From contig NZ_QAOH01000004.1 in assembly GCF_003050785.1 (NCBI RefSeq), positions 248,001-312,000 of the forward strand: a DNA stretch of 64,000 nucleotides. The letters run 5' to 3'. Below, piece after piece: positions 1 through 64,000 of this stretch. The DNA comes from Celeribacter persicus. GTDB taxonomy: Bacteria; Pseudomonadota; Alphaproteobacteria; Rhodobacterales; Rhodobacteraceae. The position numbers and the translations under genes were made by a program. Position 1 is the stretch's first letter. Each line of letters opens with the position of its first letter. The notes under the pieces were generated by a model, which made no database searches, had not been told where the DNA came from, and was given only the letters and a program-made list of their open reading frames with translations.

Positions 1-386
1 TCCGCCACAGTTGTTTGCGGTGTCAACGTCCGGCTCAGTAGCAGGCCGCCACCGAGGCCAATGGCTAGTGCAATGCTCGCTGCCAGCGCCAACGGCTGCC
101 ATTCGGTTTTTCGGCGTTGCCGCAACGGCACGATCACCTCTGGCGCGGTCTCTGCATTGGCGAAGGCCCTGTCGATTTTCGCTTTGAGCGGCTGAGGCAA
201 CGGTGCCTCGGATCGTGCCAGTGCAGCCTGTTTTAGTATATGCTTGGTCTCGCCGAAGAGCGCGACACGGTCTGCCACTGAGGAGTCCGCCTGCATGGCC
301 ACTTCGACAGCGCGTGAGGTTTCCGAGTCCAGTTCACCATCGGCGTAGGCCATCAGGATTTCATCGCTTAGCTTGGGTTTCGTCAT
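1..386 (-). CDS. Anti-sigma factor, C-terminus cut by window edge
   Basis: The visible part is about 128 residues, starting MTKPKLSDEILMAYADGELD, the usual opening of small cytoplasmic anti-sigma domains of the ChrR/RsiW-like kind. A membrane segment follows at about residues 97-117 (ALAASIALAIGLGGGLLLS). No HxxxCxxC zinc motif is seen, so it is not a classical zinc-binding anti-sigma factor. It lies 43 bp behind the ECF sigma gene on the same strand, the standard order for a cognate pair. It probably holds the sigma factor at the membrane until a signal releases it. The rest of the protein, presumably periplasmic, is outside the window. Confidence 0.75.
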   Translation of the reverse strand, partial: MTKPKLSDEILMAYADGELDSETSRAVEVAMQADSSVADRVALFGETKHILKQAALARSEAPLPQPLKAKIDRAFANAETAPEVIVPLRQRRKTEWQPLALAASIALAIGLGGGLLLSRTLTPQTTVA

Positions 387-429
387 GTCGCTCTTGCTCC
401 CTGTCCCCTCGTCTACGCACAAGGTGGCA

Positions 430-918
430 CTATATTCCCAGTTTTTTCGCCAAGGCCACGCGGCCCCGCGCCAGCCGGCTCATGACCGTCCCGCGCGGGA
501 TGTCCAGGATCGCAGCCGCCTCGGCATAGGACAGTTCCTCATAGCACACGAGCAGGATCACCTCGCGCTGATCGTCCGGAAGCTCGTCGAGCGCCTTTTC
601 CGTTGCACTCAGCATCAGGCGCGCATCCGTGATCTGCCGCCCGTCGATCGCCGCCGCATCGGGCGCGTCACTGACATCGATCTCGGTGCCCCGGGTTCTT
701 CGCCGCCGCAACATGTCGAGCCAGGCATTGCGCAGGATTCGGAACAACCAGGGTTCGATCCGCTGAGACCCGTCATAACGGTCGCAGGCGGCAATCGCGC
801 GCTCTACGGTCATTTGGACCAGGTCGTCCGCCAAGTCGGGATTCCGGCAGAGCGATAATGCGAATCTGCGCAACGGGACGAGTTGGGCGACGATGTCTTG
901 TTCGAAACGGTGATTCAT
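430..918 (-). CDS. ECF-type RNA polymerase sigma factor
   Basis: A 162-residue sigma-70 family protein of the extracytoplasmic group. Region 2 is seen as DLADDLVQMTVERAIAACDR with RIEPWLFRILRNAWLD, and region 4 as LDELPDDQREVILLVCYEEL followed by the helix-turn-helix SYAEAAAILDIPRGTVMSRL. The start MNHRFEQD fits where ECF sigma proteins normally begin; an upstream extension of 23 residues is open but looks like leader sequence. It is followed by its anti-sigma gene and is divergent, across about 110 bp, from the subtilase operon, which is its most likely target. That target assignment is inference; no -35/-10 pair could be proven by eye. Confidence 0.85.
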   Translation of the reverse strand: MNHRFEQDIVAQLVPLRRFALSLCRNPDLADDLVQMTVERAIAACDRYDGSQRIEPWLFRILRNAWLDMLRRRRTRGTEIDVSDAPDAAAIDGRQITDARLMLSATEKALDELPDDQREVILLVCYEELSYAEAAAILDIPRGTVMSRLARGRVALAKKLGI

Positions 919-1026
919 ACCCGCCTGTCCACTGTCTGTTTGCCGCCCAGGGCAGATGGAATTATCTCTGGTCACAACCGTAAGCATCGCAACCTGTTTT
1001 GCAATACAACAATGGGAATTCTCAGG

Positions 1027-2436
1027 ATGTTAAAAAAAATTCTGCTTGCTCACTTGCTTGCCTCTGTCGTGTTGTTCTGCGTTGCCGAAGCGCCATGGCC
1101 CGGGCTGGCCACGCCCGCATGGGCCGATGACGATGACGACGACGGTAGTAACGATAATGGTGGCGACAATGATGATGATGATGATGACAGCCGTAAGCCA
1201 AGCGCGTCACACAGCGGTGGTAGCAAGGAGGGGCTTTCCCGCCTGTTTCGGCGCGCCCCTGCGCAACCGCAACAGGTGCCTCGCGCGGCGTCGCGCTCCG
1301 CCCCAGTGCCACCGCCGCCGGAGCAGGCTGCGGCAGAGATCGTCACCAACGGGCTTTCGTCCGCAGACCTGACCACGCTTGAAAGCGAGGGCTATCAGTC
1401 GCTCGAAGTCCGGCAGTTGGCGCGCCTCGGTACGGAGGTCCGCCGTCTCTCGATACCACCGGGGGTCTCTCTGACCGACGCGCGCATGCGGGTGGGGGCG
1501 TTGTCCTCGGTATCGACTGTCGATTTCAATCACTATTACCGCACCGAGCAGGGCTTTGCACCGGATTGCCAAGGCGGCGACTGTCCCGCGCGGCTCAGCA
1601 TCGGTTGGCCGTTGCCGCCATCGCGAAGCGGATGCGGCAGCGGTGTAGCCATCGGCATGATCGACACTGGCATCAACGATGCGCATGAAACCTTCGCGGG
1701 CGCCGCTCTCGAATTGCACCGGCTCTCGGACGACGGCCTGACGCCCTCCAGGAACCTGCACGGCACCGCTATTGCTGCGCTTCTGATCGGCGATCCGGCA
1801 ACGCGTTCTCCCGGGCTTGTGCCCGGCGCCTCGCTGGTCGCCGTGGATTCCTTTCACCGGGAGGGCCGCGACGAGCGCGCCGATGTCTTTACTCTGACCG
1901 ACGCGCTCTCCTTTCTCGCCGAGCGTGACGTGCGGGTGATCAACCTCAGCCTCGCTGGGCCCGAAAACGCGGTTTTGGAAGAGATCACCGCGCGGCTCGT
2001 CGCAGAGAACGACATCCTGATCCTTGCTGCGGCGGGAAATGACGGGCCACGCGCCGGGCCACGCTACCCGGCCGCCTTCGATCATGTCATGGCCGTCACC
2101 GCCATCGACCGCGACCGACGCGTCTACCGGCGCGCAGTCCAAGGGCCGCATATCGACCTCGCGGCGCCGGGGGTGAATGTTTGGACCGCTGCCTCTGTCA
2201 GCGGTGCACGCTGGAAGACCGGCACATCCTTTGCCGTTCCCTTCGCCACAGCGGCGGCGGCGATGCTGCGCGAAACCCATCCGGAGAGCAGCGCCATAGA
2301 GATTGCGGAAGCGCTGCGCGCAGGCGCCACAGATCTGGGGGAACCGGGGCGCGACGAGGTGTATGGCCACGGACTGGTTCCGGTCATCGAAAGCTGTGGC
2401 AGTCCACTGAAGAACCAAGACGAACCGATGCAGTAA
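1027..2436 (+). CDS. Secreted S8 (subtilisin-like) serine peptidase with Asp-rich tract
   Basis: About 469 residues. A signal peptide (MLKKILLAHLLASVVLF) ends near PAWA, followed by a strongly acidic Asp/Asn/Gly tract and a Pro/Ala linker. The S8 fold follows with the full triad: D213 in GMIDTGIN, H245 in LHGTAIAALL and S401 in GTSFAVPFATAAAAM. The oxyanion Asn lies in AAAGNDGP. The first 140 or so mature residues could act as an inhibitor-like pro-region. An in-frame ATG 15 bp upstream is an alternative start. It is the first gene of a four-gene operon and sits divergent from an ECF sigma/anti-sigma pair. A secreted or periplasmic protease is clear; the substrate is unknown. Confidence 0.88.
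   Translation: MLKKILLAHLLASVVLFCVAEAPWPGLATPAWADDDDDDGSNDNGGDNDDDDDDSRKPSASHSGGSKEGLSRLFRRAPAQPQQVPRAASRSAPVPPPPEQAAAEIVTNGLSSADLTTLESEGYQSLEVRQLARLGTEVRRLSIPPGVSLTDARMRVGALSSVSTVDFNHYYRTEQGFAPDCQGGDCPARLSIGWPLPPSRSGCGSGVAIGMIDTGINDAHETFAGAALELHRLSDDGLTPSRNLHGTAIAALLIGDPATRSPGLVPGASLVAVDSFHREGRDERADVFTLTDALSFLAERDVRVINLSLAGPENAVLEEITARLVAENDILILAAAGNDGPRAGPRYPAAFDHVMAVTAIDRDRRVYRRAVQGPHIDLAAPGVNVWTAASVSGARWKTGTSFAVPFATAAAAMLRETHPESSAIEIAEALRAGATDLGEPGRDEVYGHGLVPVIESCGSPLKNQDEPMQ
1126..1188 (+). repeat. GAT/GAC low-complexity codon tract encoding poly-Asp
   Basis: Runs of GAT and GAC codons broken by Asn, Gly and Ser codons encode a highly acidic segment just after the predicted signal-peptide cleavage site of the subtilase. 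Such tracts often bind calcium or act as spacers, and slippage could change their length between strains. Confidence 0.8.
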
Positions 2437-2511
2437 ATTTTTTTGCCTGCGGCGGGAATAGGACGGCGGGTCGGGCGTAATCCTCGCAGATACCAACGCA
2501 AGGAGCCCTCA

Positions 2512-3348
2512 ATGCCCAGTTCCTCCGCTTCGATTTTCCAGATCGGACAGACCTCCAGCTTCACCTGCACCAGCCCAGCCGGGCGGCTTTCCGCCCGGAT
2601 CATCGTGCCGGCCCAGACCAGCGGTGAGGCACCGCTTCTGGTACTGCACGGAATTTCCCGCAACGCCCGGGAACTGACCGAGCTCTTCCGTCCCGAAGCC
2701 GAGCGGACAGGTCGGATGATCATTGTACCGCATTTCAGCGAACGCGATTGGCCGGTGTTTCAGCGCCCCACCCGAAAAGCGCGCCCGGATCAGGCGCTGC
2801 TCGCGCTGCTGACGGCTTTCGAAGCCGCCTTTCCTGACCAGGCCGGCCCGGTCAGCCTGTTCGGCCATTCGGGCGGCGCACAACTGGCGCACCGCTTCGC
2901 GATGCTGTTCCCGCAGCGTGCCGCCGATCTGCACCTTGCTGCGGCGGGCTGGTACTGCCTGCCAAACGAGACCATGGCCTATCCCTATGGGCTGGCCGAT
3001 AGCGCTTCCCCGCGCGATCTGTTCTGGGCGCGCCGCCATGGCGCCGGGCTGCGCCGCTTCCTCGACCGTCCCATTCACATCTATGTCGGCAGCCGCGACA
3101 CCGCCCGTGACGAGACGCTGCGCCAGACGCCGGAGCTAGACCGCCTTCAGGGCCACACTCGTCTGGCGCGCGCGCGTACCTATGTTCAGGCGCTGCGCAT
3201 GGCCGCCGCCGCAGAGGGCTGTCCTCCCCGGATCGCGCTGCGCGAACTTCCGGGCTGCGCACATGATGTCGCTTGGGCCATCCGGCGCGCCGGGCTTGCC
3301 CGGATGGTGACCACGCCCGCGCAAACCGGTCTTTCCAGCGCTGCCTGA
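2512..3348 (+). CDS. Alpha/beta hydrolase
   Basis: A 278-residue alpha/beta-hydrolase. The nucleophile elbow is GHSGGAQLA with Ser at about residue 120. The catalytic His is probably H251 in GCAHDVAW, and the acid an Asp in or near VGSRDTARDE. An oxyanion-loop motif LLVLHGISRNA lies near the N-terminus, which resembles PHB-depolymerase/esterase-like members. There is no signal peptide. The ATG follows a strong AAGGAG box, which decides this start over the longer open frame. It lies 75 bp downstream of the subtilase gene and probably shares its transcript. The substrate cannot be told from sequence. Confidence 0.8.
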   Translation: MPSSSASIFQIGQTSSFTCTSPAGRLSARIIVPAQTSGEAPLLVLHGISRNARELTELFRPEAERTGRMIIVPHFSERDWPVFQRPTRKARPDQALLALLTAFEAAFPDQAGPVSLFGHSGGAQLAHRFAMLFPQRAADLHLAAAGWYCLPNETMAYPYGLADSASPRDLFWARRHGAGLRRFLDRPIHIYVGSRDTARDETLRQTPELDRLQGHTRLARARTYVQALRMAAAAEGCPPRIALRELPGCAHDVAWAIRRAGLARMVTTPAQTGLSSAA

Positions 3349-3399
3349 ACTTCTTCCCGCTCACAAACATTTTTCCGATCCTTTGAAAGGAGACCTCTC

Positions 3400-4452
3400 A
3401 TGACCACCGCCCTGACCTCCCAACTCGATAGCGCGAAATGGAGCTTTTCGACCCGCCGCGTCGATCGCACTCAAATCTGCGACCTCGATACACGCTTTGC
3501 CGAGGCTCGCGCTGGCGATCTGATCCTCGCGCAGGTCGATCAGATCGGCCAGCACCGGCGCATCCAGTTGCCCTCCGGACGACCGTCGGATCTGTTTCCC
3601 GGTGATCTCGTGGTGCTGGCCTGCGGCGCGCGCTATGCGCCCGACCAGTTCGAAGGAATCGCCGAGATCGCGCCTGACGGGGCTGACATGCTGGCGGGCG
3701 GTGGTTGCATCGGCCGCATGACTGCCCGCAACGAGCGCATCAAACCCGCCACGCGGCTGCTGCCCAAGGGGCGCCTCCTGGGCCAGAACGGCGTGCCGGT
3801 AAATCTGTCGCAATTCGCGCTGCCCGACCCTGCACGTCCCTCCGAAATCCCGGTGATCGCGGTTCTGGGCACCGCGATGAACTCCGGCAAGACCCTGGCC
3901 ACCGCACAACTTGCGCTGGGGCTGCGCCGGGCCGGCTGGAAAACCGCTGCGATCAAGGCGACCGGCACCGGTGCGTTCGGAGACTACAACGAATACAGCG
4001 ATACCGGCGCGCATTATGTCGGCGACTTCACCGATGCAGGCATGGTGACCACCTATCTCGAAGAACTGCCCCGCATCCGGAATGGTATCGACCGGCTGCT
4101 GGGCGAGGCGCAGCGTCGGGACTGCGAGATTGCCGTGATGGAAGTGGCCGACGGGCTGTTCCAGCGCGAAACTGCGCAGCTCATCGCCGATCCATGGTTT
4201 CAGAGCCGGATTTCGGGCCTGGTCTTCGCCTGCGGCGATGCGGTGGCCGCCGCCGGCGGCGTGGCCGAACTGGCGCGACTGGGGTTGGCCCCCGACCTGC
4301 TGACAGGCATGTTGAGTTGTTCGCCGATGGCCAGCCGCGAGGCGGAAACGGCAACCGGCATCCCGGTGCTGCGCAAATCCGATCTGTCGGACCCGGCCGA
4401 GGCCAACGGCTTTGCGCTGCAGGCTGGCGCGGACTGGTCGCGCGCCGCATGA
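3400..4452 (+). CDS. P-loop NTPase, possibly DUF1611/dethiobiotin-synthetase-like
   Basis: 350 residues. The N-terminal half (about 1-145) looks like a small beta-rich domain. The C-terminal half opens with a good Walker A, GTAMNSGKT, at residues 157-165. Further on, AIKATGTGAFGDYNEYSDTG and VMEVADGLFQRET resemble the substrate-facing loops of the MinD/BioD/DUF1611 group. The start has a strong AAAGGAG box. The stop overlaps the start of the next gene (ATGA), so the two are translationally coupled. Membership of DUF1611 is a guess from the P-loop region. Its role in an operon with a protease, a hydrolase and an exporter is unknown. Confidence 0.6.
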   Translation: MTTALTSQLDSAKWSFSTRRVDRTQICDLDTRFAEARAGDLILAQVDQIGQHRRIQLPSGRPSDLFPGDLVVLACGARYAPDQFEGIAEIAPDGADMLAGGGCIGRMTARNERIKPATRLLPKGRLLGQNGVPVNLSQFALPDPARPSEIPVIAVLGTAMNSGKTLATAQLALGLRRAGWKTAAIKATGTGAFGDYNEYSDTGAHYVGDFTDAGMVTTYLEELPRIRNGIDRLLGEAQRRDCEIAVMEVADGLFQRETAQLIADPWFQSRISGLVFACGDAVAAAGGVAELARLGLAPDLLTGMLSCSPMASREAETATGIPVLRKSDLSDPAEANGFALQAGADWSRAA

Positions 4453-6035
4453 AGCAGATGCCCCGCCTTCTCGCCCCCGGGCGGCGCACGCCGCTTGCCC
4501 GGGTGACGCTGCTGACGCTGGTGCAGGGGCTGGGCGCCGCCGCCGCGGCCTTTGCCACGCGCGCGCTGTTCGAGGCGCTGCATGCCGGGGCGCCCGATCT
4601 GCCGCTGTTTCCGATGGTGGTACTTGGCCTGTCCGGTTTGGTCGTCGCCACGTCTCGGATCGCGGCACGGGTGCAGAGCGAGCGTCTGGCCCAGAGCTAT
4701 GTGCTCGACCTGCGCGCCGCGCTTTTCGAACATGCGGCGGGCATGGCGGCTTGCGATGTGGCGGCGCGGCGCAGCGGATATATGAGCCTGCGTTTCGTTG
4801 GCGACATGACCGCGTTTCGCAACTGGGCAGGGCGGGGTGTGCCGCGCCTTGTCGCGGGCGGGATCCTGATCCCCGCGACATTGGCGGTGCTGGGCCTGCT
4901 CTCGCCCGCGCTGCTGCTAGCGGTGCTGCCGCCACTCGGTATCGGGCTGGTGCTGATCCTCGCTGGCGGCCTGCGTCTCGCGCCACTGCACCGACGCCTG
5001 CGCGCCCGGCGCGGGCGCATCGCCGCCGAGATGGCCGAACGCATGACCCTTGCCCCCGATCTCGACCGGCTGGGGCGCCGGAACAAGGAGCTGCACCGGC
5101 TGCACCGGCAGTCGGGACGGATGATCGAGACCGCGCTTGCCCGGCTGCGGCTGGCCGAGACGCTGACAGCCATTCCCGAGATGATGGCCGGGCTGACTGC
5201 GGTGCTGATCCTGCTGATCGGTGCCCGCGAGGGGCTTGGCACCGGGACCATTGCCGCCGCGCTTTCGGCTCTGGGCCTGCTGCTTGCGCCGATGCGTGAC
5301 CTTGCGACGGTCTGGAACCTGCATGCCGGGTGGCGCGCGGCGCAGGAGAAATGCGCCGCCGCGCTGGCGCGGCGTCAGCGCCCGCCCTATGGCACGCGCG
5401 GGCTGCCTAAAGGCCCGGTTTCGCTGCGGATTGAGGCGCTGGAATTGCCAGGCCACCCCAAGTTTTCCTGCACACTGGCTGCTGGCGAGGCAGTCCGGAT
5501 TGCACTTGGTGAACGCGCCGAAACCGCACTCTTCAACATCCTCCTGGGACGCGATCCAAAACCCGCCGGGCAGATTCAGCTGTCGGGCATCCCGCTCGAC
5601 GAACTGAGTCGTGGCGCACTGCGGCGCAACCTCTGCCGGATCGGTCCCGATGTGCCGATGCTGCAAGGCTCGCTGCGCCGCGCGCTCATCTTCGGGACCG
5701 GCATCTCGATCGACGATGCGGTCCTGCGCGACAGGATCCGGCACCTGCGGCTGGACGAGGTGCTGTGCCCCGATGGCGATCTCGACCGCAGGATCACGGA
5801 AGGCGGCCGGACATTGTCGCTGTCAGAACGCACGGCTGTCAGCCTGGTTCGCGCATCCTTGTGTCACCCGCGTATTTTGTTAATTGGTCAAGACTTCGCT
5901 GCCGCGCGACCGGAAGTTACGAATGCCGTGCAGCGCTGGATCGATGGGACAACAACTACCGTTATCTGGGGCGAGTTGCTGGAGGTTCCGATAACCACAG
6001 CAACGCATTCGACATCTCTCCAAGCGAATTCATAG
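4449..6035 (+). CDS. ABC exporter-like fusion with degenerate ATPase domain
   Basis: 528 residues. The N-terminal 300 hold about six hydrophobic segments of an ABC exporter membrane domain (for example the stretches around TLLTLVQGLGAAAAAFAT and GILIPATLAVLGLLSPALLL). The rest aligns with an ABC nucleotide-binding domain, but the key motifs have decayed: GERAETAL where Walker A should be, no Gln in the Q-loop (IGPDVPMLQGSL), LSERTAVSLVRA for the LSGGQ signature, ILLIGQDFA for Walker B, and no switch His. It probably cannot hydrolyse ATP. The ATGA overlap with the preceding gene gives tight coupling. It could be a regulatory or scaffolding pseudo-transporter, or need a partner ATPase. The frame is intact for over 500 codons, so it is not an ordinary pseudogene. 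Confidence 0.75.
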   Translation: MKQMPRLLAPGRRTPLARVTLLTLVQGLGAAAAAFATRALFEALHAGAPDLPLFPMVVLGLSGLVVATSRIAARVQSERLAQSYVLDLRAALFEHAAGMAACDVAARRSGYMSLRFVGDMTAFRNWAGRGVPRLVAGGILIPATLAVLGLLSPALLLAVLPPLGIGLVLILAGGLRLAPLHRRLRARRGRIAAEMAERMTLAPDLDRLGRRNKELHRLHRQSGRMIETALARLRLAETLTAIPEMMAGLTAVLILLIGAREGLGTGTIAAALSALGLLLAPMRDLATVWNLHAGWRAAQEKCAAALARRQRPPYGTRGLPKGPVSLRIEALELPGHPKFSCTLAAGEAVRIALGERAETALFNILLGRDPKPAGQIQLSGIPLDELSRGALRRNLCRIGPDVPMLQGSLRRALIFGTGISIDDAVLRDRIRHLRLDEVLCPDGDLDRRITEGGRTLSLSERTAVSLVRASLCHPRILLIGQDFAAARPEVTNAVQRWIDGTTTTVIWGELLEVPITTATHSTSLQANS

Positions 6036-6060
6036 AGTAGGTTGCACATCGACTGAACGA

Positions 6061-6080
6061 CTACCGGCAGGCGCCGGTAG
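6061..6080. repeat. Perfect hairpin at IS200 fragment end
   Basis: CTACCGGC and GCCGGTAG form an 8-bp perfect stem around AGGC. Position and form match the subterminal hairpin that IS200/IS605 elements use as a transposase recognition site, here still linked to the transposase tail. Confidence 0.65.
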
Positions 6081-6270
6081 GATCAGAGATGTGGTTTTCG
6101 AGGTACTGAAGTACAATGTCTTCGGGAATGGCGCCGTTGGTGTTTGAAAAATACCCCCGTCCCCAAAACCGACAGCCCCAATAGCGCTTGTGGATATGCC
6201 GGAACTCCCGTTGCACCCGGTAAGACGAACGGCCTTCACAGCTGGCACATTTCGGGCCTTTGTGCTTAGG
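6061..6270 (-). pseudogene. IS200-type transposase (tnpA), C-terminal fragment
   Basis: The minus strand encodes the tail of an IS200/IS605-type Y1 transposase: VQREFRHIHKRYWGCRFWGR, then GYFSNTNGAIPEDIVLQYLE and NHISDPTGACR before a TAG stop at 6061-6063. The catalytic Tyr region and the N-terminus are missing. It is a relic lying just downstream of the ABC gene. Confidence 0.75.
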
Positions 6271-6366
6271 TCTTTAATTATTAATGACCGGTATAAACTA
6301 CGAACTACGCTACGACCAAGGTGACCATGCGCGTCCAGCTGCAACGCCCCGTGTCCGCATAGATTT

Positions 6367-7065
6367 GATTCTGTTGAAAAACTCTTTGGTCCTGATGCGT
6401 CTTGGCAAGCTATCGCTTTGATTTTTGGATGTCGGGTTCCTCCTGCCGTTTCATCCCATTGAGGGAACCATCGGCCTGAGCTTGGCCAGCTTCCGGAGGT
6501 TTTAGGCGATTGCTGCGAGGGTGAACTCGTCTTGAACGCCGCATGGGCCGCGCAATCGGAGTCGTCCAAGGCCGAGAATGCGTTTGAGGTGGGCAAAGAA
6601 CATCTCAACCTTCTTCCTTCGCGCCTGAGCCTTGGGATTGAACTCTGAGGCCGTGCATTGCCGAGCGAAGTCTCTGACGATCTCGTATTTCTCGCGATGA
6701 ACCGCGCGGGCCTCGGAGTTGGGACAGCATTTTTCCTTCAACTCGCAGCCTGTGCAATCAGACTTCAGCGCCCGATACTTGCGAGCCTTCCAACTCGGTG
6801 CATTCCGGGCGGGGTCGGAATAGGTTCGCCAGATCTACCGCATTTCCTTGCCGCCCGGACAGATGTAGCGGTCGTTCTCATCATCCCATGTGAAGTCGGA
6901 TCGTGAGAACGTTCCGTCGGGGCACATGGCCTTCCAGCGAGAACTCATAGAACAGCGCCGCCTGCGCTTCCTGCTTCGGTCCCATCATGGCTCATTCTCC
7001 CGCTCGTTGAGAGAATTGAATCAGCAGTCCATGCACCAATCAAGGAAGAGTTTTTCAACAAAATC
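6367..7065 (-). mobile_element. IS1182-like insertion sequence, internally deleted
   Basis: Bounded by near-perfect 20-bp inverted repeats: GATTCTGTTGAAAAACTCTT at 6367-6386, and its complement at 7046-7065, which reads GATTTTGTTGAAAAACTCTT on the minus strand, one mismatch. The contained transposase gene is truncated, so the copy cannot move by itself. It ends within about ten bases of the stop of the adjoining VOC gene. Confidence 0.75.
6451..6988 (-). pseudogene. IS1182-family transposase, deleted and interrupted
   Basis: The N-terminus MMGPKQEAQAALFYEFSLEG matches the start of IS1182-type DDE transposases, but it jumps almost at once into late-domain sequence (SDFTWDDENDRYICPGGKEM). It then meets an in-frame stop near 6835 and continues as LKSDCTGCELKEKCCPNSEA, with the typical KKVEMFFAHLKRILGLGRLR and AQNLRKLAKL ending. 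Most of the catalytic core is missing. Confidence 0.8.
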
Positions 7066-7073
7066 AGCCCAAA

Positions 7074-7439
7074 CTATCGCTGTGCAAAAGCTCTGCTGGA
7101 CACCTGAATTGAGTTTCCCGAAGGGTCTTTTGCATTGGCAAAAACATAGCCATCAGCCTGATGGACTTTGCTGAACTTCAATCCCGCACGATTGGCAGAG
7201 TCGCAAAAGAGCGCGACATCTTCGACATCGAAAACGAGCTTTACGAGGGCTTGTCCTTCCTTTTGCTTGGCCGATGCGAAATGTAACAGTATCGCACTAC
7301 CACCGGCTCGTGGCCGCAACTCGACGATGCGGTCGCCTTCGGAACGTAAACATGAAAACCCGAAGTGCTTGGCGTAGAACTCCGCCATTTGCTCTATCTT
7401 CTTAGTGTAGATCACTATTCGCCCGAGTTTTACGTCCAT
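7074..7439 (-). CDS. VOC-family (glyoxalase/bleomycin-resistance fold) protein
   Basis: 121 residues beginning MDVKLGRIVIYTKKIEQMAE and continuing FYAKHFGF, the beta-alpha-beta-beta-beta pattern of the vicinal-oxygen-chelate fold, with DPSGNSIQV near the end. It could bind a metal or a small toxic ligand, but no enzyme function can be named. The IS1182-like copy starts directly after its stop codon, so the present last residues (SSRAFAQR) may partly come from the insertion. It has no operon partner. Confidence 0.75.
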   Translation of the reverse strand: MDVKLGRIVIYTKKIEQMAEFYAKHFGFSCLRSEGDRIVELRPRAGGSAILLHFASAKQKEGQALVKLVFDVEDVALFCDSANRAGLKFSKVHQADGYVFANAKDPSGNSIQVSSRAFAQR

Positions 7440-7690
7440 TTATGAAGCCCTTGAATAGTCGCGCTTAAGAATGATTAATACAGAATGCTGCTCTGCGGCA
7501 GCTTCGTCCGCATTTCTGCCATTCGTGCTACGCGACAAAGACAAATAGGATGAGACGGTGCGGTGGCCGTGTGTCGAAGGGAGAGCTTAGCCCGAGCGGA
7601 GGCATACGGCCGCCGCTTCGCCCGTTTTGGGGTCTATGATCGCGGGCGCCCCGTTACGCTGGTGGTTTGCAGGAATGGAGAACCACCTTT

Positions 7691-8005
7691 GTGCCGGGAC
7701 GCCATGTAACCGATCAACAGACGAGACTTTTCATGAAGCTGGGACAAGATTACCCTATCGAAATCGCTGCGGCGAAGGCCGGGATGAGCCGCGTGGCCGG
7801 ACGCTGGTCGAGAGCGCATGGACGTATCGCTACCCCGCGTGTGTCGGGAAGAAAGTCTACTCTGCCACGAAGCATATGCCCGAGGAGGTCAGGGAGACCG
7901 CATGGAAGGCACAAGCGAGCTTGACCAAGCGACACCGCGCGAATTGTGCGCAGCAAACGTAGCCCGGTGGCCATCACCCCGGTGGCGCGGCAACGACAAT
8001 CGCTA
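7691..8005 (+). pseudogene. IS21 istA start and IS110-like transposase scraps
   Basis: From a GTG, the translation VPGRHVTDQQTRLFMKLGQD followed by IAAAKAGMS matches the beginning of IS21-type IstA transposases. After roughly 100 bases it passes into another family: VGKKVYSATKHMPEEVRETA resembles the C-terminal part of an IS110-type transposase, and the frame then shifts (SKRSPVAITPVARQRQ in another frame). These are two or more truncated relics. The 250 bp upstream (7440-7690) shows no convincing gene. Confidence 0.5.
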
Positions 8006-8091
8006 GATAACTGTATCAGGGCAAGCGACTTCCCAGACTGTGCGAAAAATTTGCAACAGAACCATGCTTTCGCATCCCCTCCGAAAATCGT

Positions 8092-9315
8092 TCAGCCCCC
8101 GAAGTCATCGAGCATAATGTCCTCGCGGTCCACGCCGAGATTCAACAGCATGTTGATCACGGATTGGTTCATGATGGGGGGGCCACACATGTAATATTCG
8201 CAATCTTCAGGTGCCGGGTGGTTCTTGAGGTATTCCTCGAAGAGCACATTGTGGATGAAGCCGGTATAGCCGCCCCAATCGTCCTCCGGCAGGGCGTCAG
8301 AGAGCGCCACGTGCCAAGTGAAGTTCGGGAACTCTTTCGCCAGTTCGTCGAAATCCTCAACGAAGAACATTTCGCGCTTGGAACGCGCGCCATACCAGAA
8401 GGTGATCTTGCGATCACGATTCTCTAGGCGCTTGAGCTGATCGAAGATATGCGAGCGCATCGGCGCCATCCCGGCCCCGCCCCCGATGAAGACCATTTCC
8501 TTTTGGGTGTCACGGGCAAAGAATTCGCCGAACGGACCGGAAATCGTGACCTTGTCGCCGGGTTTGAGGTTGAAGATGTAGGACGACATCTGCCCCGGCG
8601 GAATGCCTTCGGAGCGCGGCGGCGGCGAGGCCACACGGACGTTGAGCATGATCATGCCCTTCTCGTCCGGGTAGTTCGCCATCGAATAGGCCCGCTCAAT
8701 CGGCTCATCCACAATCGACTCGTATTGCCAGAGATTAAACTTGTCCCAGTCTTCGCGATATTCTTCCTCGATATCGAAATCCTTGTAGGACAGTTTGTGC
8801 GCGGGCGCTTCGATCTGGATATAGCCACCGGCGCGAAAATTCACGTCTTCACCTTCGGGCAGGTCCAGAACCAGCGCCTTGATAAAGGTCGCCACGTTGT
8901 GGTTCGAGCGCACGGTGCACTCCCACTTTTTGACGCCGAAGACCTCTTCGGGCACTTCGATCTCCATATCCTGTTTCACGGCCACCTGACAGGACAGGCG
9001 GTCGCCACAGGCGGCCTCACGTTTGGTGATATGGCTTTCCTCGGTCGGCAGGATCGACCCGCCACCCGACAGCACCCGCACCCGGCATTGCGCACAGGTG
9101 CCGCCACCACCACAGGCCGACGGCACGAACAGTTTTTGCCCAGCAAGCGTCTGCAGGAGTTTACCGCCAGCAGGCACAGAAATCGTCTTTTCACCGTTGA
9201 TGGTGATATTGACGTTACCGGAACTCACAAGTTTCGAGCGCGCCGCCAGAATGACCGCCACAAGCGCGATCACGATCAGGGTAAAGAGCACAACGCCCAG
9301 ACTGAATGTCATCAT
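8092..9315 (-). CDS. nqrF: Na+-NQR subunit F, NADH dehydrogenase flavoprotein
   Basis: The 407-residue electron-input subunit of the Na+-translocating NADH:quinone oxidoreductase. It has one N-terminal membrane helix ([17 protein letters not shown]), a [2Fe-2S] ferredoxin domain with [10 protein letters not shown] plus a later Cys in DRLSCQV, then a FAD-binding domain (RAYSMANYP) and an NADH-binding domain ([25 protein letters not shown]). The length is normal. It is the last gene of nqrABCDEF, with a good GGGAGG box. NADH is oxidised on the cytoplasmic side and electrons pass from FAD through the cluster to NqrD/E. Confidence 0.97.
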
Positions 9316-9330
9316 GATCCTGACCCTCCC

Positions 9331-9939
9331 TTACAGTTTCACGCCGGAGAAGGACATGAAAGCCATCGCCATCAGACCCGCAGTGATGAAGGTGATGCCC
9401 AGCCCCTGAAGCCCGTCCGGGATGTCGGAATATTTCAGCTTTTCGCGCACACCGGCCATTGCCGTGATCGCCAGCGCCCAGCCAAAGCCCGAAGACAGAC
9501 CGTAAGTGGCGGATTCGGCGAAGTTGTAGCCCCGCTCCACCATGAACAAAGAGCCCCCCATGATGGCGCAGTTCACCGTGATCAGCGGCAGATACACGCC
9601 AAGCGCGTTGTAAAGCGGCGGGAAATACTTATCGAGCACCATCTCCAGGATCTGCACCAAAGCGGCGATCACGCCGATGTAGGAAATCAGACCCAGAAAG
9701 GTCAGATCGACATCCGGGAACCCGGCCCAGGCCAGCGCGCCGGGCGCGAGCAGTTTGGTCAGGATCAGGTTGTTCGCCGGCACTGTCAGCGCCTGAACCA
9801 CCATCACAGAGATGCCCAAGCCCATCGCAGTCGAAATTTTCTTCGACACGGCGAGGAAGGTACACATACCGAGAAAGAACGACAGCGCGAGGTTTTCGAT
9901 AAAGACGGCCTTGACCGCCAGTGAAACGAGACCTTCCAT
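9331..9939 (-). CDS. nqrE: Na+-NQR subunit E
   Basis: 202 residues, almost wholly hydrophobic, with about six membrane helices. It starts [20 protein letters not shown] with the conserved Cys in [14 protein letters not shown], and has another Cys in [12 protein letters not shown]. With NqrD it holds a membrane iron centre, formed by Cys pairs from both subunits, which receives electrons from NqrF. The start overlaps the nqrD stop (TGATG). Confidence 0.97.
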
Positions 9940-10592
9940 CAGTGGCCCTCCACTGTCTGGATTTTATATTCACGCTCTTCGACCTGTTCCGGCTTCCACG
10001 TGCGCACGGCCCAGATGATCAGACCGATCACGAAAAACGCCGATGGCGGCAGCAACAGAAGACCATTGGGCACATACCAGCCGCCGTTGTTCACGGTTTC
10101 AAGGATGGTGACCCCCCAAAGAGAGCCGGAGCCAAACAGCTCGCGGATCACCGAGACGACCATGAGCAAAAGCCCATAGCCAAGCCCGTTGCCGACCCCG
10201 TCGATGAAACTCGCAATCGGCGGGTTCTTCATCGCAAAGGCTTCGGCGCGGCCCATCACGATACAGTTGGTGATGATCAGCCCGACGAAAACCGACAGCG
10301 TCTTGGAAATCTCATAGGCGTAGGCCTTGAGCACCTGATCCACGAGGATCACGAGAGAAGCAATCACGACCATCTGCACGATGATGCGGATCGAGCTTGG
10401 GATCTGGTTACGCAACATCGAAATGAACATCGACGAAAAGCCCGTCACCAAAGTCACAGCCAGCGACATGACGAAAGCCACCTGCATCGAAGACGTCACA
10501 GCAAGCGCGGAACAGATGCCCAGAACCTGCAAGGTGATCGGATTGTTATCGACCAGCGGGTCGATCAGTTGCGAACGATATGTCTGTGCCAT
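9939..10592 (-). CDS. nqrD: Na+-NQR subunit D
   Basis: 217 residues with about six membrane helices, homologous to NqrE in inverted topology. The conserved Cys residues are in [12 protein letters not shown] and [16 protein letters not shown]. It supplies half of the intramembrane iron centre. The start overlaps the nqrC stop, and its own stop overlaps nqrE. Confidence 0.97.
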
Positions 10593-11396
10593 CAGTTCAC
10601 CTCTCCTGCTTGCAGATGCTCAAGGAAGCTGCCGTAGCCCGCTTGCCCCATCCAAAACCGCACAAGGTTGTCCACCCCGCGCGAGGTCAGCGTCGCACCG
10701 GCCAGCGCGTCCACATAGTAATCCGTGCCTTCGGGCGGCGGTGTTTTCGCCACCGTGATCGCCAGATCGCCATCCTCGTCAAAAAGCTTTTTGCCGTTCC
10801 ACAGCGCTTTCCAGCGCGGGTTGTCTACCTCGGCCCCAAGACCCGGCGTTTCTCCGTGCTGGTAGAATTGCAGACCGTAAATATCGTTGCCATTCTCTTC
10901 GAGCGCGATAAAGCCGTAGAGCGTGGACCAAAGCCCGTAGCCTTCGATCGGCATCACCACCTTGTCGAGTGCCCCGCTGTCGTCGCGCAGCAGGTAGACC
11001 AGACGGTAAGCCTGCATCTGACCGCCGAGCCCGGCCGGGTCTTCGTCAATCGGACGCATGATCGACGGATCTTTCGCATCGGCCAGCGCATCGAATTCGG
11101 AGGTCTCGAACGCGTCGGTGAATTCACCCGTGGAGAGATCGAGCACATGCGGCTCGAAGGCCTCAAACGCCTCGTTCACCGGCACGGTGTCGTCGTAAAC
11201 GCCCGCGACCTGCAAAATGTTGATCCGCTTGTCGCGCAGCTTGTTCTCGTCCTGGATCGGACGCAGCGCCACCGCAGCGGCGGACACGACCATCGAGGCC
11301 ACGAGACAGAGTGCCACGGCGACAACCACCGTCTTGCCCACACTGTCCGGCGGCGCGTCGAGGAAACGACGGATCAGGCCTTTGTTTTCATTCGCT

Positions 11397-11404
<8 letters not shown>
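10592..11404 (-). CDS. nqrC: Na+-NQR subunit C, covalent FMN carrier
   Basis: About 270 residues: a short cytoplasmic start, one membrane helix ([20 protein letters not shown]) and a periplasmic FMN-binding domain. The flavinylation motif SGATxT appears as AGATLTS in [15 protein letters not shown]; the Thr would take FMN by a phosphoester bond made by ApbE. The start at MSEANENK is chosen because GGAGG lies at the right distance. It overlaps the end of nqrB by 8 bases, and the longer frame has no such support. Confidence 0.95.
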
Positions 11405-12596
<1,192 letters not shown>

Positions 12597-12600
12597 AGCC

Positions 12601-13944
12601 TTACCCCTCCTTCTCGATCTTGGTGAGGCTGTCGCGAAGCGCGAGGCCGTATTCATATTTCGCCGGGCAAGCAAAGCCGCAGAGCGCAACGTCTTCCTCA
12701 TCCAGTTCAAGGGCGCCCAGCGCCTGTGCTTGGTCCGTGTCCATCACGAGCAGCGCGCGCAAAAGCTGCGTCGGCAGGAAATCCTGCGGCATCAACGCCT
12801 CAAAGGTGCCCAGCGGCACCATGGCCCGACGCCCACCGTTCAGGTTCGACGTCAGAGCATAAAACTTTTTGGAGAACGCAGAGCCCAGCATTGGCTGGCA
12901 CGCATATTTTGACGGCATCGGGCGAATCCAGCCCATCGGTATTTGTTTGCGATCCTCTTCGATGAGGGTGATCTGACGCGCATAACGGCCAAGATATCCC
13001 GTCTGCCCCGCCCCCGCGCGCCCGCTCAGGATAGACCCGGAAATCACACGGATAGGCGTGTCAGATTTCAAATCCTCGGCGCAGAGATCCTCCATAGAGG
13101 CCCCCATGACGGTGCGCACAAGGCGCGGGTTCGAACACATCGGACCGGTGAGCGCAATGATGCGGCTGGCGTCGAGCTTGCCGGTCAGCATCAGTTTCCC
13201 GATGGCGATCACGTCATGATAGCTGATCGTCCAGACAGTTTTCAACGCCGTCGGCGGCTCCAGAAAATGCATATGCGTGCCAGCCAAACCAGCCGGGTGC
13301 GGACCGGAAAAGCCAACCGCCGTGATGCCCGCAAGATCGCTTCCTGGAATATCCGCGCCGATCTCCTGACAGAGATAAGTCTTGCCCTCAGTGAGCACAG
13401 CAACCGCAGCCAGACCGCGCGCAAAAGCCTCAGCGTCCTGTTGGATGATCAGCGCGGCGTCAGCCGAAAGCGGCTCGCTGTCCATCGCGGTCACATAGAT
13501 CGCGGCAGGTATCGTGTCAGGCGCAGGCACTTTAGAGTAGGGCCGGGTGCGGAACGAGGTCCAAAGCCCGGAGGCGCAGAGTTTCTGCGTCACACCCTCG
13601 ACCGTGCTGTCATCACCAATTTGTGAAAAGTCGACCGGCTCGGTCGCCGTCGGGTCCACCTCGATTTCGACAGAGACAAGGACACGACGCGCGCCGCGAT
13701 TGATTGCCTTGATTCTTCCGGACACAGGGGACGTCACCTGAACCTCCGGCGTATCCTTATGCGCCAGAACCGGTGCACCAGCGGCAATCACATCCCCTTC
13801 TTCCACCGCCAAACGCGGTTTCAGACCGAGATAATCCTGCCCAAGCACGGCGACGGTCCGGACCGCTGCTGCCTCGTCGATCCTGGCGTCAGGCGCGCCA
13901 AGCACCGGAACGTCGAGACCCTTCTTCAACACATGTTGCTGCAC
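12601..13944 (-). CDS. nqrA: Na+-NQR subunit A (GTG start)
   Basis: 447 residues opening MQQHVLKKGLDVPVLGAPDA, the usual NqrA N-terminus, from a GTG codon. It is a soluble cytoplasmic subunit associated with ubiquinone binding, lacks membrane helices, and has biotinyl/lipoyl-like stretches (LAVEEGDVIAAGAPVLAHKD). It is the first gene of the operon. About 170 bp separate it from the divergent apbE, so the nqr promoter must lie there. Confidence 0.95.
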   Translation of the reverse strand: MQQHVLKKGLDVPVLGAPDARIDEAAAVRTVAVLGQDYLGLKPRLAVEEGDVIAAGAPVLAHKDTPEVQVTSPVSGRIKAINRGARRVLVSVEIEVDPTATEPVDFSQIGDDSTVEGVTQKLCASGLWTSFRTRPYSKVPAPDTIPAAIYVTAMDSEPLSADAALIIQQDAEAFARGLAAVAVLTEGKTYLCQEIGADIPGSDLAGITAVGFSGPHPAGLAGTHMHFLEPPTALKTVWTISYHDVIAIGKLMLTGKLDASRIIALTGPMCSNPRLVRTVMGASMEDLCAEDLKSDTPIRVISGSILSGRAGAGQTGYLGRYARQITLIEEDRKQIPMGWIRPMPSKYACQPMLGSAFSKKFYALTSNLNGGRRAMVPLGTFEALMPQDFLPTQLLRALLVMDTDQAQALGALELDEEDVALCGFACPAKYEYGLALRDSLTKIEKEG

Positions 13945-14114
13945 GTCTTTTAAGCCCTGTCCATTTTCCGGCTACCTTATGCGATAATGAGCCAAGGTAT
14001 GGAAGGCTTCCAGGCACAGTTCTTTTACTTTAGTGTTGAACCCAATGCTATTCTGCCGCAGAAGCATGCAGAACACCGCAAGATTGAAATATCGCAGCTT
14101 AGTGGAGCAGCCTC

Positions 14115-15146
14115 GTGTCCGACTCTTTCCTCCTTTCTCGCCGTAGCTTCATGGTCATGCCGATCTGCCTGGCCGCCTGCAAGAAAGGGTGGTCCGTTCT
14201 GGAACTCACCGGCCTCACGATGGGCACCAGCTATTCCATCGTCGCCGTCGATCACACCAAGGATGTGAAAAAAGCCGAGCTGCAAAAAGCTGTCGATCTG
14301 GCACTGGCCGAGGTCAACACCCAGATGTCGAACTGGGACGCCTCTTCGGAAATTTCCCGCTTCAATGCCGCCGCTGCCGGCGACACGTTGACCGTCTCCC
14401 CCGCGCTTGAACATGTGATGCTGGCCGCTAGTCATGTGCACGATGCCACCGAGGGCCGTTTTGACGTCACCGTCGGTGCGCTGATTGACCTTTGGGGCTT
14501 TGGTGCAAAGGGCACCCGCATGGATGCGCCGAGCGATGCGCAGATCGCGGACGCCATGGCGCGCAGCGGCCAGTCCCGCTCGCTGAAAGTCGAAAACGGC
14601 ACCCTCACCAAGATGAACGACGGCGCAGAGGTGTACCTCTCCGCCATCGGCAAAGGATTCGGCGTCGATCAGGTCGCGCGCGCACTCAAGAGCTTTGGCA
14701 TCACCGATTACATGGTCGAGATCGGGGGCGATCTTTACACTGCAGGCCGCAACCCGGAAGGCAAAGCCTGGCAGATCGGCATTGAGACGCCCGAAGCCTT
14801 TGATCGCGGCGTGGCGCAGGTTGTCGGCGTTTCCGACATGGGCATGGCCACCTCTGGCGATTATCGCAACTTTTTCGAAGCGGGTGGCCAGCGCTATTCC
14901 CACATCATCGACGCCACTACCGGCCGCCCGGTCACCCACAACACCGCCTCCGTCACCGTGATGACCGAGAACGCGATGCTGGCGGATGCCTGGGCCACCG
15001 CGCTTTTGGTGCTGGGTCGCGAACGTGGTCTTGAAATCGCAAATCAACGTGATCTCGCGGTTCTGTTCATTGACCATGTCGTGAAAGACGGCGAGCATGG
15101 TCGCGTGAGCTATGCCTCGGACAAGTTCACCGCGCTGACCGCGTGA
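14115..15146 (+). CDS. apbE: FAD:protein FMN transferase ApbE, Tat-type lipoprotein
   Basis: 343 residues. The N-terminus SRRSFMVMPICLAAC combines a twin-arginine-like motif with a lipobox (LAAC), so it is probably an outer-face lipoprotein exported folded. Family motifs: LTGLTMGTSYSIVA, EVNTQMSNWDASSEISRFN, the glycine-rich IGGDLYTAGRNPEG, and HIIDATTGRPV near the C-terminus. It attaches FMN to Thr in NqrB and NqrC. The GTG start is preferred because GGAG lies 7-8 bases before it. It is divergent from nqrA and followed by nqrM, so maturation genes and structural genes share one control region. Confidence 0.95.
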   Translation: MSDSFLLSRRSFMVMPICLAACKKGWSVLELTGLTMGTSYSIVAVDHTKDVKKAELQKAVDLALAEVNTQMSNWDASSEISRFNAAAAGDTLTVSPALEHVMLAASHVHDATEGRFDVTVGALIDLWGFGAKGTRMDAPSDAQIADAMARSGQSRSLKVENGTLTKMNDGAEVYLSAIGKGFGVDQVARALKSFGITDYMVEIGGDLYTAGRNPEGKAWQIGIETPEAFDRGVAQVVGVSDMGMATSGDYRNFFEAGGQRYSHIIDATTGRPVTHNTASVTVMTENAMLADAWATALLVLGRERGLEIANQRDLAVLFIDHVVKDGEHGRVSYASDKFTALTA

Positions 15147-15175
15147 TCTGACGAATATTTAACAGGGGTCGATCC

Positions 15176-15415
15176 ATGTCGACGTTCATTCTCGCCTTCG
15201 GGCTTCTTTTAATTGTGATGGCTGGTATGGCGCTTGGCGTCATGTTCAGCGGGCGCACGATCAAGGGAAGCTGTGGCGGGTTGAATGCGGTCGAAGGCGC
15301 GGATCATTGTCTGGTCTGCAAGAAAGAGATCGACCCGAACAGCCCGCTGCGCGAACGCCTTGCCTGTCCGCGCGCCCGGAAGATGCTCGATGAGATGGAA
15401 GAGGACGCCGCCTGA
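15176..15415 (+). CDS. nqrM: Na+-NQR maturation protein NqrM
   Basis: 79 residues: an N-terminal membrane helix (FILAFGLLLIVMAGMALGVM), then the Cys-rich signature IKGSCGGLNAV and CLVCKKEI, plus ACPRA. In other bacteria this protein is needed to deliver iron to the NqrD/NqrE centre. It lies 29 bp after apbE and is closed by a strong terminator whose hairpin starts within its last codons. Confidence 0.93.
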   Translation: MSTFILAFGLLLIVMAGMALGVMFSGRTIKGSCGGLNAVEGADHCLVCKKEIDPNSPLRERLACPRARKMLDEMEEDAA

Positions 15416-15428
15416 GGCGTCTTTTTTT
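15404..15428 (+). terminator. Rho-independent terminator after nqrM
   Basis: GACGCC and GGCGTC pair as a 6-bp GC-rich stem around GCCTGA, followed by seven T. The nqrM stop codon lies in the loop. It ends the apbE-nqrM transcript. Confidence 0.85.
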
Positions 15429-15434
15429 CGGCCC

Positions 15435-15632
15435 CTAGCCCTTGACCGGCACCAGCCCCAAAACCAGCAAAATCACCGCCGCGATCAGCCCGAAAATCCA
15501 AAGCTGAACCCGCGGCCCTTCGGCTTTCCAGACAGAACGATAGCGATAGCCCGCGAGACAGGCGATCACGAACAATGTCGTGGCCATCAAAGGTGAAAGC
15601 GTCAGCGGCGATCCGGTCAGGTTTTCAATCAA
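15435..15632 (-). CDS. Small two-helix membrane protein of unknown function (TTG start)
   Basis: 65 residues with two hydrophobic stretches (LSPLMATTLFVIACLAGY and LWIFGLIAAVILLVLGLVPV) joined by a basic loop (RYRSVWKAEG). The start is TTG behind GGGAG at about seven bases. It converges on nqrM with about 20 bp between the stop codons. I do not recognise a family; a link to Na+-NQR is suggested only by position. Confidence 0.55.
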   Translation of the reverse strand: MIENLTGSPLTLSPLMATTLFVIACLAGYRYRSVWKAEGPRVQLWIFGLIAAVILLVLGLVPVKG

Positions 15633-15710
15633 GACGGGTCTCCCGGTCGGAAAAAGTTTACTTGAGCGCGAATTCCTCTACCCTGAAAGACAGTTCAGGG
15701 AGAAATTCAC

Positions 15711-16232
15711 ATGCCAGCTTCTTATACCCCAAAGACCCGAGGCGCCATGGCAGACCAGCAGAGCCATAGCCAAACCGTCGAAACCAACATGTCCGCAGCG
15801 CAGGCGACCGTCGGCGATGTTTTGGCGATAAAAGGCGGCGACATCAACGCCATTCAACCTCAAGACACTGTGCAACATGCTGTTGAGATCATGAGCGAAA
15901 ATCGCATCGGTGTCGTTCTGGTCAAAGATGCCCAAGGTGCGCTTTGCGGCATCCTGTCCGAACGCGACATCGTGCGGCAATTGGCACAGACACCGGGTCA
16001 AACCCTGCCCAAAACCGTTGAAGCGCTGATGACCACGGATATCAAGACGACCACGGCAGACGAGACCCTCGTCACCGTCTTGCGGCGCATGACCGATGGG
16101 CGTTTCCGCCATTTGCCTGTGATGGAGGGCGATGCCCTCATCGGACTGATTTCCATCGGCGACGTGGTAAATTATCGCCTTACCGCGCTGGAATATGAGG
16201 CGCTTCAACTCAAACAGCTCATTGTTGGTTAA
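15711..16232 (+). CDS. Tandem CBS-domain protein
   Basis: 173 residues with two CBS domains: one at about 40-95 (MSENRIGVVLVKDAQGALCG, LSERDIVRQLA), the other at about 103-160 (MTTDIKTTTADETLVTVLRR, RHLPVMEGDALIGLISIGDV). There is no attached enzyme domain, so it probably senses adenine nucleotides by itself. The start is set by AGGGAG eight bases upstream. Similar stand-alone proteins are common in Rhodobacteraceae; the regulated partner is unknown. The following 270 bp (16233-16501) hold no convincing gene, only short inverted repeats such as GTGATC/GATCAC near 16300. Confidence 0.88.
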   Translation: MPASYTPKTRGAMADQQSHSQTVETNMSAAQATVGDVLAIKGGDINAIQPQDTVQHAVEIMSENRIGVVLVKDAQGALCGILSERDIVRQLAQTPGQTLPKTVEALMTTDIKTTTADETLVTVLRRMTDGRFRHLPVMEGDALIGLISIGDVVNYRLTALEYEALQLKQLIVG

Positions 16233-16501
16233 CCTGCGGGACCCGGGAGGCTAACGAACCGATTTTGCACCGCCCTTGTCAGTCATGATTGCGATGATCG
16301 TGATCCATGACAGCGATCACGTCCGGCAGGCCACGAACTGGTGCTATACGATCAGCGCGCAGCTTTGGTTCCGGTTAATGGGTCTTAAGCTAGTCGGGAA
16401 ATTTCCAATGTGTCAAGTAGACTTTACACCTTATCAACTTAGCTCGCCATGGCATAAGGATGCGCTTCGCTTCGAGCCGTTAGATGCGAAGCCACATGCC
16501 C

Positions 16502-17111
16502 TCATTCCCGTTCGCTACCTGCCACCCCCGTCCACACATCCTCCGACACCTCCTGCCGCAACTTCGGCCCCTGCGCCAAGCGACGACCGAGAGCTACGAT
16601 AAATGCCTCGTATCGCTCCCCTGCTTTTGACCGCGCTGCCTTGGCCGCGAGTTCCGGCAGAGCCGGTGTTGTTGCGAGCCAGACCTGACGCGCGATACCA
16701 CGCATCTGCTACATGATGCGGCATGCGGCGATTGCGAATGGCGCCGTCTTCCTCATCCTCCGGTCCAGTCTCGGATACTCGACCCGGCTCTTCGTCCTGC
16801 GCTGGGACTGCCAGACGGCTCCAGTCATCCTCCCCCGAGGCGCCCACGTCCACCAAATCGGGTGGCGGCAAGACCCGCTCAGTAAACCGCGCATCTTCGC
16901 AATACCGAGCCTTCGTCGCCCGGATCGGTGGTGTGCCGGCCACCATGACGATCTCGTCGGATGGCGGCAGCTGCATGATTTCTCCGGGGGTGAGCAACGC
17001 CCGAGCGGTTTCCGACCGGGACACCATGAAATGGCTGAGCCAGGGTGCCAGACGGTGCCCGGCATAGTTTTTCATCGCCTTCATCTCGGTGGCGGTGCCG
17101 AGGGCATCCTA
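16502..17111 (-). pseudogene. traG-copG relic from an older conjugative element
   Basis: Minus-strand translation from 17111 gives DALGTATEMKAMKNYAGHRL, then MVSRSETARALLTPGEIMQL and PPSDEIVMVAGTPPIR. This is the C-terminal third of a TraG/VirD4 coupling protein, like the intact gene at 55011-56996. Near 16700 the frame changes and runs into GIARQV joined to TPALPELAAKAARSKAGERY and LGRRLAQGPKLRQE, matching the second half of the CopG protein at 54568-55005. The order traG then copG is the same as in the intact copy, but the start of copG is deleted. Many base differences from the intact copy show that it comes from a related, different element. Confidence 0.85.
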
Positions 17112-17203
17112 TTGACCGCAAGGCCTGCCTTACGCTCTTCCCGACAAAGGCATTCCGCGTTTCCATAATGCTGCCCTTTCCCGGGCGCGGGGCTTTGAAA
17201 ACG

Positions 17204-17479
17204 ATGGCAGCCAAGCGGAGCAGGACCAATATCGAGATAAGACCCTCGACCGGTCCGGAAGCGGATCGGAGTGATCCCGCGTGTAAGGACGCTAGCCTGA
17301 AAGCCCTTGCCAGTCTGATCGGCCGCCAGATTGCCCGAGAGCAAAGAAGCGCAGGAACAGAAAGCAAGCCGGGGCAAGGGGCACTCTTCGACTTGACCAA
17401 CAGCCCCTACGGCTCCTACCGTCGGAGCCTTGGCACATTTCAGTTGATACCATTATGGTATCGTGATGCAGAGGTTTGA
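17204..17479 (+). CDS. Hypothetical small basic protein, possibly a remnant
   Basis: An open frame of about 91 residues, MAAKRSRTNIEIRPS..., with a helical stretch LKALASLIGRQIAREQRSAG that resembles small basic proteins found near mobile-element recombinases. The tail (SYRRSLGTFQLIPLWYRDAE) runs across the promoter and operator of the toxin gene, which argues for a truncated or chance frame. No function can be named. Confidence 0.25.
   Translation: MAAKRSRTNIEIRPSTGPEADRSDPACKDASLKALASLIGRQIAREQRSAGTESKPGQGALFDLTNSPYGSYRRSLGTFQLIPLWYRDAEV
17430..17462 (+). promoter_or_regulatory. higBA promoter with operator palindrome
   Basis: GATACCAT-T-ATGGTATC (17446-17462) is a perfect 8+1+8 palindrome ending 17 bp before the toxin ATG. 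It overlaps a possible -10 (TATGGT, 17454-17459) 18 bp after a possible -35 (TTGGCA, 17430-17435). This layout is typical of autoregulated toxin-antitoxin operons, where the antitoxin binds the palindrome. Confidence 0.65.
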
Positions 17480-17803
17480 ATGAGGATCATCGCCCGCCGC
17501 ACGCTGCGGCAATTCATCGACAGCCTCGCGGAGCAAAAGGAGCAGTCGGCGGTCAAGGCCGCACTTGATGCCTGGTTCGACGAAATCAGCAAGGCGGAGT
17601 GGGCGAGTTCCGCGGATGTGAAGAGACACTATGCGACGGCCAGCATCGTCACGGCCGAGCGGTTCGTCTTCAACATCGAGGGCAACGACTACCGCCTCGT
17701 GGTGGCGGTCGATTTCGAGAAGAGCATCGTCTGGATTAAGTGGATCGGCACTCACAAGGCCTACGACAAGATCGACGTGACGGAAGTGAAGCATGGTGAC
17801 TGA
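17480..17803 (+). CDS. higB: HigB-type mRNA interferase toxin
   Basis: 107 residues, MRIIARRTLRQFIDSLAEQK..., with FVFNIEGNDYRLVVAVDFEK and VWIKWIGTHKAYDKIDV. This pattern belongs to the HigB subgroup of the RelE toxin superfamily, in which conserved Lys/Arg and a late HxxYDK act on ribosome-bound mRNA. The toxin precedes the antitoxin, as in other higBA pairs, and its stop overlaps the antitoxin start by 11 bases. The frame is intact, unlike the neighbouring recombinase, so selection may be keeping it. Confidence 0.85.
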   Translation: MRIIARRTLRQFIDSLAEQKEQSAVKAALDAWFDEISKAEWASSADVKRHYATASIVTAERFVFNIEGNDYRLVVAVDFEKSIVWIKWIGTHKAYDKIDVTEVKHGD

Positions 17804-18173
17804 ACTCAAACCCATCCGCACCGAGGTGGACTACAACGCGGCGCTTGAGGAAGTCGAACGCCTCTGGGGGGCGAAGAGCGGAACGCCCGAGGGCGACCGG
17901 CTCGACGTGCTGGCAACGCTGATCGATGTCTATGAAGCGAAGCACCACCCGATGGACCCGCCCGACCCGGTCGAGGCGATCAAGTTCCGCATGGAGCAGC
18001 AGGGGTTGAGCCGCAAGGACCTGGAGCCGATCATCGGGCCGCATGGTCGGGTCTCGGACATCCTCAACCGCAAGCGCAGGCTGTCGATCGACATGATCCG
18101 GCAATTGCACGAACAACTCGGCATCTCAGCGGACGTACTGATCCGACCGAGCCGCTTCGACAAGGTGGTATAA
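17793..18173 (+). CDS. higA: HigA-type antitoxin with helix-turn-helix
   Basis: 126 residues. The N-terminal part (KPIRTEVDYNAALEEVERLW) and middle (DVLATLIDVYEAKHHPM) match HigA antitoxins of the type with an N-terminal toxin-binding segment. The C-terminal helix-turn-helix is LEPIIGPHGRVSDILNRKRR. It neutralises HigB and probably represses the operon through the upstream palindrome. It ends 11 bp before the recombinase start. Confidence 0.87.
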   Translation: MVTELKPIRTEVDYNAALEEVERLWGAKSGTPEGDRLDVLATLIDVYEAKHHPMDPPDPVEAIKFRMEQQGLSRKDLEPIIGPHGRVSDILNRKRRLSIDMIRQLHEQLGISADVLIRPSRFDKVV

Positions 18174-18184
18174 GGAATCCGGTC

Positions 18185-19590
18185 ATGACCTGCGTCGCTC
18201 TCTACGCTCGCTATTCCTCGGACAAGCAGCGTGAGGCGTCGATCGAGGACCAGTTCCGGATTTGCCGGGAACAGGCGAGGCGGGAGAAGTGGAAGATCGT
18301 CGGCACCTACAAAGATGCCGGTATCTCCGGCGCCAGCATGATCCTGCGACCGGGCATCCAGTCCCTGCTGCAAGATGCTCAGGCCGGGAAATTCGACATC
18401 GTGCTGGCCGAAGCGCTGGACCGCATTTCGCGCGACCAGGCCGATGTGGCCACCTTCTACAAGCATCTGAAGTTCGCCGGCGTGCCCATCGTCACCCTTT
18501 CCGAAGGGGAAGTCAGTGAGCTTCATGTAAGCCTCAAGGGCACGATGAACGCGCTGTTCCTCAAAGACCTCGCTGCCAAAACGCATCGCGGCATTCGTGG
18601 CCGCGTTGAAAAAGGCAAATCCGGCGGTGGGCTCTGCTGGATATACGGTCGTCAAGCAACTCGACGCACGCGGCAATCCGGTCCGCGGAGACCACGAGAG
18701 CAACGAGGCCGAAGCGAATGTTGTCCGCCGCATCTTCCGGGAGTTCGCATCGGGGATCGGGCCGCGCACGATTGCCCGCACCCTGAACGAGGAAGGAATT
18801 CCGGGGCCCAACGGGAAGCAATGGGGAGATACCACGATCCGCGGTCACGTGAAGCGCGGAACGGGCCTCATCAACAACGAGCTCTATATCGGTCGCCGGA
18901 TCTGGAACCGACTGCGCTATATCAAGGATCCGTCCACCGGAAAGCGCGTCTCCCGCCTGACCCCGGAGAGTGAATGATTGATCCGTGAGGTACCCGAGCT
19001 GCGGATTGTCGATGACCCACTCTGGCAAGCAGTGCGCGAGCGACAAGCCGTGATCGCCGACAAATACGCAAATGTCACCGAGGCGGTCCGCAAGCACCAC
19101 AAGAAGAACAAGCTCAATGGCAAACGTCGGCCTCAGTCTCTTCTGTCCGGCCTGGTCTATTGCGGGTGCTGTGGCGTGACCTACTCTCTACGTGGCGCGG
19201 GCCGCTTCGCCTGCTCGAACCGCATCAGCAAAGGCACCTGCTCCAACAGTCGCACCATCCGGCAGGAAGAGTTGGAGGACCGTGTGCTCTCAGGGCTCAT
19301 GGATCGCATGATGGCACCGGAGATCGCGGCCGAGGCGATGCGTGCCTATGCGGAAGAGACCAACCGCTTGAACCGCGAGCGGCGTTCAAATGGCGATACC
19401 TGGCAGGCGGAACTGGCGAAAGTCGAAAAGCAGATCGCTCAGATCGTCGAGGCCATTGCCGACGGCATGTACCACCTTCGATGAAAGAGAAGATGACCAC
19501 ACTCGAAGCTCGCAAGGCCGAGCTGACTTCGCTTCTCGCTGATGCATCGGATGACAAACCAGACCTCCTGCCCACGGCGGCGGCAATTTC
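18185..19590 (+). pseudogene. Large serine recombinase, broken by two frameshifts and a stop
   Basis: It starts MTCVALYARYSSDKQREASI with the catalytic Ser in RYSSDKQ and the resolvase core DAGISGASM, VLAEALDRISRDQADVA. Near 18640 the text GGGLC jumps frame into GYTVVKQLDARGN (two bases appear lost). At 18975 a TGA stands where a Trp codon is expected (PESE-stop-LIREVPELRIV). Near 19480 one C is missing (GMYH then SMKEKM). The zinc-ribbon CGCCGVTYS...CSNRISKGTCSNSR and the coiled-coil region are still readable. The end near 19590 merges into unrelated sequence. Three lesions make it inactive. It may once have driven an older element whose traG relic lies upstream. Confidence 0.9.
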
Positions 19591-19829
19591 AGTGTCGGCA
19601 TATTCAGTCCTTATCATCTCTGCCTCGGATTCGGGCAGCTCAAATCTTTGGGCTATTGTGCATGGTGGATGATTGAGGGCAGGCGGCCTCGGGCAGCGAC
19701 ATCATGTTGCCCTTCCGCCACAGCCTTTTTGCGTTTCATTTGCTTCCACGGCGCTTCCATGAGCAAATGCGCAACGCAACACACCGCCCTGAGGCGGCTG
19801 GCAAGCATCTGTATTTGTGTGGTAATTTT

Positions 19830-19849
19830 TGGTTGCGGGGGCTGGATTT
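19830..19849 (-). other. tRNA-fMet 3'-end duplicate, likely att site
   Basis: Read on the minus strand, AAATCCAGCCCCCGCAACCA is the T-loop edge, T-stem, 3' acceptor strand, discriminator A and CCA end of an initiator tRNA. No other tRNA part is present. Such 3' fragments are left at the far end of elements that integrate into a tRNA gene. With this orientation the original chromosome side is to the left and the inserted element to the right. Confidence 0.6.
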
Positions 19850-19870
19850 CATCATAACTTGCGCCCCGAG

Positions 19871-19912
19871 CAAGTAAAGATGGTTGCGGGAGGGCGCAAC
19901 CATCTTAACTTG
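19871..19912. repeat. 18-bp inverted repeat with 6-base loop
   Basis: CAAGTAAAGATGGTTGCG (19871-19888) and CGCAACCATCTTAACTTG (19895-19912) pair with one mismatch around GGAGGG. It lies 21 bp from the att-like segment and shares TGGTTGCGGG with it. It could be a recombinase binding site or a strong RNA hairpin; no T-run follows, so a terminator is unlikely. Confidence 0.7.
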
Positions 19913-20109
19913 CGTTCCGGTGGCGGCAGACCTTTGCCTGTCGGCGCCGCATCAAACGCTGGAGTAGCGACTACCGAAGGGTGCGGCTTCCTTTCCGCCT
20001 TATTCCGAGCAGCAGCGTAGGAAACGAACGCACCTTTGCCAAGGTTGTGGTCGAAGCAGACAAGCCTCCCCATTGAGAGCCCACGATTCAGTTGCATGGA
20101 TGTTAGAAT

Positions 20110-20322
20110 TTACCCAACGCGCGAATACGGATAGGCGTTCTTAATATAGGTATTTAGAAACTGCCCTTTAGACGGGGCGGCCATGAGTTGCTCATACAGT
20201 CCGGCGGATACATTGAAATATTGGTATATCGAGCCATTTGTGAACTCGACCTCCAGTGTTTCACTGCCGGGATCATAGCCTATGGATGCAATATTGCTTG
20301 AGGCGACGGGGTCTCGAATCAT
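20110..20322 (-). CDS. KTSC-domain protein linked to SIR2-HerA
   Basis: 70 residues, MIRDPVASSNIASIGYDPGS, continuing TLEVEFTNGSIYQYFNVSAG and GQFLNTYIKNAYPYSRVG, which is the small KTSC fold. It starts 8 bp after the herA stop behind a GGAAG box on the same strand, so it is almost surely co-transcribed with SIR2-HerA. KTSC domains are thought to bind nucleic acid; the role here is unknown. It may be a third part of the defence system or an independent small gene. Confidence 0.8.
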   Translation of the reverse strand: MIRDPVASSNIASIGYDPGSETLEVEFTNGSIYQYFNVSAGLYEQLMAAPSKGQFLNTYIKNAYPYSRVG

Positions 20323-20330
20323 AGGTCTTC

Positions 20331-22166
20331 CTACTGTTCATCTTCGTTGATGGGGGTCCGCGTAATCGCAATATCTCGCACAACGGCTGTGGTTCGTTGT
20401 GCTCGCCACGACGCCACCATGCGATCATAGCCTTCTGCCACGCGGCGGGTCCGCCAGGCTGCGCTGACTTCGGGATCTGAACTGCGGGGCAAGCGATCCG
20501 CGGGGGGAAGCGATACGCGGCAGCGCACGGGTAGTCGTGCGGCTTCACCAGAGATGATTGTCTCACCCGTCCGCAGCACTGGCAGAAGATCCATAAGGCC
20601 CGATAGATTATCGGGAAGTGCGCCCTTCACGCGCCCGCGATCCGCTGGGTTGGATAGCCGCAGCGCTATGAGCGTGCCGCACTGAGAGAGGATGGTCTCA
20701 TCGATCTCAGACGGACGTTGAGAGACCAGCATGGCGCCAACCCCGTACTTGCGACCTTCCTTCGCGATGCGTTTCACAATGTCCGCGGCGACATTGCCGC
20801 TATCGGGGCTGACGTACCGGTGGGCTTCTTCCATCACCACAAGCAGAGGCCGCAGTACGCCTCCCTCGGTCTTCTCCCGGCTCCAATAGAGCGCTTCGTA
20901 GACAACACGGAGTATAGAGCCAATCAGCCGGACCAGGACGCTGCTAGGCACGCCGGAGAGGTCGAGGATTGTGATTGGACGGTCGTGGCCAAGCCAGCCG
21001 CCCAGTAGTGTATCAAGGTCCTGTGCCGTCTGTCCGGCGAGGTCGGGCTCCCAAGGACCGGGATGAAGGATAAAATCGTACCGTCGGTCCAGAAGACGAG
21101 AGCGCAGCAAATTGAGCGGTCGGCGGATGCCTTTGGCGGCCTGATTGAGGAATGGCCCAGCCGCACCCATCGCGTGCGGTGTATAACGAGGAGCAGTTAA
21201 GGTCGCTGGGTCGCCCGCAGCCTCGAGAGCAGGCTGGTCACGCTGCGGCCCGGTGAATGTGGCCGTCTCAAAGTCGATCAAATCATACCAGAGCTTCTTC
21301 AGTGAAAACGGGACAGGACTGTCAACCGTGAGGGATTGAGGGTCGAGACCCGGAAGCGCACCAGCGCCGAGCCGGTTTTCCTTCAACTCCTGGATCTTAT
21401 CAGTAAATGCCATCAGATGATTGTCGCTGAGTTCGCCAGCGATAAAATCAAGTAGCTCTCCGGCCTCCAACGCCCAGTACGGAACGAACAGAGGCTCTTC
21501 GTCGGGAGACGGCGTAGCACTGAAGGTTTTGGCGAGATCTCCAAGTGCCGTAGAGTATTCCCCATGCACATCCAATAGAAGGATCCGCGCTCCGCTAGCG
21601 GCTACACTTTCGGAGGTGCTGACTACTGAACGAAGTATGCTCGCGACGGTGGTTGACTTACCTGATCCCGTCGAACCGACGATGGCACTGTGCCGAGTGA
21701 CAAGCGCATCGAGTGACAAACGCACGATGATATTTTCGGCGCTCGAGAGCGTCCCAATTTCGACCTGATCTTCCTCTTCGCCGCCATATATGCGGCGAAG
21801 ATCCTTCTGGGTGACTAAGTGGACCGCATCGTCGACATTGGGATGTTGACTGAGGCCACGCTCAAAGTACTCGCCGGTCGCCTCGCCTGCCAACTCCACG
21901 CGCATCCAGCGTCCGGTATCTTGGCCATCCATCTCTGCAACGGCGACGGGTTCAGGCGCAGCGGCGGCCCCAATCTCGGCGACGACACCGTAAAGATCCT
22001 GATACCCGAGAGGGATACGGACGAAACTGCCGACCTGGCCCACGCGGTAGGTATGGCCATCGATCATAGCCAGACCGGACGATAGAGACTCGGCCAGCCT
22101 TACCGTGATGGTGGAGCCTGAAACCGCGCTCACACGCCCGAGATAAGTCGGATCAGTCGCAGTCAT
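20331..22166 (-). CDS. HerA-family ATPase/DNA translocase of SIR2-HerA defence system
   Basis: 611 residues. The N-terminal HAS-barrel domain (GRVSAVSGSTITVRLAESLS; VGQVGSFVRIPLG) is followed by a RecA-like motor with Walker A GSTGSGKST at 164-172, Walker B in PLLVVMEEAHRYVS, and the arginine-bearing region IAKEGRKYGVGAMLVSQRPS. HerA proteins form hexamers on DNA. In SIR2-HerA anti-phage systems the HerA ring assembles with the SIR2 subunit and controls its NADase activity. The start overlaps the SIR2 stop (ATGA), which supports fixed stoichiometry. Confidence 0.93.
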   Translation of the reverse strand: MTATDPTYLGRVSAVSGSTITVRLAESLSSGLAMIDGHTYRVGQVGSFVRIPLGYQDLYGVVAEIGAAAAPEPVAVAEMDGQDTGRWMRVELAGEATGEYFERGLSQHPNVDDAVHLVTQKDLRRIYGGEEEDQVEIGTLSSAENIIVRLSLDALVTRHSAIVGSTGSGKSTTVASILRSVVSTSESVAASGARILLLDVHGEYSTALGDLAKTFSATPSPDEEPLFVPYWALEAGELLDFIAGELSDNHLMAFTDKIQELKENRLGAGALPGLDPQSLTVDSPVPFSLKKLWYDLIDFETATFTGPQRDQPALEAAGDPATLTAPRYTPHAMGAAGPFLNQAAKGIRRPLNLLRSRLLDRRYDFILHPGPWEPDLAGQTAQDLDTLLGGWLGHDRPITILDLSGVPSSVLVRLIGSILRVVYEALYWSREKTEGGVLRPLLVVMEEAHRYVSPDSGNVAADIVKRIAKEGRKYGVGAMLVSQRPSEIDETILSQCGTLIALRLSNPADRGRVKGALPDNLSGLMDLLPVLRTGETIISGEAARLPVRCRVSLPPADRLPRSSDPEVSAAWRTRRVAEGYDRMVASWRAQRTTAVVRDIAITRTPINEDEQ

Positions 22167-23377
22167 GCCGACACCGCAGCCGGTTCGGTGGCATCGATCG
22201 GAACACCTGCGTCGGTAGGGCGAGCGAGGTCGGGCGAATAGGAGAGCGCACAGAAGCGGCAGAAGCTCGCAAAGTCGCCCAAGAGGAAGGCGTCGCCGCC
22301 GCCGCGCTTGCCCCAGAAGCTTGAACGAATTTCCCCCCAGTTCTTGGGCAAGTCACCCAAACGCCACTGACCAGGAATACCGCCGATTACAGCAGCATCG
22401 CTGGCGTAAACTGAAAGGTTCGGATGTTCGAAGGCAAGCTTCCGGGCAGGCTCCTCTTCCGCAAGAGTTTGGAATTGCAACGCGATGACTGCTGCGTTGG
22501 CATTCATGGCGAGCGCCTCGCCTAGCACCGCGCAGATGTGCGCATCACGGAACGAAAAGCCAGTGGTCAGAAGCACTGTGTCGGGCGTCAGCAGAAACCG
22601 CTTCAATCGCTCGAACAGCGCAGCATAAGGCTGCTTCTGAGTCAGATCGTACTTGAGGTGGTCGGGGTAGACGAGTTCGGTGGAATCCGTGCCGCCGCAG
22701 CGGACCACTGTCCCGCTGTCACTTTTCCAACCCAGTGAGCCATGAAGTTTCCAAACGCGCGACCAGCGCGGGGGCAGATCGTTGCCCGCCACCGTGACCG
22801 GATCAAAGAAAGGAGCATGCCCGCCTGAAAAACCATCGAAATACGGTGCTTTTGCGTGCTCGAATGCGGATTCTATTAGCAAGTCGTAGTTTGTGGTGAA
22901 TATCTCGACCGGATGTGCTCGCTGTGTCCCGCTTACCCACGAGACTAGCTCGTGATATGGGGTTCGCCCTTCGGGTAGCTTCGCACCGACGATCTCGCCG
23001 ATCGCGTCGCAGATCGCTGTTCCCAGCGCGGCATATCCGGGGCCGTCAAGGCCATGCATTGGCGTGTCGCCGAGCGCAGTCTGGAGGAGACGAATCTTGG
23101 ACAATATCGTCTCGATGTTGCCGCCATCTGGCAGGGATGCACGGATTGCAGCCGCCGCGGCAGCTTCTGTTCCTGTCAACTTCAGCAATGCCTGGTCGGT
23201 CAAATCGTTTACGCCCGGGATCAACGCCTGACCATTTGGGTCAAGCTTGCCAGTCGCGTCCACTCGCACGGAGAGAGGACCGCCGGCACCGATTAGAACG
23301 CCAATACGCTTACGTCCCTGCGATAGGATCTGCCGAAGATCGGCCATAAAACGATCCGGATTATGTACTGTGTCCAA
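22163..23377 (-). CDS. SIR2-like NADase effector of SIR2-HerA system (TTG start)
   Basis: 404 residues from a TTG behind AAGGGGGG; the ATG ten codons on has no good box. SIR2 features: the Rossmann opening GVLIGAGG (25-33), the signature TNYDLLIE (162-169) where Asn and Asp act on NAD, and the catalytic-type His in LHGSLGW (211-217). The middle part is longer and differs from deacetylase sirtuins, as in defence SIR2 proteins that destroy NAD+ on phage infection. It is the first gene of the SIR2-herA-KTSC operon. The promoter should lie within 23378-23554. Confidence 0.9.
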   Translation of the reverse strand: MDTVHNPDRFMADLRQILSQGRKRIGVLIGAGGPLSVRVDATGKLDPNGQALIPGVNDLTDQALLKLTGTEAAAAAAIRASLPDGGNIETILSKIRLLQTALGDTPMHGLDGPGYAALGTAICDAIGEIVGAKLPEGRTPYHELVSWVSGTQRAHPVEIFTTNYDLLIESAFEHAKAPYFDGFSGGHAPFFDPVTVAGNDLPPRWSRVWKLHGSLGWKSDSGTVVRCGGTDSTELVYPDHLKYDLTQKQPYAALFERLKRFLLTPDTVLLTTGFSFRDAHICAVLGEALAMNANAAVIALQFQTLAEEEPARKLAFEHPNLSVYASDAAVIGGIPGQWRLGDLPKNWGEIRSSFWGKRGGGDAFLLGDFASFCRFCALSYSPDLARPTDAGVPIDATEPAAVSA

Positions 23378-23554
23378 AACGCCCCCCTTCTGGATATGCC
23401 CAAAACATCACCGCTATCAGGAATGAATTCTAAGCGGGAGTATTTGCGGTATTGAGATCGACATGCGAGTCGGTATGGGCGCGGCTCCGCATCTACTGAA
23501 AGCTGCGGTCCTCAGTCGTGGTGGGCGATTGGTCCCAGTAAGGTACGACATGGG

Positions 23555-26500
23555 TCAGGCGACCTCGTTCTCAGTCGGTATCATTGGCAGGACGGAAATG
23601 ACGGCGCCAGAGGTCATCAGCACGATCAGTCCGCGCTCGGCACCGGTCATATCGAGATAGGCGCGGACCTGAGCCCGATAGTGGTCGAGCGTCTGAGCCT
23701 CGGGATTCACGTCGCTCTTCCAGTCGACGACCACGAACGGCCGGCCATCCTCGCCGACAGTCAGGGCGTCCGCGATCCCAGCCGTTGCCGTTTCCACGCC
23801 GTCGGTCGCCTGTGCAGAGTAGACGGGAAATTCGGCCAGAAGACCCGGCCGCAGGGCCGCAATGTCAGGTAGAGCGAGGGTCCGAGCCACACAGGCGGCC
23901 AGTTCCTGCGCCGACAGCCCCGTCGCGGGGTCGGCGACCGGAGACTGGCCGAGGGCGCGGATGAGGTGGCCAGCCCGTTCGGTCAGGGCGGCTTCCGCTT
24001 CCGGGACTTCGCCGGTCAGCACCTCTTCCATGAGTTTGTGGAGGATCAGCCCGCGCTCGCGGCCGCCCTGCACGAGGACGGCTGCTTCCAGCTCGGGGGG
24101 CTGATCGTCGGCCGATCCCGTCCAGAGCGCGGCTTCTTCTTCCCGCAGCACGGTCCCGGCGGCGTTTTCGTCACGGCTGGGCGCGAGCCAGGTCAACCGC
24201 GCCTGCGCGGCCGCGATGGCTTCGGCTTCGGCGGCGAAGCGCGCGCGCGTCTGGGTGTTGCCCGCGCCTGCACCTGCGGCCGCGAGATCGGCAGGCAGGT
24301 GAGAGACGTCTAGGCCGGGCAGGTCGGCGAGCGACAGATCGACGAGACCGATCCAGGCCGATTTCGACGGCGCGGCGTCGAGCCGGGGCAAGACGAGGAG
24401 TTCGCGGGCGCGGGTGGCCGCGACATACCAGAGCCGGATGCGTTCGCGGTCCAGCTCCTCCTTTTCCGCTTGGCGTGCGGTGTCATAGCCCTCGGGCGTG
24501 ACACCCAGGACCGGGCAATAGAAGGTCTCGGTCTGTCGGTCGATGACGGCGCTGTCGGGCGCCATGACCCCGGTCATGGTGTTGATTGGAATGACGATCG
24601 GCCATTCCAGCCCCTTGGCCGCGTGCATGGTGAAGAGCGCGACCGCTTCCTCCTGCGCGTCGGGCCGTCCCTCGACGGCGCGGGCCTCGTCGGACCACGC
24701 CGCTGTCATCGCCTCGGCGAACGCGCGCAGGCCGCGCACGGCGTAGCCGGTCGACAGGCTGAGATAGAGATCAACATTGGCGAGCGCGCGTTCGGCCTGG
24801 CCGCGATGGCGCTCAAGAAGGAGTGGGCGGACGCGCATCACGTCCACGGCCTGCGAGAGCAGTGCGTGCGGTATCGTGCTGTTGCCGCGCCGGGAGAGCG
24901 ATTGCAATCGCTCGATGACTTCGCGCGCGAGCGGGTGCGCGATAACGGCAGGGTCGACGCTGAGATCGAGACGCGGAATCCGATTTGGCTGTTCCTCCGA
25001 GCGCGGAAGCGCCCAGATGATGTCCAGCAGGTCTTCCTCGGTGAGGCCGACCAGAGGCCCGCGGAGCAGCGCGCCGAGCGCCAGCGTATCGCGGCGATCG
25101 GCGAGCACGCGGGTCAGCGCGATCAGGTCCTGGATTTCCTGGCGGCGGAACAGCCCCTTGCCGGCCTGGGTCGCCACAGGGATGCCGCGGCGCTCCAGGG
25201 CTTCCTCATAGCGCCACAACTCCGCGCCGGTCGGTGCCAGCAAGGCGATGTCGCCCGGCTGGCAGGGACGTTCCGCGCCGCTGCGACGGTCGATGATGGG
25301 ATGGCTTTCGATCAGCCGGGCGCATAGCTCGGCGATGGCATCGGCTTCGGCGTCGCGCTGCTGCTCGGCGCTGGCCTTGCCGTTTTCATCGGCCACAGCG
25401 ATGTCGAGGGCCGCCACGCCAAGGCCGCTCCGATCGTCATGGAACGGGTCGAGAGCGGTGAAGCCCGGCTGGCCATCGGCCGAGAGCACGGCCTCGAAGC
25501 GCTCGTTGACGAAGGTGAGGATCGAGGCGCAGGAGCGGAAGTTCGTGGAGATCGACAGGAGGCTGTCAGGGTCCTGGGCGCTGAAGGCGTCGCGCGCCTG
25601 CACATAGGCGCCGACATCGGCGCCCCGGAAGCGATAGATCGCCTGCTTGGGGTCGCCGACCAGGAAGAGCGCGCCTGGCCGGATTTGGAACCGGGTCCAG
25701 TCGGCATCGCCATCGACCGGCTCGCCGCACAACCGCCAGAAGATTTCGGTTTGCAGGGGATCGGTGTCCTGGAACTCGTCGACGAGGACATGGGCGAAAC
25801 GCTGTCCCAGCGCACGGCGCACGGCATCATGGTCGCGCAGCAAGTCGCGCGCGGCGAAAATCAGATCGTCGAAATCGAGCTGAGCGCTGGCGCGCTTGTG
25901 CTCGCGATAGCGTTGCAGGATCGGGCGCGCTTCGTCGATCAGCGCCGCCAGGGCATGGCCGGAGGCGGCCTGCGTCAACCCAACCCAGGCGTCGCAGCAG
26001 GTGGTATAGTGGGTCTCGGCGGCGTCGTTCAGCCGGTCGCCGTCAGCCTTGGAGAGACCGGCCTGCTTGGCCGCGGCGGCCCATTTGCCCTTCTTGCGAT
26101 AGGAGGCGAAGGCGCCGGCCTTGGTGCAAAGGTCCGGGTGGGGCCGCGAGGTCAGGAGCCGAACGAGGCCCGCAGGCGTCGCGGGATCGGGACCGTTCGC
26201 CACGGCGGTCGCCATTTCGGCGAGCCGCTCGACGATCGTCACCGTTTCTGGCTCGGCCGCTGCCACACCGTCCATGAAGCCTGCGAAATCCGCGGCGGCC
26301 TGCCGGAACGCCGTCAGGTGTCCGCCAAGCGGGGAGACGGACGGGGCCGCGAGCGTGGGGCGGCGACGCAGATTCTCGGCGATCTTATGGATGAGCGCCA
26401 CGGTCTCGCCGGGGCTGTGCAGAACCATCTCGGCCAGGATGCCGCCCTGGCCGCCGGATAAGCGTTCGCGCAGCCAGCCATCAACAATCTCGAGGAAGGT

Positions 26501-26956
26501 GAGATCGGCCTGGTTGCGATCCATGACGCCGGCGCCGGGATCAATGTCGGCCTCTGCCGGATAGGGCTTAATGAGGCCCTGGCAGAAGCCGTGGATGGTC
26601 GAGCAGTTGATCTCGTCGATCGCGGCGCTCGCGGCGGCGAGATTGTCGCGATGGGCCTGGGTCAGCCCATCGGGCAGCGCCACGCGCAGTTCGGTCGCGA
26701 TCGTGCCGGTCGAGAGGTCGGCGACGAACTCGCGGACACGCGACAGCAGTTCGCTCGCGGCGAGTTCGGTGAAAGTGACGGCGGCGATGGAGCGCGGCGC
26801 TACGCCTTCGGCCAGCATGGCGGCGATGCGGCCAGCCATGACGGCGGTCTTGCCTGAGCCCGCGCCGGCCTCGACCAGGATCGAGCGATCATGGAGGCTG
26901 ATCGCATCGCGGCGCGCGCCGTCGTCCTTCAGTACCTTGGACACGCTGCTCATCAT
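23555..26956 (-). CDS. AddA-like UvrD helicase with C-terminal nuclease domain
   Basis: About 1133 residues. SF1 helicase motifs: Walker A VEAGAGSGKTAVMAGRIA near the start, Walker B HVLVDEFQDTDPLQTE, motif III VGDPKQAIYRFRGADVGAYV, and motif VI VAATRARELLVLPRLD. A RecB-type PD-(D/E)XK nuclease domain closes the protein (VVVDWKSDVNPEAQTLDHYR). The ATGATG start overlaps the stop of the preceding AddB-like gene. This is the layout of AddAB double-strand-break processing enzymes. Its place between two defence operons suggests an anti-phage or helper role and not the housekeeping copy; that is inference. Confidence 0.87.
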   Translation of the reverse strand: MMSSVSKVLKDDGARRDAISLHDRSILVEAGAGSGKTAVMAGRIAAMLAEGVAPRSIAAVTFTELAASELLSRVREFVADLSTGTIATELRVALPDGLTQAHRDNLAAASAAIDEINCSTIHGFCQGLIKPYPAEADIDPGAGVMDRNQADLTFLEIVDGWLRERLSGGQGGILAEMVLHSPGETVALIHKIAENLRRRPTLAAPSVSPLGGHLTAFRQAAADFAGFMDGVAAAEPETVTIVERLAEMATAVANGPDPATPAGLVRLLTSRPHPDLCTKAGAFASYRKKGKWAAAAKQAGLSKADGDRLNDAAETHYTTCCDAWVGLTQAASGHALAALIDEARPILQRYREHKRASAQLDFDDLIFAARDLLRDHDAVRRALGQRFAHVLVDEFQDTDPLQTEIFWRLCGEPVDGDADWTRFQIRPGALFLVGDPKQAIYRFRGADVGAYVQARDAFSAQDPDSLLSISTNFRSCASILTFVNERFEAVLSADGQPGFTALDPFHDDRSGLGVAALDIAVADENGKASAEQQRDAEADAIAELCARLIESHPIIDRRSGAERPCQPGDIALLAPTGAELWRYEEALERRGIPVATQAGKGLFRRQEIQDLIALTRVLADRRDTLALGALLRGPLVGLTEEDLLDIIWALPRSEEQPNRIPRLDLSVDPAVIAHPLAREVIERLQSLSRRGNSTIPHALLSQAVDVMRVRPLLLERHRGQAERALANVDLYLSLSTGYAVRGLRAFAEAMTAAWSDEARAVEGRPDAQEEAVALFTMHAAKGLEWPIVIPINTMTGVMAPDSAVIDRQTETFYCPVLGVTPEGYDTARQAEKEELDRERIRLWYVAATRARELLVLPRLDAAPSKSAWIGLVDLSLADLPGLDVSHLPADLAAAGAGAGNTQTRARFAAEAEAIAAAQARLTWLAPSRDENAAGTVLREEEAALWTGSADDQPPELEAAVLVQGGRERGLILHKLMEEVLTGEVPEAEAALTERAGHLIRALGQSPVADPATGLSAQELAACVARTLALPDIAALRPGLLAEFPVYSAQATDGVETATAGIADALTVGEDGRPFVVVDWKSDVNPEAQTLDHYRAQVRAYLDMTGAERGLIVLMTSGAVISVLPMIPTENEVA

Positions 26957-29607
26957 TCCGCCTCCCAGACCTGAGCGACTTCGCCAAGCCGCTCCGTGGC
27001 GGCCGGCATTTTGCGTTTGCAATAGGTGGCGCTTGCGTTGGCCGGCAGGGCGAAGGCGAGGTCGTCATAGTCGCCGCCGGTATCCGGGCCAGGCAGGGCC
27101 GCGCCTCCGGCGAGACTCGACCGTGCCGCGCGCAGATAGCCGGTGATCTCTTCCAGCACGGCCTCGGGATCGTCGAGCTGAAGATCGACGGGCTCGCGCG
27201 GGTAGAGCAGCGAGGCGCTGATGGCGACGTCGTCGCCGAGGAGCGCCTTCACCGCGAAAGCATAGAGGCAGCGTTGAAGTTCGCGTCCGCCGTTCAGCCG
27301 GATCTCACCGCGCGGCGGGCGGCCGGTCTTGTAGTCTCGTACCAACGCGCGCTTGCCGTCGCCCGAGATGTCGAGTCGGTCAATATAGCCGGCGATGTTG
27401 AAGCCCGTGTCAGGGATCGTGACCGGCGTGGTCGTATCCCAGGGCGTTTCCGCGGCGGATTTCGGTTCCGAGCCGCCGAAGGGCACCTCACCGTAGGAGC
27501 GTGCGCCCGGCAGGACATCATCGCCATAAGACAGGGCGCGGCCCGCCATCACGCGAGCGTCGTCGACGGTGCGCCCCCAGATGACGGCCGGCGGAACCGG
27601 ACGCTCGCTCTCCCAGTCGGCGGCGACGGCCTGCGCGGCCTGCGCCACCGCCGCGTCAATGGTTCCCGCGTCGGCCGAGGCAAGGCCGCCCCCGGTTTCG
27701 AGGTCGCGCAAGGCGCGATCGAGAACCATGTGGACGAGATCGCCGATCCCGAGCGCATCGAGCACGAGCGGTTCGGCGCTGCTCTGCGGTTCGCGCCATC
27801 CGAAGGCATAGACCCACACGAAGCTGAGTGGATTGCGCAGCAGGCGGCGCAGCGAGCTGGCCGACTGGGTGCGGCCGAGGATGGCGAGAACGAGCGGATG
27901 ATCCGCCCGTACGAGCCCGTCATGGGGAGTAATCTCGGCCTGCCGCCAGTCGCGCCAGCAGCCCTGCGCACCGACCGCTTGCGGATCGGCTGCGAACTCT
28001 CGGGGCCGGGCCATGAGGCGGTCTGTTTCACTGAAAGCGTGCGCCGGAATCGCGTTGCGGCGCAGATAGATTTCGTCGCCACGCCCGGCGAGCAGAGGGC
28101 TGCGACCCAGCAGACGCCCGTCGCTGTCGCGCCGGGCGCGCGAAAGAACGACGGTCTCGGCCGTCGTGGCGAGGATCGTCTCGAAGTCGCGGCGGTCGGC
28201 GAGGTTGACCGGCAGCGGGTCGAGCACCGGGGTCGGGATGATATGGTCCGGGATCAGCCGGTCTTCGGCAATCCCGCGCGGCCAGCGCGAGGAATTAAGC
28301 CCGAGGAGCCGCACGAAGCGGCGGGGCGACGCTGCGAGCGCGCTGGCGGACATCCAGGCGACGCAGACGCACGCTTCCAGTCCGTCGTCCTGCTTCAGGG
28401 TTTCCAGCGTGGCGTCGATCGAGGCGGCGGGGCCGGCGAGCAGAGCCTTGCGCCAGATCGCCAGCGCGCGGCCCTTGAGGAAGGCTTCTCCGATCTCGCT
28501 GGCGGCCTCCGATCCTTTCACAAGGGTCTCGACCGCCCTGCGCAGCGCGGGAACATGGTCGGCGCCGTCGGGCCAGTCTTCCGGCGTCAGCCGGGCCAGC
28601 AGGCGGTTCCAGGCACCCGGAGTCGAGAGCGGCGCATCGGTCGGCAGCACCCGCAGCCAGCCTTCGGGCAAGGTCTCGAAAGGCCCGCTGTCCCGGCAGA
28701 GCGCCGCAAGGCGGCGCAGCCGAGACTGCGACAGGCCGCGAACCACGATGTCGGCCAGCGCCGCAGCCGCCTGGCCCTCGCGGGTGGCGACGGTGCGGAC
28801 GCCGTGGACGAAGTGCAGGTCGATGTTGGCGTCGGCGCGCAGGGCCAGGAAATGATCGTCATAGTCGGCGGGCGAGGCGGTCGCGATGGCGATCTCCGAG
28901 GACGAGACGCCAGTTGCGAGCAGGCTGCGCACCCAGCGCATCGCCTCGATGGCCTCGTGATAGGCGGTCGCGGCGCTGACAGCGCTGATCCCTGGCGTTT
29001 GCGCCGGTGCGCGCGTGATCGTGACGCCCGTGCCGTCCAGCCATGCGGGAACGCTCCTCGGTCCGGCCGTCCACTGCACCGGGATATGGACGGTGAGGGC
29101 CTGGAGCAGCGACCGCCAGCAGGGCGAGAGTTCGGTAAGGCCGACGATTTCCACGGGGCCGAGGACCGCCGGCGCATGAGCAACGCGGGCGGTCGCGGCG
29201 GTGACAATGTCGAGAGGCCGCATCATGCCGGGCGGAAGCTGGTCGAGGACGGCCGCTTCCAGGCGTGCGATAGCGTCGAGGCGCGAATGATCCGCCGCGC
29301 GTGCGGCAAGATCGATGCCCGCGCGCCAGGCTTTGTGGAGCGTGTCGGCTGCCGCGTCGATCATGCCGGGAAGAGCCTTAATGCTCTCCAGCTCGCCCAT
29401 CGGCGTGGCAGGCAAGGCCGCCTGGATGGCAGCGCGCAGGCTCTCGTCATCGATAGGGCGGGCGAAGCCGCCCGCCAGCCGGATGGCGGCCTGCTCAAAC
29501 GACATGATCTGGAGGCCGTGACGACCGTCACGACCCGCCGCCAGGCGGCTCTCCCGCATGGCGAGGCGACCGTGAACGACCAGGGTGGATCGATGCGCGA
29601 TGGTCAT
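26953..29607 (-). CDS. AddB-like PD-(D/E)XK nuclease/inactivated helicase
   Basis: 884 residues, somewhat shorter than common AddB proteins. The N-terminal 650 residues resemble the non-functional helicase half of AddB without a clear Walker A. The C-terminal nuclease is seen as GYIDRLDISGDGKRALVRDY, with KTGRP following and QRCLYAFA after that. A late Cys (TYCKRK) could belong to the AddB iron-sulphur site, but I cannot locate the full Cys set. It is the first gene of a two-gene operon and is divergent from the WYL regulator across 285 bp. With the downstream helicase it should form a heterodimer that unwinds and degrades DNA ends. Confidence 0.8.
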   Translation of the reverse strand: MTIAHRSTLVVHGRLAMRESRLAAGRDGRHGLQIMSFEQAAIRLAGGFARPIDDESLRAAIQAALPATPMGELESIKALPGMIDAAADTLHKAWRAGIDLAARAADHSRLDAIARLEAAVLDQLPPGMMRPLDIVTAATARVAHAPAVLGPVEIVGLTELSPCWRSLLQALTVHIPVQWTAGPRSVPAWLDGTGVTITRAPAQTPGISAVSAATAYHEAIEAMRWVRSLLATGVSSSEIAIATASPADYDDHFLALRADANIDLHFVHGVRTVATREGQAAAALADIVVRGLSQSRLRRLAALCRDSGPFETLPEGWLRVLPTDAPLSTPGAWNRLLARLTPEDWPDGADHVPALRRAVETLVKGSEAASEIGEAFLKGRALAIWRKALLAGPAASIDATLETLKQDDGLEACVCVAWMSASALAASPRRFVRLLGLNSSRWPRGIAEDRLIPDHIIPTPVLDPLPVNLADRRDFETILATTAETVVLSRARRDSDGRLLGRSPLLAGRGDEIYLRRNAIPAHAFSETDRLMARPREFAADPQAVGAQGCWRDWRQAEITPHDGLVRADHPLVLAILGRTQSASSLRRLLRNPLSFVWVYAFGWREPQSSAEPLVLDALGIGDLVHMVLDRALRDLETGGGLASADAGTIDAAVAQAAQAVAADWESERPVPPAVIWGRTVDDARVMAGRALSYGDDVLPGARSYGEVPFGGSEPKSAAETPWDTTTPVTIPDTGFNIAGYIDRLDISGDGKRALVRDYKTGRPPRGEIRLNGGRELQRCLYAFAVKALLGDDVAISASLLYPREPVDLQLDDPEAVLEEITGYLRAARSSLAGGAALPGPDTGGDYDDLAFALPANASATYCKRKMPAATERLGEVAQVWEAE

Positions 29608-29797
29608 GGCCGTACTCCTTCCGGGCGCCGTCTATTGAAGGGACGTTGGATCAACACCGCCTTAGCCGCCACCTTCGGCGGCCGCGCCGTTGTTACTGGG
29701 ATTGCGCAACACCTTTGGGACGGTGCTGGCCGCCTGCGTACTGGTTACAGCACCTTTCGAACCGCGTTTCGGCATGTCCCGCCCCCCCGGATTGCCA

Positions 29798-29855
29798 TTG
29801 ACGAGCACCCAATATGGGAATAATAATTACATGGGTAGCTTCGATATGTCCATAT
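29798..29855 (+). promoter_or_regulatory. Candidate promoter/operator before WYL-led defence operon
   Basis: TTGACG (29798-29803) lies 17 bp before an AT-rich TAATAA (29821-29826). Downstream, ATATG-TC-CATAT (29844-29855) is a short inverted repeat 37 bp before the regulator start. BrxR/CapW-type WYL repressors bind inverted repeats upstream of their own gene, so this is a reasonable site, seen by eye only. Confidence 0.3.
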
Positions 29856-29892
29856 AGTTTTTATGCTCACCGGCGCTTAGAGGTAGAAGACG

Positions 29893-30753
29893 ATGCGGAA
29901 CGTCGAGACGGCGCTGAAATGGGGAGTCGAACGCCGACTCGAATTTATCGAGTTCCGTCTCTACTGGGAGGGCGGCGTAAATCGGTCAGATATCGTCGAA
30001 GCTTTCGACGTGTCTGTGCCCCAGGCATCGAAGGATTTGACGCTGTATCAAGAGCGGGCTCCACACAATGCTGTCTATGACAAGAGCGCGAAACGCTATG
30101 TCGCTAGTAGCGAGTTTCAGCCCTGCTTTCTGAAGCCAGATGCCGGACAATACCTCAATCAGCTCAGATCCGTAGCCGAAGGCATCTTGGCGTCATCTGA
30201 ATCCTGGATTGCTCGTTCGCCCCCCTATGCCGGACCGCCTGTGCCGGCCCGCGGCGTCAAAAACGACACGTTGCGGACGGTGCTTGAGGCGATCCGGCAT
30301 AACGAGGCGGTAGAGATCAAGTATCAATCGCTCTCCAGCGACGATCCTCGTTGGCGATGGATCGCGCCGCACGCGATCGGCTTTGATGGATATCGCTGGC
30401 ACGTTCGCGCCTTCTGCGACGTCGACAAGACTTTCAAGGACTTCCTGCTGTCCCGGGTCTTGGAGATCAAATCGTTTCGACCAAGCGAGGTGTCGCCCGA
30501 AGATGACGCCGACTGGAACGAGTTCATCACGCTGGAAATAGGACCGCACCCTGATCTCTCCGAGAGCCAGAAGAGGATAATCGGTCTGGATTACGGGATG
30601 CGCGGCGGACGTGCGCGGCTCCGGGTTCGGAAAGCGCTGCGGTACTATGCTCTGAGGCGATTGGGGCTCGACACACCGCCAGAAGCTCGTCGCCCGCAAG
30701 ATCAGCAAATCGTGCTCTTGAATGAGGGGGTTGCCGATGAAGATCATCGATAA
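29893..30753 (+). CDS. WYL-domain transcriptional regulator, BrxR/CapW-like
   Basis: 286 residues in three parts. First comes an N-terminal winged helix-turn-helix (RRLEFIEFRLYWEGGVNRSD, then VSVPQASKDLTLYQER). A WYL domain follows at about 125-205 (VEIKYQSLSSDDPRWRWIAP; HAIGFDGYRWHVRAFCD), then a C-terminal WCX-like segment (LRVRKALRYYALRRLGLD). This is the shape of BrxR/CapW proteins that sit first in BREX, CBASS and restriction loci and repress them until infection. The coding end overlaps the start of the next gene by 17 bases, so it is part of the same transcript. Confidence 0.87.
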   Translation: MRNVETALKWGVERRLEFIEFRLYWEGGVNRSDIVEAFDVSVPQASKDLTLYQERAPHNAVYDKSAKRYVASSEFQPCFLKPDAGQYLNQLRSVAEGILASSESWIARSPPYAGPPVPARGVKNDTLRTVLEAIRHNEAVEIKYQSLSSDDPRWRWIAPHAIGFDGYRWHVRAFCDVDKTFKDFLLSRVLEIKSFRPSEVSPEDDADWNEFITLEIGPHPDLSESQKRIIGLDYGMRGGRARLRVRKALRYYALRRLGLDTPPEARRPQDQQIVLLNEGVADEDHR

Positions 30754-33700
30754 CACCTCGCAACTGTTCGGCGATGATCTGAAAGCGGCGGTGAGGCGTG
30801 GCGCTCGGTTGAAGATTGCTGCGTCGTGCTTTTCGATCTATGCCTTCGAGGCGCTGAAAGCCGAGCTTTCCAAGGTCGAAAGCCTTCAGTTCATTTTCAC
30901 CGCCCCGACGTTCGTGCCAACGGAGGTCACGGATCGCCTGCGCAAGGAACGACGAGAGTTCTTCATCCCGAAGGCTCAGCGGGAGAGCGGTCTCTATGGA
31001 ACGGAGTTTGAAATCCAGCTCCGCAACAAGCTGACGCAAAGGGCCGTCGCGCGCGAATGTGCCGACTGGATACGCAAGAAGGCCAGGTTCCGGTCGAACA
31101 CAACGAAAGCCCCGATGCAGCAGTTCATGCATGTGGCGGGCGATGACGGCGGGATCGCCTACATGCCGATCAGCGGCTTTACGGCCGTCGATCTCGGCTA
31201 CCAGAAAGGTGATGCCGTCTCGAATTTCGTGACGCGGTTCGACGACCCGAATCACACGCAGATGTACCTTCAACTGTTCGACCAAATCTGGTCAGACCCG
31301 GAGAAACTCAATGATGTGACGGCCGCGATCTGCGGCCACATCGAGTCGGTCTACCAGGAGAACTCGCCCGAGCGCATCTATTTCATAATGCTCTACAACA
31401 TCTTCCACGACTTTCTGGACGAGATCGATGAAGACGTCCTGCCGAACGACCTGACCGGCTATCAGGACAGCGTGGTCTGGAACAAGCTCTTCAACTACCA
31501 GAAGGACGCCGCGACCGGCATCATCAACAAGCTCGAAACCTACAACGGGTGCATCCTCGCCGACTCTGTCGGCCTCGGAAAGACGTTCACCGCTCTGGCG
31601 GTGGTCAAGTACTACGAGCTGCGGAACCGGTCCGTTCTCGTGCTCTGCCCCAAGAAGCTCGCGGACAACTGGCGGAACTACAACACCAACCTGACCACCA
31701 ACATATTCGCCAAAGACCGGTTCAACTACGACGTCCTCTGCCACACCGATCTGTCTCGGACGTCAGGCGAATCCTTCGGCATCCCGCTCAATCGGGTGAA
31801 CTGGGGCAACTACGACCTCGTCGTGATCGACGAGTCCCACAATTTCCGCAACAACGACGTCTACAAAGACCGCGAGACGCGCTACCAGAAGCTCATGAAC
31901 AAGGTCATCCGCGCCGGCGTGAAGACCAAGGTTCTGATGCTCTCAGCAACCCCGGTGAACAACCGGTTCACGGATCTGCGCAACCAGCTCGCGCTCGCCT
32001 ATGAGGGGCAGTCCGAGGCGCTCAGCAAGAATCTGAAGGCCCAGACCAGTGTCGAAGAGATTTTCCGACGAGCCCAGAAGGCTTTCAATGAGTGGTCTTC
32101 CCTGCCGCCGGACGAGAGGACGGCCGCTTCGATCCTAAGGGCGCTCGATTTCGACTTCTTTGAGCTTCTCGATGCCGTGACCATCGCCCGGTCACGCAAG
32201 CACATCGAGACCTTTTACGACACCAAGGACATCGGGAAGTTCCCCCAAAGGCGCAAGCCGCTCTCTTATCATCGCCCGATCACCGAGCGGTCCGACGTCA
32301 TGGGGTTCAACGACATCTTCACTCAGCTTTCGGTGCTAAAGCTCGCGGTCTACGCCCCGATCAGCTACATCCTGCCCAGCCGTCTGCGGAAGTATGAGGA
32401 GATCTACGACACGCAGGTCGAGGGCGGACGCGGCAAGCTCAGACAGGCCGATCGTGAGCGCAGCCTCCAGGCGCTCATGACAACCAACCTGCTGAAACGC
32501 CTGGAGAGCTCTGTCGCCGCGTTCCGCCTCACGCTTCGGTCTCTCGGCGCCAACATCTCGCGCACGCTCGATGCGATCGACGAATTCGAGAAAACCGGAC
32601 GCGGCGACAGCGTCAGTGACTACCTTGCAGACGTGAGCGACTTCGACCCGGAGGACGATGACCTCTCCGGCCTCGACGAGTTCACGGTCGGGAAGAAGGT
32701 CCAGATCAGCCTCGCCGACATGGACCTGCCATCCTGGAAGCACGACCTCGCAGCGGACCTCGTCCTCATCGAAGACCTCATCGCCTCGATGGACAAGGTA
32801 AAGCCGACTGACGACGCCAAGCTTCAGCATCTGCTTGCCATGGTCAGGCAGAAGGTCGACGAGCCTCTGAACACCGGAAACCGCAAGGTGCTGGTCTTCA
32901 CCGCCTTCGCAGACACCGCCAACTACCTCTTCGACAACCTGGCGCCCTTCGCACAGCAGCTCGGGCTGCATGTCGCCAAGGTCACCGGGTCGGACGCGCC
33001 CAAGACTACGCTCAAGAAGTCCTACGACTTCCAGAGCGTCCTGACCCTGTTCTCTCCGCGGTCGAAGGAAAAGGCCATCGTCCTGCCGAACGAGCCCGGC
33101 GAACTGGACATCCTCATCGGCACCGACTGCATCTCGGAAGGCCAGAACCTTCAGGACTGCGACTTCCTGATCAACTACGACATCCACTGGAACCCTGTCC
33201 GCATTATTCAGCGGTTCGGCCGGATAGACCGGATCGGATCGCAGAATGCCCAGATCCAGCTGGTCAACTACTGGCCGGACATCACCCTCGACGAATACAT
33301 CAACCTCAAGGAGCGCGTCGAAAATCGGATGGTGATCGCCGACGTGACAGCGACCGGCGACGACAACGTGCTGACCGCCAAATCCAGCGACATCGCTTAC
33401 CGCAAGGAACAGCTCAAGCGCCTCCAGGACGAGGTGATCGAGCTGGAGGACGTAAAGGCCGGCATCTCCATCACCGACCTTGGCCTCAACGACTTCCGGA
33501 TGGACCTGCTCAATTACGTCAAGGAGCATGGCGAGCTCGACAACGTGCCCTTCGGTATGCACGCCGTGGTCCCCGCGCAACCGGAGCTGGGCTTGCAGCC
33601 CGGGGTCATCTTCGCGCTGAAGAACATCCATGACAGCGTGAACGTCAACCAGCAGAACCGGCTGCACCCGTTCTACTTGGTCTACATCGACGACGACGGC

Positions 33701-34009
33701 CGGATCGTCGCCGACCACACCGAGGTCAAGCGCCTGCTCGACTTGATCCGATCCAGCTGCAAGGCGCGGATCGAGCCGATCCACGACGTTTGCCGCATCT
33801 TCAACGAGCGCACCGAGGACGGGCGCAAGATGGGCCGCTATTCCGACCTGCTCTCAAGCGCGATCCGATCGATGATCGAGGTGAAGGAAGAGAAGGATAT
33901 CGACAGCCTGTTCAGCGGCGGCCGAACCACGGCGCTGACCCATACCATCAAGGGGCTGGACGATTTCGAGCTGATCGCCTTCCTGGCCATCGAAGGGGGC
34001 GCGTCATGA
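30737..34009 (+). CDS. PLD-like domain fused to SNF2-type helicase
   Basis: 1090 residues. The first 150 or so resemble a phospholipase-D-type nuclease domain (LFGDDLKAAVRRGARLKIAA, FTAPTFVPTEVTDRL). A SNF2-group SF2 motor follows: Walker A DSVGLGKT at 276-283, the DESH box at 365-368, motif III LSATPVNNRF, and motif VI QRFGRIDRIGSQN from residue 825. An insertion rich in Asp lies between the lobes (about 620-665). The start behind GAGGGG at 30737 is favoured over one five codons earlier. Such proteins move along DNA in restriction-type systems. The stop overlaps the DUF4391 start (ATGA). Confidence 0.9.
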   Translation: MKIIDNTSQLFGDDLKAAVRRGARLKIAASCFSIYAFEALKAELSKVESLQFIFTAPTFVPTEVTDRLRKERREFFIPKAQRESGLYGTEFEIQLRNKLTQRAVARECADWIRKKARFRSNTTKAPMQQFMHVAGDDGGIAYMPISGFTAVDLGYQKGDAVSNFVTRFDDPNHTQMYLQLFDQIWSDPEKLNDVTAAICGHIESVYQENSPERIYFIMLYNIFHDFLDEIDEDVLPNDLTGYQDSVVWNKLFNYQKDAATGIINKLETYNGCILADSVGLGKTFTALAVVKYYELRNRSVLVLCPKKLADNWRNYNTNLTTNIFAKDRFNYDVLCHTDLSRTSGESFGIPLNRVNWGNYDLVVIDESHNFRNNDVYKDRETRYQKLMNKVIRAGVKTKVLMLSATPVNNRFTDLRNQLALAYEGQSEALSKNLKAQTSVEEIFRRAQKAFNEWSSLPPDERTAASILRALDFDFFELLDAVTIARSRKHIETFYDTKDIGKFPQRRKPLSYHRPITERSDVMGFNDIFTQLSVLKLAVYAPISYILPSRLRKYEEIYDTQVEGGRGKLRQADRERSLQALMTTNLLKRLESSVAAFRLTLRSLGANISRTLDAIDEFEKTGRGDSVSDYLADVSDFDPEDDDLSGLDEFTVGKKVQISLADMDLPSWKHDLAADLVLIEDLIASMDKVKPTDDAKLQHLLAMVRQKVDEPLNTGNRKVLVFTAFADTANYLFDNLAPFAQQLGLHVAKVTGSDAPKTTLKKSYDFQSVLTLFSPRSKEKAIVLPNEPGELDILIGTDCISEGQNLQDCDFLINYDIHWNPVRIIQRFGRIDRIGSQNAQIQLVNYWPDITLDEYINLKERVENRMVIADVTATGDDNVLTAKSSDIAYRKEQLKRLQDEVIELEDVKAGISITDLGLNDFRMDLLNYVKEHGELDNVPFGMHAVVPAQPELGLQPGVIFALKNIHDSVNVNQQNRLHPFYLVYIDDDGRIVADHTEVKRLLDLIRSSCKARIEPIHDVCRIFNERTEDGRKMGRYSDLLSSAIRSMIEVKEEKDIDSLFSGGRTTALTHTIKGLDDFELIAFLAIEGGAS

Positions 34010-34761
34010 CCCTCTACGATTGGCCCCGCGCCGCAGCCTTCGGGCGCGTGATCCCCAAGAACAAGATCTACAAGCACGCCGGGGCGAACACGGGCCTCAA
34101 GGACCTCTTCGTGCGCGAGGTGGACCAGATCGTCTGGTCGCACAAGCTGGCGCCCGAGACGGTCAATCTGGCGGCCACTCGCCAAGTGGCCGAGATACAG
34201 GTCTTCCGCATCGCCGCACGCACCGCGACGCTGGACGCGGCTGTGCTGCGCGCCGTCGACAAGGCCATCCCCTTTCCGCTGATCTTCGAGGTGGCCCATG
34301 GCGGCCGCGTCAGGTTGGCCGCGGCCTACAAGCGGCCTAGCGAGGCCGACAGCGCCCGCTGGGTGGTGGGTGACTATTTCCAGGGGGAATGGCTGCCGGA
34401 AGACCTGCCGCGCACCCCATTGCCGGTGGCGCTGAACATGGGCGCGCTGTACGAGCGGCTGCTCGAGCCGCTGGTGGCGGGTCAGACGGCCCGGTTGGTC
34501 CCGGGCATGGGCGAGGCCCAGCAGACACCCTTCACCCCTGCCGAGGCGGAGCACCCCGTGTCGCTGGCGGAGCGCATCGCGCAGGCCGAGGCGATCAAGG
34601 CGCAGGCGCGTGAGGTCGAGCGGATCAAGGCGCGACTAGGGCGTGAGAAGCAATTCAACAAGCGTGTGGCGATAAATGCCGAGCTTCGCGCGGCAGTGAG
34701 CCACCTGCAAAAACTTCAGGCTTCCGGCGATATCCAGATAGGTCAAAATCATGGAGATTGA
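34006..34761 (+). CDS. DUF4391-family protein of the defence operon
   Basis: 251 residues: MTLYDWPRAAAFGRVIPKNK, then IYKHAGANTGLKDLFVREVD and QIVWSHKLAPETVNLAAT. This matches DUF4391, a small family that accompanies SNF2 helicases and DNA methyltransferases in defence loci. A helical C-terminal half (residues 185-245) looks like a coiled coil (AERIAQAEAIKAQAREVERI). The biochemical role is unknown to me; it may bridge helicase and nuclease. It overlaps the genes on both sides (ATGA upstream, 11 bases downstream). Confidence 0.85.
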   Translation: MTLYDWPRAAAFGRVIPKNKIYKHAGANTGLKDLFVREVDQIVWSHKLAPETVNLAATRQVAEIQVFRIAARTATLDAAVLRAVDKAIPFPLIFEVAHGGRVRLAAAYKRPSEADSARWVVGDYFQGEWLPEDLPRTPLPVALNMGALYERLLEPLVAGQTARLVPGMGEAQQTPFTPAEAEHPVSLAERIAQAEAIKAQAREVERIKARLGREKQFNKRVAINAELRAAVSHLQKLQASGDIQIGQNHGD

Positions 34762-35704
34762 TACGATATATTCCTATCCCGATCTCGACGTATTGAACGA
34801 GATCGTTTCCGGCCCGCAAATAGAAGTGGCTTCGCCGTTCTATTCATCAGCCTCACTTAAGTTGGTTACCAAGGGCGGTGTAAAACGAATGGCGCTAATC
34901 ACGCGCCTGCCAACTCAGTACATAATGCCCTCAGCATTCATTGAAAACGATCCGAAGCCATTGTCGGCCCTCTTCAGCATAATGAATGATCGACTCAGAG
35001 TGTATGCGTTACCATCTCTTCATGCCAAGCTATACTTGCAGGATAGTCTTGCATGGGTTGGAAGCGCCAACATGACCTTAAACGGGTTTTCCGGAAAGCC
35101 TGAGATTATCATTCGATTTAAGGACCGAGAGAAGTATTGGAGAGGCATATTTTCTGATTATCGTAACCTCGCCAATCCGGTCAACAAGGCCAATCTGGAG
35201 AAACTCCAAAGATGGATTGACCTTGGACTCACAAAAGTGAGGAGCCAGGAGAATACCGCCGAAAGGCCTTCAGGGGAGACCGCTTACGCACCACTCACTT
35301 TTGAAGATTTCGTTGAGTGGTTGGCCGAACCAAGTCAGCCACACCCATCAATCCGAAAGCACATACTCGACCGAGTGAAGGGAAAAAACTTCATGAGCGG
35401 TCACGTACCGCCAGCATTTCATGGGGCAATGGCGTTTCTACGTCTGAAAAGCGAGTACCGAAGTCGCTTAGTAAAGACCAACGATACGTCTATCCCCTCG
35501 GACATTATTTCTGACTTCGCGTCCTTTGTTGAAAAACATGGAGACGAATATCGAGGGCCACAAGGCGGGTATTGGCGAAGTTATCTCTCAACAAGGCTTG
35601 GAGGCGCGCAGCGCAGTGGAGGTGCGGGAGACACCGTTGCGAAGAAATGTCTCGTACTGATTCCCGCTTATGTCAACGCGCGACGACAGCCACAATTCGG
35701 ATAA
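34751..35704 (+). CDS. Phospholipase-D-like (HKD) nuclease
   Basis: 317 residues with a single HKD motif, LHAKLYLQDSLAWVGSANMT (H-x-K then G-S-x-N), in the first third, so an active enzyme would be a dimer. The family includes the BfiI/Nuc-type nucleases and PLD nucleases in DISARM-like loci. The C-terminal 120 residues are unassigned and the last 30 (RLGGAQRSGGAG...) look poorly conserved. A+T content is clearly higher than in the DUF4391 gene, starting almost at the gene border. Confidence 0.8.
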   Translation: MEIDTIYSYPDLDVLNEIVSGPQIEVASPFYSSASLKLVTKGGVKRMALITRLPTQYIMPSAFIENDPKPLSALFSIMNDRLRVYALPSLHAKLYLQDSLAWVGSANMTLNGFSGKPEIIIRFKDREKYWRGIFSDYRNLANPVNKANLEKLQRWIDLGLTKVRSQENTAERPSGETAYAPLTFEDFVEWLAEPSQPHPSIRKHILDRVKGKNFMSGHVPPAFHGAMAFLRLKSEYRSRLVKTNDTSIPSDIISDFASFVEKHGDEYRGPQGGYWRSYLSTRLGGAQRSGGAGDTVAKKCLVLIPAYVNARRQPQFG

Positions 35705-35715
35705 GGACAGAACGC

Positions 35716-37629
35716 ATGGAAAAACTGAAGATGCGAACGCGGAGCCTGAGTCAAGAGCAGATCAAGGCGATCAAAGATGTATTCCCGTCCTGCGTTCGAG
35801 AAGCATACTTCGAAGCAACAGGGGAGAAGCGGCTACTTGTTGACTTTGACGAGCTCAGACAAGAGCTGAGCGACCAGATAGTAGATGGCCCCCAAGAACG
35901 ATTTCGACTGGATTGGCCTGGAAAGCGCGAAGCGCTTGCGATGGCCAACATGCCGATCGAAAAGACCCTACTTCCTTGCAGGGAGGAGAGCGTCAATTTT
36001 GAGGCGACGCAGAACCTCTTTTTGGAGGGGGACAATTTCGAGGCACTCAAAATCATCGAGGAGACATTCCTGGGATCGGTCAGGATGATTTACATTGATC
36101 CTCCATATAATACGGGAAGGAACCTAATATATAGGAACGATTATAGTGAGAAATCTGCTGATTTTCTTGAAAGGTCCGGACAAATCTCCGGTGAAGGCGG
36201 GCGACTAGTTGCCAATCCAGAGACAAGTGGGCGCTTTCATTCCGATTGGCTGTCGATGATGTATCAGCGCTTGAAGGTTGCAAAAAACATCTTGGCAAAG
36301 GATGGGGTTCTCGTTTGCGCAATAGATGAGAATGAGTTTGGAACTTTGTCTGTACTGATGAAAGAAGTATTCAGCGGTGCGGCGTGGGAGCACGCTTACG
36401 TAAGCGTTATCCACAACCCGCGAGGCCAGCAGGGAACAAACTTCTCTTACATCAACGAGTACCTGATCTTCGTCTATCCGAGCGGCACAAAATCCATAGG
36501 CGATCGTAAAATCCGTGAGGAGGACGTGAACTGGTCTCAGTTTAGAAATTGGGGTGGAGAGTCGGAGCGTACCGATGCAAAGAACTGCTTTTACCCCGTT
36601 CTGGTCCAAGATGAGAAAATTATAGGATTTGGAGACGTCTGCCCCGATGACTTCCACCCCGAGCAGACCGAGTGGAGGGATGGCGTCGCGTACGTCTATC
36701 CAATCGACAACTCTGGCACCGAGAGGAAGTGGCGTTACGCCCGCCAGAGCGTAGAAGAGATCGCCAGCATGCTAAGGGCGAAGCGCTCTGGAGACGGGTA
36801 TCAGATTGAAATTGGAAAGACATTTGGTCTTTACAGGAGCGTTTGGACCGATAAACGCTATGATTCGAATGAATACGGTACTAAGTTGGTGAATAGTCTT
36901 GTTGAAGGATCAGGATTTACGTTCCCGAAGAGTCTTTGGGCTGTGTATGATCCGATTGAAGCAGTGACCGGGAACCACAAAGACGCGATCATATTAGACT
37001 TCTTTGCTGGGTCTGCGACAACTGCACACGCTGTCATGCAGCTCAATGCCAATGATGGCGGAAACCGGCGTTTCATCATGGTGCAAGTGCCGGAAGCAAT
37101 CGACTCCTCGCTTCCACCTTACAAGCGTGGCTTCACGACCATCGCAGAAATTTCGAAAGAACGCATCCGCCGCGCAGGTGGAAAACTCTTGGAGGGCGAA
37201 TGTCACCCCGACTGGAACCGCGATGTCGGCTTCCGGGTGCTCAAGGTGGACACATCGAACATGAAGGACGTCTACTACCGTCCCGACGAGCTAAAGCAGT
37301 CCGACCTGCTCGACATGGTCGACAACGTGAAGGACGGCCGCACGGCCGAGGACCTGCTGTTCCAGGTGCTGCTCGATTGGGGCGTGGACCTGACGCTGCC
37401 CATCCGCCGCGAGATGGTGCAGGGCAAGACCGTGTTCTTCGTCGACGACAACGCCCTTGTCGCCTGCTTCGACCGCGGCATCACCGAGGATCTGGTGAAG
37501 GAGCTGGCCGGCCACGAGCCCCTGCGCGTCGTCTTCCGCGACAACGGCTTCGTCTCTGACGCCGTGAAGATCAACGTCGAACAGATCTTCCGCCAGCTCT
37601 CACCCACCACCGACGTCAAGTCGATCTGA
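35716..37629 (+). CDS. mod: Type III restriction-modification methyltransferase (Mod)
   Basis: 637 residues. It has the beta-class N6-adenine methyltransferase order: motif IV DPPYNTG at 128-134 first, the target-recognition region in the middle (about 200-400), and the AdoMet-binding motif DFFAGSATTAHAV from 428 last. The N-terminal KTLLPCREESVNFEATQNLF and the GDNFEALKII segment before DPPY are typical of Mod subunits. The start at MEKLKMRTRS is set by AAGGACAG. It should methylate adenine on one strand of a non-palindromic site and supply DNA recognition for Res. The first three quarters are AT-rich; after about 37190 base use returns to the GC-rich norm, consistent with exchange of the recognition part. 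Confidence 0.93.
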   Translation: MEKLKMRTRSLSQEQIKAIKDVFPSCVREAYFEATGEKRLLVDFDELRQELSDQIVDGPQERFRLDWPGKREALAMANMPIEKTLLPCREESVNFEATQNLFLEGDNFEALKIIEETFLGSVRMIYIDPPYNTGRNLIYRNDYSEKSADFLERSGQISGEGGRLVANPETSGRFHSDWLSMMYQRLKVAKNILAKDGVLVCAIDENEFGTLSVLMKEVFSGAAWEHAYVSVIHNPRGQQGTNFSYINEYLIFVYPSGTKSIGDRKIREEDVNWSQFRNWGGESERTDAKNCFYPVLVQDEKIIGFGDVCPDDFHPEQTEWRDGVAYVYPIDNSGTERKWRYARQSVEEIASMLRAKRSGDGYQIEIGKTFGLYRSVWTDKRYDSNEYGTKLVNSLVEGSGFTFPKSLWAVYDPIEAVTGNHKDAIILDFFAGSATTAHAVMQLNANDGGNRRFIMVQVPEAIDSSLPPYKRGFTTIAEISKERIRRAGGKLLEGECHPDWNRDVGFRVLKVDTSNMKDVYYRPDELKQSDLLDMVDNVKDGRTAEDLLFQVLLDWGVDLTLPIRREMVQGKTVFFVDDNALVACFDRGITEDLVKELAGHEPLRVVFRDNGFVSDAVKINVEQIFRQLSPTTDVKSI

Positions 37630-37638
37630 GGGGGCCCG

Positions 37639-40600
37639 ATGAAGCTCAAGTTCAAGGTCCAGCCCTATCAGACCAATGCCGTAAACGATGTGGTCGACTG
37701 CTTCGCCGGCCAGCCCATGACCTCTGGCCTGACCTACCGCATCGACCCCGGCCGCAAGGCGCAGACCAGCGCCTTCGAGGAAGGCTTCAAGAACGCCGAC
37801 CTCGCCCTGAGCGACGTGCAGATCCTGGAGAACATCCAGAAGGTCCAGCGGCGCCAGAACCTGCCCGTCTCGCAGTCGCTGACAGACTTCACGACCTTCA
37901 ACGCCCGGGGCGAGCGCGTGCCCGTCTCGGCCACCTACAGGCGCGACGCACTAGCCGCGACCCGCGTTCACCTCGACGTCGAGATGGAGACCGGCACGGG
38001 CAAGACCTACTGCTACATCAAGACCATCTTCGAGATGAACAAGCGGTACGGCTGGTCGAAGTTCATCATCATGGTGCCGTCGATCGCCATTCGCGAAGGA
38101 GTATACAAGTCACTGCAGATCACGGCTGACCACTTCACCGAAAGCTACGGCAAGAAGGCGCGGTTCTTCATCTACAATTCCAAGCGCCTGCACGAGTTGG
38201 AGAGCTTTTCGTCCGACGCCGGGATCAACGTGATGGTGATCAATATCCAGGCGTTCAATGCGAGCGGCAAGGACAACCGGCGCATCTACGAGGAGCTGGA
38301 CGATTTCCAGTCGCGCAAGCCCATCGACGTGATCGCCTCTAACCGGCCGATCCTGATCCTGGACGAGCCGCAGAAGATGGAAGGCGCAGCGACGATGGAG
38401 GCGCTGCCGAAATTCAAGCCGCTGTTCATCCTGCGCTATTCGGCGACCCACCGGACCCAGCACAACCGCGTTCATAGGCTGGACGCGCTGGACGCCTACA
38501 ACCAGAAGCTGGTCAAGAAGATCGCGGTGCGCGGCATTCAGACCCGCGGGCTGGCCGGCACCAACGCCTATCTCTACCTCGAAGGCATCGACATCTCGAA
38601 GAAGGCCCCCGTGGCGCGGATCGAAATGGAGGTGAAGCTGAAGTCGGGCGAGATCAAGCGCCAACTTCGGCGGCTCGAGTTCCGCGACGACCTGTTCGTG
38701 GAGTCGGGCGAGCTGGACCAGTATCGCGGCTTCACGATCAGCCAGATCGACGCCATCAACGACACGGTTGAATTCACCAACGGGGAAGTGCTGAGGGCTG
38801 GTGAGGCGAACGGCGACGTCTCTGAACGCGACATCCGCCGCATCCAGATCCGCGAGACGATCAAGGCGCATCTGGACAAGGAAAATCAGCTGTTCGCACA
38901 AGGCATCAAAGTCCTGTCGCTCTTCTTCATCGACGAGGTGGTGAAGTACCGGGACTACGATCAGGCTGACGAGAAAGGCGAATATGCCCGGGTCTTCGAG
39001 GAAGAGTACGAGTTGCTGAAGGCCGAGTACCTTTCGGAGCTCGCAATCGACAACGAGGCGTACCGGAAATATCTCGCCAGCATCGATCCCGGCAAGACGC
39101 ACAACGGCTATTTCTCGATCGACAAGAAGACGAACCGCCTCAAAGACCCTGCCGTTGGCGCCCGCTCGGTCGATTCCGACGACGTGGACGCCTACGACCT
39201 GATTCTGAAGGACAAGGAGCGCCTGCTCTCCTTCGCCGAACCCACACGGTTCATCTTTTCACACTCGGCGCTGCGCGAGGGGTGGGACAACCCGAACGTC
39301 TTCGTCATGTGCATGCTGAAGCACAGCGACAACACCATTTCCCGCCGCCAGGAAGTGGGGCGCGGCTTGCGGCTGAGCGTGGATCAGCACGGCGACAGGA
39401 TGGACCACCCGGCGGTGGTGCACGACATCAACGTGCTGACTGTGGTGGCGAGCGAGAGCTACAAGGACTTCGTGGCCGGTCTGCAGAAGGAAATCGCGGA
39501 GACCCTCTCGTCGCGCCCGCGGCAGGCAACCGAGGAGTACTTCACGGGCAAGACACTCGCGACCGAGCATGGCCCGGTTGAGGTGACTGCCGCCATGGCC
39601 AAGCAGATCTACCGCTATCTGGTGAAGAACGACTACACCGACGATTCGGACCAGATCGCTGACGCCTACCACGAAGCCAAGGCGGCTGGGAAACTGGCCG
39701 ACTTGCCCGATGAGCTCAAGCCCCACGCAGAGCAGGTGTTCCAGCTCATCGACAGCGTCTTCAGCGACGCGCAATTGCCCAAGGTCGATGACGGCCGCAA
39801 GCCCAAGACCAATCCCCTGAATGCGAACTTCGAGAAGAAGGAGTTCCAGGAGCTTTGGGCGCGGATCAACCGCAAGGCAGTCTATCGGGTTGAATTCGAC
39901 TCGGCGGAGCTGATCCGCAAGTGCGTCAGTGCGCTGGACAGCCAGCTGCGGGTCACGCCCCTGCAGTACACCGTTAGCGTCGGCGTGCAGAACGACGGTT
40001 TGACCGACAACCAGCTTCGCAGCGGTGATGGCTTTACAGTCACCAGCACCACGACCGAGCACGGAGACTCGATCCACTCTCTCGTAAAGTACGACCTCAT
40101 TGGCAAGGTGGCCGAAAACTCACAGTTGACGCGAGACACGGCGGCGACCATCCTCGGCCAGATCGAGCCGGTGGTTTTCGAACAGTTCACGAAGAACCCC
40201 GAACACTTCATCTCCGAGGCCTCGCGCATCATCACCGAGCAGAAGGCGGCTATGGTGATCGAGCGTCTGTCGTATGACGGCCTGTCCGAGTGCTACGACG
40301 TCGACATTTTCACCGCCAACCAGACCGGGCAGGACTTCTCCAAGGCGAGCGCGAAGCTGAAAAACCACGTGTACGATTATGTCGTCACGGACTCGGAGAT
40401 CGAGCGGCGCTTCGCCGATCAACTCGATGCAAGCACCGAAGTCGTGGTCTATGCGAAGCTGCCTCGCGGGTTCCTGATCCCCACGCCCGTCGGCGACTAT
40501 AACCCTGACTGGGCGATTTCCTTCAAGGAAGGAAGCGTCAAGCACATCTATTTCGTCGCCGAGACCAAGGGCAGCATGTCGTCCATGAAACTGCGAGAGA

Positions 40601-40737
40601 TCGAAAACACCAAGATCGCGTGTGCCCGGAAATTCTTCGACGAGATCGGCCGTCGGGTCACGGAAGACCGGGTCAAATACGACGTTGTCACCAGCTACGA
40701 GAAGTTAATGGATATTGTCGGGCGCACGGGAGCCTGA
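37639..40737 (+). CDS. res: Type III restriction endonuclease subunit (Res)
   Basis: 1032 residues. SF2 helicase with Walker A METGTGKT (116-123), a DEPQ box (242-245), motif [11 protein letters not shown] and motif [17 protein letters not shown]. The C-terminal PD-(D/E)XK endonuclease shows NPDW (955-958) and ETK (975-977). Length and order are normal for Res. It starts 9 bp after mod with a GGGGG box. With Mod it forms the Type III enzyme that translocates or diffuses along DNA and cuts unmodified sites. The frame is intact, so the enzyme is probably active. Confidence 0.95.
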
Positions 40738-40762
40738 GAAAATCGACATTACGGGGGATCGA

Positions 40763-42715
40763 ATGAAGATTTCGACGATACTGGATCACATTGATAGCGG
40801 GCACATGGCCTTGCCAGAATTCCAGCGCGGCTATGTGTGGAACCGTGATCAGGTCCGGGGCCTGTTCGATTCCCTTTATCGTCGGCATCCAGTTGGTGGC
40901 TTACTCGTCTGGGCCACCGAATCGAAGACGGCGGCTCACCGGGGCGACGGTACATTGGCGGCGGGCATCGTCAAACTGCTGCTCGATGGACAGCAGCGGA
41001 TGACGACGCTCTATGGCGTCGTTCGAGGAAAGCCGCCGAAGTTCTTCGACGGAAATGCCCAGGCATTCACGGGTCTGCGATTCCACCTCGGCACGGAGAC
41101 CTTTGCGTTCTACCAGCCAGTCAAGATGCAGGACGATCCCCTCTGGATCGACGTGACGAGCCTGATGCAGGCTGGAACGGCCGGGCTCGGCGCGTTCGTT
41201 TCAGAGCTATCAGCCGTTCCGGAACACGCCGCCAACGTCGGTGCCTATGTCGGCCGCCTCAGCGCCTTGCTCGGTATCACCGACATCGATCTCCACGTTG
41301 AGGAAGTTACTGGAGCGGACAAGACGCTCGACATCGTCGTGGACATTTTCAACCGGGTGAACAGCGGCGGCACCAAGCTGTCGAAGGGCGATCTCGCCCT
41401 GGCAAAGATCTGCGCCGAGTGGCCGGACGCGCGGGATTCCATGAAGGCTAAGCTCAAGGATTGGGCTGACGCCGGCTATAACTTCAACCTCGATTGGCTG
41501 CTGCGCTCGGTGAATACGGTCCTCACCGGCGAGGCCAAATTCAGCTACCTCCACGACAAAGGCGCGCTCGACATTCAGGACGGATTGAAGCGCGCCTCCA
41601 AACATATCGATACCAGTTTGAACCTCATAGCAGGGAGACTTGGCCTCGATCACGATCAGGTCTTTTTCGGTCGCTTCGGCGTTCCGGTTATGGTTCGATT
41701 GATGGACCAGAAACAGGGCACCCTCGATGCCGTTGAACGCGACAAGCTGCTCTTCTGGTTTGCACAAGCAGGAATGTGGGGTCGATTTTCGGGATCGACA
41801 GAGACTATTATCGACCAGGATTTGGGAGCCCTTGAAGGTCCAACCGGCGGTCTCGACGCGCTGCTGGAGCGGCTTCGGCTCTGGCATGGCGGCTTGCGGG
41901 TGGAGCCAGGCCATTTCACAGGCTGGAGCCTCGGAGCGCGCTTCTATCCGGTCCTCTACATGCTGACCCGCATGGGCGAGGCGCGAGATTGGGGGACGGG
42001 ACTGGCCCTTAAGGCGAACCTACTGGGTAAGATGAGCCGGCTGGAAGTCCATCATATTTTCCCCAAGGCACAGCTCTATAAGAGGAATCATAGCCGGCCA
42101 GAAGTTAATGCGCTGGCGAATTTTTGCTTTCTGACAAAAGATACAAATCTGAGCATCAGCGACCGCTTGCCGGAGATCTATTTCGCGGAGGTCGAGACGA
42201 AGCATCCAGGGGCGCTGGCGTCCCAGTGGATCCCCACCGACCCCGCACTGTGGAAGATCGAGCGCTATCGCGACTTCCTCGAGGCGAGGAAGGAGCTATT
42301 GGCGGCCGAGGCGAATAAGCGCTTCGAAGAGCTGCTGCACGGGGATTCCAAGTGGTTGGGCGCGCCGATGTCGCCTGTCGTCTCAGCAGAACCTCCATTT
42401 GTCGGCGGTGTGACGAGTGAGGCCGAAGAACTGGAGCTCGAAGCCATCAACGACTGGGTCGAGGGAGAAGGGTTACCGCGCGGGCAGGTCAGCTACGACT
42501 ATGCAGACCCTGATACAGGTGACCAGAAGGCCGTGTTCGATTTGGCTTGGCCCGACGGCCTCCAACCAGGACTGACCGGTCCGGTCGCGGTGCTGCTGAA
42601 CGAACCCATGGATGTGTTGTCATTGGCAAGCGCTGCCGGCTTTCGCTGCTTCACCTCAGCTGCCGAGTTTCGAAGTTACGTGGCGAATGAGATCCTGAAG
42701 CTGGAGGCAGCTTGA
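40763..42715 (+). CDS. DUF262/HNH GmrSD-like restriction protein
   Basis: 650 residues. The N-terminal DUF262 domain carries LPEFQRGYVWNRDQVRGLFD and DGQQR (75-79), the ParB/Srx-like nucleotide-using signature. A C-terminal HNH/DUF1524-type nuclease has LEVHHIFPKAQL (His 430-431) with NALANFCFLTKDTN after it. GmrSD enzymes cut DNA with modified cytosines, using NTP. The last 120 residues form an extra domain I do not recognise. The ATG start behind GGGGGA is better than the TTG 48 bases earlier. It follows res by 25 bp, so it appears to be the last gene of the operon, adding defence against modified phage DNA. Confidence 0.88.
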   Translation: MKISTILDHIDSGHMALPEFQRGYVWNRDQVRGLFDSLYRRHPVGGLLVWATESKTAAHRGDGTLAAGIVKLLLDGQQRMTTLYGVVRGKPPKFFDGNAQAFTGLRFHLGTETFAFYQPVKMQDDPLWIDVTSLMQAGTAGLGAFVSELSAVPEHAANVGAYVGRLSALLGITDIDLHVEEVTGADKTLDIVVDIFNRVNSGGTKLSKGDLALAKICAEWPDARDSMKAKLKDWADAGYNFNLDWLLRSVNTVLTGEAKFSYLHDKGALDIQDGLKRASKHIDTSLNLIAGRLGLDHDQVFFGRFGVPVMVRLMDQKQGTLDAVERDKLLFWFAQAGMWGRFSGSTETIIDQDLGALEGPTGGLDALLERLRLWHGGLRVEPGHFTGWSLGARFYPVLYMLTRMGEARDWGTGLALKANLLGKMSRLEVHHIFPKAQLYKRNHSRPEVNALANFCFLTKDTNLSISDRLPEIYFAEVETKHPGALASQWIPTDPALWKIERYRDFLEARKELLAAEANKRFEELLHGDSKWLGAPMSPVVSAEPPFVGGVTSEAEELELEAINDWVEGEGLPRGQVSYDYADPDTGDQKAVFDLAWPDGLQPGLTGPVAVLLNEPMDVLSLASAAGFRCFTSAAEFRSYVANEILKLEAA

Positions 42716-42774
42716 AGAATTCTCCCCGCAGCTCATCTCCGGCAGCAGAAACGTGGGCGAACTCAGGGGCGATT

Positions 42775-43776
42775 TTAGCCCTTTTCAGGCGGCGGCCTGG
42801 ATACGCGAGGGGTTTGGTCTATGGTGCGCGCCAGACTCAGCAGCCGCCGGCATGCGGGGTTATCGTTCCGCGCGGACCAGATCATGCTGAAAGGCAAGAC
42901 CTCACCCGCGAGTTCCCGATAGGTGATTCCGGGAAATTTCGCGACGATCGTGGCTTCGCTCGTTAGTGTGATGCCGCGGCCGACAGCGACGAGCGACAGC
43001 ATGTTATCGCGGCCAACGTGGTGGGACTGAATGTCGGGGTGAGAGCCCAGATCGGACAGGTGCGCGACCAGGAAGTTGTGGACCTCTTGGCCAGGCGCCA
43101 CATCGCTTACGATAAACCGTTCCGCCGCCAGGTCGGGCCAACCGATTTCGGCCTTGTCTGCCAACCTATGATCGTCAGGCAGTACAACAAAGACCCTCTC
43201 GCACCACAGATGCTCGGTCTCACAGTCGTCCCAGGTCTTCGTGCCGGTGATGAAGGCAACGTCGAGATGCAGTCTCCGGACAGCGGCGACGTGCTCAGCC
43301 GGATTTCCCTCGACGGGATCGACCCTAACGTTCGGATGAAGCTTCCCGAATTGCCGCAGGAGGTCGAACAGAAAGCCGGATGCGAGCGACGAAAAGACAC
43401 CGACCCTGACGTGCCCCTCTTCCGATCGCCCGACCGCAGCGACATCGCTGGCGCCCGTGTCGATTTGCCGGAGGGCCTTGCGCGCCGGCCCCAGGAATCT
43501 CTCGCCGGCGATCGTCAAGCGGACACCTCCCGCGTGGCGCTGGAACAGCGATGCGCCGAGCTCGTCTTCCATGTCCCGAATGCGGCGGCTGATCGCCGAT
43601 TCTTCGATATCGAGTGCTCGGCCTGCCTTGCGGAAGCTGCCATGCTCCACGGCCGCCACGAAATACCGGAGGTGGTGGAGCTTGATGCGACTGCGCGGCA
43701 GCTCAGGTATCCGGATTTCATCTGGAGCCTTGTTGCTCCGGCGCGGACCAATGTCATCCGGCCCATCCACGATCAA
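42775..43776 (-). CDS. LysR-family transcriptional regulator
   Basis: Up to 333 residues. N-terminal winged HTH: LHHLRYFVAAVEHGSFRKAG and IEESAISRRIRDMEDELGAS, then the effector domain (HVRVGVFSSLASGFLFDLLR; LDVAFITG; LVAVGRGITLTS). The extreme N-terminus is uncertain, since the frame has only TTG/GTG starts before the HTH. It ends convergently with the defence operon. No target gene is adjacent; such regulators are common cargo next to trb operons in alphaproteobacterial elements. Confidence 0.85.
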   Translation of the reverse strand: MIVDGPDDIGPRRSNKAPDEIRIPELPRSRIKLHHLRYFVAAVEHGSFRKAGRALDIEESAISRRIRDMEDELGASLFQRHAGGVRLTIAGERFLGPARKALRQIDTGASDVAAVGRSEEGHVRVGVFSSLASGFLFDLLRQFGKLHPNVRVDPVEGNPAEHVAAVRRLHLDVAFITGTKTWDDCETEHLWCERVFVVLPDDHRLADKAEIGWPDLAAERFIVSDVAPGQEVHNFLVAHLSDLGSHPDIQSHHVGRDNMLSLVAVGRGITLTSEATIVAKFPGITYRELAGEVLPFSMIWSARNDNPACRRLLSLARTIDQTPRVSRPPPEKG

Positions 43777-43918
43777 CTGTTCCCGTCTGCCCGTCGCGCC
43801 CCATCCGACGCCTGAGGAAGCCGAGCGCCACCTTTGATGCCTATCGAGGCTCCAGCCGCGTCATTATCCCTGCGCTGTGTCGTCATGGTTCGCTCACGCA
43901 AGAAACTTAACATTATTC

Positions 43919-43983
43919 AGTTTACGGTATCGTGCCGCTTGACAGCGCAGTCGTCAATGAAAATTAATGGCATTAAGTAAACT
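43919..43983 (+). promoter_or_regulatory. Candidate tetR promoter with nested palindromes
   Basis: TTGACA (43939-43944) is a consensus -35. The region 17 bp on is AT-rich (AATTAA) and overlaps a perfect palindrome TTAATG-G-CATTAA (43964-43976). An outer pair AGTTTAC (43919-43925) and GTAAACT (43977-43983) flanks it. The palindrome would suit TetR autorepression. The rest of 43777-44100 holds no gene I can support. Confidence 0.4.
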
Positions 43984-44100
43984 CCGGTCAGCCGTCCGCC
44001 AGCAGGAGAGAAGCAATGTTCCTTCCGAAACGATGATGCCCTGGTCCTTGGAACCGCAGTCGGCACCCGGGGCAGTCCGACCGCAGCGCGGGCGGCATTG

Positions 44101-44721
44101 ATGGCCCGCCCGAAGAAGGAAGACGCGCTCGACATTTCCCGGAAAGCGGTCGAGGAGACCATCCGGCTTCTTGGCGAGAGGGACGATTTCGATGTGCCGC
44201 TGACGGCCGTCGCCGAGGCCGTCGGCTGTACCGCACCCGCTCTCTATGGGCATTTCCGCAACAAGGACGCGTTGCTGCGCGCCGTCCATGATGCCGGTTT
44301 CAGGCGGCTCTATGAAGAGAAACGGGCGCGGGCCAAGCACTTCAGGGCAGACCCCCTCGCCTATCTGCGCGCGTGCAGCCATGCCTATGCCCAGTTCGCG
44401 TTCGACAATCCGACCCTGTACCGCCTTATGTTTTCCCCGCCACCGAGCCTCGCAGTGGACCAGGGGCCGCTCTCGACCGATCTTGGCCGGTCGGTGCTGG
44501 AATTGGTGGTGAAGGCCATTCGCGCCTGCCAGAAACAGGGCCTTCTGCCGGGAGCGGACCCGAAGCGCTATGCTTTCACGTTCTGGGCCGCTGTTCACGG
44601 TGCAGTCTCCCTTGCGCTCCAAAACCGCGCCCCGGATGAAAAGATCAGGCAGGACGCTGCGCTCGTGGTGGTCGATACGCTCCTGGAGATCATCGCGGCC
44701 ACCGCTCCTGATCGCAGCTAG
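44101..44721 (+). CDS. TetR/AcrR-family transcriptional regulator
   Basis: 206 residues, MARPKKEDALDISRKAVEET with the HTH TAVAEAVGCTAPALYGHFRN and KDALLRAVHDAGF. The C-terminal ligand domain has FDNPTLYRLMFSPPP and FTFWAAVHGAVSLALQN, the form often called TetR_C_33/WHG. It lies convergent with the trb operon end. Its ligand and targets are unknown; it may control the divergent or convergent element genes. Confidence 0.88.
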   Translation: MARPKKEDALDISRKAVEETIRLLGERDDFDVPLTAVAEAVGCTAPALYGHFRNKDALLRAVHDAGFRRLYEEKRARAKHFRADPLAYLRACSHAYAQFAFDNPTLYRLMFSPPPSLAVDQGPLSTDLGRSVLELVVKAIRACQKQGLLPGADPKRYAFTFWAAVHGAVSLALQNRAPDEKIRQDAALVVVDTLLEIIAATAPDRS

Positions 44722-44727
44722 TACAGG

Positions 44728-44961
44728 TCATTGGTGGCCGCCCGACCTGCTCCGCTTCTCCTTCGCGAAACCCCGGTCTGTGGCGATGAACCGCTCGAGC
44801 ATCGGCACGATCAACTTGACCGGGTCTGTGGCGCGCTGACCGGACTCGCGCGCCAGGACCTCGGCATAAGCGACGAGATCGCGATGAAGCGGTCCGGGCA
44901 GTTCCACCGTTACCTTGACCGCTCTGTCCTCGACGATGGGTCCGAGTTTCAGCTTCGCCAT
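44728..44961 (-). CDS. DUF2274-family protein, end of trb operon
   Basis: 77 residues, MAKLKLGPIVEDRAVKVTVE followed by LPGPLHRDLVAYAEVLARES and PVKLIVPMLERFIATDRGF. DUF2274 proteins are small and regularly follow trbI in alphaproteobacterial conjugative elements; the sequence resembles a ribbon-helix-helix DNA-binding fold. It lies 2 bp after the trbI stop. Confidence 0.85.
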   Translation of the reverse strand: MAKLKLGPIVEDRAVKVTVELPGPLHRDLVAYAEVLARESGQRATDPVKLIVPMLERFIATDRGFAKEKRSRSGGHQ

Positions 44962-44963
44962 GG

Positions 44964-46115
44964 TCAACTCCTGTAGGGTTCGAGAACGAGGTCGCGGGTG
45001 ACGATCACCCTGACCGGGAAGCCCGGCCGGACGGTGAGCGTCGGCGCAACTTGCAACTGGCGCTGGATGATCTGCTGGCCGGCCTGATTGATGGTGTCCT
45101 GTGCCCCATCGCGGATGGCGCGGATCAAGCGATCCTCGTCGTTCGTGGCGAGCTCCGTCCCCACCGCAAGCAGGGTCGATAACCCCGCTGCCTTCATCAG
45201 ATCCCACCAGTGGTAATCGACGCCATCTTCAAGACCGGCAAAGCCGCTGGCGTCCGCACCGGGCTGACGTTCCAGCACGATGGAGCGGCCATTGGGCAGG
45301 ATCAGACGGTTCCAGACGAGCAGGACGCGTCGCTGGCCAAAGGTCACGCCGGCATCGTATTGCCCGACAATGCGGGTGCCTTGCGGGATGAGGAGCAGGC
45401 TTCCGGTCGGGCTGTCATAGACGTTCTCCGTGACCTGGGCGGTGATCTGTCCGGGCAGATCGGACCGGATGCCGGTGATCATCGCGGCCGGGATAACAGC
45501 TCCCGCCTGAAGGATGTAGGGCGACGCCGGCGCCATGATGCGATCGAGCGCAACCGTCTGGCGGTCCACAGGGCCGTTGAGGAAAGCCGTGTGCCGATCC
45601 TGTCCGGCCGTCGCGCCGGTTTGCGAGCCAAGGCCGAGACCGGCCAGACCTGGACCTTCGGTGGCAGTTGTCGTGCCCGGACCGGTTTGGAAGAAAACGC
45701 GGCTGAGGCGCGCCGCTTCTTCCTCCGCAAGCCGGCGCTGCTCCTCCGGGTCGACGGCCGGCGCCGCCACGACAGGCGGTGCGACCGGCTGTCCCCGGTT
45801 TTGCGCGTCGAGGATCGGGCCGCCGAGATCACCTGGCAAAGGTGGTCCAAGGACCGGGCCGGTATAATCCCTCGGCAGGCCGGACAGGCCATCGGCCGTG
45901 GGCCGGTTATCGGTCGAATAGAGCTCTTCGCCGCTCGTCCCCATGTCTCGGGTCTGGAGGGCGTAGACAAGCGCCCCGCCGATGCCGAGCAACGCAACGG
46001 CGCCGACGGCGGCGACCATCTTGCGGGAAAGTCGCGTGACACGGGGCGGATCGGCGCGCAGCCGCATGGGCGCGACGGCTTCCGTGCTGGTAGTGGTGGC
46101 TCTGTCCTCGGTCAT
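44964..46115 (-). CDS. trbI: Conjugal transfer protein TrbI (VirB10-like)
   Basis: 383 residues: a cytoplasmic start, one membrane helix (KMVAAVGAVALLGIGGALVY), a Pro/Gly-rich periplasmic stretch, and the conserved C-terminal beta-barrel domain (ILQAGAVIPAAMITGIRSDL; GTRIVGQYDAGVTFGQRRVL; IVLERQPGADASGFAGLEDG). It bridges inner and outer membranes in the type IV secretion channel. The start overlaps the trbG stop. Confidence 0.95.
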   Translation of the reverse strand: MTEDRATTTSTEAVAPMRLRADPPRVTRLSRKMVAAVGAVALLGIGGALVYALQTRDMGTSGEELYSTDNRPTADGLSGLPRDYTGPVLGPPLPGDLGGPILDAQNRGQPVAPPVVAAPAVDPEEQRRLAEEEAARLSRVFFQTGPGTTTATEGPGLAGLGLGSQTGATAGQDRHTAFLNGPVDRQTVALDRIMAPASPYILQAGAVIPAAMITGIRSDLPGQITAQVTENVYDSPTGSLLLIPQGTRIVGQYDAGVTFGQRRVLLVWNRLILPNGRSIVLERQPGADASGFAGLEDGVDYHWWDLMKAAGLSTLLAVGTELATNDEDRLIRAIRDGAQDTINQAGQQIIQRQLQVAPTLTVRPGFPVRVIVTRDLVLEPYRS

Positions 46116-47128
46116 GATGGCGAGTCTCCGGTCTCGCGGGCCGGCTGGGCGGCAGCCTGTCGCTGTTCGATCCGGACGATCCGGACTGTCTGTTGGCGCT
46201 CGCCACTTCCAAGGCGAAGCTCGGCTGCACCGAACAGGCGGTCGACGATCAGGATGTTCTGGCGGATGCGGCTGTTGACGATCTGCGGCTCGCCATCCGA
46301 GCCGAGCACGAAGATCGGCGGCATCTCACCCTGGACGATACCGCGCGGGAAAACGACGTAGACGTGCCGGCCATCGTCGAAGACCGAGATCGGCCGCCAC
46401 GGCGGGCTGTCGCCGGTCAGGCCGTAGCGATAGTTGCGCGCCGCCTCGACCGGGATGACGGGTGCAACCGGGACCGACCGACGCTGCCCCGCCGGCGGCG
46501 CGGGATAGGCCCACGCGACGGCAGGCATGTAGAGCTCCTCGCGGGCGCGAAGCTCGATCATGTAGATGCGGCGATCGGTAGTGATGACCAGATTCGTCGA
46601 GATGTCCGGCCGCGTCGGCTTCACCAGCACATGAACCCGCCGGTGCGCACCGCTACCGCTCTCGGTATCGCCAATGATCCATCGTGCGGTATCGCCCGCC
46701 GCGATCGGCCCGGCGCCAGTCAGGCCCTCACCTGGCTCCAGGGCGATATTGGTGATCTGCCCCGGCGCCGCATAGACCTGATAGAGGGCCCCCTCGGACC
46801 ACGGGTAAATCTGGATGGCGTTGTAATAGCCCTCGCGGCGCGGCTCGACGCGGGCGGCGGCATTGGCGTTCTCCACCCGTCCCGCAGGCGTGCCTGCGGC
46901 TGCACCGCCCCGCGCCACGTTCCAGGAGGGAGGCGTGTGCAGCGGACGCGGCCGGTCGTCGGTGACAGGTGCCTGTACGACGGGCAGCGGTGGCACGTCG
47001 GCATCGTAGCTGAACTGAGGAACCCGATTGGTGGCACATCCAGCCAGCGCCGTCGCGGCCAGCAAGGCCAAGATCGCGGGTTTGCAGAAAGCCGGAAAGC
47101 CGGACTTACGGATCGGCGTGCGGGTCAT
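46112..47128 (-). CDS. trbG: Conjugal transfer protein TrbG (VirB9-like)
   Basis: 338 residues with a signal peptide and possible lipobox (LAATALAGCAT). The VirB9/CagX-type domain shows IYPWSEGALYQVYAAPGQIT, TNLVITTDRRIYMIELR, and in the C-terminal lobe DGRHVYVVFPRGIVQGEMPP. It forms the outer-membrane core with TrbI. Both ends overlap the neighbouring genes. Confidence 0.95.
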   Translation of the reverse strand: MTRTPIRKSGFPAFCKPAILALLAATALAGCATNRVPQFSYDADVPPLPVVQAPVTDDRPRPLHTPPSWNVARGGAAAGTPAGRVENANAAARVEPRREGYYNAIQIYPWSEGALYQVYAAPGQITNIALEPGEGLTGAGPIAAGDTARWIIGDTESGSGAHRRVHVLVKPTRPDISTNLVITTDRRIYMIELRAREELYMPAVAWAYPAPPAGQRRSVPVAPVIPVEAARNYRYGLTGDSPPWRPISVFDDGRHVYVVFPRGIVQGEMPPIFVLGSDGEPQIVNSRIRQNILIVDRLFGAAELRLGSGERQQTVRIVRIEQRQAAAQPARETGDSPS

Positions 47129-47814
47129 TGGCTCATCTCCCGCGACCAGTTGATGGCGTTGACGTAGATTCCGAGCGGATTGGCACGCAGCCGTTCGGCG
47201 TCGCGCGGCGTCTGGATCACGATGGTCAGGATCGCGGTCCAGCGCTCGGTGGTGGAGAGTTGGCCGTTCTCGTATTGGCGTTCGGTCCAGGCGACGCGGA
47301 AGGAATCCGGTGACGCCCGGATCACCGAGGAGACCTCGACCGCCACCTGCTGGCGACCAACGCGAGTGAAGGGGTCATTCGCACGGGCATAGTCGTTGAG
47401 CGCCGCCGCTCCCCGGTCGGTCGTCCATTCATAGGCGCGCAGCCAATTCTGGCGGACAATGATCGCGTCGGCCGGAATGGCCCGCACCTGCTCGATGAAG
47501 CGGCCGAGATGCCATGCGATCTGCGGGTCTGTCGGGCGATAGTCTGCGGTTGCGGGCGCTACGGTCTGCGCCTGACCGAGATTGTCCACCTGCACCACCC
47601 AGGGCACGATCGTCCCCTGCGCCGACTGCCAGACCAGGGCGGCGGCGAAGCCGGCCGAGAGGACCAGCGAGCCGAAGGCCATGTAACGCCAGTTCCTTGC
47701 CTGAACGCGAGCCGAGCCGATGCGCTCGTCCCAGACCTGCGCGGCCTTCTGGTAAGGGGTCTCGGGTTCGGGTGTTTTGCCGTAATGTGTCGATGATCGT
47801 TTGAACAGATTCAT
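47125..47814 (-). CDS. trbF: Conjugal transfer protein TrbF (VirB8-like)
   Basis: 229 residues: MNLFKRSSTHYGKTPEPETP, one membrane helix (WRYMAFGSLVLSAGFAAALV), and the VirB8-type periplasmic domain (RPTDPQIAWHLGRFIEQVRA; FRVAWTERQYENGQLSTTER). It nucleates assembly of the secretion channel. The start overlaps the trbL stop (ATGA), which decides it over the longer frame. Confidence 0.95.
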   Translation of the reverse strand: MNLFKRSSTHYGKTPEPETPYQKAAQVWDERIGSARVQARNWRYMAFGSLVLSAGFAAALVWQSAQGTIVPWVVQVDNLGQAQTVAPATADYRPTDPQIAWHLGRFIEQVRAIPADAIIVRQNWLRAYEWTTDRGAAALNDYARANDPFTRVGRQQVAVEVSSVIRASPDSFRVAWTERQYENGQLSTTERWTAILTIVIQTPRDAERLRANPLGIYVNAINWSREMSQ

Positions 47815-49172
47815 GAGCGGTCGCTTTCGGAAAGATTTACTGAAGAGCCGGAGCCGTGGCTGTCGCCGGAGCGCACGGCATGGCCCGCCATGGTCGTGCC
47901 GTGGCCAAGCGCCTGTCGGCGCTGCATCTGCTGCGCCCATGCCGGAGGACCGCCAGCGGAGGCCGAGGCCGATGCGGCGGCGGCATCGCCTGCGCCGCCG
48001 ACGGTGCCCATGGAAGATGACCCGCCTGTCGCGCCGAACCCGGCGCGAACACCATCGGAGAAACTGGACCTGACGCTCTCGTTTGCCCTGGAGGCGGCGC
48101 GTTTCAGCGGCGAGGCGGCGGCGGAACCGGCTGCCCGGGCGACACCTCCAAGACCGGAGACGACACCCGCCGCACCGGACTGGCCCAGCGATCCGACGCT
48201 ATAGGCGGCTGTGGCGCCTCCCGCGGCGGTCGCGCCGCCACGGACGGCCGCGGCTCCTCCCGACAGGGCTGCCGCGCCTCCCCTTGCGGCCATGCCTGCG
48301 GCGGCGCCTCCCGCCAGCACCATACCACCGGCGGCAAGCCCGGTGCCGACAGCCGAGCCGGCTCCGAGCTGCGGCCCGCCCGAGACAAGGCCCGAGGCGA
48401 TACCGGGGCCGAAGATGCCGAGACCGAGAAGGGAGAGAGCGGCCAGCACGATCGCCATGGCATCGTCGATGGTAGGTGTCGCGCCGCCAAAGCCTGCGGT
48501 GAACTGGGAAAACAGCGTCGAGCCGATGCCGATGATGACGGCGAGGACGAGCACCTTGATGCCGGAGGAGACGACGTTGCCGAGCACACGCTCGGCCATG
48601 AAGGCGGTCTTGCCGAACAGGCCGAAGGGAATGAGGACGAACCCGGCAAGCGTCGTCAGCTTGAACTCGATCAGCGTGACGAAGAGCTGGATGGCAAGGA
48701 TGAAGAAGGCGAGCAGCACGAGCGCCCAGGCGAACAGCAGGCAGGCGATCTGGATGAAATTCTCGAAGAAGGAAACGAAGCCCATCAGATCCGAGATCGC
48801 ATCAAGCAGCGGTCGGCCTGCATCGAGGCCTGTCTGCGCGACGCGGCCGGGGCGCATCAGATCGGCAGCGGAAAAACTGGTTCCGGAGGCTTGCAGGCCG
48901 AGTCCCGCAAAGCTGTCGAAAACGATCTTCGCGAGATTGTTCCAGTTGCCGATCAGGTAGGCGAAGACACCGACGAACAGGGTCTTCTTCACCAGCCTGG
49001 CGATGATGTCGTCGTCGGCACCCCAGCTCCAGAACAGTGCCGCGAGCGTCACATCGATGACGATCAGGGTGGTGGCGATGAAGGCGACTTCGCCGCCGAG
49101 CAACCCGAAGCCGCTGTCGATATAGCTCGTGAAGACGCCGAGAAAATTGTCGATGACCCCCATCCCGCCCAC
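47811..49172 (-). CDS. trbL: Conjugal transfer protein TrbL (VirB6-like)
   Basis: 453 residues from a GTG (MGGMGVIDNFLGVFTSYIDS); an ATG three codons in is possible. The first 300 residues hold five or six membrane helices of the inner-membrane channel. The remainder is an Ala/Gly/Ser-rich low-complexity tail (GGAAAGMAARGGAAALSGGA and so on) typical of this family. It ends overlapping trbF. Confidence 0.95.
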   Translation of the reverse strand: MGGMGVIDNFLGVFTSYIDSGFGLLGGEVAFIATTLIVIDVTLAALFWSWGADDDIIARLVKKTLFVGVFAYLIGNWNNLAKIVFDSFAGLGLQASGTSFSAADLMRPGRVAQTGLDAGRPLLDAISDLMGFVSFFENFIQIACLLFAWALVLLAFFILAIQLFVTLIEFKLTTLAGFVLIPFGLFGKTAFMAERVLGNVVSSGIKVLVLAVIIGIGSTLFSQFTAGFGGATPTIDDAMAIVLAALSLLGLGIFGPGIASGLVSGGPQLGAGSAVGTGLAAGGMVLAGGAAAGMAARGGAAALSGGAAAVRGGATAAGGATAAYSVGSLGQSGAAGVVSGLGGVARAAGSAAASPLKRAASRANESVRSSFSDGVRAGFGATGGSSSMGTVGGAGDAAAASASASAGGPPAWAQQMQRRQALGHGTTMAGHAVRSGDSHGSGSSVNLSESDRS

Positions 49173-49175
49173 GGC

Positions 49176-49463
49176 TCATCGCTCCCCTTCGACTGCCGGG
49201 GCGGCGGGCGCCGGAGAGCGGCCAAGGAAGCGGTCGCGGGACTCTGCCCAGGCCGAAAGGCACTCGGCATCGGTGGTGGCGGCTTCTCCGAGCCGCTGGC
49301 ATCGCCGAAGCGTCAGGCGCAGAGGATCCGCCTCGGGCTGGAGCTCCGGCGCGGACCTCACCCGCGCCGGTTCCTCTTCCCGGGTCATCTCGATCACCGT
49401 GGCGGTGATCGCTATGGCGATGAATATGATCGCCCCGATCCGGGCCAGCATTTTCCCGTCCAT
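49176..49463 (-). CDS. trbK: TrbK-like putative entry-exclusion protein
   Basis: 95 residues: one membrane helix (MLARIGAIIFIAIAITATVI) and a short periplasmic part with two Cys (RRCQRLG, DAECLSAW). Position between trbJ and trbL and the RLTLRRCQRLGEAATTDAEC pattern match the alternative TrbK family of alphaproteobacteria. It would prevent the cell from receiving a second copy of the element. Confidence 0.85.
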   Translation of the reverse strand: MDGKMLARIGAIIFIAIAITATVIEMTREEEPARVRSAPELQPEADPLRLTLRRCQRLGEAATTDAECLSAWAESRDRFLGRSPAPAAPAVEGER

Positions 49464-49480
49464 GGGACCCCCTCCCGGGA

Positions 49481-50260
49481 TCAGTTGCCGCTGTTGAACA
49501 TCTGCGCGTTGCCCGGCTGATAGCCCGAGCCAGGTGTCAGAAAGCGCTCGCGCTGGATGCGGCCCTGTTCGGCGGCCGTCGCCCGGTCGGCCTCGTGCAT
49601 GGCTGTGGCGCGGCCATTGGCGGAGATCACCGCGATGAGGTCCGAAAGCTGCTGCGATTGCAGTGCGAGAAGCTGGTTGCCCGCCTGCGTGGCTTGCAGC
49701 GCGCCGACCGCATTCTGGCTCTGATCGACCAGCGCAGACATCGCGCTGCGATTGCTGTCGATATTGCCGACCACGCCGGCCTGGACGCGCATGGCGTCCT
49801 GCAGCCCGCCGACGGTGTTTTCCCAGCGCGAACGGGCATCGGCGATCAGCTGCGCGTCGGTGGCCGAGATCGAGAGCTTGCCGTAGTCCTGCTGGAACAT
49901 CCGGTCGATCTGCTGGACGTCGAAGGCGATGCTCTGAGCCTGGTTCAAGAGCTGCTGGGTGCGCTGGATGTTTTGCTGAAGCTGCTGGAGCGATGAAAAC
50001 GGCAGACTCGCGAGATTACGGGCCTGGTTGATCAGCATCTGCGCTTCGTTCTGAAGCTGGGCGATCTGATTGTTGATCTGCTCCAGGGATCGAGCGGCTG
50101 TCAGCAGGTTTTCGGCATGATTGGTGGGATCGTAGACGATGCGGCCGAACCCGCCGAAGAAGGCATGTGCGGGTGTGGTGAGCACCGGCGCAAGCGGCGT
50201 CGCAAGCGCCAGGGCGAGCAGCGAGACACGCGTGAAACGGTGCATTTTGGGAAAGGTCAC
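49481..50260 (-). CDS. trbJ: Conjugal transfer protein TrbJ (VirB5-like, GTG start)
   Basis: 259 residues with a signal peptide (VSLLALALATPLAPVLTTPAHA), then a long helical domain rich in Gln (LEQINNQIAQLQNEAQMLIN; QQLQQNIQRTQQLLNQAQSI). It is the minor pilus or adhesin component. The GTG start overlaps the trbE stop. Confidence 0.94.
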   Translation of the reverse strand: MTFPKMHRFTRVSLLALALATPLAPVLTTPAHAFFGGFGRIVYDPTNHAENLLTAARSLEQINNQIAQLQNEAQMLINQARNLASLPFSSLQQLQQNIQRTQQLLNQAQSIAFDVQQIDRMFQQDYGKLSISATDAQLIADARSRWENTVGGLQDAMRVQAGVVGNIDSNRSAMSALVDQSQNAVGALQATQAGNQLLALQSQQLSDLIAVISANGRATAMHEADRATAAEQGRIQRERFLTPGSGYQPGNAQMFNSGN

Positions 50261-52800
50261 AGGTCGATCTCCTCTTGGCTGAACTCTTCATCGATTGAGA
50301 ATTCGTCTTGGGGCCCGGCTTGGCTCGCGATGCCTGGTGCCGGCTCATCCTCCGGGTCCGAAGGCGGCCCCGGGACGAGATTGGTGAGGCGGGGGATCAG
50401 GTCGGCGGCCCAGTCCACGCCGCGATGGCGCAGCCAGACGGCGAGGAAGTCGCCGGTCCCATGCTCGGCGTGGATGCGCTCGATGGCGGCCTGATCGGAT
50501 TTGGAAGATGCGGCGCAGAGCGCGAGTCCGACCTCGCTCAATCCCAGCTCGAACAGCCGGTTGCCGCGTCGCGACTGGCAATAATAGTCCCGCTTCGGGG
50601 TTGCCCGCGCGAGGATCTCGATCTGCCGGTCGTTGAGACCGAAGCGGCGATAGATGGCCGTGATCTGCGGCTCGATCGCGCGCTCGTTCGGCAGGAGCAG
50701 CCGCGTCGGGCAGCTCTCGATGATGGCGGGCGCGATCGCGCTGCCATCGATGTCCGACAGGCTCTGCGTGGCGAAAATGACCGAGGCGTTCTTCTTGCGG
50801 AGCGTTTTCAGCCATTCGCGGAGCTGGCCGGAGAAGCCGTCATCGTCGAGGGCGAGCCAGCCCTCGTCGATGATGAGCAGAGTCGGGCAGCCATCGAGCC
50901 GGTCGCCGATCCGATGGAACAGGTAGGACAGGACCGCGGGCGCCGCTCCCGTTCCAACAAGGCCCTCGATCTCGAACGCCTGCACGTCGGCGGAGCCGAG
51001 ATGCTCGGTCTCGGCGTCAAGAAGACGGCCATAGGGACCGCCGACACAATAGGGTCGCAGCGCCTGTTTGAGGTCATTGGATTGCAGCAGCACGGCGAGG
51101 CCTGTGATGGTGCGTTCGCCGGGGGGCGCGGACGCCAGCGAGGACAGCGCCGTCCAGATGTGTTCCTTCACCTCCGGCGTGACGGCGACACCCTCGCGCG
51201 CCAGGATCGCGCTGATCCAGTCGGCAGCCCAGGAACGCTCATAGGCATCGTCGATGCGGGAGAGCGGTTGCAGCGACACCGAGGCGTCCGACCCATCGGT
51301 CAATCCGCCGCCCAAATCATGCCAGTTCCCGCCCATGGCGAGCGCCGCGGCTCGGATGGAGCCGCCGAAGTCGAAGGCGAAGACCTGGGCTTTCTCGTAA
51401 CGGCGGAACTGGAGCGCCATCAGCGCCAGCAACACCGATTTGCCCGCGCCGGTCGGGCCGACGACGAGCGTGTGGCCGACATCCCCGATATGGAGGGAAA
51501 GCCGGAACGGCGTACTTCCCTCGGTCTTGCCATAGAGCAAGGGGGGCGCACCGAGATGGTCGTTCCGTTCCGGCCCTGCCCACACAGCACTCAAGGGGAT
51601 CATGTGGGCAAGATTGAGCGTCGAGATCGGCGGCTGCCGGACATTGGCATAGGCATGACCGGGCAGAGAGCCGAGCCAGGCATCGACCGCGTTGACGGTC
51701 TCGGCCATTGCCGTGAAATCGCGGCCCTGAACGACCTTCTCGGCGAGCCGCAGCTTTTCGTCGGCGATGCGCGGATCGGCATCCCAGACCGTGATCGTGG
51801 CCGTGACATAGGCCATGCCCGCCATGTCCTGCCCGAGCTCCTGCAGGGCCATGTCGGCGTCTGCGGCCTTGTTGGACGCATCGGTGTCGACCAGCGCGGA
51901 CTGCTCGTTGGTCATCACCTCCTTGACGATCGCGGCGATCGACTTGCGCTTGGCGAACCATTGCCGACGGATTCTGGTGAGCAGCCTTGTCGCCGCGAGC
52001 TTGTCGAGGAGGATCGCCCGCGTGCTCCAGCGATAGGGAAATGCCAGCCGGTTCATTTCATCCAGCAGGCCGGGCGTCGTGGCGGTGGGGAAGCCGATGA
52101 TGGTGAGGACACGCAGATGCTGATCGCCGAGGCGCGGCTCCAGCCCGCCGATCAGCGGCTGGTCGGCAAGCAGCGCATCGAGATGCATCGGCACCTCCGG
52201 CACGCGCACGCGATGCCGGTTGGTGGAGATCGTCGAGTGGAGATAGGTGAGCGTCTCTGGGTCATCGAGCCAACGGCATTCAGGCATGAAGCCGTCGAGT
52301 AGGGCCAGAACGCGGTCGGTCCGATCCACGAAGCCGCGCTGCAATTCCCAGGGGTTCACGCCCGATTGCTCGCGGCCCTCATAGAGCCAGGTCTCGGCAC
52401 GCGCGGACTCCTCGGCCGGCGGCAGCCAAAGGAAGGTCAGGAAATAGCCGGACACGAAATGCGCGCCGGCCTCCTCGAATGCGGCCTTGCGCTCGGCGTC
52501 GACCAAGGCCGATGCCGGGTCGGGAAACAGGCTTTCGGGATAGGTCGCGGCCTCGCTGCGCTGAGCCTCGACAAAGATCGACCAGCCGGAGCCGAGACGA
52601 CGGAGGGCATTGTTGATGCGGCCAGCCACGGCGACCAGTTCGGCGGCGACCGACGAATCCAGATCCGGCCCGCGAAACTTCGCCGTTCTCTGGAAGCTGC
52701 CATCCTTGTTCAGCACCACGCCGGAGCCGGCCAATGCGGCCCAGGGCAAATAGTCTGCCAGGCGAGTGGCGGTGCGGCGGTATTCGGCCAGGTTCATCAT
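50257..52800 (-). CDS. trbE: Conjugal transfer ATPase TrbE (VirB4-like)
   Basis: 847 residues from MMNLAEYRRTATRLADYLPW (a second ATG follows directly). The VirB4 N-terminal domain carries PMHLDALLADQPLIGGLEPR; the motor has Walker A VVGPTGAGKSVLLALMALQF and Walker B LLIIDEGWLALDDDGFSGQL. It energises pilus assembly and substrate transfer at the inner membrane. The longer open frame upstream overlaps trbD and is not needed. Confidence 0.96.
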   Translation of the reverse strand: MMNLAEYRRTATRLADYLPWAALAGSGVVLNKDGSFQRTAKFRGPDLDSSVAAELVAVAGRINNALRRLGSGWSIFVEAQRSEAATYPESLFPDPASALVDAERKAAFEEAGAHFVSGYFLTFLWLPPAEESARAETWLYEGREQSGVNPWELQRGFVDRTDRVLALLDGFMPECRWLDDPETLTYLHSTISTNRHRVRVPEVPMHLDALLADQPLIGGLEPRLGDQHLRVLTIIGFPTATTPGLLDEMNRLAFPYRWSTRAILLDKLAATRLLTRIRRQWFAKRKSIAAIVKEVMTNEQSALVDTDASNKAADADMALQELGQDMAGMAYVTATITVWDADPRIADEKLRLAEKVVQGRDFTAMAETVNAVDAWLGSLPGHAYANVRQPPISTLNLAHMIPLSAVWAGPERNDHLGAPPLLYGKTEGSTPFRLSLHIGDVGHTLVVGPTGAGKSVLLALMALQFRRYEKAQVFAFDFGGSIRAAALAMGGNWHDLGGGLTDGSDASVSLQPLSRIDDAYERSWAADWISAILAREGVAVTPEVKEHIWTALSSLASAPPGERTITGLAVLLQSNDLKQALRPYCVGGPYGRLLDAETEHLGSADVQAFEIEGLVGTGAAPAVLSYLFHRIGDRLDGCPTLLIIDEGWLALDDDGFSGQLREWLKTLRKKNASVIFATQSLSDIDGSAIAPAIIESCPTRLLLPNERAIEPQITAIYRRFGLNDRQIEILARATPKRDYYCQSRRGNRLFELGLSEVGLALCAASSKSDQAAIERIHAEHGTGDFLAVWLRHRGVDWAADLIPRLTNLVPGPPSDPEDEPAPGIASQAGPQDEFSIDEEFSQEEIDL

Positions 52801-52810
52801 CGCCGGGCCC

Positions 52811-53092
52811 TCACACCGCCAGGAAAGCCGGGATGCGCAGATGCCGGCGCCCGACTTCGACGAAGAGCGGGTCGCGCTTTGCCGCCCAGACGGCCACGAA
52901 ATGTCCCACCGCCCAGATCGCCAGACCGACCAGCCAGAGGCGCAGGCCGAGGCCCACCGCCCCGGCGAGCGTTCCATTCAGGATCGCAATGGAACGGGGA
53001 GCGCCGCCCAGCAGGATGTGTTCGGTCAGCGCCCTGTGAACCGGGATGGTGAAGCCTGGCACGGCATCGAGCTGTTCGAGAACAGCCGCCAT
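52811..53092 (-). CDS. trbD: Conjugal transfer protein TrbD (VirB3-like)
   Basis: 93 residues, VPGFTIPVHRALTEHILLGG with two adjacent membrane segments (LNGTLAGAVGLGLRLWLVGL and AIWAVGHFVAVWAA) and RDPLFVEVGRRHL. This is the VirB3 pattern. Its ATG lies in the trbC stop (TGATG). Confidence 0.94.
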   Translation of the reverse strand: MAAVLEQLDAVPGFTIPVHRALTEHILLGGAPRSIAILNGTLAGAVGLGLRLWLVGLAIWAVGHFVAVWAAKRDPLFVEVGRRHLRIPAFLAV

Positions 53093-53424
53093 CAGATGAG
53101 CGCCCCGCCGCCGAACGAGAAGAAGGATAGAAAGAAGCTCGATGCCGCGAAGGCGATGGAGATGCCGAAGACGATCTGGATCAGTCGCCGGAAGCCGCCA
53201 GAGGTGTCGCCGAAGGCCAGCGTCAGGCCGGTCACGATGATAATGATGACGGCGATGATCTTCGCGACCGGTCCCTCGATCGATTCGAGAATGCTCTGGA
53301 GCGGCGCCTCCCAGGGCATGGATGAACCGGACGCATGCGCGGCCGGGGCCATGAACAGGCTGACATAGGTGACGGCCGCGGCTGTCGCGACGTGACGGCG
53401 CATGCGCAAGGCGTGACGGATCAT
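53092..53424 (-). CDS. trbC: Conjugal transfer pilin TrbC (VirB2-like)
   Basis: 110 residues: a long signal peptide ending PAAHA, a short loop (SMPWEAPLQSILESIEGP) and two hydrophobic helices (VAKIIAVIIIIVTGLTLAFG; LIQIVFGISIAFAASSFFLS). It is the main pilus subunit. Genes on both sides overlap it. Confidence 0.94.
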   Translation of the reverse strand: MIRHALRMRRHVATAAAVTYVSLFMAPAAHASGSSMPWEAPLQSILESIEGPVAKIIAVIIIIVTGLTLAFGDTSGGFRRLIQIVFGISIAFAASSFFLSFFSFGGGALI

Positions 53425-54401
53425 TCGGGCTTCCCTTCTGAACTGGTTGCGGGGGTGATGCGGTAGTCGCCGTCAGGGCCGAGCCCTTCGACGCGCGCGA
53501 GTTCGACAAGCCTTCGCGCGGACCCGCGTCCGGCGAGGACCGCGACCAGGTCGATCGTCTCGGCGATCAGGGCGCGCGGCACGGTGATGACGGCTTCCTG
53601 GATGAGTTGTTCGAGGCGGCGTAGCGCGCCGATGCCGGAGCCGGCATGGATCGTGCCGATGCCGCCCGGATGTCCCGTCCCCCAGGCCTTGAGCAGGTCG
53701 AGCGCTTCGGCGCCGCGCACCTCGCCAACAGGGATGCGGTCCGGGCGAAGCCGCAGAGAGGAACGCACGAGGTCGGAGAGAGTCGCCACGCCGTCTTTCG
53801 TGCGCATGGCGACGAGGTTGGGCGCGGCGCATTGCAACTCGCGCGTGTCCTCGATGATGACGACGCGGTCCGAGCTGTTGGACACCTCGGCAAGAAGAGC
53901 GTTGGTCAGGGTCGTCTTGCCGGTCGAGGTGCCGCCCGCGACGAGAATATTGGCGCGCGTCGCCACCGCCTCGCGCAATGTCGCGCCCTGCTCGGCCGTC
54001 ATGATGCCTGCGGCGACATAGTCGTCGAGGGTGAACACGGCGACCGCCGGCTTGCGGATGGCGAAGGCGGGCGCGGCGACGACAGGCGGCAGCAGGCCTT
54101 CGAAGCGTTCGCCGGTCTCCGGCAGCTCGGCCGAAACCCGCGGCGCTCCGGCATGCACCTCGGCGCCGACGTGATGGGCGACGAGCCGCACGATGCGTTC
54201 ACCATCGGCTGCGGGCAGAATCTCCCCCGTATCGGCCAGGCCCTCGGACAACCGGTCCACCCAGATGCGGCCATCGGGATTGAGCATGACCTCGACGACC
54301 GCGGGGTCGTCCAGAAAGCGGGCGATGGCGGCTCCGAGCGCGGTGCGCAGCATGCGCGAACTGCGCGCGCGTCCTTCTGGATTGTTATGTGAAGCCGCCA
54401 T
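53421..54401 (-). CDS. trbB: Conjugal transfer ATPase TrbB (VirB11-like)
   Basis: 326 residues. Walker [21 protein letters not shown], an Asp box [16 protein letters not shown], and the His/Walker B region [20 protein letters not shown] with [13 protein letters not shown]. It is a hexameric traffic ATPase at the base of the channel and the first gene of the trb operon. The 166 bp before it carry a perfect palindrome. Confidence 0.95.
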
Positions 54402-54460
54402 CTTGTCCCCGTTCTGGCCGGGAACAATTGGGTCCTGCCCCGACGGGGACGATTAAAAGA

Positions 54461-54474
54461 ACCCGAATTCGGGT
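54461..54474. promoter_or_regulatory. Perfect 14-bp palindrome before trbB
   Basis: ACCCGAATTCGGGT lies 60 bp upstream of the trbB start, between the traG-copG operon and the trb operon. It could be an operator, for the CopG protein or another element regulator. No T-run follows on the minus strand. Confidence 0.5.
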
Positions 54475-54567
54475 GGATTCAACAACTCTCTTTCAGAGTA
54501 GTACTGTAGCGTGCAAATACAGGAAATCGGCGGGATTGCCCGGCACTGTCGGCTTGCTGGTCGGCCC

Positions 54568-55005
54568 CTATGATGGTTCCGATCGCGCGGGGCTGATATC
54601 CTCGCTGATCTCCTGCCGGAGCTGCGGTCCCGCCGCGAGGCGGCGCCCGAGCGCACGGACGAAAGCTTCATAGCGTTCACTCGCTTTCGCCCGCGCCGCC
54701 TGGGCCGCAGGCTCGGGCAGCGCCGGCGTGCTGGTGAGCCAGAAGCGCACGAAGACGGCCAGGGTTTCCACGGAGATCCCGACATCCCGTTCCAGCCTTG
54801 AAATGCGCCGGTCGATCTGGTCGAGCCGTTTGACGATGGCCGCTTCGCGACGTTCGTCGGCATCCGGCGACAGAAAGGATGCGATCGCGGCTTCCGCGAT
54901 CATCGATCGGGACTGACCACGGCGCGCGGCGAATTCCGCCAACATCGTCATGATCTCGGGGTCGAGATAGACGGAGACCGGAGATTTCTTCTTGCGTGCA
55001 GTCAT
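54568..55005 (-). CDS. CopG-family ribbon-helix-helix protein
   Basis: 145 residues. The RHH fold is in the first 45 (KSPVSVYLDPEIMTMLAEFA; GQSRSMIAEAAIASFLS), followed by a coiled-coil (IVKRLDQIDRRISRLERDVG) and a conserved C-terminal domain (PALPEPAAQAARAKASERYE). It is found after traG in this element type and probably regulates transfer. The C-terminal half is duplicated as a relic at 16502-16705. Confidence 0.9.
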   Translation of the reverse strand: MTARKKKSPVSVYLDPEIMTMLAEFAARRGQSRSMIAEAAIASFLSPDADERREAAIVKRLDQIDRRISRLERDVGISVETLAVFVRFWLTSTPALPEPAAQAARAKASERYEAFVRALGRRLAAGPQLRQEISEDISPARSEPS

Positions 55006-55010
55006 GGCGA

Positions 55011-56996
55011 TCAGAGGTCCATCCCGTCGCCGGGATCCATGCTCACCTGACGCGCCACGTTCAGCCCCATCACCTGCGTGAGGCGCCGGCTGCGGGTTGC
55101 ATCGTCCTCACCGTCCTCATCAGGCGGATCGAACTCGTTCTCGATCGGCTTCCTCTTGTCGATCGGATTGGCATGGCTCAGCTCAGGCTGATGCCGGCGC
55201 TCGGAGCCGGTCGGATCTTCATCCGGATCGCCGGACGTCTTCGTGGCCGTGTCGAACGGCGGACGTTGCGGCACCGGCAAGGCGCTCCAATCGTCGGACT
55301 GTGGCTTGCCGGATCGGACCGATTCCGGGGGCGCGAGGATGCGCTCCTTGAAGCGCACATCCTCGAAATAGCGGGCCTTCTTCGCGCGGATCGGCGGGGT
55401 GCCTGCCAGCATGACGATCTCGTCGGAGGGCGGAAGCTGCATAATTTCGCCGGGCGTGAGCAACTGGCGCGCCGTCTCGGAGCGGGAGACCATGAGGTGC
55501 CCGAGCCAGGGCGAAAGCCTGTGGCCGGCATAGTTTTTCATCGCCTTCATTTCGGTTGCCGTGCCGAGCGCATCGGACACGCGCTTGGCTGTTCGCTCGT
55601 CGTTGGTGGCGAAGCTTACGCGCACATGGCAATTGTCGAGGATCGAATTGTTCGGGCCGTAGGCTTTCTCGATCTGGTTCAGAGACTGGGCGATCAGGAA
55701 GCTCTTGAGTCCGTAGCCCGCCATGAAGGCCAGGGCGCTCTCGAAGAAGTCCAGCCGACCGAGAGCCGGAAATTCGTCGAGCATGAGCAGGAGCCGGTGC
55801 CGACCTGCCTTGGTCTGCAAATCCTCGGTCAGACGGCGCCCGACCTGATTGAGGATGAGGCGGACAAGGGGCTTCGTCCGATTGATGTCGGACGGTGGCA
55901 CGACGAGGTAGAGCGTCGTGGGCGTTTCGCCCGCCACCAGGTCGGCAATGCGCCAGTCACAGCGGCGCGTCACCTCGGCGACGACGGGATCGCGATAGAG
56001 ACCGAGGAACGACATGGCGGTAGACAGCACGCCCGAGCGCTCATTGTCGGATTTGTTCAGAAGTTCGCGCGCCGCGCTGGCGATGACGGGATGCGGCCCG
56101 GCTTCTCCGAGATGCGCGGTCTTCATCATCGCGTCGAGTGTCGCTTCGATCGTGCGCCTGGGGTCGGACAGGAACGAGGCCACGCCGGCGAGGGTCTTGT
56201 CAGGTTCGGCATAGAGAACGTGCAGAATGGCACCGACCAGCAAGGCATGACTGGTCTTCTCCCAGTGATTGCGCCGCTCGAGGCTGCCTTCGGGATCGAC
56301 CAGGATATCGGCGATGTTCTGGACGTCGCGGACCTCCCATTCACCGCGCCGAACCTCAAGCAGCGGATTATAGGCCGACGAATCCGGATTGGTCGGATCG
56401 AACAGAAGCACCCTGCCGTGCCGGGCGCGAAAGCCCGCGGTGAGCTGCCAGTTCTCGCCCTTGATGTCATGGACGATTGCCGAACCTGGCCAGGTCAGGA
56501 GCGTGGGCACCACCAGGCCGACGCCTTTGCCGGACCGCGTCGGTGCAAAACACAGGACATGCTCTGGCCCGTCGTGACGAAGATAGGCCCGATCGAAGCG
56601 CCCGAGCACGACGCCATCGGGATCGAGGAGTCCCGCGGCCTTGACCTCATCGGGTCGCGCCCATCGGGCGGATCCATAGGTCTCCGCGTTCTTTGCCTCC
56701 CGCGCTCGCCAGACCGACATGAGAATCGCGACGGCAATGGCGATGAATCCGCCCGATGCCGCGATCATCCCTCCCGTGGCAAAGATGCCCGGCGCATAGG
56801 CTTCGTAGAAATACCACCACCAGAAGATCGCGGGCGGATAATAGACCGGCCAACCGCCGACCCGGAACCATGGCGACCCGAGCTGCGCCTGAAACCCGAG
56901 CTCCCACGCCACGTATTGTGTCGCCGCCCATGTCGTGACGAGGACGATCAGAAAGACGGTGATGATCTGGCCCCAGAGAATTTTCGTCGCGGACAT
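55011..56996 (-). CDS. traG: Type IV coupling protein TraG (VirD4-like)
   Basis: 661 residues. It has two or three N-terminal membrane helices (ITVFLIVLVTTWAATQYVAW; GIFATGGMIAASGGFIAIAV), Walker A LCFAPTRSGKGVGLVVPTLL, Walker B HRLLLMLDEFPALGRLDFFE, and the RecA-like ending with TEMKAMKNYAGHRLSPWLGH. The hexamer links the relaxase-DNA complex to the secretion channel and pumps DNA. It begins 22 bp after the relaxase. Confidence 0.96.
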   Translation of the reverse strand: MSATKILWGQIITVFLIVLVTTWAATQYVAWELGFQAQLGSPWFRVGGWPVYYPPAIFWWWYFYEAYAPGIFATGGMIAASGGFIAIAVAILMSVWRAREAKNAETYGSARWARPDEVKAAGLLDPDGVVLGRFDRAYLRHDGPEHVLCFAPTRSGKGVGLVVPTLLTWPGSAIVHDIKGENWQLTAGFRARHGRVLLFDPTNPDSSAYNPLLEVRRGEWEVRDVQNIADILVDPEGSLERRNHWEKTSHALLVGAILHVLYAEPDKTLAGVASFLSDPRRTIEATLDAMMKTAHLGEAGPHPVIASAARELLNKSDNERSGVLSTAMSFLGLYRDPVVAEVTRRCDWRIADLVAGETPTTLYLVVPPSDINRTKPLVRLILNQVGRRLTEDLQTKAGRHRLLLMLDEFPALGRLDFFESALAFMAGYGLKSFLIAQSLNQIEKAYGPNNSILDNCHVRVSFATNDERTAKRVSDALGTATEMKAMKNYAGHRLSPWLGHLMVSRSETARQLLTPGEIMQLPPSDEIVMLAGTPPIRAKKARYFEDVRFKERILAPPESVRSGKPQSDDWSALPVPQRPPFDTATKTSGDPDEDPTGSERRHQPELSHANPIDKRKPIENEFDPPDEDGEDDATRSRRLTQVMGLNVARQVSMDPGDGMDL

Positions 56997-57017
56997 GGTG
57001 GTTCCTTCCTTTGAGTG

Positions 57018-58757
57018 TCAGAGCCCGAGGTCCCGTTTGCGGCCGACGCTCCAGTCGACGCCGCCGTCGCCCCGCGCGACGCCCGAGACGTGGCGGCCGA
57101 GATTCTTCTCGAGCGAAGGGGACCAGGGCACGAGCTGGAAGCCGAGGCCGTCGTCGATCATGGCGAAGCGGCCGGATGCCAGCGCCAGTCGCTGCCGGTA
57201 GGTGCCGGAGACATATTCGCCGCCGGCAGCCCGGTTGAACGGCAGGCCGGTCTCATCCGCCAGCTTGCCGCCAATCGCGTCGAGTTCGCGGCGCCGCAGC
57301 GTGTCGATCAGGTTGCGAGTGAAGACGATGCGTCGCCCCTGACGCTCCGCCAGCCCTTCCTGCAGAAGGCGCTCGGCGCGGCGATCCATCGCTTCGCGAA
57401 CCTCGGCGCCGAAGCCACCGGAGGAAACATCGATCCGCTCGCGCGCGACGGCCTGCCGGTCCAGCCAGGTCGCGCCGGACGCCGAGATCTGGCCTTGCAG
57501 GTCGAGATCGGAGCGGACGGCAATCGCCACGCGGCGCTGCCCTCTCGCATCGTCGAAGCCGCGAAGCTCGACGATCGATCCGGGAGCGCTGTCGCCCGCG
57601 GCATCGAGATCGGGCAGCTTGATATGATGGGTCCGGCCATCGACGCCATCGACCACCGCATAGGCAGTCCCTTTCAGCTCGTCATCGAGCCCACGCTCGA
57701 CCAGCCGGCCGATGACCGGCGTGTCGAGACTCTCGGCGGCAAGCACATAGCCTGCGGCGCCACGCTCAATCCCCTTCTCGGTCAGAGCCCGGTGCATGCG
57801 CTTGATGATGTCGCCGCGCTCGCCCAACTCGCGCAACGTCGCCTCGGCATCGTGACTGATCGACCATTGCCCGGGGCCGACCTGGTCGGCGAGGCCGAGC
57901 GATTCCAGTTTCCGGAGCCGCCCGATTTTGAGGGCCTGGTATTCATCGGGCTGACGGTCGGGTTGCGGCGCCAGGTCGATCGCACCGGCATCGCGAGCAT
58001 CGCGGACGAGCTGGCGGTCGAGCTGGGTCCAGCGCTCCGCCTCGATCTGCCGCTCAAGCGCGCGCCGGATGTCGCGATCGGTGCGCGGCCCCAGTTCCAT
58101 GGTGATGAGATCGCGCGCCCGATCGCGCATCCCCTCCTTGATGTAGTCGCGCGAGATCACGAGGTCCTGCCCGTCGTCCCGAACGCCGCGGACAATCAAA
58201 TGGACATGGGGATGCTCGGTGTTCCAGTGATCGACGGCCACCCAGTCGAGGCGCGTGTCGAGGTCCTTTTCCATCTGCCCGACGAGATCGCGCGTGAAGG
58301 TTTTGAGATCCGACATCTCGAGCGCGTCGTCGGGTGAGACGATGAAGCGGAAATGATGCCGGTCATCGCCGCAGCGCTCGGCGAAGGCCCGCCCCTCGGC
58401 AGCCTCCGTCTCCGGCCCGAACAGACGCGCCTTCTCCCCGTCCCGGGTCACACCGTCACGGCTCAGGTAATCGAGATGCGTGCCCAGGGGCGCGGTACGC
58501 CCGGAGTGGCGCACGACGCGCGCCTTGACCACCGCGCCCCGTGACCGGGCGGTGATGAAACGATTGGCCTGGATGCTGGCCCGCTGCCCATGCCCGAAGC
58601 GCGAACGGTTCCCGGAAGTGACGCGGCCAGAACGCGACACCGTTCCCCCGGCCTTCTTGGCCGCCGCGAGTGCCTGGGCGATGAACGGGCGCACATGCTG
58701 TGCCCGCATCGAGCGGATGCGGCCAGGGCGGATGCGGAACTCGTGCTCACCGGCCAT
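57018..58757 (-). CDS. Relaxase/VirD2-like mobilisation nuclease with DUF3363
   Basis: 579 residues from MAGEHEFRIRPGRIRSMRAQ. The N-terminal relaxase domain has a Tyr in LGTHLDYLSRDGV and the metal-binding triad motif EHPHVHLIVRG (His 182, 184, 186). The C-terminal half is the DUF3363 region (AAGYVLAAESLDTPVIGRLV; GGEYVSGTYRQRLALASGRF). It nicks oriT and leads the single strand into the recipient. The longer open frame upstream reads through the candidate oriT and is not coding. Confidence 0.92.
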   Translation of the reverse strand: MAGEHEFRIRPGRIRSMRAQHVRPFIAQALAAAKKAGGTVSRSGRVTSGNRSRFGHGQRASIQANRFITARSRGAVVKARVVRHSGRTAPLGTHLDYLSRDGVTRDGEKARLFGPETEAAEGRAFAERCGDDRHHFRFIVSPDDALEMSDLKTFTRDLVGQMEKDLDTRLDWVAVDHWNTEHPHVHLIVRGVRDDGQDLVISRDYIKEGMRDRARDLITMELGPRTDRDIRRALERQIEAERWTQLDRQLVRDARDAGAIDLAPQPDRQPDEYQALKIGRLRKLESLGLADQVGPGQWSISHDAEATLRELGERGDIIKRMHRALTEKGIERGAAGYVLAAESLDTPVIGRLVERGLDDELKGTAYAVVDGVDGRTHHIKLPDLDAAGDSAPGSIVELRGFDDARGQRRVAIAVRSDLDLQGQISASGATWLDRQAVARERIDVSSGGFGAEVREAMDRRAERLLQEGLAERQGRRIVFTRNLIDTLRRRELDAIGGKLADETGLPFNRAAGGEYVSGTYRQRLALASGRFAMIDDGLGFQLVPWSPSLEKNLGRHVSGVARGDGGVDWSVGRKRDLGL

Positions 58758-58767
58758 GACCCTGCCC

Positions 58768-58905
58768 CGCAATGTGCGAAAAGCCGAGCAATTCCGGGCA
58801 GGTAAACCGTTCCGGCACATTGCGCTGAGACGCCGCAATGTGTGAAACGCGCTGGAAAACCCAATAAAAACAACCGACCGCCCGGCCCACAATGTGCGGC
58901 CTTTT
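58768..58905. other. Candidate oriT with repeated CGCAATGTG boxes
   Basis: The non-coding stretch just upstream of the relaxase contains four copies of (G)CAATGTG: 58769-58776 (direct), 58816-58823 (inverse), 58835-58842 (direct) and 58890-58896 (direct). The middle two form a perfect 9-bp inverted repeat, CACATTGCG/CGCAATGTG, around a 9-base spacer. An A-rich stretch (CCAATAAAAACAACCG) lies beside them. Repeats flanking an A-rich nick region next to the relaxase gene are the usual form of oriT. Confidence 0.5.
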
Positions 58906-59000
58906 ATCCTGCCATCGTCCGGTCGTAGTGCCCGCACCCGACCCCTTCGCCCTCCATGGTGCGCAAAAGCTCGCCAGAGCACGATACAGCGTTCGGCCGG

Positions 59001-59756
59001 TCATGGCGCATCACCCGTGGCTTGAGCGGCAACGAAAATGCCCTCCGCGGCGCCCTGATCCGCTCCGGGAACGAGGGAATGGGCGCCTTCCTGCGGCGCA
59101 TTGTCCGCAGCTTCGCGGCTTATATCGCGCGCCACGAAGAGTGGCGCTTCGCGCCAATCGGGCGGCGGTGCGGGCGCGGCAGGAACGGCAACGGGCAGCG
59201 CATCCGCGCCCAAGATCGGCGCGAGGGTCGCAACATAGGCGCGTGTCTCTGCGGGCAGATTGCGACCGTCGGAAAGGTATTCTTCGTAACGGCCCGGTCC
59301 GCCATTATAGGCCGCCAGCATGGCCGCAATATTGCCGTAGCGATCAAACATCTCGCGCAAGTAAGCCGCACCTGCGAGAATGTTGTCGCGACGATCGAAG
59401 GGGTCACGGCCGAGCCGGTGACGTTGGCGGAGTGCGGCCCAGGTATCGGGCATGATCTGCATCAGGCCCATCGCGCCGGCCGATGACACCGCCCGCAGAT
59501 CGCCCGCGCTTTCGACGCGCATCACCGCGCGGATCCAGTGCTCCGGAATGCCGAAGCGGAGCGACGCTTCCGCGACATACTGGGCGTTCGGATCGCGCAG
59601 AATGGCCTGAGCCGCGGGTGCGACCGGGACCTGCGCCAGTCCAACAGATGCGAACGGGATCGACAGGCCGAGAAGGAGAAGTGAGACAGTGCGCCGGGCG
59701 ACGCGAAGCCGCCCGAACACATGACCCAGGCGACGCCGGAAGCAAAGCTGCGGCAT
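59001..59756 (-). CDS. Lytic transglycosylase (VirB1-like SLT)
   Basis: 251 residues with a signal peptide (VSLLLLGLSIPFASVGLAQ). The SLT domain shows the catalytic Glu in AVMRVESAGDLRAVS, then GAMGLMQIMPDTWAALR and AMLAAYNGGPGRYEEYL. It opens the peptidoglycan for the transfer channel. The C-terminal 60 residues are Pro/Ala-rich and lack a domain. Confidence 0.93.
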   Translation of the reverse strand: MPQLCFRRRLGHVFGRLRVARRTVSLLLLGLSIPFASVGLAQVPVAPAAQAILRDPNAQYVAEASLRFGIPEHWIRAVMRVESAGDLRAVSSAGAMGLMQIMPDTWAALRQRHRLGRDPFDRRDNILAGAAYLREMFDRYGNIAAMLAAYNGGPGRYEEYLSDGRNLPAETRAYVATLAPILGADALPVAVPAAPAPPPDWREAPLFVARDISREAADNAPQEGAHSLVPGADQGAAEGIFVAAQATGDAP

Positions 59757-59759
59757 CGC

Positions 59760-60098
59760 TCAGTCCTTTCCGTCGCGCTTTGGCGCGCGGCTCCAGTGCA
59801 GCGACCACGACGTCGCGTCGGCGCCGTTCTGGAACAGGGCGGCGCGCATCGGATGCGGCAGGGCGGGATCGTCGATCAGCACCGAGAGATAGTCTCCGGC
59901 TTTCTCGCCGATGCGCGACCAGCCGGCGCCGACCTCGGGGCCGCTTTCATCCGGGCCGAGGTGAACACGGTGATCGGGCGCGTTCTCTACCCCTGCGGTA
60001 TCGACAGCGACGATGGCGATCTCGCTGTCGAGTGTGAGGGTCTGGATGCGGCCGGAGAAGCCGGATTTCTGCCGGGTGAACTCGCCGATTTGCGGCAT
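59760..60098 (-). CDS. DUF736-family protein
   Basis: 112 residues, MPQIGEFTRQKSGFSGRIQT, continuing LTLDSEIAIVAVDTAG, GPEVGAGWSRIGEKAGDYLS and MRAALFQNGADATSWSLHWS. DUF736 genes are markers of alphaproteobacterial Trb-type elements; the function is not established. The start is set by GGAAAA at good spacing. Confidence 0.9.
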   Translation of the reverse strand: MPQIGEFTRQKSGFSGRIQTLTLDSEIAIVAVDTAGVENAPDHRVHLGPDESGPEVGAGWSRIGEKAGDYLSVLIDDPALPHPMRAALFQNGADATSWSLHWSRAPKRDGKD

Positions 60099-60166
60099 GG
60101 GATTTTCCTTTCCTGTGCGGCGGAGTAGGCCGGGAACGGGCGGCATGTCCGCTCCCGTGCAGGCGT

Positions 60167-60712
60167 TCACCGCGTTGACGCCTGCCGTTCGAGGCGACCG
60201 TCGCCGTTCCCGTCGGTCCAGATCGGCTCGACGCGCGCAGTGACGGATGCGAGGGGAAGCGGCCCGAAATACCGGCCGTCCATGCTGTCTTCAGTGTCCC
60301 AGTTCATCAGGAACACTTCGCCATTGGAGATCACCCGGCAGCCCTGCCAGGAAGGCAGTTGGCGGCCTCGGCTGTCGCGCTCGCGGGCTTCGCCATAGGC
60401 GTGATCGTAAGCAGTGATCTGCGCGCCATTCCGGCACACTTGCGTGCCGGGGAGCGCCAGAACGCGCTTGATCAGGAGAACGCCGCGCGGGAGATAGCCG
60501 CGGGCGTCGAGGAAGTCCGAGAGATCGTCCGGCGGCATCACCGCGACAAGATCGCCGACCTCGAGCCGCCCCACAGGGCGAACGGAATAGAGGCCGATCG
60601 GCGCGCTGGCCGAGGCATTCCAGATGAAGCGGGGACCGTGGCCGGTCAGATGCGGCGCGACGATGAGCGCGCCCGCCGCCGACATGGCCCAGACAATGGC
60701 GCGGCGGCTCAT
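60167..60712 (-). CDS. traF: TraF-like S26 signal peptidase
   Basis: 181 residues: an N-terminal membrane helix, the catalytic Ser in WNASASAPIGLY and Lys in VLLIKRVLALPG, and late S26 motifs (GEVFLMNWDTEDSMDGRYFG, PLPLASV). It matures or cyclises the TrbC pilin. The start overlaps the DUF2840 stop. Confidence 0.93.
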   Translation of the reverse strand: MSRRAIVWAMSAAGALIVAPHLTGHGPRFIWNASASAPIGLYSVRPVGRLEVGDLVAVMPPDDLSDFLDARGYLPRGVLLIKRVLALPGTQVCRNGAQITAYDHAYGEARERDSRGRQLPSWQGCRVISNGEVFLMNWDTEDSMDGRYFGPLPLASVTARVEPIWTDGNGDGRLERQASTR

Positions 60713-61218
60713 GGCTGGACGCTCCGCCGTTTCAGCCAGGCGCGGTGCTGGGCTGGCGAATAGGGACGCGGCCGCTCGCCGGCGGCGAGCCGGTTGTGGA
60801 CGTGCCGCCAGTGATCGGGCGAAACCTCTACGGCATCGATACCCGCCGCTTCGATCACGTCGATGATCTGAAGCGTACGCTCCACCTTGGGCCAGCCATG
60901 TGTTCGCAGGAGGAGGACGCCGCCGGGATCGACGAACGGCACGGTCTGATAGGCTTCACTCGCTCGCGGGGCGCACAGGATGTCGAGCCGGGACTCGACC
61001 GTTCCATGTTCGTTGGCGGCCCAGCGAACGAGCGCGAAACTGGCACCCGGCCGGAAAGAGAGGACACGCCGGCGGCGGTCCAGGATCTCCTCACGGACAG
61101 CCATGCCGAACCTGGTCCAGTGTTCGACCGACTTCTCGACCCAGGTCAGTTCAACACGAGTGAACCGGTCGGCCATTTGCGCGGAGCGCGCCTGACAGGG
61201 TGTCGTGCTTGGGGTCAT
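60709..61218 (-). CDS. DUF2840-family protein
   Basis: 169 residues, with MADRFTRVELTWVEKSVEHW and FGMAVREEILDRRRRVLSFR, then VPFVDPGGVLLLRTHGWPKV. DUF2840 always sits between parA-linked RHH genes and traF in this element family; no biochemical role is known to me. The start is chosen for its ATGA overlap with the upstream gene; MADRFTR 14 codons on is possible. Confidence 0.88.
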   Translation of the reverse strand: MTPSTTPCQARSAQMADRFTRVELTWVEKSVEHWTRFGMAVREEILDRRRRVLSFRPGASFALVRWAANEHGTVESRLDILCAPRASEAYQTVPFVDPGGVLLLRTHGWPKVERTLQIIDVIEAAGIDAVEVSPDHWRHVHNRLAAGERPRPYSPAQHRAWLKRRSVQP

Positions 61219-61463
61219 TCGCCATCTCCGCTGGTTGGGGGAAACTCCCGCGCGAGGAGCTCGCGCAGCATGTCGGCGACGGTCATGCCGCGCCGGAAGG
61301 CGGCGATCTTGATCCGCCCCCGCAACTCGGGCGTCACGTCGATGGTCAGGCGGGCGGTGTTCGTGGCCGCTTCGTCGCCTTTCGGGGGCGGTCCGGCCTT
61401 GATCCATTGTTCGGGATCGGCGGGACGGGTCGCAAAGCCCTTCCTGTTTGCCCGGGCGCTCAT
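61215..61463 (-). CDS. Small RHH partition-associated protein
   Basis: 82 residues. The C-terminal half, TARLTIDVTPELRGRIKIAA plus TVADMLRELLAREFP, is a ribbon-helix-helix like ParG-type centromere-binding proteins. It overlaps parA by 4 bases. It is probably the DNA-binding partner of ParA. Confidence 0.8.
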   Translation of the reverse strand: MSARANRKGFATRPADPEQWIKAGPPPKGDEAATNTARLTIDVTPELRGRIKIAAFRRGMTVADMLRELLAREFPPTSGDGE

Positions 61464-62113
61464 GATGCGCTCCGGGGATTGCCGAGATGCGTCACCTCGG
61501 CAACCAGCGCGGTGATCTCGCGCGCGGCCGCGCTCTCATGGTCGAGTTCCCGGACGATCCGTCCGGACTGCGCAGCGGCGGCGAAAGCAATGCGCTGACC
61601 GATGCGACTGGCCAGGGCCGGTGGGTCATGATCCGCGAGCGCTTCAGCGGTATCGCGCGCCAGCACAGTGCGCGCCCCGCATCGGTTCAGGACGAAACGG
61701 GCCACCAGTTCCGGCCGGTAGATGCGCGCCTCCGAGATCAGCGCCAGCATTTCCGCAGACGCCCAGCCGTCGAAGGGCGACGGCTGCACCGGGATCAGCA
61801 CCATGTCCGTTGCCAGCAGCGCCGAGCGCATGAGTCCGGCCACACGCGGCGGCCCATCGATGACGACGAAATCGGCATCCCTGGCAAGCGCGGGGGCTTC
61901 GCGATGCAGTGTGTCTCGGGCGAGACCGATCACGCTGAACTGGCGCGGCAGCCCCTCGCGAGCGCGCATCTCGGACCAATCGAGCGCCGAGCCTTGCGGG
62001 TCGGCGTCGATGAGGATGACACGCCGTCCTTGCATGGCCCACTCGCCCGCAACGGCGAGCGCCAGCGTCGTCTTCCCGACGCCGCCCTTCTGATTGAGCA
62101 AGGCGAGGATCAT
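61460..62113 (-). CDS. parA: ParA-family partition ATPase
   Basis: 217 residues, with the deviant Walker A NQKGGVGKTTLALAVAGEWA at the start, Walker A' VILIDADPQGSALDW, and Walker B DFVVIDGPPRV. It is a small ParA without HTH, like those paired with ParG-type proteins. It maintains the element when it is extrachromosomal. Its start overlaps the repA stop (TAATG). Confidence 0.95.
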   Translation of the reverse strand: MILALLNQKGGVGKTTLALAVAGEWAMQGRRVILIDADPQGSALDWSEMRAREGLPRQFSVIGLARDTLHREAPALARDADFVVIDGPPRVAGLMRSALLATDMVLIPVQPSPFDGWASAEMLALISEARIYRPELVARFVLNRCGARTVLARDTAEALADHDPPALASRIGQRIAFAAAAQSGRIVRELDHESAAAREITALVAEVTHLGNPRSAS

Positions 62114-63270
62114 TACGCGCCTCCCGAGGGGTCGTCGGAAGACGCCGTGGGAGTGCGACGACGGACGGTGAAAGTGTCAGCGGTGGCGCTCCGATCCTGT
62201 GCATGGCGCTTGTCGCCGGACGTTACTTTCAGCGCATTGCCGACCTTCACGATGAGCTTTTGCACATCGCGTCTGCGCTCTTCAAAGTTAGATTCTTCGT
62301 TAGACTCTAAGTTAAGGGCGCGATTTTCGAAGCGATTTCCGGGCTTTACGCCCTGTTTGGGTTCCTGATAGCACGAGCCCTGGGTTCCCGATAGCACGAT
62401 AGTCCGGGTTCCCGATGGCACGAGGCCATCCACAGGTTTTCCACAGGCTGGGCTGGGCTCGAAGGCCAGCAACATCCGGCCGCCGTATTCGATCTCGGTG
62501 AACAGCGTGTAGCCGGGGAGCGGCTGACGCCGGATGATGTCGCGCAGCTCGAAGGCGAAGCGCTTGAACGGCGACAGGCTGCCCGATTTCTGGTGAAGGT
62601 GGCGGAAGTCGAAGCGCCAGCCGTCCTTCTGCCGGCCGCCATGCTTGCGGACGAGACGGTAGAGCCAGCGTTCGAGTCCGCCCGTCAAATCGAAATAGGC
62701 CCGGTCGATCGTGAGGATGAGCGCGTCATCGAGGACGGCCTGGTAGAACCAGTCCGGGACGATCATCTCGACGCCGTCGGGTCGGCCCTTGTGGTTGGTT
62801 CGCTCCTGCCACTCGTTGATCCAGGAGAAGCGGTGGCGGCGTCCTTCGGCCGTCTGACGCAGCGTGGTCGATATCGTTGTGGATTGCAGCCGGTCCAGTG
62901 CGGCCTTCAGGCGCCGGTAGTCTCGCAGGCTGGTGCCGCGGCCGATGAAGGTGAGAATCTCGTAGGGCGTCGCCATCATGAGCCGCGAGGTTCGCAGTCC
63001 GGCATCGCGTGCCTCCACGATCTGGCTCGCGGCCCAGATCAGGATGTCGGCGTCCCAGATGGTCGCCATCCCGTGATCGGGGACCGCCTCGACGCGGATC
63101 GAGACGGCTCCCGCGCTGAAGTCGATCGGCGCAACGCGATGGGACTTTGAAAGGGAGAAGAAGGGATAGGCCATGAGATCCTGCGCGTCTCGTGGCGCGA
63201 AATCTCCCGGAAGCGCTCTGAACAGATCGAGCTGCCCGCGCTCCGACAGGGTTCGACGCCGTCCTGTCAT
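62113..63270 (-). CDS. repA: Replication initiator protein (RepA type)
   Basis: 385 residues, MTGRRRTLSERGQLDLFRAL, then the plasmid initiator core (YEILTFIGRGTSLRDYRRLK; RFSWINEWQERTNHKGRPDG; DRAYFDLTGGLERWLYRLVR; KSGSLSPFKRFAFELRDIIR). Initiators of this type give a limited replication capacity to integrated conjugative elements. The last 110 residues are of low conservation, and the DNA there holds iterons. Confidence 0.9.
   Translation of the reverse strand: MTGRRRTLSERGQLDLFRALPGDFAPRDAQDLMAYPFFSLSKSHRVAPIDFSAGAVSIRVEAVPDHGMATIWDADILIWAASQIVEARDAGLRTSRLMMATPYEILTFIGRGTSLRDYRRLKAALDRLQSTTISTTLRQTAEGRRHRFSWINEWQERTNHKGRPDGVEMIVPDWFYQAVLDDALILTIDRAYFDLTGGLERWLYRLVRKHGGRQKDGWRFDFRHLHQKSGSLSPFKRFAFELRDIIRRQPLPGYTLFTEIEYGGRMLLAFEPSPACGKPVDGLVPSGTRTIVLSGTQGSCYQEPKQGVKPGNRFENRALNLESNEESNFEERRRDVQKLIVKVGNALKVTSGDKRHAQDRSATADTFTVRRRTPTASSDDPSGGA
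62359..62447. repeat. Iterons and DnaA-box-like sites inside repA (candidate oriV)
   Basis: Three direct copies of GGGTTCCYGATRGCACGA lie at 62359-62376, 62382-62399 and 62406-62423, with 23- and 24-bp spacing, that is about two helical turns. They are followed by CATCCACAG (62427-62435) and TTTTCCACA (62437-62445), near-matches to the DnaA box. This is the form of an iteron origin bound by the Rep protein. Confidence 0.75.
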
Positions 63271-63551
63271 CAGCGGGCGGAGCGAACCGCCCGCGGTGAG
63301 GCCGGCGGCATCTGCCGCTTGGGCGGAACCAGCTGGCCGCGCGGATCGGTGGTGGAGGTCACCGCGCCGCGGTCGGCCCAGGCTTTGAGATCATCGACGG
63401 AATAGACGACGCGCCCGCCAAGCTTGTGATAGGCGGGACCAGTACCGTAGGTGCGGTGTTTCTCGAGTGTCCTGGCGGACAGGCTGAGAAATGCAGCCGC
63501 CTCTTTCGTCCGTAGGTAGCGCGGCGGCAGAACGGCGGGATCAGGATGCAT
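63270..63551 (-). CDS. AlpA/excisionase-like helix-turn-helix protein
   Basis: 93 residues with PPRYLRTKEAAAFLSLSART and LEKHRTYGTGPAYHKLGGRV, VYSVDDLKAWADRG. This is the MerR-like HTH_17 fold of AlpA/Xis proteins. It overlaps repA (TGATG) and probably controls replication or excision genes of the element. Confidence 0.9.
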   Translation of the reverse strand: MHPDPAVLPPRYLRTKEAAAFLSLSARTLEKHRTYGTGPAYHKLGGRVVYSVDDLKAWADRGAVTSTTDPRGQLVPPKRQMPPASPRAVRSAR

Positions 63552-63692
63552 GGATCGAGCCTCCGTGGGGTTGCGGGACGCCGCAGAGGACCAGCGGCGA
63601 TTTGCGACAACGGTGGCGGAGAAAGATCGGCGGGGTGGATGGGGAAGATTGGAGGCGAAGAATCCCCACCCCCCCCGGGCAGAGTGGCAGGT

Positions 63693-64000
63693 TCAGGCCT
63701 TGCGTTTGTGCCGGAGCAACCTTCGGTAGCCGCCTTCGATAAGGGCGGAGGCGCTCTCAATCAGCCCAATAACCGTGTCGCGGAGCGCGGATGTTCGCCA
63801 GGGCTCCGAGGCGATGCGCTCGGAACCGAACATGGCAATTGCGATTTCCCGGTAGGTGGCGCCGTTGCTGCGGCCATCTGCCGCCTGCATCATCTGGCGC
63901 ATCCGCCGTCGCTGATAGGGTGTCACGCGCGCGTCGTGCGGGACTGGCCCTGCGTTTGCGGCATGCCAGAGACGGAGAACGGCCTGAAGTCGGTCGGGTA
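63693..64000 (-). CDS. DUF2285-domain protein, N-terminus beyond window
   Basis: About 102 visible residues, open through the right edge: DRLQAVLRLWHAANAG, then TPYQRRRMRQMMQAADGRSN, GATYREIAIAMFGSERI, SALRDTVIGLIESASALIEG, and the end YRRLLRHKRKA. DUF2285 proteins are HTH-like and occur next to replication genes in Trb-type elements. The 141 bp between it and the HTH gene show no further gene. Confidence 0.9.
   Translation of the reverse strand, partial: PDRLQAVLRLWHAANAGPVPHDARVTPYQRRRMRQMMQAADGRSNGATYREIAIAMFGSERIASEPWRTSALRDTVIGLIESASALIEGGYRRLLRHKRKA

Follow-up and report, generated by a model that had tools for sequence, protein, structure and literature searches.

The window, i.e., the whole 64,000-nucleotide stretch of Celeribacter persicus DNA that was analysed, harbors seven tightly packed open reading frames, all on the + strand and free of internal stops, with a putative regulatory element upstream and a divergent gene pair beyond it:

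23555..27022, - strand, accessory AddA-like UvrD helicase-nuclease (domain match)
26953..29607, - strand, accessory AddB-like PD-(D/E)XK protein, divergent from the operon (PDDEXK_1, 2e-16)
29798..29827, + strand, sigma-70-like promoter, TTGACG, 18 bases, AATAAT (10/12 matches)
29850..29866, + strand, candidate WYL operator, CCATA-TAGTTTT-TATGC (inverted half-sites, 7-base spacer)
29893..30753, + strand, WYL-domain regulator, CapW/BrxR-like (Pfam WYL, 2.5e-12)
30722 (perhaps 30737)..34009, + strand, core gene 1, predicted SNF2-family motor with a degenerate N-terminal PLD-like domain (Pfam/PADLOC domains, motifs)
34006..34761, + strand, core gene 2, DUF4391 protein (PF14335, 2.4e-52)
34751..35704, + strand, slot-1 cargo, predicted small PLD nuclease (PLDc_2, motifs)
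35716..37629, + strand, core gene 3, Mod, predicted type III N6-adenine methyltransferase (MTase_III, 3.2e-181)
36364..36933, + strand, hypervariable target-recognition segment of Mod (residues 216-405 counted from 35719)
37639..40737, + strand, core gene 4, Res, type III restriction subunit with a predicted PD-ExK nuclease (REase_III, E=0)
40715 (perhaps 40763)..42715, + strand, slot-3 cargo, predicted DUF262/HNH type IV-like nuclease, HEC-05/BrxU-like (GmrSD_N, 1.5e-24)

The WYL gene overlaps the helicase gene by 32 or 17 bases, depending on the start of the latter; the helicase and DUF4391 genes overlap by 4 bases, and the DUF4391 and small PLD genes by 11. Gaps of 11 bases (small PLD to Mod) and 9 bases (Mod to Res) follow, and the last two genes either overlap by 23 bases or are 25 bases apart, again depending on the start chosen. 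The gene junctions are free of terminator-like sites, the three such sites on the + strand all lying elsewhere, and the Rfam search returned no family at the gathering score. The frames, their starts and their spacing bear out the original prediction of a single tight operon of seven intact same-strand genes.

The pair predicted to be a Type III restriction–modification (R-M) enzyme is indeed EcoP15I-like, as judged by the matches to 4zcf and the catalytic motifs. Mod combines the MTase_III domain with N6_N4_Mtase (2.4e-19), has the beta order of motifs (DPPY before FxGS) and finds its relatives in the PDB in 6k0w (5.4e-44) and EcoP15I Mod (4zcf, 1.2e-40). Res comprises ResIII and RE_endonuc domains, is matched by EcoP15I Res (4zcf_C, E 1.1e-71) and retains the conserved motifs GTGKT, DEPQ and PDWA...ETK. 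In 59 close locus pairs, which share ancestry and hence are not independent events, the recognition segment of Mod displays a median identity of 26% between flanks of 71% and 73%; it is less than 40% identical in 49 of these pairs, and several of the other ten (at least 40%) represent one locus entered twice. Since the helicase and Res remain alike while the recognition segment differs, the motor seems to serve any target site.

The helicase, DUF4391, Mod and Res genes make up one conserved chassis, not three systems joined at random. They are kept together in 104 of the 106 DUF4391 loci with enough flanking DNA, the window included; this test excluded 38 truncated loci, as well as L023, L126 and L127, whose matches were weak or partial, and L001, which is the DNA of the window itself. 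Merging of near-identical loci reduces the 104 core-bearing loci to 100. The order of the core genes is the same in all 80 non-redundant loci holding the helicase, Mod and Res (obtained from 115 full loci by merging at a threshold of 97% identity of the helicase), so the arrangement is more than chance. Among 398 genomes of the phylum, DUF4391 accompanies 20 of 21 strong helicase matches, and the core was also encountered on plasmids in Mycolicibacterium and in an archaeon. A DUF4391 gene at a contig end in genome G401 (L144) has no Mod or Res after it, and the search with flanking DNA in 20 relatives yielded no usable empty site. The earlier notion of a Type III enzyme supplemented with a helicase-nuclease module is not supported, the four genes forming a single core. 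The outcome that would have told against the original prediction, i.e., that the Type III pair and the helicase–DUF4391 genes are found only apart, is contradicted by their company in 104 of the 106 testable loci. A literature search found no description of the helicase–DUF4391–Mod–Res chassis.

The same genes could, in principle, represent a separate helicase–DUF4391 defence (e.g., abortive or replication-blocking) that shares an operon with a complete type III pair and has no joint mechanism with it. This would be in line with the overlap of the helicase and DUF4391 genes, with the homologous helicase of L128, which lacks Mod–Res and adjoins an Eco57I-type enzyme, and with the stand-alone Mod–Res of L131, L138 and L140; the latter pair, from genome G451, belongs to the same subfamily and lacks both the helicase and DUF4391, as is often the case with Mod–Res pairs 38-46% identical. 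Hence, the motor is not needed by every type III enzyme. Still, the four genes are retained together despite the free swapping of cargo and recognition segments, and the nuclease motif of the helicase is lost where Res is present, suggesting a division of labour, which renders a separate defence rather unlikely.

This loss is evident from the alignment of the helicases: the motif HxK(x4)D was not found within the first 320 residues in 76 of the 77 copies, including that of the window, and the only helicase keeping it, that of L128, is accompanied by neither DUF4391 nor Mod nor Res within its 20 kb. The SNF2/Helicase_C domains are present and the helicase motifs are conserved, so the protein is probably a motor without nuclease activity; its identification as an HKD nuclease was rejected, and with it the nuclease part of the earlier helicase-nuclease claim. 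An active HKD nuclease-helicase effector, with Res playing a secondary role, would agree with the name of the best PADLOC model ('HKD+Snf2', 9e-130) and with the effectors of this kind described, in the available portions of the sources, for the Type-2 BR (DUF499) and Pbe systems (PMC12839542, PMC10853773); given the missing motif and the PD-ExK motif kept in Res, it is highly improbable. The AlphaFold2 model of the helicase (14 sequences, pLDDT 52.5) was too poor for use. For the DUF4391 protein, AlphaFold2 predicted an alpha/beta domain with a long helical hairpin (mean pLDDT 89.3), which had no fold match in the PDB at E <= 0.001, and its sequence had none there at E <= 1; because of the lack of a structural match, the role of an adaptor suggested for it is a guess.

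In contrast to the core, the small PLD and DUF262/HNH genes are exchangeable cargo occupying two of three slots, and beside closely related cores they are lacking or replaced, so the full seven-gene set envisaged by the original prediction is not supported as a unit. When both members of a close pair were required to have at least 3 kb following Res, cargo differed in 66 of 93 pairs; this count is safer than that obtained without the flank filter (104/137), where truncation after Res may explain some differences. Slots 1 or 2 differ in 44 of the 137 pairs. No cargo of at least 150 aa (shorter genes were ignored) was called in 38 of the 115 full loci, and some genuine cargo escaped detection, either because a longer overlapping ORF was chosen over it (L004/L163, where the gene is annotated) or because it overlapped mod (L028). 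The kinds of cargo, judged from one representative per cluster, include Mrr, GajA with a UvrD-type partner, GmrSD and RhuM-type genes.

The predicted PLD nuclease of slot 1 matches PLDc_2 at 1e-5, slightly below the Pfam cut-off, and displays the motifs HAKLYLQD and GSAN in the alignment of its four copies. Searches found no homologues in plasmids (E <= 1e-5), viral contigs or 368 of 369 genomes, the single match being its own genome, and no PDB sequence matched at E <= 0.1. One Mod allele is common to all four copies, hinting at a restriction nuclease matched to its target. Mere hitchhiking is about an even bet: since the PLD gene adjoins mod, one recombination event would carry both, the copies number only four (that of L025 is nearly identical to the window), and L083 and L125 have the allele but no PLD. 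On the other hand, of the seven non-redundant pairs sharing slot-1 cargo, only the three PLD pairs have similar recognition segments, whereas these differ in the remaining four.

The DUF262 protein scores above the cut-off for GmrSD_N, carries the DGQQR motif and resembles HEC-05 (5.1e-43) and 7p9k (4.2e-12, 48.7 bits), in accord with the GmrSD-like last gene that had been expected; GmrSD_C was not called by Pfam, and the HNH part is assigned by the motif HHIFP...N...N.

The BrxR/CapW-type nature of the first gene was likewise anticipated correctly: the likeness of the WYL protein to the solved structures is near full-length, with Stenotrophomonas maltophilia CapW (7tb6) matching residues 7-277 (E 3.1e-69) and BrxR (7t8k) residues 6-258 (E 1.8e-44). 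The gene faces what appears to be a partly conserved promoter–operator element, which emerged only on aligning selected upstream rows, a simple palindrome search upstream of WYL having revealed no common repeat. TTGAC is present in all eight aligned upstream regions of WYL genes and ATAAT in six; the candidate operator is recognisable in five of the eight group-1 rows and poor in L029, L032 and L036. A GCGCAT/ATGCGC-like repeat takes about the same place in 12 group-2 rows, and in some of these it lies at the called start of WYL or within it. The WYL protein may bind at the candidate operator.

The AddAB-like pair is divergent from the WYL gene also in four relatives (L064, L069, L075 and L091). 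A second AddB/AddA-like pair resides on contig 11 of the same genome. A more ambitious reading, tentative and as a whole doubtful, would see in the PLD protein a distant type II enzyme of the NgoFVII/BfiI-like kind, i.e., a restriction endonuclease that is sequence-specific and matched to the Mod allele, so that one methyltransferase would guard the host against both Res and PLD, two nucleases unrelated to each other. Besides target-blind cargo, the chassis would then take up target-matched cassettes (PLD plus the Mod recognition domain), and the WYL repressor would control both the operon and the divergent AddAB, which would degrade the cut ends.

Overall, we favor, with a probability of roughly 60%, the view that the operon is a type III R-M system built on the SNF2–DUF4391–Mod–Res chassis, with two exchangeable defence cargo genes and a CapW/BrxR-type repressor, and that it operates as follows. 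The exchangeable recognition domain of Mod would specify an asymmetric site, of which Mod would methylate one strand; Mod–Res, like EcoP15I, would cut DNA without the mark. The SNF2 motor, with its PLD-like domain devoid of the catalytic motif, and the DUF4391 adaptor, with its helical hairpin, would form a sequence-independent motor complex that helps Mod–Res to deal with phage DNA that is replicating or covered by proteins. A second nuclease would be provided by the small PLD enzyme, and the DUF262/HNH enzyme would attack phages whose base modifications block Mod–Res; by analogy with BREX plus BrxU, the earlier idea that both modified and unmodified DNA can be attacked is plausible. The WYL protein would keep the operon at a low level, and a nucleic-acid signal arising on infection would lift this repression.

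If this is true, type III R-M has a widespread form equipped with its own SNF2 motor and with an adaptor that matched no known fold, and other defences dock onto it in the way they do onto type I R-M and BREX. DUF4391, so far a family without an assigned function, would gain a testable role, and the embedded unknown proteins would form a concrete set to screen as defences. Exchange of recognition domains on the nearly constant motor offers a direct test of SNF2 motors in restriction.

Among the known systems, EcoP15I is the relative of Mod and Res in sequence, with the catalytic motifs kept; compared with it, an SNF2 motor and DUF4391 precede the pair almost invariably, the window has WYL control in addition, and the chassis offers three cargo positions. 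DISARM, defined by DrmA and DrmB, likewise combines an adenine methyltransferase with an SNF2 helicase, DrmD, related to that of the operon (NCBIfam DrmD, 157.7 bits; cut-off 610). DrmB was absent from the PADLOC matches listed (all for six proteins, the best 25 of 49 for the helicase); DrmA appeared among them only as a weak match of the SNF2 protein (72.9 bits, within those best 25 of 49) and for none of the other six. Membership in DISARM was rejected, the helicase falling below the DrmD cut-off and the operon having type III Mod–Res instead.

The NCBIfam phospholipase-D anti-phage helicase NF042964, which we take to be the Gao_RL helicase protein, was rejected as the identity of the helicase (123.8 bits; cut-off 1100). 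The match to 'restriction-like' systems proposed in the original prediction is not supported either, Gao_RL being listed, in the available part of PMC12278908, as one helicase protein, 'RL'. The Type-2 BREX-related and Pbe systems, as far as the accessible text of PMC12839542 and PMC10853773 describes them, also bear a PLD/HKD-like domain N-terminal to an SF2 helicase near DNA-modification genes; in the operon, however, the HKD motif was not found in the helicase, Res is the evident nuclease, and neither DUF499 nor DUF3780 gave a Pfam match at E <= 0.01, so membership in the Type-2 BREX-related group was rejected.

The DUF262 protein shares the DGQQR motif and a putative HNH-type C-terminus with BrxU, GmrSD and HEC-05, the latter equated with BrxU in the consulted part of PMC11411939, but it is remote from them (7p9k, 48.7 bits), GmrSD_C was not called in it, and its gene lies within a type III operon, not next to a BREX or type I system. 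That R-M loci can harbor defence genes is already known: the portions available describe TgvAB between the core genes of a type I R-M system (PMC11411939) and, in a type I system controlled by RptR, DarTG2 (PMC12255303). The operon resembles these and Hma systems in carrying cargo between core genes and differs in that the host is a type III chassis with three positions in use.

The genes for the WYL protein, SNF2 helicase, DUF4391, PLD protein, methyltransferase (Mod), restriction subunit (Res) and DUF262/HNH protein form, as the original prediction held, one operon on a single strand with intact frames (overlaps or gaps of no more than 32 bases), and its domain calls match the assignments made here. 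The PLD assignment alone is weak (PLDc_2 at 1e-5, below the Pfam cut-off), with a clear HAKLYLQD...GSAN motif. The first gene had been likened to BrxR/CapW regulators, and the WYL protein does match CapW and BrxR. The picture of three joined systems was not borne out: the order helicase, DUF4391, Mod, Res is common to 80/80 merged loci (see below). The functional roles discussed here are all deduced from sequence.

DUF4391, being the most diagnostic component, served as the probe for related loci. It matched 44 records, from which twelve plasmid loci were chosen; these were inspected together with the best DNA match (H1), whose locus is broken up by insertion sequences. The order of helicase, DUF4391, methyltransferase and DEAD-box Res was kept in 11 annotated unbroken loci, spanning Enterobacteriaceae, Mycolicibacterium and an archaeon, Methanomethylovorans; in one unannotated plasmid record, the same four genes were recovered by ORF search. 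The species-genome scan gave 452 relatives, the best 80 of which, skewed to near relatives, were retained; viral contigs yielded 23. In this collection, gathered mostly via DUF4391, ORFs were predicted with a simple script and searched with profiles made from the window proteins and their matches. Helicase, Mod and Res were all present in 115 of the 168 stretches, i.e., the 80 loci after merging at 97% helicase identity. Where at least 3.4 kb before and at least 9 kb after DUF4391 was available, the whole core was found in 104/106 loci, window included (100 of the 106 remain once near-identical copies are removed), the exceptions being L050, without Res, and L057, without the helicase (L- and G-numbers denote collected loci and scanned genomes). 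DUF4391 occurs in 11/385 genomes of the class, nine of them above the Pfam cut-off. In E. coli, 9/5,426 genomes contain 80% or more of the 9-kb core used as query; RefSeq names these genes helicase-related protein, DUF4391 protein, methyltransferase and type III endonuclease.

Probed from the helicase or Res, the linkage is less strict than from DUF4391. Among 398 genomes of the phylum, 23 carry DUF4391, and the window helicase gives 21 strong matches (>700 bits) and two weak ones; DUF4391 is present in 20 of the 21 (exception G443). Three genomes (G398, G401, G615) have DUF4391, near a contig end in each, without a helicase match; in G401, neither Mod nor Res was found downstream of it within the 10.5-kb contig. 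Res matches occur in 43 of the 398 genomes; Res is at least 60% identical in 13, 11 of them with DUF4391, the remaining two being G451, with a free-standing Mod-Res behind LpxK, and G472, cut at a contig edge. Less similar Res often lacks helicase and DUF4391 beside it, as do ordinary type III systems. The following arrangements were also recorded:

L140 (the G451 locus), 485-5481, minus strand: Mod-Res of the window subfamily alone, behind LpxK and DUF455 genes
L136, 6635-14961, minus strand: DrmD-like SNF2 helicase (PADLOC, 705 bits) immediately upstream of type III Mod-Res, DUF4391 being absent
L137, 6147-13998, minus strand: the same arrangement (658 bits)

Judging by L136 and L137, recruitment of SNF2 motors to type III enzymes appears to have happened on more than one occasion.

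The core proteins retain their expected motifs: DPPY, FxGS, GTGKT, DEPQ and PD...ETK in Mod/Res, and the SNF2 motifs in the helicase. The HxK(x4)D motif was not found in the PLD-like N-terminal part of the helicase (first 320 residues searched) in 76/77 aligned copies. The only one retaining it, L128, has no DUF4391, Mod or Res in its 20 kb and an Eco57I-type methylase downstream of the helicase; it appears to be a sister system in which the helicase remains a nuclease.

L128, 7953-15831: relative of the helicase with intact HKD, then a 353-aa protein, then an Eco57I-type enzyme

With the motif missing in 76/77 copies and kept where Res is absent, the helicase has probably lost its nuclease where Res does the cutting. 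The predicted fold of DUF4391 is confident (pLDDT 89.3), comprising an alpha/beta domain and a long C-terminal helical hairpin; no PDB match was found for it at E <= 0.001.

Extra genes (cargo) occupy three positions: DUF4391-Mod (slot 1), Mod-Res (slot 2) and after Res (slot 3). Cargo of at least 150 aa was called in 77/115 full loci, an undercount. In pairs whose identity reaches at least 94% in the helicase and at least 85% in Res, which are not independent events, cargo differs in 104/137, slots 1 or 2 differing in 44/137. Because some contigs stop soon after Res, the count was repeated for pairs in which both loci extend 3 kb or more beyond it (66/93 differ).

Types included in the cargo of the 80 loci (one representative scanned per cluster)
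Schlafen-type AlbA_2 proteins: 12 members, slot 2
DUF4357/PDC-S14: 7 members
Mrr type IV enzymes: 6 members
GajA: 5 members; UvrD-type partner in L078 and L152
RhuM
DUF2130
GmrSD-like proteins: recurrent; L155 slot 1, L166 slot 3
SMC-like proteins

The recognition segment of Mod varies likewise: in 59 close pairs (helicase at least 96.5%, Res at least 85% identical), its median identity is 26%, and below 40% in 49/59, with flanks at 71% and 73%. With both segment and cargo varying on alike helicases and Res, the chassis is nearly constant, and the specificity and extra defences it bears can each be exchanged.

The DUF262/HNH protein of the window is a remote relative of BrxU/HEC-05, structure 7p9k being that of BrxU. 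According to PMC11411939, HEC-05 is BrxU. A plasmid survey gave 156 records with a match; of three closer relatives inspected, the first (67%) precedes large helicase genes, the second (53%) adjoins DISARM genes, and the third (53%) has no annotated defence gene alongside. The gene is a mobile module.

L173, 1-8319, Nostoc plasmid: DUF262 relative preceded by DISARM genes, among them an annotated DrmC

The PLD gene is rare, with four known copies (window, L025, L037, L051); it was not found in the plasmids, viral contigs or 368/369 sampled genomes. All four loci have one Mod recognition allele in common (window versus L025 100%, L037 90%, L051 84%). The window helicase resembles the L030 helicase more closely (95%), yet the recognition segment of L030 is 18% identical. 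The allele is also present without PLD in L083 and L125, and the other four non-redundant pairs with common slot-1 cargo have no Mod allele in common. This suggests that PLD may need this Mod allele (n = 4, L025 being close to the window's own sequence).

L025, 4147 bases: Planctomycetales MAG contig, assigned to another phylum

Its identity to the window (DUF4391 93%, PLD 99%, Mod 99-100%) reflects either recent transfer or a mis-binned contig.

Upstream of the WYL gene, a TTGAC block is kept in 8/8 selected regions and ATAAT in 6/8, followed by recognisable inverted half-sites in 5/8; in twelve further loci, a GCGCAT/ATGCGC-like repeat occupies roughly this position. The element is located between WYL and divergent accessory addB-addA in the window, L064, L069, L075 and L091 (addB partial at the stretch end). 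Since the genome has a second AddB/AddA-like pair elsewhere, the window's pair is extra. Downstream of it, on the same strand, a SIR2-HerA pair is a second defence system adjoining the operon.

Window, 20331-23377, minus strand: SIR2-like protein and HerA helicase (PADLOC SIR2 3.1e-157, HerA 3.8e-160)
Window, 8092-13944, minus strand: Na+-translocating NADH:quinone reductase-like genes (NqrA, NqrB, Rnf-Nqr subunit, NqrF-like), GC lower than the surroundings
L075, 17020-19062; L096, 16942-19014; L086, 15732-16877: HerA-type and metallophosphoesterase-type genes after Res

DNA-end-processing machines (HerA-type, metallophosphoesterase-type, and AddB and AddA downstream of Res in L084) recur beside the chassis.

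In the open-access literature searched, no description of the four-gene core was found, and one paper names DUF4391, in a genome-comparison table. PADLOC already includes a model of the helicase ("HKD+Snf2"), and the genes are named in RefSeq; the operon is therefore taken as a type III R-M variant. Clusters of type III plus type IV systems reportedly adjoin BrxR homologues (Picton et al., PMC9122601), and embedded defences are reported in type I R-M (PMC11411939, PMC12255303) and in Hma (as cited in PMC11411939). The Mod and Res of the window are themselves sequence matches to the solved subunits of EcoP15I.
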